Below are positions 1 through 64,000 of a DNA stretch of 64,000 nt, one piece after another. How positions within the stretch are numbered: position 1 is the first letter of the stretch; the number at the start of each line of letters is the position of its first letter. A program made the translations under genes and the position numbers. The notes below the pieces were generated by a model. That model did no database searches, was not told the DNA's origin, and saw only the letters and a list, made by a program, of their open reading frames with translations. Origin of the DNA: Chrysopilus asiliformis (Eukaryota > Arthropoda > Insecta > Diptera > Rhagionidae); assembly GCA_964034945.1 (NCBI GenBank), contig OZ035961.1:62970744-63034743 (forward strand), given 5' to 3'.

Positions 1-477
1 TTTCCAATAAGATTTTTTTAAAACTTGTTCCAATCGGATTTTGATGTATGGGAGATATATGTAGAATAATATTCTAAATAACTTTTGTTCTTGCACTTTT
101 TGGATAACATGTACCGTTTTTGAGATATTCGCAAAAAACGTTTTCGTTCGTATGGGGGGTACCCCCCCTAATGGTCCATTTTTGCCCATTAACGAACTTA
201 GCCTCGCATTTTACGAAAAACGAATCTGCGCAAAATTTCAAGTCTCTAGTTCAATCCGTGCGCCCGCAATCCGCGCCACAGACAGACAGACAGACGGACA
301 GACAGACGGACAGACGGACAGACAGACGGACGGACGGACATGCTAAATTCAACTTTTTTCATCATTCTAAACACATTGGTGTAATTGATTTTTTTGTGTG
401 ATGACGGGATCTTGGCGTTACAAATGGTAAGGCAAAGTTAATATACCCTTTGGTTTCACCATACGGGTATAATTATA
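1..477 (+). repeat. Interspersed repeat family A, copy 1 (left-truncated by window edge)
   Basis: First of five copies of a non-coding repeat in this window. It holds a GACAGACG-type microsatellite (about 282-340), the motif GGTACCCCC near 160, and ends in CACCATACGGGTATAA near 477. The other copies are at 4361-4960 (inverted), 9970-10516, 22450-22914 (inverted) and 25254-25574 (inverted). Reading frames across the microsatellite (Thr-Asp-Arg-Gln repeats) are artefacts. No transposase is seen, so the class is unknown. Confidence 0.75.
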
Positions 478-1550
478 CTTGTTTAGAACAGGGATTTCTC
501 AACTTGACTGTAGAAATTCAATTTTTTATCCAAGGTGTTGAATTTTTATTCAAGGTAATGTTATTTGAATAAAAAAGTAATATCTGGTGATCCTTTATTT
601 GAATAAAAAAGTATTTTATTTGAATAAAAAAGTAATATCTGATGATCCTTTTGCAAAGAAAGTTGACAGCGAGAAACAAATACAACGCCATTTTATATCA
701 CTACCACAAACGTAAAAGCTCTTATTCTTATTTATGGATAACGACATCGTTGTGGATAACTACATCGTTATAAGTGCCAAGAATCCTACTGCAGGATTTC
801 ATTTAACGATGAAGCAAAATCTTGAAAAAATTATTTTCAATTTGATGAGATTTCATCAAGAATCTTCGTTAAATAGATAATTTCTTGAAACAAATTTCTT
901 GAAAATCCAATTTTCACAAAGATGAGATGTAAAACAATGAGCAAAAAAAACTAGGAAAGAAAATCACTTGCAAAACGAATGGAAAGTGATAAAGATTTCC
1001 CCCAAAATTCGTTGATTCAACTTGAATGAGGTGTTGAGAAGTTGATATTTTTCAAAACGATAATGAAGAAATTTGGGTTTTCATTTTTCGTTCTTGAAAA
1101 TTCTTGAATTTCTAAAGATTTGTAGAACTTTGTTGTATTCCTTTTTCAAACTTCTTTCTTTCTTGTTTCTTTTTATCAGGATGTTCTTTTTTGTCGGGGT
1201 CACCAATTATAGCATTTCTAGCTATATTTATTTATTATTTAAATTATTTAATACAAGAAATTTAAAATTTAATTAAAATTTTTATTAAATTTCAAACACT
1301 TTTATTGCCTTTAAAATATTGACAAAGAATGAATAAAAAAGTAATTTTTGCCTGAAGTCATTTTTAGAGAAAAACTTAATTTTTTAAAAATTATAAACGA
1401 AGTGTATTTTTTTAAAACTTAAAAATTAAAGTAAAAACGCGATATAATGTAACAGCTGCCACACCACCCCTTAATGCCAATAAGCTCCTCTGAAAGTTGC
1501 ATCCAAACCGGTCCGGTGGTTCTCAAGTTATATACGAACACTGTTACTGT
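478..1550. other. AT-rich spacer, no gene seen
   Basis: No coding potential is recognisable. A short local repetition of TTTGAATAAAAAAGTA occurs three times between about 560 and 635. The stretch near 1485-1540 resembles a second one at about 2460-2530 (both contain GAAAGTT.CATCCAAA and GGTGGTTCTC-like words), so the following LINE fragment is bracketed by copies of another short interspersed repeat. Confidence 0.5.
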
Positions 1551-1554
1551 CTCT

Positions 1555-2360
1555 CACTTTCAATCCGCTATACTGTTTCGCAGGTGACAGCTCCCTTGAC
1601 ACCCCTACCATTTCAGCTCACCTGCAGAATCGAACGCTATTGTAGTTAGATCTTTGAATTCTGATCTAAACACAATTCTGGCTTGGGGCAGAATCAACCG
1701 TGTGAAATTCAATGTATCTAAAACCCAAGCAATGCTGTTATCGATGAAATGCTAAAAATCTCCCGAAACGGTCGAATTTATGAGTGAGTCCATTAGTGAC
1801 TTTAAAAAAATCAGAATGTTGGGCGTCGAAATAAATGAGAAGCTCCAATGGAGCCATCATATTTTGAAAATAGCAAAGGAAGCATTGCAGTGCCTAGGCT
1901 TTCTGGGACGCTGCAAATAATATTTCATACCAGTCGACGTAACATCTACAAGACCTACATTCGACCGAGACTTTAGTACAATTCGCACATTTGGGCTGGA
2001 GCCCCAAAAACTGTCCTGCAACTGCTGGACCGAATTCAAAAACGTGCGATCCGACGGATTGGAGACAAATCATTGACAGATTTATTACCGTCTCTCGAGC
2101 AACTCGGCATATTCTATAGATATTTCCATGGGAAATGTTCCACCGAAATTTCCCAACTTATTCCTCCACGGTATATTTTCCCTAGACCCTCTCAACAAGA
2201 CTTTGGAACGATTTATCATCCGATGTGTTCCCTCCTGACTATAACCCGCAAAAGTTCAAGGAGAACATAAACCGACATCTCTTTTTGTCCTTCCGACCAT
2301 CCTGAGCTGTGCTTCGGCATTAAAGGGTCTTCCACTAAGTTCTGACTGGAAATATAAAAA
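1555..2360 (+). pseudogene. LINE (Jockey/CR1-like) reverse transcriptase 3' fragment
   Basis: Conceptual translation across three frames gives the thumb region of a non-LTR reverse transcriptase: segments like LGVEINEKLQWSHHI (near 1818), then SHIWAGAPKTVLQLLDRIQ (near 1985) and FYRYFHGKCS (near 2115), ending in a TGA at 2303-2305 and a short 3' UTR with an A-rich tail near 2355. In-frame stops and frame changes show it is dead. A 3' UTR piece of the same family (words GAGCTGTGCTTCGGCATTA) recurs at about 11910. The clade call is from memory of the family and is moderate. Confidence 0.65.
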
Positions 2361-2541
2361 AAACAGACAGGAAAATAGAGAGCAACATCCATCAATTGAA
2401 GAAAGTGGTATGAAAGAAGAGGAACCTTGGAACCTTAATCTAAAACCCGCCCAGGAACGGTAGTAAGCTCCCCTGAAAGTTTCATCCAAATTTATTCAGT
2501 GGTTCTCGAGTTTTAGGCGAACCGACAGACAGGCAGACATA

Positions 2542-3446
2542 ACACATGGATCAATAAGTCCCGAGACTAACCCAGAGATGACGCTCGTAGTAAACCAGTA
2601 ACCACGTCTTTCTAGAGTACTAACCTTTGCTTGAAACGTGTCAAAATTTTAAGTCGATCGGACCAGAAACAGCTGAGTTATCGAGGTTGGAGTAAAGTCG
2701 TTTTGTAGTTTGTTTAAAAAATGGAAAAAACCGAGTTTCGTGTTCTGATAAAACATTGTTTTTTAATGGATAAAAACACCGTGCAAGCGAAACAATGGAT
2801 TGAAAAATGTTACCCGGACTCTTGTCCATCAAAAGCAACGATTTGTCGGTGGTTTGCCGAGTTTAAACGTGGTCGTACCGACACAAATGACGCGGAACGC
2901 TCGGGTAGACCTGTGGAAGCCGTTACACCGGAAAATGTGAGTGAAGTGACAAAAATTATAATGAAAGATCGTAAAGTGAAGCTCCGTGAGATTTCTGAGA
3001 TAACACAGATATCATATGGAAGTGCATTTACTATCCTTCATGAAAAATTGAGCATGAAAAAGGTTTTTTCCAAGTGGGTGCCGCGATTGCTTTCGATGAA
3101 ACAAAAACAGCAACGAGTCGATGATTCAGAAAGCTGTTTATCGCTATTTACTCGCAATAAAAAAGATTTCTTGCGTCGTTACGTGACCATGGACGAAACA
3201 TGGATACATCACTACACTCCAGAGTCGAAGCGGCAGTCATCTGAGTGGCGCACAGCTGGCGAAAGCCGTCCGAAGCGTCCGAAAACGCAGCAGTCAGCTG
3301 GCAAAGTCATGGCGTCAGTTTTTTGGGATACGCATGGCGTGACGATTGTATCACCCTAAAAGGTGATTATATTGATGAATAAAAAAAAATTTTGCAAAAA
3401 AAATGTTGTTTTCATTGTTAGTCTCGGGACTTATTGATCCATGTGT
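2542..3446 (+). mobile_element. mariner element, internally deleted
   Basis: Both ends carry the same 30-bp terminal inverted repeat beginning ACACATGGATCAATAAGTCC, and the element is flanked by the TA target duplication (2540-2541 and 3447-3448). Its length of 905 bp is about 0.4 kb short of a complete mariner (about 1.3 kb). The missing part is the 3' half of the transposase gene. Perfect termini mean it could still be mobilised if an active transposase exists elsewhere, which is inference. Confidence 0.92.
2721..3359 (+). pseudogene. mariner transposase, C-terminally truncated
   Basis: A 212-residue frame from an ATG. The first half is the paired-type helix-turn-helix DNA-binding region (DAERSGRPVE, KVKLREISE), the second half begins the DDE/D catalytic core with the WVPRLL linker motif and the first catalytic Asp in VTMDETW (D158). 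The second Asp and the final D of the mariner D,D34D triad are absent: the frame runs out after FWDTHGVTI, and only a short remnant (KGDYIDE then stop, near 3360-3381) of the normal C terminus remains. Intact relatives are about 345 residues. It cannot be catalytic. Confidence 0.9.
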
Positions 3447-3459
3447 TACAAGCCTTAAG

Positions 3460-4345
3460 CTACTATTACACTTAGCAAATATATTTGGTCTGTGCTGCCA
3501 AATATATTTTCCCATATGTAGATGCTAAGGAAATAAGTTTGCTAAAGTCATCACACTATAGCAAATATTTGCTGAAAATCGTGATTGGCAAACAGTGATC
3601 AAAGTCTGTTTGCTATGTTTGTAGCAATAGTATATTACGCAACAAGGGGCGAAAGTCAACGATTTCAAGAGTGTGAAGTTAGCTGCACGAGCGAAGCGAG
3701 GGCAGATATCACACGAGTGAAATCGGTGACTCCGCTCCGAGTTGCGTATACAATTTTTCATAACAAATTCATTGAAAATATGCCTTGAGATGCCATTTAA
3801 GCGCGATTTTGGTATTGGAGAGTAATGCAAAAGGGGGTTTGGGGTTCAGGGGCGGAAGCCCCCTGACTTCAACAGAAGTAAAGTTTTAAAAGAAACAAAA
3901 CAACTTTATTCTATAAATTCGTTTTATTACTAAGAAATGTTGGTCAAAACAGATTTTAATTTTTAAATTTCTTTCCTTTGAAATAAAAAATCAACATAAC
4001 AAAAAATGGAAATCGGTAATGCGCAACTATTGTAAATCACTTTTGCGCTCGTATAGCTAACTTCACTCGTTCAGTTTCATTCATAAATTTTCGGTTTACG
4101 TCGCGAAAACACAGTTTCGGCCTGCTAATCGCACTTTCGTCCCTAGGGCCGAAAACGCAACTTTCGACCCGCTACGGAGGCATCGAAAGGTGTATTTTCG
4201 ATGCATGTGTTATGAAAAAATATTTGCTGCATCATCACACTACATTCACAATTTGACGAAAATGTTTTCCGTAGCAAATACGCGCGCAGTACATTCTCTT
4301 TGCTGTCACTCGATTGTCATTATAGTTTTGATTTTCGATAGAATC
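3460..4345. repeat. Interspersed repeat family C, copy 1 (AGCAAATATTTGCT-rich)
   Basis: Both ends of this stretch are rich in TAGCAAATATTTGCT words and their complements (3470-3610 and 4205-4280), the pattern expected of a MITE with long subterminal inverted repeats. A second, shorter copy is at 18575-18880. The interior (3640-4200) holds GC-richer sequence with no credible gene. No transposase is seen. Confidence 0.55.
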
Positions 4346-4360
4346 ACCCGTGTGTTGTGT

Positions 4361-4960
4361 TTTTATACCCGTATGGTGAAACCAAAGGGTATATTAACTT
4401 TGCCTTACCGTTTGTAACGCCAAGATCCCGTCATCGCACAAAAAAATGAATTACACCAGTGTGTTTAGAATGATGAAAAAAGTTGAATTTAGCATGTCCG
4501 TCCGTCTGTCTGTCCGTCTGTCCGTCTGTCCGTCTGTCCGTCTGTCCGTCTGTCCGTCTGTCTGTCTGTCCGTCTGTCTGTCTGTGGCGCGGATTGCGGG
4601 CGCACGGATTGAGCTACAGACATGAAATTTGGCACAGGTCCGTTTTTCGTAAAATGCGAGGCTAAGTTCGTTAATGGGCAAAAATGGACCATTAGGGGGG
4701 TACCCCCCATACGAAGGAAAACGTTTTTTTCGAATATCTCAAAAACGGTGCATCTTATCAAAAAAGTGCAAGAACAAAAGTTGTTTAGGACATGATTCTA
4801 CATTAAAGTTCCATACATCAAAATCCAATTGGAACAAGTTTTAAAAAAATCTTATTGGAAAGTTTGACTTCAAAGTGGAATTTTGATACGCCGTTCAATT
4901 AAATCACCATACGGATTTTCAATAATTGCCAGATAGGAAATTATAGCTTTTGTTATGTTT
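4361..4960 (-). repeat. Interspersed repeat family A, copy 2
   Basis: Inverted copy, starting TTTTATACCCGTATGGTG and ending near CTTTTGTTATGTTT, with a CCGTCTGT microsatellite at 4497-4585. It abuts the truncated PIF/Harbinger piece that follows, which it probably interrupted. Confidence 0.75.
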
Positions 4961-5029
4961 AAGTGTTGAAAAGAAGCAATTTTTCATAATTACCTAATAA
5001 CGAGAAGTAACATCTATTTCCACCCATCG

Positions 5030-5224
5030 ATGGTAGATCGTTACGACGAAATGGGTCACCTTATTGAAGGAGATTGGCGTAGAGAAGTCAATGCAGAGAA
5101 TAATTTTCACCGACTACAAAGAATGCGAGCTCAAACCATCAACAGAGGAAAAGAAATACGGGAACAACTTTTTCAATATTTTGTTCATGAAGGAGATCTA
5201 AGATTTCAATACAGTCGTATTTAA
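5030..5224 (+). pseudogene. PIF/Harbinger-type transposase, C-terminal fragment
   Basis: A 64-residue frame from ATG to TAA. It has the pattern of the C-terminal tail of insect PIF/Harbinger DDE transposases: a GDWRRE motif, a basic middle, then KEIREQLFQYFVHEGD and a final hydrophobic residue. The catalytic DDE core is missing; family A copy 2 lies directly upstream and probably replaced it. The MADF gene on the opposite strand just downstream is the usual partner gene of such elements, which supports the call. No terminal repeats were found. Confidence 0.55.
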
Positions 5225-5285
5225 ATAAATCGATAAATTTATTTCAAATTTATTGCAATGAAAAACATTATTGTGTATTATTTAA

Positions 5286-6145
5286 TTACAGTACGTTGCT
5301 TTGATTGATGACGATGACTTTTGGATCCTCGAATTGTGATTCTGCGTCGATTGCGTCCATCAAACAGCGCATCACTTTGAAGCGTATTCGACGCGCTGAT
5401 TGATGATTGCGCAAAGAACGAAGTTCATTTGGAATGTGCTTTCCAAAGGAATCAAAATCATCGTCATCTTTTTTATGCTGATTTTTTAACTGGGAAACAG
5501 CACTTTTCATCCCTTCCGAAATAATAGTTGCCGCTGTTGTTGTAGCTCCAGTCCTTCATGATGATTGCGAGAGTCGTCTTCGTTTTGGAAGAGCTACTGT
5601 CGGTGTTTGTTCAGTTGCATAATTTGTTGTTTCATCGGTAGACTTTAACAACACAAAAATTAAAACCATGGAAATACATACCAGATTCGAGACTGTAGCA
5701 GAGGTTTGTTCTTGTTCCGTACGGCAAACAAATTCCATTGCATCGAAGAATTTCCATTTAACAGCATCTTGCAAACCTTCGATTTGGTTTTTTGATACTT
5801 CGAAAAATAACTGCGATACTGAATTCGCATGTTCGACCATTTTGCTTGAAGTTCCATGTCGGAGAACTTGAACTCGAAATCAAGTTCGGACATGTTTTTC
5901 CATGCCGCTTGTCCTGCCACTTTATTTCTATATTTTTCATCCCTAGCATTCCACAACAACGGCAGACATTCGACGTAAATTATTAATTTTAAAATTTCAG
6001 CATCTGTCCACTCAGATAATACTTTTGGGTTGACTTGCCGTTTTTTGGTGGATTGAACATTTCTTTTCCTTCCAATTATCGAACTCCCTGGGAGTTGAGA
6101 CTCGTTCTCAACCTCGTTGAAATCCTCATCGAACATTTCATCCAT
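5286..6145 (-). pseudogene. MADF/BESS-like DNA-binding protein of a PIF/Harbinger element (broken)
   Basis: Starts at the ATG at 6145. Residues about 40-110 form a MADF (Myb/SANT-like) domain: WTDAEILKLIIYVECLPLLW, then AAW and KWSNMRIQYRS. The frame shifts by one base in a run of A at about 5790, continues in a second frame (KWKFFDAMEF, then PKRRRL), meets an in-frame TGA near 5553, and then continues to 5286 with a BESS-like tail (FGKHIPNELRSL). A 39-bp candidate GT-AG intron lies at 5643-5681. MADF proteins accompany PIF/Harbinger transposases and help target them to DNA. The single shift could be an assembly error, but the stop codon also speaks for decay. Confidence 0.7.
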
Positions 6146-6299
6146 TTCGAATTCTAAAATCTATATCTATATATATAAAAATGGATGTTTGTCTATTTGT
6201 CTGTTCGTTTGTGATTACAAAACTCAAAAACTACTGGACCGATTTTTACGCGGTTTTTTGCAAAATGATCTGTGTTGCCAGGAGCAGGTTTTTAGCTAT

Positions 6300-7603
6300 G
6301 TAGATTTTCAAAATTCGAAACGGAAGGTCCTGTAAGGATAATGAAAATATCCTTTTTCCCATTTCTCCCCGGAAAAATTTGCATTATAGGGTTTTTGGGG
6401 TCGCTGATCACGAATCCGGTATTAGATTTTCAAAATTCGAAACGGAAGGTCCTGTAAGGATAATGAAAATATCCTTTTTCCCATTTCTCCCCGGAAAAAT
6501 TTGCATTATAGGGTTTTTGGGGTCGCTGATCACGAATCCGGTATTAGATTTTCAAAATTCGAAACGGGAGGTCCTGTAAGGATAATGAAAATATCCTTTT
6601 TCCCATTTCTCCCCGGAAAAATTGTATTATAGGGTTTTTGGGGTCGCTGATCACGAATCCGGTATTAGATTTTCAAAATTCGAAACGAAAGGTCCTGTAA
6701 GGATAGTGAAAATATCCTTTTTCCCATTTTTCCCCGGGAAAATTTGCATTATAGGGTTTTTGGAGTCGCTGATCACGAATCCGGTATTAGATTTTCAAAA
6801 TTGGAAACGGAAGGTCCTGTAAGGATAATCGAAATATCCTTTTTCCCATTTTTCCCCGGAAAAATTTGCATTAAAGGGTTTTTGGGGTCGCTGATCACGA
6901 ATCCGGTATTAGATTTTCAAAATTTGAAACGGAAGTTCCTGCAAGGATAACGCAAATATCCTTTTTCCCGTTTTTCCCCGGAAAAATCGGCATAAGGGGG
7001 TTTTTGGGGTCGCTGATCACGAAACCGGTATTAGATTTGCAAAATTCGAAACGGAAGGTCCTGTAAGGATAACGCAAATATCCTTTTTTCCATTTTTACC
7101 GGGGAAAATCGGCATTATGGGGGTTTTTGGGGCGCTGATCACGAATCTGATATTAGATTTTTAAAATTCGGAGCGAAAAGTCCTGTAAGGATAAATACCC
7201 CTTTTCCCGTTTTTTCTCGGAAAAATCGGTATAAGGGGGTTTTTGGAGCGCTGATCACGAATCCGATATTAGATTTGCAAAACTGACGCGGAAGTTCCTG
7301 AAAGGATAACGCAAATATCCTTTTTCCCATTATTCCCCGGGAAAATTGGCATTATGTTTGGGATCGCTGAACACGAATCCGATATTAGATTTTCAAAATT
7401 CGAAACGAAAAGTCCTGTAAGAATAAATATCCTTTTTCCCGTTTTTCCTCGGAAAAATCGGTATAAGGGGGTTTTTGGGGCTCTGATCACGAATCCGATA
7501 TTAGATTTTCAAAATTCGAAACGGAAGGTCCTGTAAGAATAACGCAAATATCCTTTTTCCAGTTTTTACTGGGAAAAATCGTCATTAGGGGGTTTTTGGG
7601 TCG
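6300..7603 (+). repeat. Tandem array of about 122-bp units (satellite D)
   Basis: The anchor TCGCTGATCA recurs at 6401, 6523, 6644, 6766, 6888 and 7010, then in diverged form near 7132, 7248, 7364, 7480 and 7601, a period of 121-122 bp falling to about 116 in the more diverged right half. Each unit holds CAAAATTCGAAACGGAAGGT, CCTGTAAGGATAA and GGTTTTTGGGG. The array resumes at 9106-9290 after the hAT insertion. Open frames that repeat through it are by-products of the periodicity (122 is not a multiple of three). Confidence 0.9.
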
Positions 7604-7611
7604 CTGATCAC

Positions 7612-9105
7612 TAGGGCTGCCAAAAATATGCATTTGCATATTTCTTCCCGTTATGATTTCGGCTCCGGGAGTTTTTTATTCATCCGAATCAATAAGTTTA
7701 GAAGCTCACTTGTTGTTGCATATTTCGCATATTTGACACGTTAGTGCATATTTGCATATAAATGCATATAATGCATATTTAGTTGCATATTTTACAACTT
7801 TCATGAAAAACCAAATTTTTTTTGTACATTTCAAATTATAATTCGACTGTTTCAGCTAGCATAAATATTAAAAATAAATAAATACATACGTGTTTTTACT
7901 TTCTTCTACGGAGTATAATACAGTATTGTATTCATGACAAATTTCGACCTCTTAATTTTGCCTAAAAAACATTTCCCGATCACTCCTGAGTCGATTGGAG
8001 TCATATTAAAAAAATGTCTTTCTGTATGTTAGTCTGTCTGTCAGTCTGTCTGTCAGTCTGTGTACAAGAAACTAATAGAGCTAGCGCCATGAAATTTTAT
8101 AGGCATATTTGGTCCTGGAATGGGACGATCCTATCAACTTTTGGTGGAAATCCGTTAGCCGGAAGTAACCAAAATGGCGGCTTTTTAAAAATCGCGAATT
8201 GGTTTTTCTCAATTTACTCCGAAACTACGCATTTTTAGTAGTGTTAAGTATGACAAAACCTGGAGAAAATAAAAATTCCTACACTTATGTCTTTTGCTAG
8301 AACTCGATATCTCAAACTGTTATCGAGATACATCGTTATTTCAAAAAAATTAGTTTTTTTCCATTATCTCGAAAAAAAAATGGTTTTTTGCTTACTGTAT
8401 ATATGAGATGAATTAATGAGAATGGCATTCTGCACAATTTTGTCTTTTACAGTTATCCATTATCTTTTACCGTTATTGAAATATTTTTTATTAAAATGTA
8501 AAAAATATATTTTTGCGAATTACTTGCAAACTAACAGTTTTTCGAAAAAACTTTTGAAAACCGAATTAAAGGCAATAAAATTTTCCACATTTTTACCTTT
8601 TACCGTAAATTGATATCTTTTACCGTTCTCAAGTTATCTCAAATTTTGTACGTTTTGAGGTCGTTTTGGGGACAAAACGATAGAGCTATAGCGTAAATTG
8701 CGCAGGGTCGTAGATTTCGTGGAAGAAAGTTTTGTGGTAGCCACAACTGAGATTTTTGTACAAGTTTTAACCCCGATTATACCATAGACAACATGAAGTA
8801 TTGAACATATTTTCGAAATATCTTAAAATTTAGCAGTTGCAATTTAGAAACAAGTAAAAAAAATTTTTGTCAGTCAAAATGTCAATCTTTTTTCACAGAC
8901 TATTATTTTTTTAATTTTTTTATTTTCCACATAATTCGAATTAACCACATTTTAACAAGTTCTGTTCACTATTTTGGGTGAAATATACTATATTTCGGAG
9001 TTTGAATGTTTTTAAAGTGCATATTTAAGTGCATATTTTGCCGTTTTTAGTGCATATTATATGCGCATATTTCGCCTTTTTTAGTGCATATTTTTGGCAG
9101 CCCTA
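7612..9105. mobile_element. hAT-type non-autonomous element in satellite D
   Basis: Terminal inverted repeats TAGGGCTGCCAAAAATATGC on both sides, flanked by the identical 8-bp duplication CTGATCAC (7604-7611 and 9106-9113), which is part of the satellite unit. An 8-bp target duplication with TAG...CTA-type ends is the hAT superfamily signature. Subterminal regions are full of GCATAT words on both sides (7630-7790, 9015-9095), likely transposase binding sites by analogy. There is no transposase; a copy of family B occupies the middle. Confidence 0.88.
7889..8751 (+). repeat. Interspersed repeat family B, copy 1
   Basis: A non-coding repeat with ends CTTTCTTCTAC and GTGGAAGAAAG...CACAACTG, a CTGTCAGT microsatellite near 8030-8062, then CCATGAAATTTTATAGGCAT and several TACCGTTAT-rich segments. 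Other copies: 18881-19160, 23390-23745 and 33766-34929. It is nested in the hAT-type element, itself nested in H1. Confidence 0.7.
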
Positions 9106-9381
9106 CTGATCACGAATCCGGTGTTGGAATTTCAAAATTCTAACCGAAAAGTCCTGCAATGTTAATGTAAATGTCTTTTTTCCCATTTTTCCCCGGAAAA
9201 ATTGCCATTATGGGGTTTTTGGGGTCGCTGATCACGAATCCGGTATTAGATTTGCAAAATTCGACACGGAAGGTCCTGTAAGGATAACATTTTTTCCCAA
9301 AACTTTTTAAGTTATTTATGGTTTTTTGGCATTCTAAAATTTATACAAAAAACTTTAAGCTGCCAACGTAGGGTCTGCTAG

Positions 9382-9968
9382 TCTATATATATAAAAATGG
9401 AAGTTTGTTTGTTGGTTGGTTGGTTTGAGATTACAAAACTCAAGAACTACTGGACCGATTTTTACGCGGTTTTTTGCAAAATGATCTGCGTTGCCAGGAG
9501 CAGGTTTTTAGCTATGCAGATTTTCAAAATTCGAAACGGAAGGTCCTGTAAGGATAATGAAAATATCCTTTTTCCCATTTCTCCCCGGAAAAATTTGCAT
9601 TATAGGGTTTTTGGGGTCGCTGATCACGAATCCGGTATTAGATTTTCAAAATTCGAAACGGAAGGTCCTGTAAGGATAATGAAAATATCCTTTTTCCCAT
9701 TTTTCCCCGGAAAAAATTGCATTATAGGGTTTTTGGGGTCGCTGATCACGAATCTGGTATTAGATTTTCAAAATTTGAAACCGAAGGTCCTGTAAGGATA
9801 ACGAAAATATCCTTTTTTCCGTTTTCCCGGGAAAAATCGGCATAAGGGGGTTTTGGGGTCGCTGATCACGAATCCGGTATTAGATTTTCAAAATCTGGAG
9901 CGGAAGGTCCTATAAGGATTACATTGATTTTTACGTTTTTTAAGTTGGTTTTTAGCATTCTAAATCTA
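9382..9968 (+). mobile_element. Non-autonomous Helitron-like element H2, 3'-truncated
   Basis: Starts TCTATATATATAAAAATGG exactly one base after the CTAG end of H1, with no host DNA between them. It contains the conserved Helitron core (9430-9515) and three units of satellite D (anchors 9617, 9739, 9859). The 3' end is replaced by family A copy 3, so no CTAG terminus is visible. Confidence 0.7.
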
Positions 9969-9969
9969 T

Positions 9970-10516
9970 GTAAACACAACAAAAGCTATAATTGCCAATT
10001 TGGCAATTATTGAAAACCCGTATGGTGATATGGCATTGTTCGAAGTTTAAGTGAACGGCGAACTTTGAAGTCAAATTTTTGAATAAGATTTTTTTTAATC
10101 TATTCCAATCGGATTTTCATGTATAGGAGTTTTATGTAGAACAATATCCTAAATAAGTTTTGTTCTTGCACTTTTTTGATAAGATGCACCGTTTTTGAGA
10201 TAATCGCAAAAAACGTTTTCGTTTGTAAGGGGGGGGGGGGGGGGGGGTACCTCCCCTAATGGTCCATTTTTGCCCATTAACGAACTTAGCCTTGCATTTT
10301 ACGAAAAACGATTCTGCGTAAAATTTTAAGTCTCTAGCTCATCCCGTACGCCCTCAATTCGCTCCAGAGACGGACGGACGGACATGCAAAAATCAATTTT
10401 TTCATCATTCTAAACACACTGGTGTAATTTATTTATGTGTGTGTTGACGGGATCTTGGCGTTACAAACGGTAAGGCAAATTTAATATACCCTTTGGTTTC
10501 ACCATACGGGTATAAA
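9970..10516 (+). repeat. Interspersed repeat family A, copy 3
   Basis: Direct copy starting near CACAACAAAAGCTATAATTG with the short palindrome TTGCCAATTTGGCAA and ending CACCATACGGGTATAA. It includes a run of about 20 G at 10230-10248, where the other copies have six to eight. The microsatellite is nearly absent here, reduced to GACGGACGGACGGACA near 10370. Confidence 0.75.
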
Positions 10517-10877
10517 AAAATTAGTGTTGGTATGTATGTGTGTATGAGATTAAAACACTGAAAAACTACCAGACCGATTTTACGCGGTATTTTCCAAAAT
10601 GATCTGCGTTGTCAGGGGCAGATTTTTCGCTATTGAATTACAGCGTAAGGATCATGCACAAACATGGAACAAAATAAAGAGAATTATAAGGAAAAAAGTA
10701 ACAAAAAGCCAAACTTAAAAATTTTCAAAATATTCAAAAGTCCAAAAAATACTACAGAGGGTTGCAAGAACCCAGTAAGGAAATACCCAAGCAGTTAAAC
10801 AACTCAATTAGCAAAGAATATACGCCACAAATCAAAGTAGCACTAGGTGCCGTTAAAAATATTGGAAATGAACTGAG
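10517..10877 (+). other. Degenerate Helitron-like 5' fragment and spacer
   Basis: 10530-10630 matches the conserved Helitron core (AAAACACTGAAAAACTACC, GACCGATTTTACGCGG, AAAATGATCTGCGTTG) with many changes. The rest, 10640-10877, shows no recognisable gene or repeat. Confidence 0.45.
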
Positions 10878-11879
10878 TAGAGATGGCAAAAATTAATCGA
10901 TTAATTTTTTTAATTGACTAGAATCACACTGCTCTAGAATATTGAAAACATCTTCGTTAAACTGTATCTTCTCCATTTTGGAAAAAAAATCTCACTAAAA
11001 AGTTATACGATTCGTCTAAACTAACAATAAGTTTAAGTTCGTATTAATTTAAATTTAAAAATCACGATCTGTAATTCCAATAGTCCTAGACCAAAAATGA
11101 TAAAGGTTCTTACCTGAAGATAAGTGATTACGTGAATCACCCCCAGTCAGTACTGATCCCTAATTAATTACTTATTATTGATCACTAATTGGGGCTTAAT
11201 TGCACCCATAATTCCTAGGATTTAATTTATTGTGTTAATTACCAGTAGGGCTACCCTAAAATATTCTTTATTAACCATTTTATAATCGCCATATGTTGCA
11301 GGTAAATTTTTAAGTCGAAGCAATAAAATAATGTTATTATAATGTTATTAGGTTAAAAATTTTGCTTATCTAAAAATACCAATTAAAATTCTTTTATTGG
11401 TTTCTCTTAATAAGTTTTTACTAAAAAAACAATTTTTAGTCCTGAAATATATTAAAAAAAAAAATAAAACTATAATTTACAATTTAGTGAAAATCAGTTG
11501 TGTCTGGTAAAAAAATACTCCAACCATGATTTCAATATTCTTTACTGTTTCCGCAACACATTTCCGCAACATCCCATATGGTTTTTTAGGTGTCAAAATG
11601 TGTTTTCTATCACGTAAAGAAGGTTTCAGCTTAACGTCGCTTAACGGTCATTGTTGATTTTCAACATTTATACAAATTTTTTATGAAAAATTATGTACTT
11701 TACAAAATATATCACAACTAAGCCAAAAATCAACACATTCCTTTTTCCCCCATTTTAAATCTAATGTAACTGGACTGTTTCAACCTATGTAACTGGACAC
11801 AATGGTCGATAAGGTTATGTACTGTCGCGCCAAGTCTTCGTTGCAGTGGGATATGCGGAGTATTCAGTGTGTGAATGGA

Positions 11880-11975
11880 TTGTATCAATGGTTGAATGAA
11901 TGACGTCTTGAGCTGTGCTTCGGCATTAGAGGCAATTTGCCTAAGCTCCTGGCATAAATATAAAAAATAAAAAAA
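11880..11975 (+). repeat. LINE 3' UTR fragment
   Basis: Contains GAGCTGTGCTTCGGCATTAG and an A-rich TATAAAAAATAAAAAA tail, matching the 3' end of the LINE fragment at 2300-2360. It is a 5'-truncated copy, typical of target-primed insertion. Confidence 0.55.
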
Positions 11976-12299
11976 ATTCTAACAGTTTGTAAGTCTAGGT
12001 GGAAAGATAAGGAAAAGGTAGCCTTTTAAAGCTCATAAAAAATATTGAAACTCAATAAATCTCTTTCGAATTTAAAAAAAAAAACATTGAGTTTGACCGT
12101 TTGAAGGACCGTTATTTCATAAAATATCTACTAACACCAATTGGTTCCAGAAACTTCAGACGGTTCTATAGCATCTACAATCGATCGTTTTGACCAATTC
12201 AAAAGTCACATTTTTTTTTATTAGATCTACTCATACGACCTATTGGCCGCATAGTGCCTCATTTTTCCGACAAAACATTAGAAAAAACGACATTTGTGT

Positions 12300-12425
12300 T
12301 ACCCTAACAGGATCTTCCGTTTCGAATTTTTAAAATCTAGCATAGCTAAAAACGCGAACCATTTTCCGCTGAACATCAAAAACCGCATAGAAATCGGTTG
12401 AGTTTTTAATCTCATATACAAAAAG
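12300..12425 (-). repeat. Inverted Helitron-like 5' fragment
   Basis: Reverse complement of the conserved Helitron core: CAGGATCTTCCGTTTCGAAT, TAGCTAAAAAC, AACCGCATAGAAATCGGTTG. It is diverged and has no ends. Confidence 0.5.
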
Positions 12426-12813
12426 TACTTTCTTTTTTCTAAAAACTAGGTACAAATTTTTGAAATTGTGGTTGTCAATGCGTTGTTTTTGTCAAATACC
12501 CATTTTTGTCGTATATCCATACGTCATCCGACAGTGCAGTTTAGGACTTTTTAGAAGCTTCATTCCCGACGATTAAATCGAAAGTCGATTCAAAATATTT
12601 AAAATTTTATTGCCATCTCTAAAACTGAGGTTCGTCCAAAGTCAATTAGTTAAAAAACTAATCTGGAAAAACGAAGCAAGTGTTGCAGCTTGCTTGGTTT
12701 TTCCAGATTACTTTTTCAACTTTTCGTCAGAAATGGGCGGAGTCAGATATAAACAAGTACAAACAACATCGGTGACTAATACACCGATTGTGAAATAACG
12801 AAGGCACTAGGAG

Positions 12814-12821
12814 GATATAAA
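12814..12821 (+). promoter_or_regulatory. Candidate TATA box for the Helitron RepHel gene
   Basis: ATATAAAT about 30 bp upstream of a CAGT-type initiator region (about 12848-12870), followed by a purine-rich untranslated leader of about 290 bases to the ATG at 13160. This is inference from spacing. Confidence 0.35.
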
Positions 12822-13159
12822 TACTAGAAAACCAAGGAGTAATAAATCAGTTGTTAAAAGTCAGTCGACTAGGTTACAACAAAAAGTAGAAAATTTTGAA
12901 AGTGATTTTTGAAGGTGAAGGAAATTACCTGTAAAAATTGTAGAAGTGAGAAAAGTAACATTGAGGACGGAGAAAAGCAGACAAATAAAAAAAGGTTATA
13001 GTGAGGAAGTGAATAAGAGTAAAAGCAGAAATTGGGACATCAAGGAAATCAGAAAATCAAAGGAAAAAGTAAATAATAAAGATTTTAGTTTTTCATGATA
13101 ATTAAGGCATCGTCAACGAACACTAAGCACTGGAAATTAAGTACCGGAAATTATTTGAA

Positions 13160-16100
13160 ATGCCATTCAAAAAATCAAACATTGGAAGATCAAGCAGACA
13201 TACGCGGCAATTGTCAGCCAATAGATCTACTGAAACATCTGAAGAGCGAGACGCACGCCGGGAAACTGAGCGGATCAGAGCATCTACTTCAAGAGCTTCT
13301 GAAACATCTGAAGAGCGAGACGAACGCCGAGAAACTGAGCGGATCAGAGCCTCTACTTCAAGAGCTTCTAAAACATCTGAAGAGCGAGATGCACGCCGGG
13401 AAACTGAGCGGATCAGAGCCTCTACTTCAAGAGCTTTTGAAACATCAGAAGAGCGAGACGCACGTTGGGAAACTGACCGGATCAGAGCCTTTACTTCAAG
13501 AGCTGCTCAAACATCTGAAGAGCGAGACTCACGTCGGGAAACTGAACGGATCAGAGCCTCTACTTCAAGAGCTGCTGAAACATCTGAAGAGCGTGACGCG
13601 CGCCGGGAAACTGAACGCTCACGGCGCAGTCAATCAAGAATGAGAATCGATCTCAAGAAAGCGGCGTTCAATTACGATAAAGACTACGATTACAGTAGTA
13701 ATTGCCATGTTGTCATTGGTAAAATGACTAATTTGTGCTCTCATTGTGGCGCTAAGAAATTTCAAAGAGAAACGCCTGGCATGTGTTGCTCCAATGGCAA
13801 AGTCAATTTGCCACCACTGGCTAAGCCAGCAGACACACTTTTAACTTATGTGGATGGAGGTAATCGGGAGTCCAAACACTTTCTACAGCATATTCGGAAA
13901 TACAACTCATGCTTTCAAATGACATTGTTTGGAGCGACGAATATTGTGAAATATGGTAATTTCATGCCTACATTCAAAGTCCAAGGACAAGTGTATCATC
14001 AGATTGGTTCACTTCTTCCTGCGCCCGAAGAAGATGCACAGTTTTTGCAAATATATTTCATGGACAATGTCGAGGAAGAGATTGATCGACGATGTGCATT
14101 TAGTGTAACAACAGATCGGAAAATTATTGCTGAATTGCGAGCATTATTTCACGAGCATAACTGTTTGGTCCGAGATTTCAAATCCGCATTAGAAAATGTA
14201 AGAGCAGATGACTTTAAAGTCATTATCAGGGCAGATAAAACGCCGTTGAATGAGCATGAAAGACGCTTCAATGCTCCAACGGTCCCTGAAGTAGCAGCTG
14301 TAATTGTCGGAACAGAGATTAACCGGCGAGATATTGTTATAAGCAGACGAGATCAAACCAAGCAACGTGTTGCTGAAACACACCGATCGTACGATGCACT
14401 TCAATATCCAATACTGTTTCCGCGTGGAGAAGACGGATATCATCTCGAATTGTATCAAACTCATCCCGTCACAGGTGCTACGACAACGAAAAAAAATCAG
14501 TTGTATGGATTTTTATGCATATCGTATCATGATTCGAGCACAACAATCTAACCACATCCTTAAGTGTCGTCAACTTTTCCAACAATTCATCGTTGATATG
14601 TACGCTAAAGTCGAAAGCGAACGACTGAATTACATTCGTTACAATCAATCGAAACTTCGAGTCGAACAGTATATTCATTTGCGAGATGCAATTGCGAATG
14701 ATGGAACAGTTACTGACATTGGACAAAACGTTATACTTCCGGCTTCGTATACTGGAAGTCCAAGACACATGCACGAATATGCTCAGGATGCTCTCACATA
14801 TGTTCGCAAGTATGGACGTCCAGATCTTTTCATCACGTTCACATGCAATCCATCTTGGACAGAAATCAAAGATTCACTTCTGACTGGCCAGCAACCATCC
14901 CATCGGCATGACCTCACAGCGAGAGTTTTTAAACAAAAATTGATACATTTTATCGATCTCATCACTAACAGCCATATATACGGAGAAACTCGCTGCTGGA
15001 TGTATTCGATTGAATGGCAGAAAAGAGGTTTACCACATGCCCATATCTTAATTTGGTTGGTTGAAAAAATTCTTCCTACTCAAATTGACGATATCATTAC
15101 TGCTGAGCTGCCCGATCCAGAAGAAGATCCAGAATTATTTAAAATTGTGAAAAAACATATGATTCACGGGTCATGTGGACCACACAACCCTCATTCGCCA
15201 TGCATGAAAGATGGAAAATGCATCAAAAATTATCCACGTCAGATGCTCCAAGAAACGCAAACTGGTGGCGATGGTTATCCGCTGTATAGACGACGAAAAC
15301 CAGATGATGGGGGACACACAGCAACTATAAAAATCAATAACGTTGATTTTGAAATTGATAATCAATGGATTGTGCCCTACTCTCCTATTCTTTCCAAATC
15401 ATTCAATGCGCATATTAACGTGGAGGCCTGCAATTCGGTTAAATCTATTAAATACATATGTAAATATGTTAATAAAGGCAGCGATATGGCAGTTTTCGGA
15501 CTTGCGAATCCCAACGCACCCGTCAATGAAGTGGAACAATTCCAAATGGGACGTTATATAAGCAGTAATGAAGCTGTATGGAGAATCCTTGGTTTCGACA
15601 TTCATGAACGCTTTCCTGCTGTCATCCATCTCAGTGTGCACTTGGAAAACGGTCAACGAGTCTACTTCACGGAAGAAAATGCACCCCAGAGAGCTGCAGA
15701 TCCACCAAACACAACATTGACCGCTTTTTTCCAATTGTGTGCAACTGACGAATTCGCAAAAACGTTGCTATATCACGAAGTTCCCAACTATTACACTTGG
15801 AATCAATCGACGAAGATATTTTGCAGAAGAAAACGAGGCGCCAGGCATTCTTCGATAGCTGGCATATTTTCTACTGCCACATTGGGACGAGTATATACTG
15901 TTCATCCGAATAATGCTGAATGCTACTATTTGCGAATGCTGCTTCACGTGGTCAAAGGACCAACATCGTTTCAAGCAATCAAAACCATTGATGGTCAAGT
16001 GTGTCAGACATACAGAGAAGCATGTTTCAAACTTGGTTTGCTTGAAAATGATCAACATTGGGACAATACATTGACAGAAGCATCTGAAACACGTAATGCT

Positions 16101-17810
16101 CATCAAATACGAACTCTGTTCTCCATAATTTTGACAACCTGTGCGCCTTCTGGTCCCAAAGATCTATGGCAAAAACACAAAGAGAGTATGAGCGAAGACA
16201 TACTTCTCCGAGCACGCAGAAACAATCCCGGTCTGGATGTACAGTATTCGGAAGACATTTTCAATGAAGCACTGATATCACTTGAGAATATGTGTATGTC
16301 GATTAACAACAAAATCCTCAATCAGCTTGGACTATTTTCACCGGTACGTGACAGAAACGATGTTGTCGATAGAGACGTATTGCGAGAAAAACAATATGAC
16401 GTCGATGCGCTACAAGTTTATGTTGATGCTCAGAAAAGGCGCTTAACAAACGATCAACGACTCGCGTACGATACAGTTATGGAGCATGTACGAGGCGGAA
16501 ATGGTGGACTTCTTTTTCTTGATGCACCAGGAGGCACAGGAAAAACATTTCTTCTCAATTTGATACTCGCCGAAATTCGAATGAAGCATGAGATTGCTCT
16601 GGCTGTGGCATCATCTGGGATTGCAGCAACGCTAATTGATGGAGGACGCACGGCGCATTCGGCTCTCAAGCTACCATTGAATTTAAATCTAGCTGCAGAT
16701 CCTCTTTGCAACATTGGAAAAACATCTGGGATGGCAACTGTATTGAAAACATGCCAAATCATTATTTGGGATGAATGTACCATGGCCCATAAAAAAGGAC
16801 TTGAGGCACTTGATCGTACTCTGCGAGATTTTCGAAGCGATCAACGTCAAATGGGCGGAGCTCTGATATTGCTCGCCGGTGATTTCCGTCAAACTTTGCC
16901 CGTCATTCCAAGATCAACACCAGCAGACGAGCTGAACGCATGTCTGAAGAATTCGGCTCTCTGGCGACATGTGAAGAAAATCACACTGTCGACCAATATG
17001 CGTGTGCATTTATTTGGAGATGTTTCTGCACAAACATTTGCTAAGCAACTTTTGGATATGGGCGACGGCAAACTTCCAGTTATTCCTGAAACACAGGAGA
17101 TATCGTTCCCACTGAATTTCTGTCAACTTCAGTCATCAATTGAAGATCTTGAAAATAAGGTTTTCCCGAACATCGCCAACAATTTCAGGAATCACGATTG
17201 GCTATGCGAGCGAGCTATCTTAGCTCCAAAGAATGATGACGTCAATCGAATTAATAATAACATTCAATTAAAAATTCCTGGTACGGTTACGAAATACAAA
17301 TCCATTGACACAGTTACAGAAGAGGATCAAGCTGTTAATTATCCAGTAGAATTTCTCCATTCATTGGAGCCTGCTGGAATGCCACCGCACATATTGACAT
17401 TGAAAGTTGGCTCACCAATACTGCTCCTTCGGAATCTCAACACGCCAAAGTTGTGCAACGGAACTAGACTTTCCGTTAAAAAACTGATGCCGAATGTAAT
17501 TGGAGCAACAATTATTAACGGCAAATGTAAAGGAGAAGATGTGCTGATTCCGCGCATTCCAATGATTCCCACTGATTTGCCCTTCTCATTTAAACGACTA
17601 CAGTTTCCTGTGCGTCTTGCTTTCGCGATGACAATAAACAAAGCTCAAGGGCAGTCACTGCGCGTTACCGGATTAAATTTAGAAAAACCATGTTTTTCGC
17701 ATGGTCAACTATATGTTGCTTGCTCCAGAGTAGGAACTCTAAAAACTTTGTACATCTATGCACCAAATCAGAAAACCAAAAATATTGTTTATCCCCTCGC
17801 GTTACGCTAA
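13160..17810 (+). pseudogene. Helitron RepHel protein (HUH Rep plus PIF1-like helicase), one frameshift
   Basis: The replicative protein of an autonomous Helitron. From the ATG at 13160 it reads six copies of a 23-residue Arg/Glu-rich repeat (69-bp units, 13232-13645), a Cys-rich motif (LCSHCGAKKF...CCSNGKV) and the Helitron-like N domain, up to an A-run at 14489-14496. There the frame moves by one base and continues to the TAA at 17808-17810. Counting in the second frame from 14367: Rep HUH motif HAH at 224-226, two-tyrosine motif YICKYVNK (Y363, Y367), Walker A GGTGKT at 722-727, Walker B IIWDE, AGDFRQTLPVI, and a C-terminal helicase motif (TINKAQGQS, YVACSRVGT). All catalytic residues are present. 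Rep nicks and joins single strands during rolling-circle transposition; Hel unwinds. The lone break is in a homopolymer, so the gene may be intact in reality. No transposon ends were found around it. Confidence 0.9.
13232..13645 (+). repeat. Six tandem 69-bp coding repeats in the Helitron gene
   Basis: GAAACATCTGAAGAGCG starts near 13232, 13301, 13370, 13439, 13508 and 13577, an exact 69-bp spacing, so each unit is 23 codons and keeps the frame. The product is a highly charged ETSEERDARRETERIR-type repeat. A second frame is also open through the array and would give a Leu/Lys-rich repeat; there is no other support for its use. Confidence 0.9.
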
Positions 17811-18080
17811 ATGTTAGCATTAGTTTAAATTATTTTAAGTTTGTACAATTATATAGCGTCTGGAATAGTCAAAAATATTGTTAATTCAAGTTAATTATTT
17901 GAAAAATGTATATAGTTCATCATCAATTTATACCAATAAAAATAATAGATTCTCATCTGTATGAGCCATCTTTCATTCTCCCACATTTTCCTACAACGAA
18001 TTATAGATTCTAGATTACATACAAATCATTCATGTTTATTTTTACATCGGTAAATAAATATACACAGGCAGGACTATCTA
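17811..18080. other. Spacer after Helitron gene
   Basis: AT-rich, no gene. No convincing CTRR end with a preceding hairpin was found, so the Helitron's 3' boundary is unresolved. Confidence 0.4.
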
Positions 18081-18512
18081 TCTATATACAGTAGAATCCC
18101 GATAATTCGTATTTTAAGGGACCAACAAATTCATACGAATTATCGGGGTACGAATTATCGGTATTTTTTTAAAGGGACCAGCAAATTCATACGAATTAGC
18201 GGGATATACGAATTATCGGGGTACGAATTATCGGGATTCTACTGTATATAAAAATGGATGTTTGTTTGTCTGTCTGTCTGTCCGTTTGAGATTACAAAAC
18301 TCAAAAACTACTAGACCGATTTTGACGCGGTTTTTTGCAAAATGATCTGCGTTGCCAGGAGCAGGTTTTTAGCTATGTTAGATCTTAAAATTCGGAACGG
18401 AAGGTCCTGTAAGGATAACATTTTTTCCCAAAACTTTTTAAGTTATTTATGGTTTTTTGGCATTCTAAAATTTATACAAAAAACTTTTAGCAGCCAACGT
18501 AGGGTCTGCTAG
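18081..18512 (+). mobile_element. Short non-autonomous Helitron-like element H3 with nested pogo-type MITE
   Basis: Starts TCTATATA, carries the conserved core (18290-18375) and ends CAACGTAGGGTCTGCTAG then T, as H1 does. Only a trace of satellite D remains (18390-18415). A 156-bp MITE has split its TATATATA leader. With the MITE removed it is about 275 bp, the minimal form of this family here. Confidence 0.72.
18089..18244. mobile_element. pogo/Tigger-type MITE
   Basis: Perfect 23-bp terminal inverted repeats starting CAGTAGAATCCCGATAATTC, flanked by TA on both sides. CAGT-type ends plus a TA duplication are characteristic of the pogo branch of Tc1/mariner. The 156-bp interior repeats the CGAATTA word of the ends and encodes nothing. 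Confidence 0.88.
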
Positions 18513-18574
18513 TTACAATATAAATATTAAATACAATTCAATTAATACAGCAATAATAAAATTTACCTCGTCAC

Positions 18575-18880
18575 TACAGTCACGCTTGCTACGACACAAA
18601 TGACATTTCAAACGCTAAATATTTGTTTATTTGCTCTTGTGTGGTTTTCGAGCAAAAGCAAAGCAAATATTTAGCAAATATTCGCTACGAGCTCTCGCAT
18701 CGCAGAAAGGACTACATCACACTTAGCAAATATTTGCTAAAAGTCGCGTTTAGCAAACACGAAAGCAAATATATTTGAGCAAATAATTTTAGTAAATATT
18801 TGATCATCACACTGTATAGCAAATATTTGAACACGATTTTCAGCAAATATTTGCTAAGTCTGATAGCAGCTTTATAATAG
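18575..18880. repeat. Interspersed repeat family C, copy 2
   Basis: Dense TTAGCAAATATTTGCT words in both orientations and a right end (GCTAAGTCTGATAGCAGC) similar to the inverted left end of copy 1 at 3460. Confidence 0.55.
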
Positions 18881-19160
18881 ATTTTCATAAAAAGGTAAAA
18901 AAATTAATTTTCGCGAATAGCTTGCAAACTAACGGTATTTCGAAAAAAAGCAGTTCAAGGAATAATTAAACATATTAAAATTCTCTACATTTCTGCCTTC
19001 TACCGTAAATCGATATCTTTTACCGTTATCGAGAGATTTCAGATTTTGTAAAATAAAAGTTCTCATTTTTATATAAACTAAAATTTTCTTCCTCGGGTTA
19101 TAGTGTACTCGTAAATAGCGCAAGCACGTGTTGCTAACATTAGATATTTTTTGATTTGAT
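18881..19160 (+). repeat. Interspersed repeat family B, copy 2 (partial)
   Basis: Matches the TACCGT-rich part of family B: GCAAACTAACGGTATTTCG, CGTAAATCGATATCTTTTACC. It has no microsatellite and no clear ends. Confidence 0.5.
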
Positions 19161-20112
19161 TTTTTTTTAACTCTATATGAGAGAAGAAAGTGGAACAATC
19201 TTTTAATTGTTCTTAGATTCTGCCGTTATTTCCTAAATAGAAAAGCTCATATAATTGAAATAGTCTCCATATCCTCAGGTTCCAATTCTGTAGCATCATA
19301 CTCTGTAGCAGGATTCTTGACACTTGACACTTGGTAATAAACTTGATTTTTGACAGGTAGCAAAGTGCCTCGGTGTCATGGCCCCAGTGCGAAAAACAGA
19401 AAAGCCCAATATGTGGCGGTTGAAATTAGACACCCGAACAGCTGATCGATTTACATAAATTATTTGAAAGATGCGTTCACCAAAAACTGCAGAATACGCA
19501 AATACGCAGTCGGTAATTTTATCAGATTTCTTAAATATTTGGGAAAACATTTTCGGGCCTTGAACACTCTTGACGAAAACTCTTAGGTTTTGTTATGCTT
19601 AGAATTAAATTTATTTGATATTACTTTTTTAACCGACTTCCAAAAAGGAAAAGGTTCTCAATCCGACCTGAATGCATTTTTAATGCATGTTCACGCCTAA
19701 CTTTTTACTCGGTTGAGTGCCCAACCAGGAACTTGGTTCGTGCTGCATCGAGTGTCCAACCAGGAACTTGGTTCGAGTGCCCAACCAGGAACTCGAGATA
19801 TCGAGTGGACATCTTTGGTGGGGTGTTCAGTACAACACCAGGAAGAACATCTTACGTATTTTAGCTTCTATTCCCTCAAGCCCCTCCCCTGCTAGATTGT
19901 ACGTGGTTAGAAATATTGAGTTGAATTTTTGTGTTGTGTTCAGTACAATACCTGGAAGATTCTTTTAAATATTTCCACTTTGCGGACTTATCCCCTCAAA
20001 CTCTTTGTGGTTTTACCAATATTAGAAATTAAAACTAAAAAATGTTCGAAATAATTCTGCTTTTTAGGAATGGCATTAAATTTGCAACAAAAAAAATTAC
20101 ATACCTATAACC
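19161..20112. other. Spacer with a short tandem repeat
   Basis: No gene seen. GAGTGCCCAACCAGGAACTT-type units recur three times at about 19713-19795. GTTCAGTACAA.ACC.GGAAGA occurs twice (about 19826 and 19937). The word AACCGACTTCCAAAAAGG near 19630 and TAAAGTCGGTTTTA near 23228 could be ends of a larger old element, but this is weak. Confidence 0.45.
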
Positions 20113-20458
20113 CAGTGGTTCTTAACCTTGTTGGAGGTACTGACCCTTACCAGTTTCATATGCGCGTTCACTGAACCCTTCTTAATTGGAAAAATAAAAT
20201 ATGATTTTTTTCAAATTCAAAACATAGGTATATATTTTTACATAGGTGCACAAAATTAACAAAACCATTAAAGAACAAACCATTAAAGAACAAAACCATT
20301 AAGAACAAAGAACAAAACCATTAAGAACAAAGAACAAAACCATTATAACATGATTTTCAAATAAAAACAAAAAAATGTGTGTTCTGACCTCCGCTGAACC
20401 CGGGAGACTGACTCACCGAACCCCTGGGGTTCGATCGAACCCAGGTTAAGAACCACTG
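20113..20458. mobile_element. hAT-type MITE (CAGTGGTTCTTAACC ends)
   Basis: Inverted ends CAGTGGTTCTTAACCT, flanked by CTATAACC and CTCTAACC (7 of 8 identical). The ends and the 8-bp duplication are the hAT pattern. The 346-bp interior has AAAGAACAAAACCATTA repeated several times (20265-20345) and no gene. Confidence 0.85.
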
Positions 20459-20939
20459 CTCTAACCCATAAGGCTAATCGTGCTTTTTCTGCCACACGGC
20501 TCTTAGAAGCACCAAAGCTAAGTTCTTTTATGCCCCAAATCGGATTCCCTATTTTTAAGCAATCGCTACAAAAAAGCCCACTGTCTCATATGTTACTATT
20601 TTTTGTAGAAATTTATCCTATTCTTTGTCTCCGTATACAAACTGATTTTGTACGAAACTTGACAATAAAAAACTCGCTGAAATAAAAAAACTTAATAAAT
20701 AATTTCAAGTGTATAGTTGTTTCAATGACAGATGAAAGATAAATCGAGATAATAAATAATTTTAATCGGCTACTAAAAATTAATAAAAGCGGTAAAATTT
20801 GTTATACAGTGGTGGCTCGATAATTCTGACACTTGGTAATTCGGACACCTCAGTAATCCGGACAAAAAATTTTTAATATTAAAGACTCTGTAATTCGGAC
20901 ATAAGACAAAAAGTCGGACTCAGTTATCCGGACACTAGA

Positions 20940-22235
20940 TAAAAAATCGTATTTGAACCTGTCACTTATGTTACCGTAGCCGAAACTCTTGAAGCACATG
21001 GCCAAATTGATACCATTTACACCGATTTCTCCAAAGCGTTTGATTTAGTAAATTACAAGATCTTATTATCAAAGCTAGAGAAATACGGTGTAAAAGGAAA
21101 CCTATTGTCTTTACTTGCATCCTACTTGACGAATAGAGAAAACTGTGTAGTAGGCAACAATATTATGTCTAAATGTTTCAGTCCATGTAGTGGTGTACCG
21201 CAAGGTTCTGTATTGGGTCCTTTTTTGTTTTTAATTTTTATAAATGACTTACCACAATTTTTATCATCGGACTCTCTTTTATTTGCGGACGATCTTAAGA
21301 TTTTCAAAGTGATTAAATCTACATTAGACTGCGAAGCTTTACAACTTGACCTTAATTCTTTATGTATGTGGTGCAAAAACAATGACCTTAGATTAAATAT
21401 ACCTAAGTGCAATAAAATGACCTTTTCCTTACTGAAAATTGTGACGAAATTTAAATATAAGATTGACAACAAATTTTTGACTGAAATTTACAGTGTTTCT
21501 GATCTTGGTGTGATTTTTGATCGAAAGCTAAAATTTGACCACCATATACAAAATATTACCAACTGAGCACTACGACTTTTTTGGTTTTATTGTTCGTTCT
21601 TCTGTTTCCTTCAGTAATCCTCGTACTTGTATTACTCTTTTCATAAGTCTTGCTCGTAGTATACTTGAATATTGTTCTGCTGTATGGTCTCCGTCATATA
21701 TGTGTTACGTTAAGCAAATTGAACAAGTGCAAAGAAGGTTCACTAAACAAGTGTGCGATAAATTCAAAATAGAAAATGACAATTATAATAGACGCCTAAC
21801 ACACCTAAGCTTACCTAGTTTAGAAAAGCGCCGAATATTTCTCGATGAGGGCACCCTATTTAAAATTTTTAATGGTTGTTTCAATAGCACTCTAAGCAAT
21901 CGCCTTAATCTTAGATACTCTAATTTTCCAAACAGGCTTAATCTAATTTTTACACAGCCTCGAGCTACGATAAATCCATATTTTCATTCCCCACTAGTAC
22001 GGCTACCAAGAAACCACGATAACTTTCAATTTGGTTCTTTGGACATACCATACTTAACTTTTCACCGTAAACTAATTATTTGGCTAAATGCAGAAATTTT
22101 TTAATCTATTTTATTTATATAAAGTTTCATTTTATCTAATTTTTCAATTTTTTCTATCTTAATTTTGTACACTATTTAGTTATTGGAGTCATATCTGTTC
22201 TGTAGCGATATTGTAAATAAATAAAGATCTTTCGC
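20940..22235 (+). pseudogene. LINE reverse transcriptase fragment (Jockey/CR1-like)
   Basis: Frame one (about 20958-21566) has the non-LTR polymerase motifs YTDFSKAFD, GVPQGSVLGP and the catalytic FADDL (a variant of YADD), then GVIFDRKLKFDHHI. A frameshift near 21560 leads to frame two, with SILEYCSAVWSP, QRRFTK and LNLRYSN, ending at 22104. The 3' UTR ends in AATAAATAAAG near 22220. The upstream endonuclease and ORF1 are missing, so it is a 5'-truncated dead copy inside the pogo-type element. Confidence 0.8.
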
Positions 22236-22449
22236 GACTAACGGCATAATACGAATACAAATACGTATATGTATGTACGTAGAATTTGATTATGTTTATT
22301 CAGTTTCCTTCATATTCTTGTTTTAACATTATAACATTTTGTTTAAAAAACTAACTATGGATCCAGCTAATAAAATTAAACACAACTTCCTAATAATAAA
22401 AGAAACACTTGAAATTTTAAATAAATTAAAGAAAGGCAATAGCGCTAGA

Positions 22450-22914
22450 AGTCCGCCCGACCTTCTGTCCGTCTGTCCGTCCATCCATCCATCCGTCCGT
22501 CTGTCTGTTCGTCCGCCTGTCTGTCCATCTGTTGCGCGGATTGCGGGCGCACGGATTGAGCTAGAGACTTGAAATTTTACGCAGATTCGTTTTTCGTAAA
22601 TACAAGGCTAAGTTCGTTAATGGGTAAAAATGGAACATTCGAAAGAAAACGTTTTTTGCGAATATCTCAAAAACGGTGCATCTTATCAAAAAAGTGCAAG
22701 AACAAAAGTTATTTAGGATATGATTCTACATAAAACTCCCAAACATCAAAATCCGATTGAAATAAATTTTAAAAAAAATCTTATTGAAAAGTTTGCTTTC
22801 AAAGTGGAATTTTGATACAACTGTTCGCTGTTCAATTAAACTTCGAACAACGCCATATCACCATATGGGTTTTCCATAATTGCCAGATTGGCAATTATAG
22901 CTTTCGTTATGTTT
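22450..22914 (-). repeat. Interspersed repeat family A, copy 4
   Basis: Inverted copy lacking the ATACCCGTATGG end; starts at the CCGTCTGT microsatellite (22460-22530) and ends near GCTTTCGTTATGTTT. Confidence 0.7.
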
Positions 22915-23019
22915 AAACCAAAAATTAGGATGGAAATATATAGGTTTTAGTAATTCGGACAAATCGATAATTCGGACAACGTCTGGTTTGCAATTGTCCG
23001 AATTATCGAGCCACCACTG

Positions 23020-23389
23020 TACTAAAAATTCTGATTTCGAAAACATTACAAAAATCGTAAATAGGAATTAGTCGTATTAAGATTTTAATTAGATGTTTTT
23101 GTTACGCCTGAATATATTTTAAATTTAACGCTACTCCCAAAAAGCAGAATTTTAAATACGCTATTAATGGACATAGTTTTAAATTATTATTTTCTTTTTA
23201 GTGCTTTTTTTCCTTTTTAGTTTTTTTAAAGTCGGTTTTATTTTTTTTTTTAATTTTTCAAACTATGAAATAAATTTGACTGATTTTTTTTTGAAAAATA
23301 TCTTATGTGAACAGCACATGACTTTCTTATACAAAATTTACGCTTCTGCACAATTTACATGACGAATAAAATATTAGTTTTCAAACAAT
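23020..23389. other. AT-rich spacer
   Basis: No gene, repeat or structure recognised beyond T-rich tracts at 23190-23300. Confidence 0.4.
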
Positions 23390-23745
23390 TATAAATTTTT
23401 TTTTGCAAAGTCTGAAATATCTCGATAACGGTAAAAGGCAAAAATGTAGAGAATATTAATAACTTTTTTCGAAAAATCGTTAGTTTGCCAACAATTCGCA
23501 AAAATCATTTTTTTTTAAATTTTATAGCTATCTCGATAAAGGTATAAGATAGCGGATAACGCTAAACGATAAAATTGTGGGAATTATTGTTCTCTTTAAT
23601 TCATCTCATACATTGATATAGCAGAAAGCCGCTGAAAAAACAGCCGTGTTTTTTCAGTGCTCGGGAAATGTTTTTAGGCAAAATTAAGAGGTCGAAATTT
23701 TTCATGATAATACTTTATTATACTACGTAGAAGAAAGTAATTAAT
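23390..23745 (-). repeat. Interspersed repeat family B, copy 3
   Basis: Inverted and internally deleted: CTCGATAACGGTAAAAGGCA words, then GGCAAAATTAAGAGGTCGAA and an end in ACGTAGAAGAAAGTAA. The microsatellite part is missing. Confidence 0.6.
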
Positions 23746-24370
23746 CCATTAATGTCCATAAGAAAACCACTGAATCTTTTTAACACAAATTTTTCAATTT
23801 GTTCTCATAAAATAAACCAAATAAAAAGACATTTCTGGAAATAGAATTTGTGCACAAATTAGTGGTTATAAGTTAAAGTAGCTTAAGTAGATCTTCAGGC
23901 GGAGCCAAAGTGATCTGTTTGTAGAGGCAAATACAGATAAAGTTTTTATCAATAAAAATTTTAAGTACATAAACAACACTGTTGCTTAAAAAACCTTTTT
24001 TATGTCTCTCCAGTGGTAGACTCTAGATTGGGTTTTTCTTTTGACCAGAGATCCTCAGCTGATCAAACGTAATGCCTAATGCATAAAATTAGAAAAAAAG
24101 ATACAATAATCTACGTGAAGTTGCGAAAGAAAAACTTGAATAAAAGTAACTTTAAAAATATTAAATAAAAACCTTAGCCTATTAACGGCCGTTTGCGCTA
24201 ACTGTTCTTAAAAAAAAGTTGTGCTTAGCCTACTAAACCGTAGAAACTCTGGGAGGTGGGCTTAAGTTTCTAAGAGTAGTTAGTGCAAACGGCACTAAAA
24301 TAATTTTTTTTGATGTTAATAGGGTTAATAAATAAATGTGTATAATGTGCAAAATTATATTTTCTTACAG
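23746..24370. other. Probable intron of the PSME3IP1 gene
   Basis: No gene or named repeat seen. It ends in a good splice acceptor (TTTTCTTACAG, 24360-24370). If the gene's first exons lie to the left, this and possibly many kb of transposons upstream are intronic. Confidence 0.4.
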
Positions 24371-24939
24371 AAAATTTAATACGTGGTTTAGATGAAGATG
24401 AAGTCGATTTTTTGGATTTGGTGGATCGAACTAAAATCAATATTGAAAGACAGCAAAAGCTGGAAGAAAGAAAAGAACTATTGGATTTTCGACAAAAAGT
24501 GGCTACTTTGGAAGAAGAATCATTGGTAACATAGGTGTTAATCCAGTATTAAAATTATTGTGTATTATTTTTACAGAAGGTTCAAACGGAAAATACAAAA
24601 AAATCAATCTCGATACTTTCTTCGAATCGCTCTTCACAAAAAAGAATATTGGCAGGAGGTGTTCGAAAACACAAAACTATTGACAATAATGACAGTAAAA
24701 AATATATAACAGCCAAAATGAAATGTAAAGTGACCAATATGTCAAAAAATAGTAGTTTTGATGGATTAGATAAGGGCGCTCTACACTGTATCGGAGTATT
24801 ACCTGGTATTGGCATATACAAAGAATCTAGCGATTCGGAAATAAGCACAGACAGCGAAGAAGATGCAGATATATGTGGAAAAGTCGATTTATTTAATCGG
24901 AAAGATTGTATCGAAATGAAGAAAAACTGCGAATCTTGA
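24371..24939 (+). CDS. PSME3IP1: PSME3-interacting protein (NIP30/FAM192A family), last two exons
   Basis: A host gene. The exon at 24371-24525 enters with two bases of a split codon and encodes the core NIP30 motif IRGLDEDEVDFLDLVDR and a charged helix. A 51-bp GT-AG intron (24526-24576) follows, in phase. The last exon, 24577-24939, encodes a basic linker (LAGGVRKH), then the conserved C-terminal block LHCIGVLPGIGIY with an acidic serine stretch (SSDSEISTDSEED), ending in TGA. In vertebrates this protein binds the proteasome activator PSME3 (PA28-gamma) in the nucleus, its CK2-type acidic serine segment being important. Frames and splice sites are intact, so the gene looks functional. The N-terminal exon(s), which carry the EEWEKVR-type region, were not found in the window. 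An AATAAA signal lies just after the stop (about 24948). Confidence 0.85.
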
Positions 24940-25253
24940 GATTACAAATAAATTATGTTTACTATAAAGCATGAAAATAATGAATTATGCATTGTATTTT
25001 TAATCCGGCATATTTGACTGTTGTATTGAAATGTATGACCAAAGCATTAGATATTTCGTTTTGCTGCCTTCGAGCGAAAATATATTGAATCGGTGAATAC
25101 CGAAGCAAAGTCGAATCGCTAAAAATACGTTGTCATTATTTTACATATGACTCATACACCGATCAGATCCAAATGCAATTTTTCGTATATTTTCTGGTCG
25201 TTTGAAGATTTTTTGGTTTGTTAGGAAATTTTTAGCCGCTTCAATTGGATGAT
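24940..25253. other. 3' flank of PSME3IP1
   Basis: Contains the likely polyadenylation signal near 24948. No other gene is seen before family A copy 5. Confidence 0.5.
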
Positions 25254-25574
25254 TTTTATACCTGTATGGTGAAACCAAAGGGTATATTAGATTTGCCTTA
25301 CCGTTTGTAACGCCAAGAGGGGGACCCTCCATACGAACGAAAACATTTTTTGCGAATATCTCAAAAACGGTGCATCTTATCAAAAAAGTCCAAGAACAAA
25401 AGTTATTTAGGATATGATTCTACATAAAACTCCCATACATCAAAATCCGATTGGAAAAATTTTTTAAAAATCTTTTTGAAAAGTTTGACTTTAACAACTG
25501 TTCGCCGTTCACTTAAATCACCATACGGGTTTTCAATAATTGCCAGATTGGCAATTATAGCTTTTGTTATGTTT
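25254..25574 (-). repeat. Interspersed repeat family A, copy 5 (microsatellite deleted)
   Basis: Starts TTTTATACCTGTATGGTG and ends CTTTTGTTATGTTT. The internal microsatellite and its flanks are absent: GTTTGTAACGCCAAG runs almost directly into the GGGGGACCCTCCATACG part. Confidence 0.7.
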
Positions 25575-25990
25575 TTTTCAAAAATTTATTTCTCGCGACC
25601 TGCTTATCGTAGATACATGGTCTTTATAAGAAAACACGGTCTTTAAAGGAAATTATAAAATTTTCAATATGGCTCAACGTTTTCGAGAAAATTGCAAAAA
25701 ACTGTTTCGTTCGGATGATTTAGGGGGCAAGAAATGGTCCGATTTTGCCCATTCAAGTCCTTAGCCGAGCCATTTACGAGAAACGTAACTACAAAATTTC
25801 AGGTCTCTAGCTCCATCCTTTCGAGAGTTATGTTGTTCACGGACAATATATCATAAAGACTATAAAGATATTGTAAGGAATTGTAGAAAAATCTAATTGC
25901 GTGAATTGTAGGAAACCTAATTGCATGAATTGTAGGAAGATTTAATTGCGTGAATTGTAGGAAGACCAAATTACGTGAATTCTTTTTTTT
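25575..25990. repeat. Diverged family A relative and a 29-30 bp tandem repeat
   Basis: 25700-25820 resembles the middle of family A (AATGGTCCGATTTTGCCCAT, CAAAATTTCAGGTCTCTAGC). At about 25877-25980 a unit like TAATTGCGTGAATTGTAGGA is repeated four times. Confidence 0.5.
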
Positions 25991-26205
25991 AGACGATATG
26001 ATATTATATGAGATTGAATCGATTTTTATATATATATAATTACAGGTAATTAAATTATTTGTAGTGGAAAAAATATATAAATATATATATATAAAGGGTG
26101 ATCCAATTGGAGGTACTTTTTCCAATAGGGTTATTTTGACAGTTCTTATGTGTCAACTGGCTTGTCTATGTGACGTTTGTGTTCAGTATTCAGTGCCATT
26201 TCATC

Positions 26206-26836
26206 ATGAATAGACTTACGTGTGAACAACGTTTACTAATTGTGGAAACTTATTTCCAAAATCAGTGCTCAGTTAGGAATTGTTATAGAGCTCTTCGTCC
26301 ACATTTTGGTCGCCATAATCGTCCCACTGAACGCACTATTCGTGAAACCATCACCAAATTTCGAGCTAATTTTACACTATTAGACATTCATCCATCAACC
26401 AGAGTAATGAGAATATTGCTGCAGTAGCAGAGAGTGTTCGTGAAGACCGTGATCAATCAATTCGTCGCCGTTCTCAAGGTTTGGGCACCGTTACAGAGCA
26501 ATGATCAATGAATTTTTTTTAATTCAAGATATTGGTGTAGCTAACTTGTGGTTGCAACAGGATGGCGCTACATGTCATACAGCTAACGATACAATCGCTT
26601 TATTGAGGGAAACGTTCGATGAAAACATCATCTCAAGAAATGGTCTTGTTAATTGGCCACCGAGATCTTGTGATCTGACACCATTGGATTACTTTCTGTG
26701 GGGATATGTGAAATCTCTTGTTTACGTCAATAAACCCGGAACGATTACAGCTTTGGAAGCAAACATAACCCGTGCTATTCGCGGAATGCCGACCGATATG
26801 CTTGAAATAGTTGGACCCACAGAATGGACCATTTAA
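26206..26836 (+). pseudogene. mariner-type transposase, internally deleted
   Basis: The N-terminal DNA-binding part (26206-26427) ends in TRVMRILLQ, a frameshift of the expected TR-NIAAVAESV segment, which continues in another frame to about 26500 (SVREDRDQSIRRRSQGLGT). It then jumps to the C-terminal catalytic part: LWLQQDGATCHTA with the second Asp, and WPPRSCDLTPLDYFLWG with the third acidic residue. The stretch that should carry the first catalytic Asp (usually followed by EAHF) is deleted. The nested MITE begins just after the C-terminal end. Not functional. Confidence 0.8.
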
Positions 26837-26850
26837 GAGTTAGTCGTGGG

Positions 26851-27434
26851 CAGTGTTGCCATTTTCAGCGACTTGTCTCATTTCTAGCGACTTTCATGCC
26901 TTAAAAAGCACGTGTTGAGATTTGAGATTTTAGTGGTCTTTTGGGGACTTTTCGGAGATTTTCAGCGATTTTCAAAAATTTCTTAAAAAAACTGTGTTTT
27001 GCTAATAAACATCATTTTTTACAATTTTTTACGTTTATGTTACACAAGAACATTTGATAAAAATGCAAAAAATTAATGAAAATTGAATTAAGACCTAACA
27101 ACAGTGGATTTAGACATAAATAAATCTTTGATCTCAGATGTGAGTAAATTTTATGTAGATATTTTGACTTGAAGTCTATTTAGTTATCATTTTTCTAAGA
27201 AGAACTTAACAGTTTTTTATTTTTGTGTTTTTTAAGAAGACAAAGTTGTTTTTTTATTATATTTTATTATTGTTAAAAACAAAGAATAAAAGCGATTTGA
27301 AAACAAGATATATGTTTAAATATGCATTAAAAAAAAGTCTCAAAACTAGCGATTTTTGTCTATAATTTCGGAGACTTTTGAGATTTTTTTTCCTCATTTT
27401 AGCGATTTTGGGCTTGAGGTCTCCGGCAACACTG
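26851..27434. mobile_element. hAT-type MITE (CAGTGTTGCC ends)
   Basis: Inverted ends CAGTGTTGCC, flanked by an exact 8-bp duplication GTCGTGGG (26843-26850 and 27435-27442). Subterminal repeats AGCGACTTT/AGCGATTTT occur at both ends. It is 584 bp and non-coding. The flanking sequence reads across as mariner 3' UTR, so it inserted after the mariner. Confidence 0.9.
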
Positions 27435-27587
27435 GTCGTGGGCAACATTTGAAGGAAATTATCTTTAAACATTAAATGGCATGAACCAAACTAACAACTT
27501 AAATAAAGATTTTCCTTTATATTAATTATTATGTGTTTTATTTAAAAAAACAGGAAGCTCTTATTGGATCACCTTTTATATATATAT

Positions 27588-27842
27588 TGTGCGGTTATCT
27601 GATGGCAAATTAATAAAACACCTTTTTATTGTCCGCTTAATGCGATTAAAATATTTATTATGGATCGTCCTATGCGTGCGGTGGTTAGACAAGTACTAAA
27701 AACACAAGCAAAGGCCGATAGAGCAGAAGACGATACAGCAACACGATAGAAAGTGAAAGCGTACTGAACCGTCGCGTACTCTGTATATACAGACGCAAGT
27801 TAAGTGTTTTAAACAGTACTAAGCGTGTGAAAATTCCGAACA
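27588..27842 (-). repeat. LTR of a BEL/Pao-like retrotransposon
   Basis: On the minus strand a 255-bp unit starting TGTTCGGAA and ending AACCGCACA (TG...CA). A TATA-like word (GTATATACAGAG) lies near 27785 and AATAAA near 27620. It is immediately preceded on that strand by a purine tract (GGGGGGAGGA), the polypurine tract that normally abuts a 3' LTR. Confidence 0.65.
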
Positions 27843-28690
27843 TCCTCCCCCCGAGAGCTAAGATCAGAACCGAGTCGTTTGTTGCGATTATCTCCCAATG
27901 GTCGGTTGTTGTGCTGATCCCCACGGTCCCTCCACGAGCCTTGACCATTAGCCTTCAAGTTATGCATTGCCATAATACGCCTCTCCAAGAATGGGAACAA
28001 CTCTTTGAGTGATGGCGGAGCCACCGGGCTACGATCTATTTCCCAAGCGGCTCTAGTCGAGTTTTCGCTCGATATGTAAACTGCAATAAAAGGGCTCCAA
28101 GTTTCCGTATTGCAATCAAAACGGTTCAATGAACGCAATTCTTGCTCCACAGTGTCAATGATGGAGCGTAGTTGATCTGATTGACCATATTCCATTTGAG
28201 GAATCTCGATAATTGCATTGATATGAGCGGTTACAATTTGGTACAGATTGTCATAAGTATCTAATTTCTTCCCAATTCAGTCCAAGTCGTCCTTGTCCCG
28301 ATGTTCGGTTTCGCCAGCGCATTGTCGGGTTTCACCTTCCAATGCCGACATAAGGAGATCAATTTTTGAAGCGGATGATATTCTGGTTTCTAACACCTTA
28401 CTAATAAAATGGAGCGCGCCATGATGTCCACGCAGTATAGCTCCCATTGAACTTGGAAAGCATAATTTCAGTGACCCTTGGTATCGGCCGATTACGATGC
28501 GGATCAGCAACATTCGTCAGTGCTGACAATCGTTATTTTGCGCCATGATAAAGATTGGCTGTCCTAATCGCCAAAGTCTCATTCCGGTCGAGTGCGCCCT
28601 CGGAAACTGTAGGCAGCTCCGCGAGTATCAATTGCTTGGTTTGAAATAAAGCCCAGTGTGCCTCACTGACACCACAGTGTGGTCACTGAA
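27843..28690 (-). pseudogene. BEL/Pao gag remnant fused to its polypurine tract
   Basis: Minus-strand translation in shifting frames gives a BEL/Pao-type gag: KFNGSYTAWTSWRA, ISSASKIDLLMSALEG, YDNLYQIVTAHINAI, then IIDTVEQELRSLNRF and TETWSPFIAVYI and a FLERRIMAMHNL segment. There are frame changes near 28300 and 28390, and a stop. The last codons (SSRGED) are read from the polypurine tract next to the LTR, so all of pol has been deleted. No matching 5' LTR was identified. Confidence 0.65.
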
Positions 28691-29075
28691 CAAAATTGAC
28701 ATGCCAATTATTCCAGGATTTGTTCCGATACCGATAAAACACGGAAATTATATATAGCGAACACAATGCCTCGACTGCGTAGCTTATTTAGCAAAAAGAG
28801 TATTTAGCGTCGATCACTTGTGTATGCGACGAAAAACAAAACAATACTGATAGGCAATTTATTTGCACGAATTTGATGTATACTATTAGGATGACAAAAA
28901 CTAGGCGCGATGAATAAAACATAACAATACTAGATCATATAGAAATCGGTTTATTCGTTACATTAAATTACAGGGTATAGATGTAGTTTCCGATGTCGTG
29001 CGCCGGTCCGGTTCACTCCTGTATATAAACAAAAACAACACGTAAGTCTATAAGACTTAATGAGGGCTTACAGCT
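28691..29075 (-). repeat. Second LTR-like segment
   Basis: On the minus strand, after a purine tract (AAAAGGGAGGA, about 29080-29090), the sequence starts TGTAAGCCC, has a TATA-like GTTTATATACAGG near 29025 and AATAAA near 28955. This is the layout of an LTR but unlike the one at 27588-27842. The right boundary is unclear. It could be a solo LTR or part of a different element. Confidence 0.35.
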
Positions 29076-29150
29076 ATCCTCCCTTTTCCTCGGACAGACC
29101 AAGAGTACACGACGAACGTGACTTTACCTTTCGGACCCCAGATGATAAGG

Positions 29151-29325
29151 TAGTCAGCGACACACGCCGACAAGCAGGGTAGTCAGCGACACACGCCGAC
29201 AAGCAGGGTAGTCAGCGACACACGCCGACAAGCAGGGTAGTCGGCGACACACGCCGACAAGCAGGGTAGTCAGCGACACACGCCGACAAACAGGGTAGTC
29301 AGCGACACACGCCGACAAGCGACAC
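29151..29325. repeat. Six tandem 29-bp repeats
   Basis: The unit TAGTCAGCGACACACGCCGA plus nine more bases repeats at 29151, 29180, 29209, 29238, 29267 and 29296, nearly identical. Its GC content is well above its surroundings. It sits next to the polypurine tract of the LTR-like segment, so it may be part of that element's 3' untranslated region. Confidence 0.85.
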
Positions 29326-29498
29326 ACACCCAAGCGAACGACAAACGCTCACCTCCCCTGATTTGTCATCTTGCCCGGAATCACAACAATCCGACGGACG
29401 GAAAACTATCACATTCACTACAGTCAACACTACCCCTTTCGTCTCATCCCCTTCGAACTACAATAAAACTAATCTAATTACACAACACAATAACTAAT

Positions 29499-29695
29499 TG
29501 TTAAGAATTAATCTAGTACAAATAGCATTGTTGATCTAATACATTTGTTTAGTATTCAACTTCATTGTAAACTCACTTATCAGTAGCGCTTTGAACTAAC
29601 TTATGCGATCTTTGAATTAACTAAATAAAACTTCCTTCTTCTACTTTTGTCACTCGACCGAAACACTGCGTTTTTCTTTACCACTAAAGTTAACA
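29499..29695 (+). repeat. copia 5' LTR
   Basis: Starts TGTTAAGAATTAATC and ends AAAGTTAACA (TG...CA). It contains AATAAA near 29624. Identical to the 3' LTR. Confidence 0.95.
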
Positions 29696-29711
29696 GGTTA
29701 TGGGCCCAGCC
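29696..29711 (+). promoter_or_regulatory. copia primer-binding site (half initiator-Met tRNA)
   Basis: GGTTATGGGCCCAGCC directly follows the LTR. It is complementary to the D-arm/anticodon region of initiator tRNA-Met (CTGGGCCCATAACC), the half-tRNA primer known for copia, rather than to a tRNA 3' end. Confidence 0.85.
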
Positions 29712-29847
29712 AGACCCTTAACCAAGGATACGGAAAGATCAAGACAAGCATTACGGAAATTGATTTGGAAGGCGGAATTTGCTGTAAATCTACAAGTAAG
29801 TTGTCTGTGATTTGTATTCGGTTCGAGGAAAGTAAGGTTAAAACCTC

Positions 29848-31065
29848 ATGGCGTCGACTTTTATGAAAATTCCATTGTTTAATGGAATGAATTATGCGAC
29901 ATGGAAAGCGCAAATGGAAGGTGTTTTACACAGGCACCGTCTTTTAAAGGTCGTCAGTGGAGTAGAGAAAAAACCATCAGTAGAAGCAGAAATCGAAAAA
30001 TGGGAAGAGAAGGACTTCGACGCACGCAGCGAAATTCTACTTTCAATGGAGCCGGCGCAGATTTCGCTCATAGAAAATCTAAAATCGTCAAAGGAAATCT
30101 GGGATTTTTTGTCTGATAGTTATGATCGTAAAGGGACGCGGCAAAAAGCAGAAGAATTTCGCAAGCTGGTTAACATGCGAATGGATGAATCGCAATCAAT
30201 GGAGGAATATTTGCGTGATTTTAGCAGTTCAATTTCAAGGTTGATGGAGCTGGATGCAAAACTTGATGAGCAACTCCTCGTTACTCTTTTGCTGGACAGT
30301 CTACCCTCCTCGTATAGAGATGTGCAAGCTGCCTTCGACGTATGCAAGGAATTCCCTACAATGAGCCTCGTCAGAACTCGGTTGATGGAAGTGGGCAACA
30401 AGCGATTTGCGGATGCAAACGTTTTCAAGGTGAAGGATTTGAAGGAAATTCAAGGTAAATCATATAACAATCGTAATAAATCCAAATATTTCCCGTTCAA
30501 GTGTCGCCGTTGTGATAAGAAAGGCCATATGGCAATAGATTGCAAATCATTAAATCATCGCGAATTCTCAAAAACGGTTGACTCAAACGACGAAATCGAA
30601 CAAGGATTCATTATTGCAGAGTCGATGCAATCGACATCTCAGCAAGTGTTAATATCGACGGTACAACGAAACAGCTGGTGTATCGACAGCGGAGCAACTT
30701 CGCACATGTGTTCCAGGAAGGACTCCTTTATATCAATTCGGAATGGATCACTTGGCACAGTGCGACTGGCCAACGCACAAACAGCTGAAATTTGCGGTAT
30801 TGGAACTGTCAAACTAGTAACACACGTTGATGGAAAGCTTTGTTCAGTTAACTTGTACAACACGCTTTTTGTACCAGACTTAAGAGGAAATCTGATTTCG
30901 GCAAGTAAAGCGACTGACGGTGGATGCCAAGTAATGTTTAGCGGAGAAAGTACAACAATAAAATCTAACGGCAAGAAACTTGTGGAAGCACGGAAGATTG
31001 GTGGACTGTATTCGTCACAGAAGCTACGGAAAAAGCGAAAACATGCAGTGATGATTCAGAACTGA
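29848..31065 (+). CDS. copia Gag and protease
   Basis: A 405-residue frame from ATG. Residues 1-200 are Gag (NGMNYATWKAQME near the start, then a UBN2-type middle). A CCHC zinc knuckle CRRCDKKGHMAIDC lies near 217-230, and the aspartic protease site DSGATSHMC near 278. The frame leaves the polyprotein at a run of A near 31030 by one base and stops at 31065; translation in the other frame continues with SDDSELNLWHNRLGYL. It assembles virus-like particles and processes the polyprotein. The one-base shift may be an assembly error. Confidence 0.88.
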   Translation: MASTFMKIPLFNGMNYATWKAQMEGVLHRHRLLKVVSGVEKKPSVEAEIEKWEEKDFDARSEILLSMEPAQISLIENLKSSKEIWDFLSDSYDRKGTRQKAEEFRKLVNMRMDESQSMEEYLRDFSSSISRLMELDAKLDEQLLVTLLLDSLPSSYRDVQAAFDVCKEFPTMSLVRTRLMEVGNKRFADANVFKVKDLKEIQGKSYNNRNKSKYFPFKCRRCDKKGHMAIDCKSLNHREFSKTVDSNDEIEQGFIIAESMQSTSQQVLISTVQRNSWCIDSGATSHMCSRKDSFISIRNGSLGTVRLANAQTAEICGIGTVKLVTHVDGKLCSVNLYNTLFVPDLRGNLISASKATDGGCQVMFSGESTTIKSNGKKLVEARKIGGLYSSQKLRKKRKHAVMIQN

Positions 31066-31454
31066 ATTTGTGGCACAATCGGTTAGGTTATCTCAACGCT
31101 GCATCACTTCGGGAACTTCAATCAAAAGCTATGGTCATAGGACTACCACCATTCAGAGCCAGCAGCAATTTGGAATGTCTCACGTGCATCAAGAGTAAGC
31201 AAACAAGGTTACCATTTCAAACAAAAAGGGAGAAATCGGCTACGGATCTGCTGGAGCTCATCCATTCTGATGTCTGCGGTCCAATGAAGACGGAATCTTT
31301 GGGTAAGTGCCGATATTTTGTAACCTTTATCGATGATTTTTCAAGAAAAATGTTCACTTTTTTTATGCGAACAAAAAATGAAGTATTCGAAAAATTTAAA
31401 TCATTTAAAGCTTTTGTCGAAAATCAAACCGGTAAAACAATCAAAAAAAAAACA
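31035..31454 (+). pseudogene. copia integrase, N-terminal part (interrupted)
   Basis: Carries the HHCC zinc-binding gag_pre-integrase domain (WHNRLGYLN ... CLTCIKSKQ) and the start of the rve core: LLELIHSDVCGPM with the first catalytic Asp and FVTFIDDFSRK. The copia reading ends at about GKTIKK (31450), where the TIR element begins. Confidence 0.88.
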
Positions 31455-32340
31455 TGTGTGTGCAGTGCACACGCGGTAGAAGTGAAACCTTAGGAAAACT
31501 AAACAGCGAGAGAATGAGACGAATGCGTTGAAAAACGGGAAAAAGGATATTTGCGGTATCCTTGCAGGACCTTCCGTTTCGAATTTTGAAAATCTAATAC
31601 CGGATTCATTATCAGCGACCCCAAAAACCCCCTTATGCCGATTTTTCCGAGGAAAAAGGGGAAAAAGGATATTTATCCTTACAGGACCTTCCGTTTCGAA
31701 TTTTGAAAATCTAATACCGGATTCGTGATCAGCGACCCCAAAAACCCTAAAATGCAAATTTTTCCGGAGAAAAATGATAAAAAGGATATTTTCATTATCC
31801 TTACAGGACCTTCCGTTTCGAATTTTGAAAATCTAATACCGGATTCGTGATCAGCGACCCCATAATGCCAATTTTTCCGGGGAAAAATGGGAAAAAGGAT
31901 ATTTTCATTATCCTTACAGGACCTTCCGTTTCGAATTTTGAAAATGTACATAGCTAAAAACTTGCTCCTGGCAACATAGATCATTTTGCAAAAAACCGCA
32001 TAAAAATCGGTCCAGTAGTTTTTGAGTTTTGTAATCTCAGGCAGACAGACAAACAGACAAACAATAAAACATCCATTTTTATATATATAGATATGTATAT
32101 ATTGCAATGTATGACGAAACATCAGTAATTTATCGCCTCCTCTCTCCACTTCCTCCCTCCTACCACTTCTCCCTTCCCCCCTTCCCCCTTCCCAATACTC
32201 TTGTTTAGGATAAATTGACCGGCACCCATCTGTATTCTATCTCATTTTCTCGCAGGCTAAAATATCCTATCTCTTTTTACTGTCGCTTTTTCGTTTCATC
32301 GAGTTTGAAATCACTCACAACGCCGCTAAAGAAGGTTTCA
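31455..32340 (-). mobile_element. Nested TIR element holding Helitron-like H4
   Basis: Inverted words GAAGTGAAACCTT (31479-31491) and AAGGTTTCACTTC (32332-32344) lie close to the two breakpoints of the copia integrase. The interior is an inverted Helitron-like sequence: its TCTATATATATAAAAATGG start is at 32091 on the minus strand, followed by the conserved core (31950-32040) and units of satellite D (31535-31920). Its CTAG end is missing. 32110-32210 is a pyrimidine-rich tract. Exact ends and target duplication could not be fixed. Confidence 0.6.
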
Positions 32341-33110
32341 CTTCAAAAATTAAGATCTGATAATGGAAAAGAATACGTTTGTAAAGAATTTTCAAATTTT
32401 TTGGAAAAATGCGGTATAAAACGTGAGTTCTCTGTTGAGTACACGCCTCAGCAGAATGGAGTTGCAGAGCGGGCAAATCGGACTCTAACCGAAATGGCCA
32501 GGTGCTTTGTGATAAAAAGCTGATTTCCACCTTCTTTATGGGCTGAGATGGTGAATACTTCGGCGTATATAAGAAACCGATGTCCTACCGAAGAAATATG
32601 GACAGGAAGAAAACCAAACATTTGTCATCTTAGGGAAATCGGTTCAACGGGTTTCGTTTTGAATAAAACCTCGAACAAAGGTAAATTCGATGCTCGCAGT
32701 GAAGAGTTCATTCTAGTTGGATACTCAGAAGAAGCCAAGGCCTACCGACTTTGGAAAAAGGGAACTAAATTAGTTATAAAAAGTAGAGATGTAAAATTCA
32801 CTAAAGTTTTCGAAAAGAATATTTTACAGGATAACTCTACCCAATTCTATGAAACAGTTTTTAACCCGACAGATCGGAATGTGGAAGACAAACCTACTAA
32901 AGAAGGGAAATCGGAGCAAAAATCCAATTCCGAAAACGACTCGGACGATGGCGAACAATTCTTCGAAACAGCCAATGTTGAATTGGATGCAGGTGCAAAT
33001 CAAGACTACGAATCAGACGCAACAAATAAGGAAAGTCAAAAAACTGATGAAACAACTCGAATAACAAGAAGCCAAAAGAAAAAATGGAAACAGCAAGTAT
33101 TGCAACAGAA
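32341..33110 (+). pseudogene. copia integrase, C-terminal part
   Basis: Resumes with LRSDNGKEYVC (second catalytic Asp) and TPQQNGVAERANRTL (catalytic Glu), then has an in-frame TGA at 32521-32523 in the place of a residue before PSLWAEM, and continues with NTSAYIRNRCPTE and FILVGYSEEAKAYRLW (copia C-terminal integrase motif). The frame shifts by one base in an A-run near 33080 into the reverse transcriptase frame. The TGA is a true substitution-type lesion. Confidence 0.85.
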
Positions 33111-33765
33111 ACTGGTGGATTGAAGGATCCAATTACCTTCAAGGATGCTTTAAATTCAGCGGAAGCAGATGAATGGAAAGCTGCCATGGAAGAGGAATTT
33201 AATTCGTTGTTAGCGAATGGAACATGGAGCTTAGTCGAACTACCAGAAGGAAGACGTGCAATTGGGAGCAAATGGGTGTTTCGAACCAAATACAGCTGCG
33301 ATGGCGCAGTAGATCGGCGCAAGGCCAGGTTAGTGGCCAAGGGTTTCTCGCAGAAACATGGTTTGGATTACACCGAAACCTTTTCACCAGTAGTACGGCA
33401 AAGTACTATAAGAATGATCTATGCCTTGACGGTGGAAAAAGATCTCGAACTTTGTCACATTGATATGTCAACTGCTTTCCTCAACGGAGATTTAAACGAA
33501 GAAATTTTCATGACTCAACCCGAAGGTTTTATACCAAAAGGATGCGAGGACAAAGTCTGTAAACTTAACAAGGCCATTTATGGACTAAAACAAGCAGGAA
33601 GACAGTGGAATTTCAAAATCACATCAAAACTAAAAGCAATGAATTATCACAATTCAAAATATGATGAATGCCTTTTCTTTCAGAAAGTCAACAACTCATT
33701 TACCGTCATAGCTGTTTACGTTGACGACTTGATAATAGCTACGAATGACGACAACAATTTAAAAA
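33084..33765 (+). pseudogene. copia reverse transcriptase (interrupted)
   Basis: RVT_2-type polymerase: EEFNSLLANGTWSLVELP, GSKWVFRTKYS, RKARLVAKGFSQKHGLDYTET, then DMSTAFLNGDL, LNKAIYGLKQAGRQW and the catalytic YVDD (VYVDDLIIATND). It is cut after about NNLKN by the family B insertion at 33766. Confidence 0.92.
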
Positions 33766-34929
33766 ATATCAGTTGTGGTCAACACAAAACTTTCTTCTAC
33801 AAAATCTACGACCCTGCGCAATTTACGCTAGAGCCCTGTCGCGTTGTCAACCTAAGACGACCTCCCAATAAATTCTTGGTTTATTCAAAAATATCAAAAA
33901 CGTACAAAATTTGAGATAACTTGAGAACTGTAAAAGATATCAATTTACGGTAAATGGCAAAAATGTAGAAAATGCTAACATCTTTAATGATTTGTCGAAA
34001 AACCGTTAGTTTGCAAATTATTCGCAAACATATGATTTTTTACATATTAATGAAAATATCTCAATAACGGTAAAATATAACGGATAACGGTAAGAAACAA
34101 AATTGTGCAGAATGCCATTCTCATTAATTCACTTCATACATTCAGTCAGCAAAAACCCGTTAGTTTTCGAGATAATCGCAAAAAACAGTTTTTTTTTTGG
34201 AAATAACGGTTTATCTCGATAACAGGTGGAGATATCGAGTTATAGCTAAAGACAAAAGTGTGGAAAATTTTATTTTCTCCAAGTTTTGTTATACTTAAGG
34301 CCACTAAAAAACGCGTAGTTTGGGAGTAAATCGAGAAAAACGAAATTGCGATTTTTGAAAAACCACCATTTTGGATACTTCCGGTTAACGGATTTCCACC
34401 AAAAGTTGATAGGATCGTCCCATTTCAGGACCCAACATGCCTATAAAATTTCATGGCGCTAGCTCCATTAGTTTTTGAGAAATCTTGTACACAGACTGAC
34501 AGACAGACTGACAGACAGACTGACAGACAGACTGACAGACTGACAGACTGACAGACTGACAGACTGACAGACTGACAGACTGACAGACTGACAGACTGAC
34601 AGACTGACAGACTGACAGACTGACAGACTGACAGACTGACAGACTGACAGACTGACAGACTGACAGACTGACAGACTGACAGACTGACAGACTGACAGAC
34701 TGACAGACTGACAGACTGACAGACTGACAGACTGACAGACTGACAGACTGACAGACTGACAGACTGACAGACTGACAGATTGACAGACTGACAGACAGAA
34801 AGACATTTTTTAAATATGACTCCAATCGACTCAGGAGTGATCGGGAAATGTTTTTTAGGCAAAATTAAGAGGTCGAAATTTTTCATGAATACAATACTTT
34901 ATTATACTCCGTAGAAGAAAGTAAATACT
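33766..34929 (-). repeat. Interspersed repeat family B, copy 4, with (ACAGACTG)n
   Basis: Inverted copy from CAGTTGTGG to GTAGAAGAAAG. A possible 5-bp duplication AAATA flanks it. It includes a long microsatellite at 34491-34800 made of ACAGACTG units (about 300 bp), much longer than in copy 1. Frames of the type QSVSLSVC across it are artefacts. Confidence 0.75.
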
Positions 34930-35818
34930 TAAGGACAGTCTGTCTAAAGACTTTAAGATTCACGATTTGGGAGCACCCAAACTGTGTATTGGTGTACAAC
35001 TTCTACGCCAACATGGGACAATCTCAATTTGTCAAAGTCGATACATCCAGGGCTTAACCGCCAAATATGGCCTACAGGATGCAAAAACAACTTCAATTCC
35101 ACTTCCAGTGAAGCTAAGATTGGAAAAGGAACCTAGTGTGGAGGGAGAGAGAACAAAAATCGATGCCAACAAATATCAAGAATTGATTGGCTGCCTGATG
35201 CATCTTGCAGTGTTTAGTCGTCCTGACATTGCCTGCAGTGTAAGCAATCTCTCACAATTTTGCGCGGATCCCCGAAAACAGCATTGGAACGCTGCAATGA
35301 CAGTTCTACGATACCTGAAGCACACCGTTCATGCAGCAATTACCTATCGACGAACTGGACAGAGACTTGTTGGATTCGCTGACGCTAGCTGGGCAGAGGA
35401 TCTCAATGACAGAAAATCGCAAACTGGTTTTGCATTTATGCTTGGAGGAGGAGTCATATACTGGGAATCCAGAAAACAACGAATCGTCGCTACTTCATCT
35501 ACCGAAGCCGAATACATATCCTTGTCGGCCGCTGCTAAGGAAGCACTTTATATTAGATACTTGCTAACCGAACTTAATTTTTGTTCACAGGAACCAACCA
35601 TTATCTATACAAACAGCCAGAGTGCTCAACACATTGCAGTATATATGGGACGTCAATCAAAGATGAAGCACGTCCACTACAAGTATCATTTCATCCGAGA
35701 GGCTATTGAAAATGATGTCATCGAACTCAAATACCTGTCCACAGATATGATGCCTGCAGATGCCTTGACTAAAGCGGTCCCTAAACCGAAGCATCATTTT
35801 TGTTTTAGCAGTTTGTGA
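34930..35818 (+). pseudogene. copia reverse transcriptase end and RNase H
   Basis: Resumes with KDFKIHDLGAPK, then the thumb (YQELIGCLMHLAVFSRPDIA), DALRYLKHT-type motif (MTVLRYLKHT) and the RNase H domain with GFADASWAED, SSTEAEYISLS and ALTKAVPK at the C terminus. It ends at TGA 35816-35818, just ahead of the polypurine tract. The segment is otherwise intact. Confidence 0.92.
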
Positions 35819-35836
35819 ATCAACTTTAATTATAAT

Positions 35837-35851
35837 GAAGTTGAGGAGGAG
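35837..35851 (+). promoter_or_regulatory. copia polypurine tract
   Basis: GAAGTTGAGGAGGAG immediately precedes the 3' LTR; it primes plus-strand DNA synthesis. Confidence 0.85.
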
Positions 35852-36048
35852 TGTTAAGAATTAATCTAGTACAAATAGCATTGTTGATCTAATACATTTG
35901 TTTAGTATTCAACTTCATTGTAAACTCACTTATCAGTAGCGCTTTGAACTAACTTATGCGATCTTTGAATTAACTAAATAAAACTTCCTTCTTCTACTTT
36001 TGTCACTCGACCGAAACACTGCGTTTTTCTTTACCACTAAAGTTAACA
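35852..36048 (+). repeat. copia 3' LTR
   Basis: 197 bp, identical to the 5' LTR, followed by the CTAAT target duplication. Confidence 0.95.
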
Positions 36049-36053
36049 CTAAT

Positions 36054-37378
36054 TAAGCATAAACCACTCACATTTTCCAATCCTGATTTTTCACAGCGGC
36101 CAACTGTCACTACTCTGAATACTCTTAGCCAACTACGATATGCAATTCAAAGTGCATTCGAGTAAGCTATATAGCGAATCCCTAATTATTTATAATAATC
36201 CGTAACAATACTATAAGAGTATGTGTCTGCGACGTCAACTTGTTAAACTTACACATTGTGTGTATTCAATGTGTCTGCAGATTCGCGAATACTAAAAAAG
36301 GAATATGCCTGTAACAGACGCTATGTTGTTGCGAATACACATTATAAGTAAATGTGGGTGATGAATCTGTATTCGATGTCATCGGTATTAGGAATAAAAA
36401 ATTCGCAATGTGATGTGCCTGTAAGCGACGCCATCTTGATGCGAGTCCACATTATAAGTAAATGTGGGCGATGAATCTGTATTCGATGTCATCGATATTA
36501 TGAATATAAAAGCAAGGTGTCTGTCTCGTAGAGACGTCCAGAAGACGTAGATCCGCCTACAACGATCGCCAATAGATATTTAAGTAATAAATTTTAGTGA
36601 AAAGGAAACTAAAGAAACAATTTGATTGACCGTAATGTTACGTTTAGACCTGCCTTACACGTTCAAATATTTTTGCTTCAATATATTGAAGGGTATTCAA
36701 AATCGTATGGATCGCTTCAATATTTTTGCTTCGATATAGTCCTTACACGTTCAATATATTGAACACAACCAAAATATTGTTCAATATATTGAACGTATAA
36801 GGTGCCCATTACGGGATGTGCGTTTCCGTTTGGTGAATTTCGGCATCTTGTACCTAAAAATCAAATTTCACTTGCAACACAACGAACAAATGTTTAATTC
36901 TAAAATGTTATAGGGCATGCGTGCAGGTGCATGTAATTCACAACTGAAATTTGCATCATAATTTCTTTGCAGAAATTTGATTATTTAGCCCCAGAAAGCA
37001 TACATTGCACGTAAAACGCATGAAATGTCCATGATTAGCGAAAATTTGTAAAATACATAGAAATTCACCTAGCGCATACACACTGTTATGCCAAATTTTT
37101 AAACGAAAAGCGGAAACTGAAGATGACCTCCGACCCCCCCCCTTTCCGAAATCCGAGAAAAAAGAAAAGCGATCCACCCTAATATATATATATATTAGGG
37201 TGGAAGTTCCTAGCCAAACTCGCGAGGATTTTTATAAAAAAATAACACAAAATGTGAAAGCTATTCGCACCAGATCTGTTGCAATCGACGAAATGGTTTA
37301 TTATGTTTACGTTGATAACGATTAAGTAATTACGATTTTGTGCGCAAATGTACAAATTTATGAAACGAGTGTCAAGTA
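36054..37378. other. LTR-like tandem duplication and palindromic AT-rich DNA
   Basis: 36305-36525 is a tandem duplication with a 110-bp offset (ACATTATAAGTAAATGTGGG at about 36339 and 36449), followed by a TATA-like GAATATAAAAGCAAGG near 36513, suggesting part of an LTR promoter. At 36655-36805 ATATTGAA words in both orientations are bracketed by CCTTACACGTTCAA and TTGAACGTATAAGG, a probable small foldback element. 36810-37378 shows nothing recognisable. Confidence 0.5.
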
Positions 37379-37873
37379 CACAAAACCATAATGTAAAGAC
37401 TTTATAGTGGTACCAAGATCAGTAGTAAAGTGTTTCTTCATTGACTCACTGGAAGGCGCTGCAGGTTTTGTACATGTAAGAGAGAAAGCTCTTAGAAGTT
37501 TTAAAGTCATACGAGCATGTGCTGAAAAACATGAAAGCACGAGTGGAAAAAGCTTTTTTATCGATGCAATGGAATGGTGTGATTTTATTGTTTCGAATAC
37601 CACACATACAAAACGCAGAATATATGTGCGGTACCTTCGTAGAATGTTTATGCATTTTTTGGTTGTAGAATGTTTAATCATTAAGCACACAGAGATTCCC
37701 ATTTTGCGGTTCGACTTTGCGTGAAATAGACGCATTTTGTACGATATTGGAAAAGTTACGAATTGTTTCGCTCAAAAACTGTTTTTTTCAAAACAAATTG
37801 ACAAACTCGGCTATTCCTTTCTGACTTTGATTCAAGTTTATTATTTTATTAGAGGAATCTTTTTATAGTAATA

Positions 37874-40800
37874 ATGACTCGCTGTTCTTACCTCATGTGT
37901 GAAAACTCATACAAATCTGGCTCCTATTTAGGGTATTTTTCTTTGCCAGACGATGAGAGGCGTGATGTTTGGATAAAACATTCTGGAGATACCACATTGA
38001 AAACACAATCGGAAGTTGTAAAATGTATAAAATTTTGCGAAAATCATTTCTACGAAAAAGATCTCGTTATTAATGGGTTTTGAAAAGTTTTGAGGAAATG
38101 CGCTTTATTGAAATCTTTTGGGGATGCTATCTGTAATTGTTCGGAAATTTTTGTAGATCCTTTATTCAAGGCTGTTTTGATAAAAAATCATAAAACTACT
38201 ACATTTTACAAGCCACCGAAACCCAATAGTAGCATTATATCAAAAGACTCGATTGCAGTGGGGGTTTCAGGTTCTATGGAAATGTCTTCATTTTCAAAGT
38301 CGAAGCCCACTAGCACTATAACATCCAAAAATTGTAATGTTTTGGACCTTTCTAGTTCTGAAGAAATTTTTCAGGAAGACAATACTAATACCACTTACCT
38401 TCATCAAGATGATATTACAGTAAATAGAACAATCGGTTCTCCAAAAACTTATGTAAGAGATTATTCTTTGCCCCTGCTGCCACTTAATGAAGATATTACC
38501 GAGTTGCAATTTCCTTCCCCAAAAAAATTTTCATATTATAACTCTCCTACCGAAATAAAACAAAATACTGTACCTAGATTTTTATTTTCTAGTCCCAAAA
38601 AAAAGGACAAGAAGGACAAAGATATTGTTAAAGAATATGTTAATGAAAAATTCAAAGATAATGTTCATACTTTTCTATGTTCCCAATTATTTCATCGTCC
38701 GAATTCAATATGGAGTCCTGCCGAACAAGAACTAAAATATTATATGAAGTCTCCATGTTTTTATAAATCTCTTTTAAAAACTGGCTTCTCTATCCCATCT
38801 GTCACTACCATTATTCGATGGCATGGCGATGATGAAATCTGAAACAGGAATATGTAACTCAGTTGTTTCAATGTTGACTGAAATGTCAGAAAAATGTATG
38901 ATTTGGACAGAAAATGTATATTGCTTTTTGATGGGATGGCCAGAGCCGTATTAACAAGTTTGAGCGCCCTGGGCTAAATAAAATTTTGCACCCTTACATA
39001 GTTTTATTGTAAAAATTCAATTTTATTTTTTAAAATATTCTTTAATTCAAAACTTAAATATATATTTACGCAAAATAAAATTCGAAAATTTTTATAAATA
39101 TGTGAATTAAATATTAATTGGCGCCCCTGGGCTGTATGGCGCCCCTGGTCTGTAGCCCAATTAGCCCTATGGTTAATTGGGCCTTGGGGATGGCCATTAA
39201 AAAGGAACTCGAGTATGATTCTAGAGAAGATTTGGTCCATGGTTTTCAAGATTTTGGTGAAAATAGTAGAAAGAACAAAATTGAGAAAGAGGTAGTCATT
39301 TTTATGCTACGAGGCGTAAATAAAAATTGGAGACAAATTATCGGTTATTATGTTGGCTCCCCGACTGGTTCTGCTCTCGCTGATATAATTTTGCATACCA
39401 TTTCTGTGGTAAGTAAAACAAATTTTGATTTAGTCGGTGTTACTTGTGACCAAGGTAGTACGAATCGGAAAGCCTTTACTATACTTGGAATTACTCCCGA
39501 AAAACCATGGTTACAGGTAGAACAAAGGAAACTTTTTTTCTTTTTTGACATCCCTCACTTATTTAAAAGTGTTCGAAACTGCCTTATAAACAATGATATC
39601 ATAATAGAAAATGATAGGGTTTCTTGGAAAATTTTAGACAAAATGTATCAAGCACTGTTCGTGTTTTACATCGTCTTACCCCAAAGCACATATGGCCGGA
39701 CAACTTCGACAAGATGTCGGTCAAACTCGCTACACAAATTTTCAGCGCTAATGTTTCCGCAGCAGTTTTTGCGGCAGTTACATGTAATTGCTATACAGGT
39801 GAATCGAAAATGGTAGCACTTTCTACTGGATCCTTTATATCTAGAATGAACGCACTTTTTGATAACTTAAACAGTTCATCTAGATATAGTGCTAATCCAA
39901 ATTTGTGTGCTTACTCTGACGAGAATCAGGAAATCAAAACAAACATACGAGATTCTAAAATCTGGATAAGTAATTGGAGAAGCACTGGAACCATGAAAAG
40001 GCCATATTGTTTTGACGGTTTAATTATGACAATAAATACTATTGAACTAATGTGGATATATATTTCAAAGACTTGTTCTGAACAGAAGTACTTTTGTACT
40101 AGTTATAAAAATCAAGACCCACTAGAAAATACTATATCCAACTTAAGAAGCAACAAGGGATCGTATGAGCAAAATCCATCTGCCTATCGTCTTAATAAAA
40201 GTTTAAAACAAATATGTTTTCAAAATATGTCCGCTGCTGAGTTTTCAGGCTACAATGACTCAAAGTCGCATAATTTGTTGTCCTTAGCTTCATATGTTCC
40301 AACGGTACCTAATAATGAAACAGGTAATTCTAATGAAATTATTTCTGAAAATAATGATTTGGATACTGATAATACTGATGCTGAAAAAGTTATTTCTACT
40401 ATTATAAAAACTCCTAATGAAGAAAAGGAAAGTTTTCAAAAGCTTCAGGATTGCTCATTGTTATACTTAGTTGGATTTGTATCTTTTAAAATCGATAAAA
40501 AATTTAAATGTGGTTTGTGTTCTGAACATGCTGTAGATAAAAGTAATATTGAAAGACCAAATGATATTTTGCTTAAATTTAAAGCGTATACTACTAGAAA
40601 TCCAGAATCTCAGCATTTGGGAAATTTAGTGATGCCTAGTGAAAAATTCGAAAAAAACATTAAACTCCTTTTAGCGCTTTTCGAGGAGAAAGTAGATGAT
40701 ATTATGTTTGAGCCTAATGTCATTCAAAAAATAATTACAAATGTATCCCCAGACATATCACATTGTTATGTAGGTTGTGAATTACACAGATCTTGGATAG

Positions 40801-40931
40801 TCAAATTCGTTTTGACTATGTTCCTGCGATTTAAAATAAAAGAAATAAATAGGCAGTTGAAAGGCAGTAACAATGCGAAAAAAGGGAAATTAACGACAAA
40901 AAAAAAATGCAGAAACACTTCCCGTTTCTAA
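37874..40931 (+). pseudogene. P-element transposase (THAP domain plus RNase H-like catalytic domain), broken
   Basis: From the ATG at 37874 the first 70 residues are a THAP zinc-binding domain (C2CH: CSYLMC near the start, FCENHF near 58). An in-frame TGA at 38081-38083 interrupts the frame, which then continues to 38842. A shift near 38833 leads to the catalytic domain. The first Asp (in FDGM) lies right at the MITE insertion at 38941. After the MITE follow IKKELEYDSREDLVHGFQDF, VTCDQGSTNRKAF with the second Asp, and FDIPHLFKSVRN. Another shift near 39650 leads to IWPDNFDKMSVKLATQIFS and DPLENTISNLRSNKGSYEQN with the catalytic Glu, ending at 40931. THAP binds the transposon ends; the RNase H-like domain cuts and joins DNA. 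All key residues are readable but the gene is not expressible as one frame; splicing might remove some lesions, not all. Confidence 0.88.
38941..39186. mobile_element. hAT-type MITE inside the P transposase
   Basis: A 246-bp insert between exact 8-bp duplications GGGATGGC (38933-38940 and 39187-39194). Ends CAGAGCCGTATTAAC and GTTAATTGGGCCTTG are imperfect inverted repeats. Deleting it restores the reading of the P catalytic domain across DGMA, which fixes its borders to the base. Confidence 0.9.
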
Positions 40932-41352
40932 AACTAAAGGTCAAAAAAGGCTTTCCAATTCAGGAGAAAAGCAATCAAAATCAGCCAAAAAATTAAAGAT
41001 TTTATCTGGCGTCTGAAAAAAATTCCACCATAGTTCTCGTCTTGAATTTCAAGTCCACCGAATTTCCCTAAAATAGGTCATTTTATTTTGCAAGAAAACA
41101 CGTTATTTGGCCGAATCATCCAATACAAACAATTTAAAACGGATGCAAAGAAAAAAATTCATTGATACAAAACAATACACACAATCGCCTATACCTCGTT
41201 TCCCTGCCGCTGCTAATAGCATCACCGTACCCACCAATTGATTATGCTCACAACAGAAAGAGCTTTGCTCTCTCGCCGAAACAAAATGCAACGCGATCTG
41301 GTGAGTTAATGTATAAATACTCGTGGAACCACTATAAAGTCTTTACATTATG

Positions 41353-41544
41353 ACAAAACTCATATTTTTAGTCGCGCAAGTCTAATCGTCAGGCACACGA
41401 CAATTGATAAGATCAATCATGTCTCAGTAACTGTCATCAACTGACCTTTAGGGATGGATATGGCTCTTTTTTATTAAAGTATTTTGAATATATCTCAACA
41501 CAAAATTTTAACATTTTGGATTTTTTTTGCTCCTTTATAATTTA
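41353..41544. other. Spacer after the P-like element
   Basis: Nothing recognisable apart from the target duplication at 41353-41359. Confidence 0.4.
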
Positions 41545-42300
41545 CTAGCAGACCCTACGTTGCCAGCTTAAAGTTTTTTGTATAAATTTTAGACTGCCAA
41601 AAAACCATAAATAATGTTATGCTTAGAGGACCTTCCGTTTCGAATTTTGAAATTTCAACAACATATTCGTGATAAGCAACCATGAAAACCTCCCAAATCC
41701 AGCTTTTGCGAAAAAAAATGGAAAAAGGGCATTTGCGTTATCCTTACAGGACCACACACTAACCTTTCGTTAGAGTTATTGAAACTGAAACGCCGGATTC
41801 GTAATCAGCGACCCCAAAAACCCCCATTTTTCCGGGAAATAATGGGAAAAAGGATATTTTCGTTATCCTTACAGGACCTCTCGTTTCGAATGTTGAAACT
41901 CTAGCACCAGATTCGTGAAAAATTGGAAAAAGCATATTTGCGTTATCCTTACAGGACCTTCCATTTAGACTTCTAAAAATCTAACACCGGATTCGTGATC
42001 AGCGACCCGAAAAACCCTATAATGCAAAAGGATATTTTCGTTATCCTTACAGGACCTTCTGTTTCGAATTTTGAAAATCTAACGCCGGATTCGTGATCAG
42101 TGACCCGAAAAACCCCCTTATGCCGATTTTTCCCAGGAAAAACGGGAAGAAGAATATTTCTATTATCCTTACAGGACCTTTCGTTTCGAATTTTGAAAAT
42201 CTAATGCCGGATTCGTCATCAGCGACCCCAAAAACCCCATAACGCCAATTTTTGCGGGGAAGAATTGGAAAAAGGATAAAAAGGATATAAAAATTAGAAG
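41545..42300 (-). mobile_element. Helitron-like element H5, 5'-truncated, with diverged satellite D
   Basis: Begins on the plus strand with CTAGCAGACCCTACGTTG, the complement of the family's 3' end, preceded by A. Then come the AAAAACTTTAAGC-type end region and several diverged units of the 122-bp satellite (41630-42250). The TATATATA start and conserved core are missing at the right. Confidence 0.65.
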
Positions 42301-42656
42301 AAAAAAATTAACCAATTCCTATAAAATTTTTTCCCAACAATAAATTTTTTCCCCAATACAAATTCTTGATTTCGGAAATCTAATAGCAAATTTTATTAAT
42401 ATTTCTAATAGCAAATTTTATTATTTCATGCAAATGTTTCAAAATTACCCGCGATCACTTCAAAAATTGAGGTGATGGGGCTCACTACTGCTATCAATTA
42501 TGAAATTGCAAAGTTCTGCAGCCAACTTCACTAAATCTTAGGAAAAAAATTCTGATGAAATCGAGCGAAAAGTGAAATCGGGTTTTCTAAAGTGGTACTT
42601 AGAAGAAGTGTACGCGTTTTAAAAGTGGTTTTTGTGAAAGAAGGGCATTGAAGTAA
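42301..42656. other. Spacer
   Basis: No gene or repeat recognised. Confidence 0.35.
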
Positions 42657-45094
42657 TACCATAGAAAAATATACTTAAATAGAACTTTTGCTCAGAACTA
42701 AATTTTTGAAATATTTCCCCTAAAATGAGGGGAAAGTCTCGCTATCTCTTCTTTGCAGCGCGAGCAAAGGCCTCTCGCTTCGCATTTGAGAGGGAATGAG
42801 AAAATATATGTCATGTTTATAAAAGTTGAGAACCAATATTGCCAGATATATATTAATGTTTAGTACAAGGAAAAAAATATTTTTGCAATCCGTAAATGAA
42901 GTAAATGTTTTCAGACTTTTTATTTATAAATAGTATTAACATTACGAAATTTAGTAAAACTCTTCAATACACTTTTGTTTGTAACTATTTTTTCCATCCA
43001 AACCCCTGTACAAATAGTTTAAAAAACGCTGGTATTCAGTTAAAATAAAGAGCATTATAGAGAATTTTCAACTTCTCTATAATGCTCTTTGCAAGACTGG
43101 AAAAGAAATATTAACGTTTGGTTATTTTTTGTCCATGATTTGTGTTTTGTTAAGTTGAATAAGAGCGAAAATAAAATGTTTTCTGCTCAAGTCATACTTC
43201 ATTTAATATTATCCTAACAATGAAATTAGTTTGCAGAAGGGTAATAGGAGTTTAGTTTCAGTTATTTTTTTAGGTACGCCATTTTAAAGGTATAAAAGGA
43301 GTATTACGGAAATTCGAAGTTTTACGGAAATTCGAAGTTTTACGGAAATTCGAAGTTACGGACATGACTAATATAGGAACAAATTCGCTATACGGATAAA
43401 AAAATTCGCTATTACGGACAAAAAAAAATTTTTTTTGAATCAGAGAAAAAAATCAAGAAAAAGAAAAAGAAAAAATGTTGTATTTATTGTAAATGTACAT
43501 ACTTAATTTCCCCGAAATTTCTGACACATTTTGTGTATACACAAAAGATAATTAAAAAAAGGCAATAAAAAACTGCAGTGCGGTGTATTTTTAAAAAATC
43601 TATTTGCTATTCTTAAGCGAGAACTCCAATTGGGCAGAGGCAGCAGCAGAGGCAGAAGCAGAAGCAGCAGCAGAAGCAGAATCTGCTTTCTGTCCCACAA
43701 TGAAATTTGAATTCTGACGAAACTAGCAGAAACCTACGTAGAAACAGCTACGTTTTTTTGTCCGCGGCATGATTTGTCCCATAATATTTTGTTGGTTTTA
43801 ACATATTCAATTGATTTATGCTCCATTTCAAGTAGTATAAATTTTTTTTTTCTATAATTATATAGTTTTCTCATTATTCTAGTGGTTAAATAATTATTTT
43901 AATATATTATACTAATCTGTTTCGTATTACAGATTTTTTTGGTACGCATCTATCTATTTTTAATACGATCTTATACTAAAATAGGTTTATTTTTACGGAC
44001 ATTTCTATTGATTGGAACACATCTATTTATTCCCAGTACAATCTCATACTAAAATAGGTTTCGTTTTACGGATTTTCGATATACGGACAGTTTCCGTAGA
44101 ACGCATCCCGTCCGTAAAGCGGGGGATTACTGTATAACAAATGTTAGGTTGTATTTTAGAATAGGGTATACAAAAACATCCATAAATTTTAAATTTGGCG
44201 CTATTTTTAGTTTAAGTACAAATAAAAGTTATATGGCAATACCATCTATTTGACAGTTCTCGTGTTTATAATTGAAGCCAGTTTTGACGTTTCGGTTTTC
44301 ATCGAATTTTGTTTAATTTACTGACTTAATTCGCGCAAACTAAATTAATTTCGATGCAAAACTCACCGCTTATTAATGATAAAAACATAAAATAACGTGA
44401 CATGCTGTGGAAATGTGAAAAAATGTGACTAAATGTGACTTTTCGGACGGTAAAATCTCTTTGGGGATAATCAGAAATCTCTTTGGGGCTATTCAGAAAA
44501 AATGCTTCACTCACGGACACTGTAGATGTGCAGATTCTGTCTTCCTGTTATTCTTATTCGAAGGATAAGATACTGAAACATAAACAAATAGTTCAAAACA
44601 AAAAATCCGCTTGCCTCTCACCTCAACTTGCCTTGTATGTTCTGGTACAAATGACAAAGGGGGTCGGGTGTAAGAGAAAATGTCAAATAGAAATTTCAGG
44701 GATGTGCAAAGTTTTAGTACACGCATGAATTTGCATTTTAGTACAACAAAACAGTTTAAGTGCAATTTTTCCATTGTAATTCAATTTTTTCCGCATTAAG
44801 AATCTTTAGTAAAATTCCTTTCACCATAAACATGACTAAAAAACACTTAAACAGTTAAAACCATACTAAAAATTTTTGTTTTGCTCCATACTTTAGAGAA
44901 ATTTTTAACGTTTAGAATATAGCTGACTAACCCTGATTGCTTGCTTTTAGCACTTTTTTTTATGTTTCCTATCTGATGAATGTGGTAAAGAGAGAAAGTA
45001 TATAAAATTCCTAAGTTCATCCCGCTTCCTCTTACACTGGTATATGGAAAACCCCTGAAGCGACAGTTCTATTTAAGTATATTTTTCTATGGTA
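42657..45094. mobile_element. Unclassified element with perfect 30-bp terminal inverted repeats
   Basis: TACCATAGAAAAATATACTT and ten more bases at 42657-42686 are repeated exactly in reverse at 45065-45094. No clear target duplication: flanks are GTAA and ATAC. The interior has no transposase. It contains a hairpin at 43047-43090, a GCAGAAGCAGCAG microsatellite (43634-43683), and the right half of a pogo-like element whose end CAGTAATCCCCCGCTTTACG is at about 44120-44139 (inverted). ACGGAAATTCGAAGTT is repeated three times at 43318-43365. Confidence 0.6.
43047..43090. repeat. Perfect 18-bp hairpin
   Basis: AAAGAGCATTATAGAGAA and its exact complement are separated by 8 bases. There is no T-run after it and no coding context. 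It may be a remnant of a foldback repeat or a structured RNA; nothing else supports a microRNA. Confidence 0.6.
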
Positions 45095-45357
45095 ATACTC
45101 TCGTGTCATTTTGAAATCGGATTAAAGTTATTAACGCAAATAAAGTGCAAAAACGTCCAACGTTTGACGTTTCACGACTAGTGTTGCTCTAAATAATACT
45201 TGTAGTTCGTCCTCAACACATGCCGACTACCGTCAGCATTGATTAGTGAAAGCGCGAATCTTGTAATTCGAGAGTGTATAATTTTTTGGGAAAAGGCAAG
45301 AATACCCACGAAACGTCTACCTGATTGTGTAAAAAAAACTTGTTAACCTGTATAACA
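45095..45357. other. Spacer, possible leader of the following gene fragment
   Basis: No gene recognised. It is less AT-rich than the neighbouring DNA. A GTTAACCTGTATAACACG segment directly precedes the open frame. Confidence 0.35.
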
Positions 45358-45358
45358 C

Positions 45359-45790
45359 GTGGAGCGATTTGCAAAAAAAAATGCAAATAAAACAAGTGGT
45401 GTTTTCAAGCGACGTGAAGAGAATTTTAAAAATGAATTGGTTAATTTGTTTGATATTGCACATGCCGATGCGCCTCAAAGAATTAAAATAGAAGAAGATA
45501 GAAACTTTTTACAGCGGCAGAGATAGCCAGGACGACCTGGCTACTTAGCAGGTGCAGATAAGAAACTGACCGAAAAAGAAGAAAGAGTGCAACAAAAGGC
45601 AATAAAAGAAGAGGAGAGACGAATTAGATGTATCTCAACCGCATCAACCTCGTCAGCATCATACGAGTTTTCAATACCTCAAGAACTCGCGTCTGCATCC
45701 TCTAGTAGAGGTGAAAGTAGTCACAGCCAGGAAGAAACTACCTCACCCAACAGCACACAAATTGAGACTGTTAAAAAACTTAATAAATAG
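45359..45790 (+). pseudogene. Unrecognised insect repetitive protein, fragment with one stop
   Basis: One frame is open from 45359 to a TAG at 45788-45790, except for an in-frame TAG at 45524-45526. It reads FKRREENFKNELVNLFDIAH, then KIEEDRNFLQRQR-stop-PGRPGYLAGADKKLTE and a charged coiled-coil-like segment, ending in a Ser/Thr-rich tail. I recall similar NLFDIAHA(D/N)A...IEED...FL...GRPG proteins as highly repeated in insect genomes, but cannot name the family. Its last base is the first base of the Penelope arm, so its 3' end was probably cut by that element. A run of nine A near 45373-45381 may hide a further upstream part in another frame. Confidence 0.5.
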
Positions 45791-46525
45791 TACTTATGGT
45801 GTGTTCGACGGGCTAATCGGTCCAAATTTAGCTTTACAAGATGTTAAATAAAAAGCATAATTTTTTGTTTTTTCTCTTTTGTTGTTTTTATTTCAACACT
45901 GCTCAACGTTTCAGTCACGATGGTGACCATCTTCAGGAGCCTTATATCTAAATACAATAAAAATTATCAAACTTTGAAAACTAAAATGTCTGTTGTTACT
46001 TTGATCTAATGGTACTTACAAAATTATTTATTGGAACAATTGCATGTCGTGTTTATGTTAATTTCAGTGTAAAAAGAATTGAACGCTTATGTTCGTAGGT
46101 CAGCAAAAATAAAAATAAAAACATTAAGCACGTTGTAAACTTAAAACAAAAATAAAACCAAGATAATGAAAATAAATAAACAATTATAATAAATTAAACA
46201 CGACGTCACAATATGGCTAATTGAACTAAAAAAATATATTTTTGAAACAGCTGATTGCTTAAATCACAGTGAGCACAATAACAGTTTTTCTTTCTTAGTG
46301 GTGTTCACTCAGTCTCAGTATCGTATTCGTTTGTTGTCATCGTTGTGTTCGTCATCGTCAGAGAGAATTCTTTTCCTTTTGTTTTTATTTTCTATTTTGT
46401 CGTTTAAGAGAGCGCAATATACAGCAGAGATGTGATCTGTGTCTCGTTATATATTGTAAGTGTCTTCACTATATATGTGTAGGGCTTCGACAGTGAGTCT
46501 TTTGCTGTAATTACTCTGTGTCGCT
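45790..46525 (-). mobile_element. Penelope-like element, inverted terminal arm
   Basis: Reverse complement of 46648-46771 joined to 49843-50457, matching almost base for base. It begins GTACTTATGGTGTGTTCGAC. Penelope elements often carry an inverted copy of the terminal sequence at one end. The arm includes part of the coding end of the element on the minus strand and a hammerhead motif. Confidence 0.8.
45901..45940 (-). ncRNA. Hammerhead ribozyme motif, inverted arm
   Basis: The minus strand carries the same 40-nt motif as at 50307-50346: stem I GCUC/GAGC, core CUGAAGA, stem II closed by GUCAC/GUGAC, GAAA, then CGUU with the cleavable GUU. Details are under the plus-strand copy. Confidence 0.65.
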
Positions 46526-46771
46526 AGAATTTCATAAACGACTTAAAGAGAACAAGAGAAAAGAAAATACCCGATGACATACCACACACAGCCTTAGTTG
46601 AACATTACAAAACACATGGACATGAACCAGATTTTGAAAAGACAGAAATTCTAGCGACAGAGTAATTACAGCAAAAGACTCACTGTCGAAGCCCTACACA
46701 TATATAGTGAAGACACTTACAATATAAAACGAGACACAGATCACATCTCTGCTGTATATTGCGCTCTCTTA
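46526..46771 (+). pseudogene. Penelope-like GIY-YIG endonuclease C-terminal end
   Basis: Plus-strand reading gives KIPDDIPHTALVEHYKTHGH, then EPDFEKTEILATE, a one-base shift, NYSKRLTVEALHIYSEDTYN and IKRDTDHISAVYCALL. This is the conserved C-terminal end of the GIY-YIG endonuclease of Penelope-like elements. It is cut at 46771 by the PIF/Harbinger insertion. The part after about 46648 is duplicated inversely in the left arm. Confidence 0.75.
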
Positions 46772-46784
46772 TGGCCAATTTATT

Positions 46785-46916
46785 CACTAGGAGTTAAATC
46801 GCCTTAACTCCCTTAACTTTCCTTAACTCCTAACTCGCGAGGTTATGCGAGTTACTGGAGAGTTAAGGGAATTGAAAAATTACATTTATTCACCAGAGTT
46901 AAGGCGAGTTAGCGCC
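46785..46916. promoter_or_regulatory. PIF/Harbinger left subterminal repeat cluster
   Basis: About nine GAGTTAA/TTAACTC-type words within 130 bp. A matching cluster is at about 49655-49830. By analogy with Harbinger elements these are likely binding sites for the Myb-like protein or the transposase. Confidence 0.6.
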
Positions 46917-47065
46917 TGGGTAAAATGTTAAAATTATTGGTGCGATTTAACTCAGTTGGCATAGTTATTGTGAATTTTTGTAGTTTTACGTCAGAAATAT
47001 TGTGAAACGTCACAAATTTAACTCGCGTGTGTTGAGTAATATTTTCGTCGGAATCAAGAAAGAAA

Positions 47066-48285
47066 ATGGAAAAAAAGTGAAAAAGGAACGATCCGAAAAT
47101 TTCAACCAAGAAGAAATAAAGTTATTGTTGCGCTTGGCGCTTAACTACAAAAATATTTTGGAGAACGGTCAAACCAATTCCGGTGTCGACAAAAAAGCCG
47201 TTTGGCAAAAAATTGCAAATGAATTCAATTCGATATCTGTATCTGGGGTACGTATTTGTATTTCGTTTCGTTTTTAATTATTGTGTCGTGGTTTTACTTA
47301 TTTGTCTTACTCTTCAATGAACTCAACAGTTTCGTGGTGAAAATAATTTGAAAAATAAATATAAAAATTTGAAAAAGGACCTACGAAAGCAAAAGTCTTC
47401 CGAGCGACAGCAAGTTATGGCCACGGGTGGAGGCGCACTAACGCCAAAAGCGAAACTAAATGAATCCGAGGAAATGATGCAACTTGAGGAAACCATTGCA
47501 TTGAGTATTTACGGTCGCCCAGCACTTTTCGACGATGACGAGGACGAGGTGATGAAGGAGACCGTAAACGACAATGACCGCGATGAAACTTTGAAGTAAT
47601 CATTGTTATTTTATTGAATTTCCTGTTGGTTTGTGTAATTTATATTCGGCTTTTTTTACGCAGAGAGGACCAAATACTTATTTCGGATATTAAAAATACT
47701 ATGAACATTCTTAACGATTTTGCCACCGACGAAATAGTAACATCAAATAATTTGTCTGACAAAACAGCAATCAATGTCAACACGCAAATGCATGACGATG
47801 CAAAACAAACCACATCGGTCGCTGCAGGTGATGCACCAAAAACTAAGAAGACGGAAGTCGTGGAATGTGTTGCATCTACGTTGCCGCCAAGTAACAAAGC
47901 GAAATGGGATAAAATGAGCGGCAGCTTGCTGCGGACACCAATTAATCCAGCGCTCAAAATATCGAAACGTCGAAATCCTTTCTCATCAAAAAATACGAAT
48001 GATGCAAAAAGTAACATCGACTACAAAAAACAATATTTCGAAGCTGAGCTGCATATGGCTAAGGAACGCCACAAGCTACAGTGTGAAATTTCATCTGATG
48101 AACGTGCGAAAATCGCCATCGAATGTCAAAATTTACTGGCCATACATAAACAAAAGGAGAAAGAACATCTTATCCGAATGAAGATTCTAAGGGCTCAGTT
48201 GAAGAAAACAATTGAAAGCTCTTCAGCTGCAAATTCAAAAGACTATGACTCAGATTCTACAGAAAAAGAAAACTATTTAATTTAA
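47066..48285 (+). CDS. Myb/SANT-like DNA-binding protein of the PIF/Harbinger element (three exons)
   Basis: Three exons joined by GT-AG introns in phase: exon 1 to 47247, intron 47248-47329 (82 bp), exon 2 47330-47595, intron 47596-47663 (68 bp), exon 3 47664-48285. Residues of exon 1 and early exon 2 form a trihelical Myb/SANT-like domain (NFNQEEIKLLLRLALNYKNI, AVWQKIANEFNS, LKNKYKNLKKDLRK). Then comes an acidic linker (DDDEDEV), and exon 3 ends in a long charged coiled-coil-like helix (YFEAELHMAKERHKLQCE). The natural ATG at 47066 is one base out of frame because of a run of seven A at 47070-47076; the frame itself is open from 47002. Such proteins guide the Harbinger transposase to transposon ends. 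Apart from the A-run it looks intact. Confidence 0.78.
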
Positions 48286-48408
48286 CTTAAACTTTGCTTA
48301 AAATATTAAATTTATTGTTACAAACTAAGGATGGTATTTTTAATATAAAAATGCAATAAAATTATGCAATAAACATAAAACATATAATAGTTTTTGCTTT
48401 TATTCATT

Positions 48409-49539
48409 TCACAAATCACTGAAATAATTTGATATTAATAATCCTCGTGCAGTATCATTGTTATCTGGAGATGATTCAATATCAGCTGGCGAAATCTGTG
48501 CACGATCTAGTAAATTTTGAAAATCGTGGATTTCGATGGGAGGCAAATCTTCATGGGCATCAATCGCAATATTGTGGAGAATCGCACAAGCCACAATAAT
48601 GATTTGTACAGTATTTAGTTGTACTTTCATTCCTGTTGAAAGCACAGGAAAACGTCTCTTTATAACGCCATATGACCTCTCCACTGCATTGCGAGTTCGT
48701 ATTTGGCTTTCGTTATATAAATTATGTGCCTCAGTGTCGCATCTCAAAAATGGTGTGGCCAAATACTTCGTATTACGATAGCCCGAATCACCAACCAAAA
48801 TCGAATTGCCAAAATCGCCACGCTCAAACCGCATTTTTAATCTGGAATTATTAAAAATAGTTTGATCGTGCGAAGCACCTGGCCAACGTGCGACAATGTT
48901 GATCACCTTCAAATTAGCGGCGGCTACTGTCTGCACGTTGAGCGAAAACCAGCCTTTACGATTGCGATATCCTTCTGCATTATTTCCACCCGGCGAATTG
49001 ATTTTCACGTGAGTGCAATCGATGGCACCGATGGTCCACGGAAAATTAGCGATGCCAAGAAATGCTGCACTGGCTTCGACTCTTTCTCTTTCCGTCTCAG
49101 GCATTTTGATAAATTGTCGTCGCAGCTGACAAATTGCAGTGGAAACGCGACGAAGAATGTGACACACCGATGCACAGCACACACCGGCGATGCATAAAAC
49201 CGTAGTGCAATCAATAGCTGCGTTATTGGCAGGATATAACGCGATCTGAAGAGGAAGGAAAAAAACAAAATTAATATCCACTTAACATAAAATTAATATG
49301 ATCGACTATTTATCTGTTTACCTTTGTCCCTTAAACTCATGCGTTGGGCGTATCATTTCCAGAACCGTTGCAACAGTTTCCTTCCGCAAACGGAAGCGAC
49401 AAAAAAAATCATGGTCATCCCAATAATCCATATTTATCCGGACGCGGAATTTATATTGGCGACGTTCTCTGCCTAAATATTCCTCTTCGTCGTTGTCATC
49501 CGAAATTAAACGAGCGTCTGCTTCCAAAATGAAATTCAT
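48409..49539 (-). pseudogene. HARBI1-like DDE transposase of the PIF/Harbinger element, one frameshift
   Basis: Exon 1 runs from the ATG at 49539 (MNFILEADARL) to 49322 with WDDHDFFCRFRLRKETV and PTHEFKGQ. A 76-bp intron (49246-49321) joins in phase to exon 2 (RYILPITQLLIALRFYA). A one-base shift near 49195 leads to the catalytic domain: GAIDCTHVKI with the first Asp, VGDSGY with the second and RNAVERSYGVIKRRFP with the Glu, the HARBI1 DDE triad, ending at 48409. It converges with the Myb-like gene 120 bp away. It cuts and inserts the element at TTA sites. The single shift is not in a long homopolymer, so real inactivation is possible. Confidence 0.85.
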
Positions 49540-49842
49540 ATCCCGATCAAAACAATTTTCACGTCCAAAAATGCAGAAAACCGATATCGAACTGACAAAA
49601 TGACATTTGAATATCGAAATGCAATGAATAAATGTTTTTTGGGCTAAACTCTGAGTTAACAACGTTTAACCCACCTTGTCAGCTGGGTTACGCAAACTCC
49701 GAGTTATCTTAACTCAATGAGTTAAATTTTCCTTAACTCACCTTAACTCAGCGTGAATAAATGAAATTCATGGAAAATAAGGTTAGCTAACTCCCTTAAC
49801 TCACTAACTCGGCTTAACTCCTAGTGAATAAATTGGCCGTTA

Positions 49843-50457
49843 AACGACAAAATAGAAAATAAAAACAAAAGGAAAAGAATTCTCTCTGACGATGACGAAC
49901 ACAACGATGACAACAAACGAATACGATACTGAGACTGAGTGAACACCACTAAGAAAGAAAAACTGTTATTGTGCTCACTGTGATTTAAGCAATCAGCTGT
50001 TTCAAAAATATATTTTTTTAGTTCAATTAGCCATATTGTGACGTCGTGTTTAATTTATTATAATTGTTTATTTATTTTCATTATCTTGGTTTTATTTTTG
50101 TTTTAAGTTTACAACGTGCTTAATGTTTTTATTTTTATTTTTGCTGACCTACGAACATAAGCGTTCAATTCTTTTTACACTGAAATTAACATAAACACGA
50201 CATGCAATTGTTCCAATAAATAATTTTGTAAGTACCATTAGATCAAAGTAACAACAGACATTTTAGTTTTCACAGTTTGATAATTTTTATTGTATTTAGA
50301 TATAAGGCTCCTGAAGATGGTCACCATCGTGACTGAAACGTTGAGCAGTGTTGAAATAAAAACAACAAAAGAGAAAAAACAAAAATTTATGCTTTTTATT
50401 TAACATCTTGTAAAGCTAAATTTGGACCGATTAGCCCGTCGAACACACCATAAGTAC
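49843..50457 (+). mobile_element. Penelope-like element, direct terminal arm (pseudo-LTR)
   Basis: Continues the Penelope 3' region after the Harbinger insertion and ends ACACACCATAAGTAC, the inverse of the start of the left arm. The next bases lead into the 5' leader and ORF of a Penelope body. A partial upstream copy serving as a pseudo-LTR is the usual arrangement of these elements. Confidence 0.75.
50307..50346 (+). ncRNA. Hammerhead ribozyme motif in the Penelope pseudo-LTR
   Basis: The order is that of a type I hammerhead: stem I strand GCUC (50307-50310), conserved CUGAAGA (50311-50317), stem II with GUCAC pairing GUGAC, GAAA (50335-50338), a one-base-pair stem III (C-G), the cleavage triplet GUU (50340-50342) and the other stem I strand GAGC (50343-50346). 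Minimal hammerheads with a tiny stem III are known from Penelope-like retroelements, where they self-cut the RNA. Activity here is untested; such minimal forms often work only as dimers. Confidence 0.75.
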
Positions 50458-50488
50458 ATAAAATACGGTCGATTTACATAAAAATAAC

Positions 50489-51900
50489 ATGACAGTTGAA
50501 GGCGTAATCAACAAGGGTTTCTACACCCAAACACTAATACAATACGGAAAGAACAAAACACAAGTACTCAAAGAATATGCCAAACAAGTAAAAGTGACAG
50601 TTAAACTACAAACCAGCAGAAACTTCCTATTAAAATGCAGAAAACACACAATCATCCCAAATTTCTTAAAAAATAGCACAAACAACATAAAAAAATTTGT
50701 AATAAATGACAGTAAGTACAATAACAACATAGAAAACATCATATATAATTTCCATAAAAAATTATTGAACATTAGCTGCTTTTTTTTAATGATCCGGATA
50801 ACAGATCCATATGGATCATTAAAAAAATGAATGAGAAATTATTGTGGATTTGAATTTGTTTTTAGGCTATATTGTAACTCGTATGTTGTGGCAATAGCCT
50901 TTAAAATCGCAAAACCTCTCAAAACTCATGTCATTACCAGCTAGAATAGGTATAGTTATTTTCCTCGCCACCAGGTTTTTTCCCGTTTTAGGGTAATAGC
51001 CTTCATGCGATGGAAATAGTACTCAATATCCATACACCTATGAAACCCCAAAACGTAAGCTGTGACACGAACCGAGGGAAGTTTTTAATTTCCCATTGGT
51101 CTGTATACTGAGCGGATCATGGATCCCGATAATACTTGGGTTACGAATTTGTATGAGAGTTAATCCGGATCTCTGATCGGATCATTAAAAAAAACAGCTA
51201 TTATAAAACAAAAATGTTCCCTCACGTTCCATGCAAACGAGAAACTATATACACTACAAGAACAGATTTTACGAGAATTTCCAACACATGTAGCTGATGA
51301 ATTTCTGTCTACTCAAAAACGTACCTTTGACAAAATATTTAAAACACATAATATGACACATGACAACAAATTTGAAATTCTATACACACAGTTACTTAAA
51401 AAATTAAATTTAAAACTTGACAATAATTGTTTCACCAATTTAACTGACAATCCTGTTCCTAAAGAAATTATGTGGTTACTATCTCTTGGAACAAAATTTG
51501 CACCCCCACCTAATAACAAAGATTTTCCACTGTTTGACATAATCGCTGATGTTGAGGAAATCATAAAAACAATCAATGACCAAAAATTAAAAGAAATAGT
51601 TAGAACAAAAATTGCAAACATTGTATCCAATAACCAGAGTATAAAGCTTAGTCAAAAACAACAAACGATAAACACTATTATAAAACGAATTTTTAAAGAC
51701 GCCAAACTTTTTCTAAGTAAAAATAAAAATATCATTGTTACTTCTAGTGATAAAGGAAAATCCGTGGTATTCATGTACAAAACAGACTACACCAAAAAAA
51801 TAAACTCCTTATTACAGGATAAGAACACCTATCTAGAACTGAAAGAAGACCCTACAAAAAAACTCCAAAACAGAAACAACTATTTTAGTAGAACAAACTA
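50489..51900 (+). pseudogene. Penelope-like polyprotein, N-terminal part (interrupted)
   Basis: From the ATG at 50489 the frame reads TLIQYGKNKTQVLKEYAKQV, then NFLLKCRKHTIIPNFLKN, and is cut near 50780 by a 413-bp insertion. It resumes near 51194 (REFPTHVADEFLSTQKRTFD), then VPKEIMWLLSLGTKFAPPP and IIVTSSDKGKSVVFMYKTDY, the ADKG-type motif before the Penelope reverse transcriptase. A stop at 51899-51901 ends the frame, but the RT reading continues in another frame. Confidence 0.8.
50781..51193. mobile_element. Small TIR element inside the Penelope ORF
   Basis: Ends TTTTTTTTAATGATCCG and CGGATCATTAAAAAAAA are inverted, and AGCT lies outside on both sides (possible 4-bp duplication). The 413-bp interior is non-coding and includes a further ATGATCC-type palindrome near 50790-50825. 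Removing it joins the Penelope reading. Confidence 0.65.
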
Positions 51901-52180
51901 ATTAACATACATGAAAAAAACCAGTTAACCAAATATAACACCACTGCACCGAAACTATATGCATTGCCAAAAATTCATAAACAAAATATCCCCTTAAGAC
52001 CAATAGTATCAACCATAAACACACCCGGTTCATACATGTCTAAAATGATAGCTTATTGCTTAAAATCAATCACTCTAATATTTATTCACTCTAATATTTA
52101 CATAATAACGCATTTGAGTTTAAAAACAAGATTTCTAACATAACAATCGATGAAACAGAAACAATGGTTAGTTTTGATCA
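51901..52180 (+). pseudogene. Penelope-like reverse transcriptase fragment
   Basis: Reads APKLYALPKIHKQNIPLRPI and VSTINTPGSYMSKMIAYCL, the RT fingers motif typical of Penelope/telomerase-like reverse transcriptases, then FEFKNKISNITIDETETMVSF with a short duplication of TTTATTCACTCTAATATTTA near 52075-52105. It stops at 52180, where a CAGGGGCGTGGCG end begins. The catalytic YxDD part is missing. Confidence 0.78.
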
Positions 52181-53841
52181 GGGGCGTGGCGTCATTGGAT
52201 GCAAGGGATGCATTGCATCCCTTACAAATCTCACAAAAATATTGGTAACTGAGTTTGTAAGTTGAAACATTTTTTTTTTCCAAATTCGATCATAATTAAG
52301 TTTGAGTTTATTGTTAGAATTATTGTTTTGTGCCCTTTGTAGCTTCAATACAACTTAGAGTTACTGTTTTGTGCCGTTTGTAGCTTTAGTACGGCACAAA
52401 ATACATTTTATCATACAGTCGTGATATATTCAAACGCGAATGCCTTTAAAAAAAGAGAGAATTTCTTAACTTGCCTTTGAAACTGGGTGTAAGCAGAAAT
52501 TATTGTTGCATCTATGAGTTTTGTACGAAGAGAGGATGAAACTGAATTTTAAGAGATGAGAACCTACGTTAACGACTGGAGAAAAGAGAAAATGTGGATG
52601 CAAAATAAAAATTGCTTCCACCTCAGCAGAAGTCAAATAATTTGCGCTTTTATTTAAATAACTAAAAAACTAAGATCCGTATTTAAAAAGTTTTTTTGGA
52701 GGACATTTAGATGATTTTGTTTTGAGTAATTCTATATCTAATATTCATACCTTTTTGAAGAAAAAATACGCGGTTTTCGCGTTTAAAAAAACCATTCCAA
52801 AAATAAAAATTTCTTTCGGGCGATCATTTCTCTTTTGCTTTGTAATGTCATATGCAACAGGAAGATGTGAAATAAGCAATTCGAATCATTGCCATAGATT
52901 AGATAATATAGATGGGAAGGCTCTAACGACAAATATCAGCTGAGAAGAGTACGGCTGCCAAAATTGTGTCTATCTCATTGCCTGCGTGAACATAGGAGTA
53001 AGCTTTGTGTACGTTCAGATGGTGTTGCCGCATCTCAATTTTAGGCCTCTTTAAATACTTTTTTTTGAAATTATTAATTATTGTTTGATTTTTTTTGTGA
53101 ATAATTAAATGTGGTTTCCCTCACCACCTTCCGCAAGATTCGTTTTTAACTTAAAACTACTCTATTTCTGAATTTGTTTGAAACTTAAAAAAATCTTTTC
53201 ACGTAATTGAGATAATAGCTTAAAGCCACAATTATTTTTTACATCTGTTTTTACATAAGTCAGAATAAATAATCAAACATGTACACATAGCTACAATTAG
53301 CTGTACGCACACACGGAAATCCCTATATGGCGTAATTTAAAAACTTTTGACACGAAAAAATCCAGTTCGAGTAATGAATAATCAGAACGAAAATTTACAA
53401 AATGGTTTAAAGGTTACAAAATTTCACTCATTTTGGTCAAACAGTTTTAAAGTTATCGTTCTTACAGACATACATATAGCAACTATAATTTTTTGTTACT
53501 AGCGTTGGTATCATAGGACATATTTTTAAAAAATCTTAGATGAATAATCGTTGGCAAAGAGATTACAGGAAAAGCTTTTTTCTTAACCCTTTGTACAACA
53601 ACACCTTTTCTAATTCAGTTTTTTTAAATATTATAACATATATTTCATGCACTTATATTGACTAAATTCATTTCGTAAGTATCCTAGGACATCAATTGTT
53701 ATGAAAAAAGTAATATGCGCTTTTTTTTATAATTACTGCATTTTATAAATAAATAAAAAGCAAAAAAGTAGCTATTTTGCAGATTAAATGTAACTGTGGC
53801 AAATCTATTACAGTTAAAAAATCGGTAATCAGCTTTATAAA
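52181..53841. other. Non-coding DNA starting with a hAT-like end
   Basis: CAGGGGCGTGGCGTC at 52181 splits the Penelope frame and looks like one end of a hAT-type element; GGATGCAAGGGATGCATTGC follows. The other end was not found. GTTTTGTGCC.TTTGTAGCTT occurs twice at about 52325-52385. No gene is recognised in the rest. Confidence 0.4.
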
Positions 53842-54049
53842 GGTTTTTGGGGTCGCTGATTACGAATCTGAAGTCAAAACTTCAAAATTCAAAATGGCGG
53901 ATCCAATATGGCGGTCAAAAAAGATAAAATTACGTACTAGTTTTCAGCGTAATCTAATGAATTTTATCTTTTTTGACCGCCATATTGGATCCGCCATTTT
54001 GAATTTTGAAGTTTTGACTTCAGATTCGTAATCAGCGACCCCAAAAACC
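53842..54049. repeat. Perfect 90-bp foldback
   Basis: 53842-53931 and 53960-54049 are exact reverse complements with a 28-base loop. The outer ends GGTTTTTGGGGTCGCTGATT are the same motif as the junction of satellite D units, so the foldback is made partly from satellite-like sequence; the inner part (ATGGCGGATCCAATATGGCG) is unrelated to the satellite. Confidence 0.95.
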
Positions 54050-55082
54050 CTCGGATACCAAAAACCGTGAAAATTAATTCCATAGAAAAATGTATGCATG
54101 AAATGGTTAAGACGATTCAGAGCACAGAACATCGATTTTCCGAAGTGAATCTCGCAAAATCAGTTCAATTTATTGAATTTAACCAGATTTTTTTCTAAAA
54201 TAAATTGTGGTTTTTGTTAAAGGTGGACAACCACATTATTAAAAACATCAAAGTTAAAGCGATCAAATACTATACATTTAACAAATTGAATCCCAAATAT
54301 GACAAATTTGTTAACATCAAATATTTGAAAATTTTCTCGTCTTTAATTTATGCGATCTGGTAATACGAAGTCCAATCTGTCAGTTTCAAATAAACAAATA
54401 AATCGAGTGCGAGTGACAAATCACAAAATGCAATATTTTTTGTGAAATATATATTTTAAGCAGTGTTAAATATTATTGTTCGGACATTTTGGGAAAGTTT
54501 TAATTAATTAAAGTGGAGAAATCTTGTTCCATTTACTTCAGAAGCAAAATGTAAACATTGGCGCTGGCCGAAACTTCTTAGTGTATATGTTGTGCATTGT
54601 TATATTGGAAATAGGGTCGGCTAAAAATCAGTTTTTCTTATTTTTTGTGTTCCGTGAAAATATATGTAAATTCAATTGTAGGGAAATGGAGCCCTTCAAT
54701 TTTGTTCATTTGAACATTTATTTAACTGAATCATGACTAAACAAGATGCGTTAGACAACTTTTATAAGTGATTTTTTTCTGTTTTCTCCTAAATATTTTT
54801 TATTTTGTTTCTCCCTGCGCCATCGCAAGAAAACAACAAGTCAGATGTTTTTTTATGAACTGCATTTAAGTGTGAAGGAGAAAAAGAAAAATCATACTGG
54901 TTCGAGTTTTTGTTCCCATAGTGGCTCTCTTTGCACTCATTACGCAAACGAGAAATTGGGTTTACTTCCCATCTATATATATCTAATCTATGTCCTTGCT
55001 TCCGAGTGAAAATAAGTAAAAAAAAATGTATTAAGGCAAATTGGTAGTAGCGTTTCTGCATGCGTAGTTAGTAATGTCTTAA
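54050..55082. other. Spacer
   Basis: AT-rich, no gene or repeat recognised. It ends in the TTAA target site of the piggyBac piece (55079-55082). Confidence 0.4.
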
Positions 55083-55718
55083 CCGTTGTGTTACCAACCA
55101 AATCTATCAACGTTAAATACCAACCAACATACCCGGGTATGCGATCAGAAAATCCTCAAATAATGCAACACTTTAGCACCAAAAATGCCATAGACGCCAT
55201 GTTGGGTCATACTACTTCCGCAAGTTCTTCAGCAACTAATGAAGAGCGTGATAATACAGGACGTATTAAACATAAGGGGAACTGCTATCTTTGTCCAAAA
55301 CGTAGACCAACTCGTAAGGCCTGTGGACAGTGCCAAAAACCGATTTGTCTTCAACATTCCATAGATGTAATTAAATGCTTGCAATGCCAACATTTATGAA
55401 CTTTGATGTATGTTCTATAATTTTTCTAATTTTGCAATAAATAAAAAATAAAAATCTAGCTTTCCAACCACATTTATCTAATAAATTTTGACTTACATAC
55501 CGGGGTATGCTGGTCAGTAACTAGAGAGCTACAAATCCAAATGTCGACAAAAATACCGTTTCCTCAAAAATTTTTTTTTTTGCTATTTCACAATCTGGCT
55601 AAGAACTAATATTTAGGCGAATAAAAAAAATTTCAGATCGATTGGAGCATGGGAACATGTTTTTTTTTGCAATTAAAAGTGAAAAACATACCCGGGTATG
55701 TGGTTGGTAATATAAGGG
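55083..55718 (+). mobile_element. Deleted piggyBac-type element
   Basis: Flanked by TTAA on both sides (55079-55082 and 55719-55722). Ends CCGTTGTGTTACCAACC and, inverted, CCCTTATATTACCAACC match at most positions. The palindrome ATACCCGGGTAT occurs just inside each end (near 55127 and 55689), and a variant near 55497. The 636-bp interior keeps only the last part of the transposase. Confidence 0.88.
55160..55399 (+). pseudogene. piggyBac transposase C-terminal cysteine-rich domain
   Basis: The C-terminal about 60 residues carry the cross-brace zinc-binding domain of piggyBac transposases: CYLCPKRRPTRKACGQCQKP, then ICLQH and CLQC near the stop at 55397-55399. In piggyBac this domain binds the transposon ends. 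The rest of the transposase, including the catalytic Asp residues, is gone; the frame is open leftwards into the terminal repeat but has no natural start. Confidence 0.82.
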
Positions 55719-56019
55719 TTAAATTGTTTATTTATTAGCGTGTCTTTTTATTGTGTAATTTTTGTGATTTCAATAATTTGGTAAAAATGGCAGATTGTTG
55801 TGTAATCGATAGCTTATTAAAACAATCATTTAGTTCGCGCTCTTTTTCTGAAAAACAAAATATTCTTGATCGCGGGAGACCAAAACAAAAGTTAAATATA
55901 ACAACAGTAAATAAAAGTTGTGCGAGACGATTTTCGGTCAAAGTTTACGAATATTTTAATTGGCTTTGCGGTTGTGCAAAAGTAGTATAGAAACGGGGCT
56001 TCTAGCCCGGAAGTTGACG
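55719..56019. other. Spacer
   Basis: A short frame at 55751-55990 has no recognisable features. Nothing else seen. Confidence 0.35.
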
Positions 56020-56290
56020 TCACGAGCACGTGTTGTTACGTCACGAGCACGTGTTGTGTATGAGTACTGGGCTGAGCTAAGGGAGCTGTGGTTTGATTTT
56101 GATAAGACTTGTGTGCAATACTTGGACGTGGGTGTGGTGAGGAGTGGAGTGGATGGCTTAGGATGGAGAGCACGTGTTGTTATTGAGTGCATGAGTACTG
56201 GGCTGAGCTGTGGTTTGATCTTGATAAGACTTGTGGGCAATACTTGGCCGTAGGTGGGGCGAGGTGTGGAGAGGATGGCTTAGCATGGGC
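56020..56290. repeat. GC-rich tandem duplication with E-boxes
   Basis: GAGTACTGGGCTGAGC and the following TGTGGTTTGAT.TTGATAAGA occur twice, about 135 bp apart (56058 and 56190). GAGCACGTGTTGT occurs three times (near 56025, 56043 and 56168), each with the E-box CACGTG. GC content is far above its neighbours. There is no gene. Confidence 0.65.
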
Positions 56291-56373
56291 GAGGGTAGGG
56301 CGGCGGCCTCGGTGTGTTAACCTATATTATTATAGTGTAGTAGGACCTCGGTATATTTTAACCACAAACAAGG

Positions 56374-56558
56374 ATATACAGATAACCAATGCGCATAGTA
56401 GCATCTGTTAGCTCGTAGCTGGCAAAACGAAATAAGAAAATACCGAAACCAACCGGCTGCGATGACTAGGATCGTGAAACATTCTATTTGATCGCCGAAA
56501 GGCAGAAAGGGAAGAGGATGGGTACAGATGCTACTATGGGCATTGGTTATCTGTATAT
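56374..56558. repeat. 35-bp inverted repeat (34 matches)
   Basis: ATATACAGATAACCAATGCG and 15 more bases at 56374-56408 are mirrored at 56524-56558, with a 115-base loop. It lies just left of the truncated edge of the viral element and may be a small TIR element or part of the breakpoint. Confidence 0.8.
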
Positions 56559-56582
56559 ATATATGTGTTTTAACTAGGCGAT

Positions 56583-56758
56583 GCGATCGATGTATATATG
56601 ATAGTAAGTACACAAAGCAGAGTTTGAATATTTCATATTATGAGTACCGTGAATATGAGAGAGAAAGATTCTTGACGAATGGAGAAATTGAAATCGTAAA
56701 TTATCAAGATAAATCTGATGTCGAATTGATAGATTTGAGATCAATGAAGCAATCATGA
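56583..56758 (+). pseudogene. 3' end of an unidentified viral gene (possibly DNA polymerase)
   Basis: Open frame ending at TGA 56756-56758 with YYEYREYERERFLTNGEIEI and an acidic tail, followed by AATAAA near 56788. It converges on the integrase gene 52 bp away, the tight packing of a viral genome. A C-terminal end of the Polinton PolB is a guess from position only; nothing in the sequence proves it. The left part is missing. Confidence 0.35.
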
Positions 56759-56810
56759 GTATTATTTAAGTTAAAGATTGTAATTGAAAAATAAAAAAAC
56801 AGTTTTAGTT

Positions 56811-57731
56811 TTAAATAATTTCGTTTTTATTAATCCATGAATTATGCTGAGGTGAAAAACCTAGCCATTTTACATAAACTTGTTCACCTCGTTTCTTCAG
56901 AATTTTTTCAACTAAATATACATCGGAGTGTTAAACTTTTGCTATTTCAAATTCATAAAACCCGCCCTCAATCGGTTGCTGCTGGTAATCTTTTAGGAGA
57001 TATGTAACGGGGTTTGTATTTTGAATTCTTCTAATTTGGAAAATCTCTGTTGTCCAGTTTGGTGTGTAGCCCTTTTCAAACACGTGTTTATATTTGCTTA
57101 TGCGAACCATGTCTCCAACTTTATACTTATTACGATCAAATAGTTTGAGGTGATTATAAACTGAGGAAAGTATACGTTTTTCGTTTGTTTTGCTAACATC
57201 AATGGGTGCCATTTTTATTGTGCTATGTTTTGTATGATTATATTGATCAATTAATTGATTTGTTAATTTAATCCATTTGTAGTTTCCATTCATACTAAAC
57301 TCCTTCCACATAAGATTTTTTAAGGTTCGATTAAATCGTTCGACTATCGATGCTTTCATTGTTGAATAAGTAGAGTAATGATTTATTTTATGCTTTTTCA
57401 TAAGAATTTGAAAATCTTTATTGTAAAATTCTTTTCCGTTATCTGTATGAAGATTCTTTGGTATACGTTTTGCTTTTAAAATTGATTGAAATGCTCTAGT
57501 GACTTCAAAGGCGGTCTTATTTTTTACTGGAATACCCCAAGCATACTTGGAAAATGTATCGATAACTGTGAGAAGATATCGATAGCCGTTATTATCGGAT
57601 GAATATGGTATCATTTCAACCAAATCTGCTTGCCATAAATCATCAATACCCTTAATAACAACACGTCTACGTTTGAAATTTCTTCGTGCTGGTTTATGAA
57701 GTTCATTCACGACTTGTCTCTTTTTATTCAT
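56811..57731 (-). pseudogene. Polinton-type integrase with chromodomain, split by one stop codon
   Basis: From ATG at 57731, 266 residues to a TAA at 56931-56933. Retroviral-type core (rve): WQADLVEM (D36), HTDNGKEF (D97) and SIVERFNRT (E131), the catalytic acids for strand transfer. Then VGDMVRISKYK and GYTPNWTTEIF, an SH3-like C-terminal part. After the TAA the same frame continues for 39 codons with DVYLVEKILKKRG, VYVKWLGF and HNSWI, a chromodomain, to a TAA at 56811-56813. In related proteins the chromodomain follows directly, so the first TAA is a nonsense lesion. The product lacking the chromodomain could still be catalytic, with altered targeting. It is divergent from the capsid genes. 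Confidence 0.9.
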
Positions 57732-58045
57732 AATGAGGATATTAAAACAACTAATATGTTTTTTAAAAATACCTATATATTTATACGAAATTTGTTACAC
57801 ACGTCTTGAAATCAACATGTTGAGATCTTTAGTTAATGTTCTTAGATTATTCTGTGACTCATTTATAATTTCATCATGAGCAATTTTCGAGAAATAGTTT
57901 TTTATATAATCTATTCAAGAAAATATAAAAAAGCGTAGTCTTTGGGTCGCGAACCTATACACTATTATTCAAGAGTTTATAAATCTAAGCGTTATACCCA
58001 TAGACTAAATATGCTTTTAAATATATAATCCAAAACCAGTATTAC
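57732..58045. promoter_or_regulatory. Divergent intergenic region, integrase / minor capsid
   Basis: About 315 bp between oppositely oriented genes. It must hold both promoters; TATA-like words (CCTATATATTTATACG near 57770; ATATATAATCC near 58020) are present but not decisive. Confidence 0.4.
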
Positions 58046-58748
58046 ATGAACTGTTATTGCGATCACACTAACGTTAGTCGGAAATAGCTCTATTCTTACA
58101 GCAGACTATTTTCCAACAATAGATTTACCCATTCCATATATATGTGGATTGATAGATCTACAAACTTATAATTCTATCCCTAATATTGATTCTACCAACA
58201 ACAAACTTCATCTACATAAGCAAATAATAGAAATACCGGAGGGATCATATGAAATTGAGGATATAAACCGATATATAGAAAAAGAATTAAAGACTGGAAC
58301 ACATTGTTTGCTTAACGCTAATAACAACACATTAAAAAGTACAATCAAATCGAACCAGCGAATTAACTTTGATCAAGATGATTCTATTGGATCTTTATTG
58401 GGATTTAGTAGAAAGAAAGAAAATGGAGAATCGAATATTCTCGAACCGAATAAATTACATGAATCAGATTTACCAGTAAACATAATAAAGGTGAATATTA
58501 TAAGAATAGAATGTGATTTAACAACATCAGCGTATATTAATAATAAGTTGGTCCATACTCTACATGAATTTTCTCCAATGGTTGGTCCTGGATATAAAAT
58601 AGTGGAAGTACCACAAAATGTAGTTTATTTACCTGTAACCGTTAACCGAATAAGTTCTATTACAATTAAACTTCTTGATCAAAACGGTGATCTAGTAAAT
58701 TTCAGAGGAGAAAATATTGTAGTAAGATTACATTTTCAACCAGCCTAG
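58046..58748 (+). pseudogene. Penton-like minor capsid protein (single jelly roll)
   Basis: The long frame ends at TAG 58746-58748. It is open from 58050 and includes the conserved ADYFPTIDLP and CGLIDLQTYNSIPN motifs, so initiation at the TTG near 58149 is wrong. The fitting ATG at 58046 is one base out of frame, a small insertion at the very start. Later motifs: HTLHEFSPMVGPGYKIVE, VVYLPVTVNRISSITIKLLD and NFRGENIVVRLHF at the C terminus. This family is common in insect genomes next to double-jelly-roll genes and is interpreted as the vertex protein. Two bases separate it from the next small frame. Confidence 0.75.
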
Positions 58749-58750
58749 CC

Positions 58751-58906
58751 ATGATCATTTACAACCTGAATAAAAGCGGGAGCGAAACAGTTTTATCTAC
58801 TAGTGATATATCAACTACCAAATCGTTAACATCAGCCCAGAGGAAACAGTTATCAACCTTCAATAAACAATTTCTCGAATATATCGGGTGTACTTTACGA
58901 AAATGA
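58751..58906 (+). CDS. Small 51-residue protein overlapping the major capsid start
   Basis: ATG at 58751, two bases after the minor capsid stop, to TGA at 58904-58906. The TGA shares bases with the ATG of the major capsid gene (ATGA overlap, 58903-58906). The product is hydrophilic, with a Ser/Thr-rich middle and SAQRKQLSTFNKQF near the end, and no membrane segment. Not a family I recognise. The tight spacing on both sides is the best evidence that it is real; it could be a small capsid or scaffold protein, which is a guess. Confidence 0.55.
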   Translation: MIIYNLNKSGSETVLSTSDISTTKSLTSAQRKQLSTFNKQFLEYIGCTLRK

Positions 58907-60118
58907 CAGATATATTGAATATTGGACAACCAATTAAATTTGATGATCGCATAACTAAAATAGAAGAGCGAAAAATTTTACCATATAACACTTTAACATA
59001 TAATTCTGGTGACGAAATAAGATTTCAAATAAATCATCAGGAGCATTGTATAGATTTGAGTGAGAGTTCCCTATACATAGAAGGAAAATTATTAAATGCA
59101 GATAGGACTGCAGCCGATATTGCTAAAGTAAAACTTGTTAACAATGCTGGGGCATTTTTATTTGATGAAGCTCGCTATAATGTATGTACTAAGGAAATTG
59201 ATCGAACAAGAAATGTTGGTATCACTTCTACATTAAAAATACTTTCTACAAGGAGTAGTGATGAAGCATCCAGTCTTTCTCATAGTGGATGGTGGCAAAA
59301 AACAACAGACTCAACAACTATATCCCCACATTTTAATTTCATTATAAAGTTGGGTAGTATTTTAGGTGTGGCAGATGATCATAAACGAATTATCCCGAAT
59401 GCTCAACATGAACTGATTCTTGTACGTTCTAAGAACGATGATAATATTTGGATTAGTGCTACAGAGAGTGGATGTATAATTTCCATTGTAAAAATTGAAT
59501 GGAGGGTTCCATTTGTATTTTTAAATGATGTAGAGAAATTAAAACTTTACAAAACGATAAATACAGGGAAACCTATACAGTTAGCCTTCAGAACATGGGA
59601 TTTAAATGAATATCCATTATTACCAACTACCAAAAATCATCAATGGACGGTAAAAACAAGTACGCAACTTGAAAAACCTAGATATGTTTTCTTTGTGATG
59701 CAGACGAAGCGAAATAATGTAAAAACAGCCGATATCAGTCGGTTTGATCATAATAATTTAGAAGAATTTACCGTTTATTTGAATGATGAAAAAATTTCCC
59801 AACTTTGATTTAAATTTGAATTTTTATACCAACCAGTATGCGATTCTATACGAGCAGTTTTTAAAATTTCAAAAGTCGTATACATTTTCTAATGAATCTC
59901 AACCTCAATTGAATGTACGCGATTTCATGGAGTCTCCGTTTGTAATAATTGATTGTTCACGTCAAAGCGAAGTCATAAAGTCCGGATCTGTGGATATCCG
60001 ACTAGAGTTCAAGACCAAGTCAAATATTCCGGACAAGACAACTGCGTATTGTGTAATTGTACATGATCGGATCGTAGACTATTATCCGATAGAGAATAGG
60101 ATTGAAACTCATATATAA
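58903..60118 (+). pseudogene. Double jelly-roll major capsid protein, one frameshift
   Basis: Start chosen at the ATG at 58903 because of the ATGA overlap; MTDILNIGQPIKFDD is the usual N terminus of this family. Other motifs: LPYNTLTYNSGDEIRFQIN and LYIEGKLL early, HSGWWQKT and HFNFIIKLGSILGVADDH in the middle, VEWRVPF-type (IEWRVPFVF) and FFVMQTKRN later. At a run of A at about 59791-59796 the frame moves by one base: frame one stops at 59808, frame two continues (FYTNQYAILYEQFLKFQKSY, VIIDCSRQSE) to TAA at 60116-60118. Total length is about 405 codons. It forms the hexon-like shell of the virion. The lesion is a one-base homopolymer difference, so it may be an assembly error or a true break. 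Confidence 0.85.
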
Positions 60119-60177
60119 CAGATATGTTTTCTTGGATTCTATCAGTTTTCATCATAATTTTGAGTTGTGAGGTAGTC

Positions 60178-60699
60178 ATGGTAGTATTTATCGATATTCA
60201 AGGATTTCGGGGGATTTCTAATGAATTCATCCCTAAAGAAGTGGCGATTTTATACGATAAAACTGATGAATACCAGCATTTCTTAATAAAACCACCTTTT
60301 GAAAAGGGGAATTTAACACCGAAACTCCAGAGACAGACTAATTGGTTAACTGATCGATATCATGGATTGTATTGGGAAGATGGAACTGTATCATTGGAAT
60401 GTTTAAAAAAATTCATGTTTACGAACCTTATCGGTAAAATAATTCTTGTGAAAGGTTTAGAAAAGAAAATATATTTAGAGCAACTATTGAAAGTAAAAAC
60501 TGAAAATCCGTTTATCGCTGTTAAGAACTTGGATGATTATAGATGTCCAAATTTTAAAGATTTAACAAAGACTTGTGAATTTGTAAAATGTAAGCTTGTT
60601 AAATGTCATCATCACAAACAAAATTGTGCCCTGGAAAATACATATAAATTAAGATTCTTTGTATATCATATGATAAATTATAAAACTGTATGTGTGTGA
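60178..60699 (+). CDS. Nuclease-like protein of the viral element (RNase H/DEDD-like guess)
   Basis: Frame to TGA at 60697-60699. An upstream in-frame ATG at 60124 would add a hydrophobic stretch, but MVVFIDIQGF from the ATG at 60178 resembles the usual start in similar insect ORFs, so 60178 is preferred. The FIDIQGF start resembles motif I of DEDD exonucleases. Further on are FLIKPPF, QTNWLTDRYHGLYW, ILVKGLEKK and a C-terminal Cys/His cluster (CPNF, CEFVKCKLVKCHHHK, C). Known as a recurrent unannotated protein beside Polinton capsid genes in insects; the nuclease reading is inference. AATAAA follows the stop. Confidence 0.6.
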   Translation: MVVFIDIQGFRGISNEFIPKEVAILYDKTDEYQHFLIKPPFEKGNLTPKLQRQTNWLTDRYHGLYWEDGTVSLECLKKFMFTNLIGKIILVKGLEKKIYLEQLLKVKTENPFIAVKNLDDYRCPNFKDLTKTCEFVKCKLVKCHHHKQNCALENTYKLRFFVYHMINYKTVCV

Positions 60700-60864
60700 A
60701 TAAATACATATATATTATATATCAAATCATTTTTTATTTCTCCAATCTATCGTTTCAATATTTAGAAATCATGTTCAATCATGTTCAACCATGAATCACC
60801 AGATCAGACTTGAAGGTATTTTACTGTTTCAGTTTTCCGAAGAATTTTTATTGAATTAGACGCA

Positions 60865-61038
60865 ATGAGTGACAAAAAGCTTCTCTTGAGAGAAGATAAG
60901 AATATTAGTAAATATAAAGAGTTTAAAAGTACAGTAAAATTAAATCTTTTTAGTAGAAAAGAAGATTATAATAGTGTTACTTCAAAAAAGAATTCAAATA
61001 TTAAATATGAGAAATTGAAAGAAAATAATTCAAAATGA
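60865..61038 (+). CDS. Small Lys-rich 57-residue ORF
   Basis: ATG at 60865 to TGA at 61036-61038. Highly charged, rich in Lys (about one in four), with Ser/Asn, no hydrophobic segment. Lies in the 500-bp space between the convergent nuclease-like and collagen-like genes. A basic DNA-binding (core-like) protein would fit, but there is no family evidence and the sequence bias alone could produce such a frame. Confidence 0.35.
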   Translation: MSDKKLLLREDKNISKYKEFKSTVKLNLFSRKEDYNSVTSKKNSNIKYEKLKENNSK

Positions 61039-61201
61039 AAAAAATAATAAGTCGATAACAAAATGTGAGCTGGAAGATTCTTACGAAAATAAGTTAACCA
61101 CAAAGTGTTTTGATAAAATGAGATGATAAGAGGAATGTTATATGTAATGAAAAATTGAATCAATAAAAAAGTTTTACAATGTATTTTTTAAATTTTATTT
61201 T

Positions 61202-61573
61202 TCAAACTCTAATTAGTACATCATCAATACATTTTTGGAATTTTTCTTCAGATTGTCTTATAATTTCAAGTATTTCTTCCCTCAGATCCTGAACGGCTAT
61301 TCTGATATTTCTGATATTAGCAACATCTGTAGATGCTACACCGTCTCCTAAATCTTTGAGAAATATTCCACCCAGGCTGTATTCCTTATTTTGTACATGC
61401 TGTAGTCCTACTCCTGGATCACCCTTTGGTCCTCGTAACCCCTGCACCCCGGGAGGCCCAATGGGGCCTTGTATTCCAGGTGGTCCAGTAGCTCCAATGG
61501 GACCAGGTGGTCCACGCTCTCTTAAATTTAACGTGCTGTTGTTGAAAAAGCGACCAAACTTATCTACGCTCAT
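61202..61573 (-). CDS. Collagen-like protein of the viral element
   Basis: ATG at 61573, 123 residues. After 19 residues comes a run of about 12 Gly-X-Y triplets ([14 protein letters not shown] ... GPKGDPG), then a non-collagen C-terminal part with [20 protein letters not shown], predicted helical and possibly trimerising. It is separated by only 21 bases from the next gene on the same strand. Collagen triple helices are found in fibres or surface proteins of various viruses; a virion fibre role here is inference. Confidence 0.7.
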
Positions 61574-61594
61574 ATTTGAAGTGATGAAATTGTT

Positions 61595-62524
61595 TTAATA
61601 AAATGGATTTTTATATGATGAAATAATGTTTGCTTCCTTCAACTCTTCGAGAATCGAAATTATCTCATTGTTGTGATTATTATGACCGGCTTGTTGTGAA
61701 CCATAGAGTAAACGTAGCCTATCTACCAATTCATTAGGATCGTCCCAATGAACATAATCTATGTTTGATAACGGTATATTCATAAAAATCATGTTTTTGC
61801 TCCTTGAGTATGGTTTTTTAATACCACTACCGAGTTTTTGATTAAATTTAACTTTATGTAATTTTTTTATAACATCTCTATATTTTATACTATTATTTCC
61901 CTGAATTTGACTATTTTTATCATAGTTTCGTCGATGTGCACTCGTTTCCTCTACAATTTCATTATAATTTTCTAAATCGTCTTTTGTATACACTTCATCA
62001 GAGGGATACTTTTTAAACATCAACTGATATAACCCTTCAGTAGCGTTATACTTTTTTCCATTGATTATGATATTTTGAGATGAATCTGTAGTAACTATAG
62101 CGTTTCCAATTTTCCAGTCACTTCCACTTTTGCGTACACCATACTTTGTATCAAGACTATGAGCCTCAGGATTCTTATGATATTCAAAATATCGTAATAA
62201 ACTTGGACTGCTTGGTGTATGGGGTATATTTAGTTCATTATATGTTTCATTAGAAATATCTTCATCGTCAAACAAAAGTTCACGTTTTACATGGTTTGAA
62301 GTTGAAGGTGTTGCTTTGTTTTTGCTTTCAGATGTGGTTTCATGATCAATCTTTTCATCTTTTATCGTCTCGATTTTGGTTAGCTTTTTCAGCGGTTCTG
62401 ATATTGTTTTAACGGTATCCTCAAGTTCCGTATCTAAAGCGATTCTACCGCTTTTAAGAGCATTATATTTCTGGCGTATGTTTTTACGTGCCTGAATTAA
62501 TTCCTTTACAACTTTTTTATCCAT
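61595..62524 (-). CDS. DUF8207-type protein of the viral element
   Basis: ATG at 62524, 309 residues, intact. The N terminus (1-80) is charged and helical ([19 protein letters not shown]). The middle has [18 protein letters not shown] and [16 protein letters not shown], the end [20 protein letters not shown] and [15 protein letters not shown]. This arrangement is common in insect ORFs next to PLA2-like and capsid genes and corresponds, as I recall it, to DUF8207. Function unknown; a virion or assembly protein is plausible. It lies downstream of the ATPase on the same strand, after a repeat-rich 180-bp gap. Confidence 0.72.
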
Positions 62525-62534
62525 TATATTTATT

Positions 62535-62695
62535 ATATTAGATAGCTCTGCTGGAGAGGTCTGTTGTTGAAGACAGATCTGTTGGTAATGAGAGGTCTGT
62601 TGTTGAAAACAGGTCTGTTATGGAAGACAGGTCTGTTGGTAATGAGTGGTCTGCTTGTTGAAAACAGGTCTGTTATGGAAGACAGGTCTGATGAT
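62535..62695. repeat. Tandem AGGTCTGTT repeats between viral genes
   Basis: AGGTCTGTT or AGACAGGTCTG words recur about eight times; the larger unit GTTGTTGAAAACAGGTCTGT with TATGGAAGACAGG appears twice (about 62600-62695). On the minus strand it is the leader of the DUF8207-type gene. No product. Confidence 0.75.
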
Positions 62696-62704
62696 TCCAT
62701 TAAC

Positions 62705-63409
62705 TCATAATTCTATGTAAGTATCGAAACCTTTCCTATAATGCCCTTGATTTATGGAGCTATCTTTATCAATTACTAAAAACCCATATGCTTCCTTCCA
62801 GCACTCTCTACATAACTTCCGAAAGTAATCAAAACTCATATCTGAGTTTACATGATCATTATAAATATGTTTCAAATTTAAATCATCCTGTTTAAACACG
62901 ATAAGAAGATTAGCATTATCTCTTATTAAATGCTTCGGTATTCGAGTGTAAGTTTGACAAAGATAAAAACTATCAACTTCAAAATGTCGACCCATACAAA
63001 AATATTCTCTTATATTATTTTGTTTCTCACAAGCAACATCATCAAAGATGAATACCGAATTTGGTTTAGCTTGTTTTGCTGGAATGACTTCAGTATTGTT
63101 TGAAAATGTGAAATATCCTGTTTCATGAAGACATTTCACAATTTCACGTAATTTTTTATATTTCGGTTGATGGATTGATTTAGAGTAAATATATATATTT
63201 TGGAATCTCAATCCGTTTTCGTGTACTAACAAACTTATCATAACATTGGTTTTCCCACAATTCGAAGGTCCTACTATTAAACACCTTATACTGTTTGGTA
63301 ACAAAGGTCCATGTTTCGTTCTTTCCATCGATTTCACATCATCAACATTACAAATCGGTAACGTTGCTCTTTGCTTAATGAAACGCATCGTACTGATGAA
63401 TAGATGCAT
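62705..63409 (-). CDS. A32/FtsK-type genome-packaging ATPase
   Basis: ATG at 63409 (a second ATG, MRFIKQ, at 63388 is equally possible). 234 residues, intact. Walker A GPSNCGKT (47-54), Walker B VFIFDD (119-124), and GRHFEVDSFYLCQTYTRIPK after it, the sensor region typical of poxvirus A32-like and Polinton ATPases. It pumps DNA into preformed capsids. Together with the capsid genes it indicates that the ancestor made virions. It is divergent from the PLA2 gene, 179 bp apart. Confidence 0.9.
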   Translation of the reverse strand: MHLFISTMRFIKQRATLPICNVDDVKSMERTKHGPLLPNSIRCLIVGPSNCGKTNVMISLLVHENGLRFQNIYIYSKSIHQPKYKKLREIVKCLHETGYFTFSNNTEVIPAKQAKPNSVFIFDDVACEKQNNIREYFCMGRHFEVDSFYLCQTYTRIPKHLIRDNANLLIVFKQDDLNLKHIYNDHVNSDMSFDYFRKLCRECWKEAYGFLVIDKDSSINQGHYRKGFDTYIEL

Positions 63410-63588
63410 AAATATAATAATTTTATGTCAGTACATCCACATATAATGGTTGTAGTTGTGGAAGAAAATTGATTTATATACATCATGATACAAATTAATA
63501 TTTGTTATTGCATCTAATGTAAATATATAAATACTGGATGTTTATAACTTGATAGTCATTACCGATATATCTTTTGATAGAGTAACAA
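63410..63588. promoter_or_regulatory. Divergent intergenic region, ATPase / PLA2 protein
   Basis: 179 bp between two oppositely oriented start codons, so both promoters are presumably here. AT-rich with TATATAAATAC near 63525-63535 on the plus strand as a TATA candidate for the PLA2 gene. Confidence 0.45.
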
Positions 63589-64000
63589 ATGATAAACTAT
63601 TCTCATAGTAAGTCATCATCATTAAAAAACCATCGCAAAAGCGGAAAAGGTTTAATAAATTCCCTCATTAATAAATTACCCTTCGAACTTCATCTGCCGG
63701 GATACCAATATTGTGGACCGGGTACAAAGCTGCAAAAACGATTAGCTAGAGGAGATCAGGGAATCAACGATTTAGACAAAGCTTGTAAAGAACACGATAT
63801 AGCATATTCCAAAAATAAGGATACAATAAATCGAAATATTGCTGATAGAGTGTTGGTGGAAAAGGCCTGGCAGAGAGTAAAAGCTGCAGATTCTAGTTTG
63901 GGTGAAAAGACTAACGCATTACTCGTAACTAATCTCATGAAAGCTAAAAGTAAATTCGGAATGGGTCTTAAGAGGAAATCTAAAAAGAAACGCGGCGGAA
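63589..64000 (+). CDS. Parvovirus-like phospholipase A2 capsid-associated protein (partial, runs off the window)
   Basis: ATG at 63589, 137 codons to the window edge without a stop. After a basic N terminus comes LPGYQYCGPGT with the calcium-binding loop (Y41-C42-G43-P44-G45), then DKACKEHDIAYS with the catalytic His69-Asp70 pair, and a helical segment KAWQRVKAADSSLGE. This is the PLA2 type found at the N terminus of parvovirus VP1 and in many insect genome ORFs of Polinton kind. In parvoviruses it acts on endosomal membranes during entry. The C-terminal tail turns very basic (KRKSKKKRGG), which may be a nuclear localisation signal. Confidence 0.88.
   Translation, partial: MINYSHSKSSSLKNHRKSGKGLINSLINKLPFELHLPGYQYCGPGTKLQKRLARGDQGINDLDKACKEHDIAYSKNKDTINRNIADRVLVEKAWQRVKAADSSLGEKTNALLVTNLMKAKSKFGMGLKRKSKKKRGG

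What the first reader, a model, noticed from the sequence alone, without database searches (positions are those of the whole stretch)
56583..64000. Endogenous Polinton/adintovirus-like virus with a nearly continuous capsid-packaging module
At least ten closely packed genes on both strands combine a retroviral-type integrase, penton-like and double-jelly-roll capsid proteins, an A32-type packaging ATPase, a parvovirus-like PLA2 protein and a collagen-like protein. Four genes (nuclease-like, collagen-like, DUF8207-type, ATPase) are intact and three lesions are single-base or single-codon, so this looks young. The gene set differs from classical Polintons in the collagen-like and PLA2 genes, and no protease or polymerase is seen.
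Basis: partly seen in the sequence, partly recalled or inferred. Interest (0 to 1): 0.88.

Follow-up and report, generated by a model that had tools for sequence, protein, structure and literature searches.

The report
Decaying endogenous Maverick-type DNA virus
This is the left part of a virus-like Maverick (Polinton) element sitting in a host genome, with capsid, packaging, integration and membrane-entry genes of a kind already known from insects; three of its genes appear broken by small mutations.

Summary
The core observation holds. Eight gene-sized units lie in about 7 kb; five have profile matches: integrase, double-jelly-roll capsid protein (PF21738, E 1.1e-68 and 4.4e-33 on either side of one frame break), A32-type ATPase, parvovirus-type PLA2 protein cut by the window end, and a collagen repeat just under its cut-off. 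Penton, 'nuclease' and DUF8207 labels found no profile support. Three lesions are present; under neutral decay they imply about 0.2-0.5% divergence (95% range 0.05-1.6%). PLA2 in Polintons, and PLA2 with chromodomain integrase and A32-like ATPase in insect Mavericks, are already in print. Absence of PolB and protease cannot be judged, because the window stops inside the element. No relative was obtained: the genome search did not complete, the protein database was off, and nine collection scans gave nothing related. Verdict: a young-looking, partly broken new member of a known kind; the collagen-like gene is the least expected part.

The parts
55981..56812 (.). probable left end and left terminal region: starts AGTAGT, about 830 bp without a recognised gene, with direct repeats (56045-56166 / 56168-56288, 82%) and a 35-nt inverted pair (56374-56408 / 56524-56558)
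   Evidence: AGTAGT at 55981 is the only + strand copy between 55000 and 57000, 11 in the window; repeats; (AGT)2 is the most common terminus of intact vertebrate Mavericks (PMC8097293, passage). Right-hand copy lies outside the window.
56814..56930 (-). integrase chromodomain, same frame as the integrase, behind an in-frame stop at 56931-56933
   Evidence: PF00385 1.8e-6, 28.2 bits against cut-off 25.1; Chromobox protein homolog 5 chain 1.8e-4
56931..57794 (-). retrovirus-type integrase core; D57, D118, E152 of the ORF, 33 residues between second D and E
   Evidence: rve 2.2e-16; solved integrases, best 2.2e-8, PFV integrase 6.7e-8; positions
58050..58748 (+). candidate penton (minor capsid) gene without an in-frame ATG before its N-terminal part
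   Evidence: no Pfam or NCBIfam family, PDB none, PHROGs nothing better than 0.093; assigned by position upstream of the MCP (PMC4028283, passage); ATGs
58751..58906 (+). 51-aa ORF between candidate penton and MCP, function unknown
   Evidence: best match 0.087, below cut-off
58903..60118 (+). double-jelly-roll major capsid protein gene with one frame break inside the ORF overlap 59783-59808
   Evidence: PF21738 1.1e-68 for profile 1-220 and 4.4e-33 for 221-316 in two overlapping ORFs
60106..60699 (+). intact 197-aa ORF with a Cys/His-rich C-terminal part, unidentified (reader: nuclease-like)
   Evidence: fold without alignment useless, pLDDT 31.9
61202..61594 (-). collagen-like protein, 123 aa from its first ATG: short N-terminal part, about 34 residues of Gly-X-Y, hydrophilic, possibly coiled-coil C-terminal part (coiled coil not tested)
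   Evidence: Collagen PF01391 1.2e-5, ORF residues 28-61, below cut-off; phage tail-fibre PHROGs to 1e-6, as Gly-X-Y repeats would give
61595..62617 (-). intact ORF, 309 aa from ATG, family unknown
   Evidence: no Pfam family at E up to 10; length
62705..63427 (-). A32-type packaging ATPase with GPSNCGKT (Walker A, by recall)
   Evidence: Pox_A32 8.1e-8, 32.5 bits against cut-off 22.8
63586..64000 (+). parvovirus-type PLA2 protein, cut by the window end
   Evidence: Phospholip_A2_4 1.6e-14; virus capsid VP1 chains, best 0.0026, with YxGPG loop and HD pair aligned

Best explanation
The left part of an integrated Maverick/Polinton-type double-stranded DNA virus with the gene combination known from insect Mavericks that carry PLA2. 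Inferred way of working: the integrase, perhaps steered by its chromodomain, inserts the linear genome into host chromatin; double-jelly-roll proteins and a penton-like protein build an icosahedral shell; the A32-type ATPase packs the genome; the PLA2 protein breaches the endosomal membrane on entry, as proposed for Polintons by analogy with parvoviruses; the collagen-like protein is a trimeric surface fibre. Shown here by profile: integrase, chromodomain, capsid, ATPase, PLA2, and (below cut-off) the collagen repeat; seen in the sequence: three lesions. Inferred: every functional step, the penton, the fibre role, and that this copy no longer makes virions by itself.
For: Pfam matches for integrase, capsid, ATPase, PLA2 and chromodomain; six ORFs longer than any in 200 simulated sequences; (AGT)2 at 55981 as in published Mavericks; candidate penton upstream of the MCP with one small ORF between, as in Polintons; PLA2, chromodomain integrase and A32-like ATPase together in Spodoptera Mavericks, with some similar sizes: ATP 228, ORF2 305, INT 310, ORF7 404 aa there against a 240-aa ORF, 309 aa, 266 plus 39 aa on the two sides of the integrase stop, and capsid pieces of 297 and 107 aa here.
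Against: PolB, protease, right terminal repeat and target duplication are not in the window. The penton has no profile support and its fold without alignment failed (pLDDT 32.5). Not all Spodoptera sizes fit: ORF6 148 and ORF8 158 aa have no obvious partner among the 232- and 197-aa ORFs here. Integrase orientation differs from the two-module layout of vertebrate Mavericks. AGTAGT would turn up about 0.19 times by chance in the 1.1 kb where the end could lie (11 per 64 kb). No related locus was obtained for synteny or a tree.
Confidence: 0.92

Rival explanations
1. A truncated or internally deleted Maverick that lacks PolB and protease and moved by helper functions of a sister copy.
For: Neither gene appears among the ten ORFs scanned in the 8 kb that can be seen.
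Against: PolB alone is about 3.5 kb in Spodoptera Mavericks and Mavericks are typically 15-25 kb (PMC6431247, passage), so a large part is unseen and absence here is uninformative.
Confidence: 0.1
2. Viral genes kept by the host for its own use (for example the ATPase, lipase or fibre-like gene), the rest decaying.
For: Four ORFs and the visible PLA2 part are open while three others are broken.
Against: Three lesions among eight genes is also what a recent insertion gives; no relatives for a selection test.
Confidence: 0.04
3. A patchwork of unrelated insertions in a transposon-rich region.
For: The window is dense in other transposons.
Against: A similar gene combination is published as one element in insects; spacing is tight; among the ten ORFs of the block no reverse transcriptase or parvovirus NS1 matched; no second copy of the ten queried pieces occurs in the window at E 0.01, except 47 integrase residues at 32350-32496 (3.5e-4), which lie in the Copia region.
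Confidence: 0.02
4. The capsid gene break is a programmed frameshift rather than a mutation.
For: Slippery sites were proposed from computation for some adintovirus penton and hexon genes (PMC11071296, passage).
Against: The break cuts one continuous profile between positions 220 and 221, so the second part is the ordinary rest of the capsid protein and not an alternative tail; other genes carry lesions too. No relative was available to see whether the break is conserved.
Confidence: 0.02

Closest known systems
Spodoptera frugiperda Mavericks 1 and 2 (PMC5803895)
   Same: A32-like ATPase, rve integrase with C-terminal chromodomain, PLA2-bearing parvovirus-VP1-like protein, several similar protein sizes
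   Different: There eight small tandem ORFs share one strand and the authors report no PY (DJR) homologue; here both strands are used and the capsid matches PF21738. Their 404-aa ORF7 has the size of the capsid gene here, which suggests, untested, that it is the DJR protein. 'Collagen' does not occur in that text.
Polintons/Mavericks in general (PMC4028283, PMC8097293, PMC4642659)
   Same: DJR capsid, penton position, ATPase, integrase, (AGT)2 terminus; PLA2 in some
   Different: PolB, protease, right end not visible; integrase orientation differs from vertebrate Mavericks; collagen-like gene extra
Adintoviruses (definition in PMC11071296)
   Same: rve integrase with C-terminal chromodomain; DJR capsid gene
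   Different: defining PolB with OTU-like domain cannot be seen; hexon kinship by BLASTP not tested
Polinton-like viruses of protists with collagen-containing fibres (PMC12220804)
   Same: collagen triple-helix repeats in predicted surface fibres
   Different: those are large modular proteins, often with an endosialidase chaperone; here a 123-aa stand-alone protein

Membership tests
Maverick/Polinton | rve-type integrase | tested here: met
   PF00665 2.2e-16, D-D-(33)-E; gene carries a stop before the chromodomain
Maverick/Polinton | double-jelly-roll major capsid protein | tested here: met
   PF21738, profile 1-316 covered over two ORFs
Maverick/Polinton | packaging ATPase | tested here: met
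   Pox_A32 8.1e-8
Maverick/Polinton | penton (single jelly-roll minor capsid protein) | tested here: inconclusive
   right position; no profile match; fold failed
Maverick/Polinton | protein-primed PolB | not testable with these tools
   window ends inside the element; own-genome search did not complete in 14 tries
Maverick/Polinton | adenovirus-type cysteine protease | not testable with these tools
   not among the visible ORFs; rest of the element not available
Maverick/Polinton | terminal inverted repeats with AGT/AG end motif and 6-bp target duplication | tested here: inconclusive
   (AGT)2 at 55981 preceded by TGCAAA; right end absent; about 0.19 such motifs expected by chance in the candidate 1.1 kb
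Adintovirus | integrase with C-terminal chromodomain | tested here: met
   PF00385 1.8e-6 in frame behind a stop
Adintovirus | PolB with OTU-like domain | not testable with these tools
   outside the window
Adintovirus | hexon reciprocally recognisable by BLASTP with adintovirus hexons | not tested
   protein database off; no adintovirus sequences at hand
Parvovirus/densovirus | PLA2 domain of VP1 type | tested here: met
   PF08398 1.6e-14; VP1 chains
Parvovirus/densovirus | NS1 helicase and parvovirus capsid protein | tested here: not met
   no such match among the ten ORFs scanned; sequence right of 64000 unseen

The most novel reading that the evidence does not exclude
A Maverick lineage that has equipped its virion with a compact stand-alone collagen/coiled-coil fibre (short N-terminal anchor, roughly 10-nm triple helix by recalled geometry, C-terminal trimer) as its attachment organ, beside a PLA2 entry enzyme: an attachment-plus-penetration kit assembled from unrelated virus families.
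Probability: 0.2. Interest if true: 0.45.

Novelty: new member of a known kind. Interest (0 to 1): 0.27.

Why it matters
Mavericks link transposons, adenoviruses and insect viruses, yet their particles had not been observed when PMC8097293 was written (abstract in listing). A recent-looking copy with readable capsid, ATPase, PLA2 and fibre-like genes is a good anchor for finding intact copies and transcripts in its host. It also suggests that the 404-aa ORF7 of Spodoptera Mavericks may be the capsid protein reported there as missing. Otherwise it adds one member to a known group.

Tried and rejected
Relatives: three protein scans of viral contigs (ATPase, capsid, integrase; 0, 7 and 8 pattern stretches, none confirmed by tblastn) and five pattern scans gave three loci, L001-L003, with no tblastn match to the ten pieces better than 0.35. 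One scan of genome contigs with the PLA2 pattern gave six loci, L004-L009, in bacterial or archaeal contigs; best match 25 residues at E 0.011, and the surrounding frames look unrelated, so I take them for chance. PHROGs gave mainly transposases and tail fibres, the rest at 0.011 or weaker; NCBIfam gave IS481/IS3/IS30-type transposases, collagen adhesins and weak others, all below cut-off. Structure prediction from single sequences failed for both proteins tried (pLDDT 32.5 and 31.9), so no fold search was run. PDB sequence searches for the first capsid piece, ATPase and candidate penton gave nothing better than 0.18, 0.034 and none.

Considered and rejected: programmed frameshift in the capsid gene; mosaic of unrelated insertions; absence of PolB as a property of the element. 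The fragment at 55739-55980 looks to me like a hAT-type TTF zinc-finger gene and 55016-55722 like a piggyBac end (TTAA); both are recalled and Pfam gave no support, so the left boundary rests on the AGTAGT motif.

Papers: not held are PMC8502044 (Starrett et al., adintoviruses), PMC1450207 and PMC5898198. Answered searches: adintovirus (12), adintoviruses+PLA2 (53, no paper), polinton+phospholipase (54), polinton+collagen (61), Mavericks+insect+double jelly-roll+integrase (85), Polintons/TIR/6-bp target site (90). I saw these listings, and passages by term search in PMC11071296, PMC11071308, PMC8363768, PMC3671162, PMC4642659, PMC9896142, PMC4061559, PMC4028283, PMC12220804, PMC6431247, PMC9683012, PMC8097293 and PMC5803895; of the last also part 1 of section 11. 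No paper was read whole.
Full report
Observation. The region 56583-64000 holds a dense set of open reading frames on both strands. Their lengths are not chance: 200 first-order Markov sequences of the same composition never gave an ORF above 174 aa, while six here have 197 to 340 aa. Of ten ORFs scanned against Pfam, six match with good scores: the integrase core, two pieces of one double-jelly-roll capsid protein, an A32-type ATPase and a parvovirus-type PLA2 domain above the curated cut-offs, and a collagen repeat just below it; four have no credible match (candidate penton, 60106-60699, the small ORF at 60814, and 61595-62617) (three of these four again).

Additions. In the integrase frame, behind one stop codon, 39 residues match the chromodomain (PF00385 1.8e-6; Chromobox 5 chain 1.8e-4). 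An integrase with a C-terminal chromodomain is named as an adintovirus trait in PMC11071296 (passage) and was found in Spodoptera Mavericks in PMC5803895 (passage). The integrase keeps D57, D118 and E152.

Left end. AGTAGT at 55981 is the only + strand copy between 55000 and 57000; there are 11 in the 64-kb window. That is about 0.007 per 40 bp, but about 0.19 over the 1.1 kb in which the end could lie, so the motif alone is suggestive, not decisive. PMC8097293 gives (AGT)2 as the most common end of intact vertebrate Mavericks, and 6-bp target duplications (passages). The motif is followed by some 830 bp without recognised genes but with direct and inverted repeats. The six bases before it are TGCAAA. 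The right end lies outside the window, so terminal inversion and duplication are untested. That the flank is a hAT fragment is recalled, not shown.

Lesions and age. One stop in the integrase; no in-frame ATG between 58047 and 58578 in the candidate penton, a lesion only if that N-terminal part is coding; one frame break in the capsid gene whose two sides match adjacent profile positions 220 and 221. Over 5877 coding bases with 5.35% of single changes creating a stop, three lesions correspond to 0.23-0.53% neutral divergence for indel-to-substitution ratios of 0.2 to 0.05, with Poisson 95% limits of 0.05-1.55% over these ratios. This assumes that all three arose after insertion, that all genes decay neutrally and that the assembly is correct. 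'Young' is justified to that extent only.

What it is. Integrase, DJR capsid, ATPase and the probable (AGT)2 end make it a Maverick/Polinton-type element; the candidate penton sits upstream of the capsid gene with one small ORF between, where Polintons carry it (PMC4028283, passage). PLA2 is not a departure: PMC4642659 states that some Polintons encode lipases closest to the PLA2 of parvovirus capsids and proposes that they are packed into virions and help entry (passage), and PMC5803895 reports PLA2 with conserved catalytic and cofactor-binding residues in insect Mavericks (passage). In the window the YxGPG loop and the HD pair align with solved virus capsid chains (best E 0.0026, entries named capsid protein or VP1, one adeno-associated virus DJ). 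Some Spodoptera sizes fit: ATP 228, ORF2 305, INT 310, ORF7 404 aa, against 240 (stop to stop), 309, 266 plus 39, and 297 plus 107 here (the capsid boundary is one I set inside the ORF overlap). Others do not: ORF6 148 and ORF8 158 have no obvious partner.

Collagen-like protein. ORF residues 28-61 carry the Gly-X-Y repeat. In protist Polinton-like viruses collagen repeats occur in predicted fibre proteins (PMC12220804, passages), and Sputnik and Organic Lake virophages carry collagen-like proteins (PMC3671162, passages). My search for polinton plus collagen listed 19 papers; none has a title about an animal Polinton with such a protein, but I opened only two of the 19 for that word. The word did not occur in PMC11071296, PMC11071308, PMC8363768, PMC4642659 or PMC5803895. 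The main adintovirus paper is not held. So I cannot say that an animal Maverick with a collagen-like gene is unreported. I read it as a trimeric surface fibre; this is inference.

Limits. The host is not identified; the surrounding transposons fit an animal, and 'insect' is inference. No related locus was obtained in nine collection scans, the host genome could not be searched, the protein database was off, and structure predictions without alignments were worthless. Synteny, phylogeny, PolB, protease and the right end remain open, and membership of the adintoviruses in the strict sense is not claimed.

Noticed in passing
29499-29695 and 35852-36048: 197-bp direct repeats, 100% identical, flanking Copia-type coding sequence (29842-35815, named from reading): look like LTRs of a recent retrotransposon insertion.
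   Followed up: partly
13127-17807: Helitron with Helitron_like_N (1e-58) and PIF1 (7.5e-62) domains in a 1155-aa ORF at 14343-17807, overlapped by another long ORF at 13127-14548.
   Followed up: partly
53842-54049: Perfect 90-nt inverted repeat with 28 nt between the arms; its ends are 75-83% like roughly 50-nt repeats, many spaced about 122 bp apart, at 6390-7524, 9606-9775, 31574-31865 and 41635-42236.
   Followed up: partly
62557-62690: Minisatellite of 18/54-bp units between the ATPase gene and the coding start of its neighbour.
   Followed up: no
55687-55722: Sequence ending GGGTTAA beside a Cys-rich ORF (55016-55399), by recall a piggyBac end; no Pfam match.
   Followed up: no
48412-49281: Transposase ORF with a complete DDE_Tnp_4 domain (4.8e-27), Harbinger-like by recall.
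   Followed up: no
34428-34898: ORFs with a long tandem CQSVSLSV-type repeat on the minus strand, inside the Copia region.
   Followed up: no
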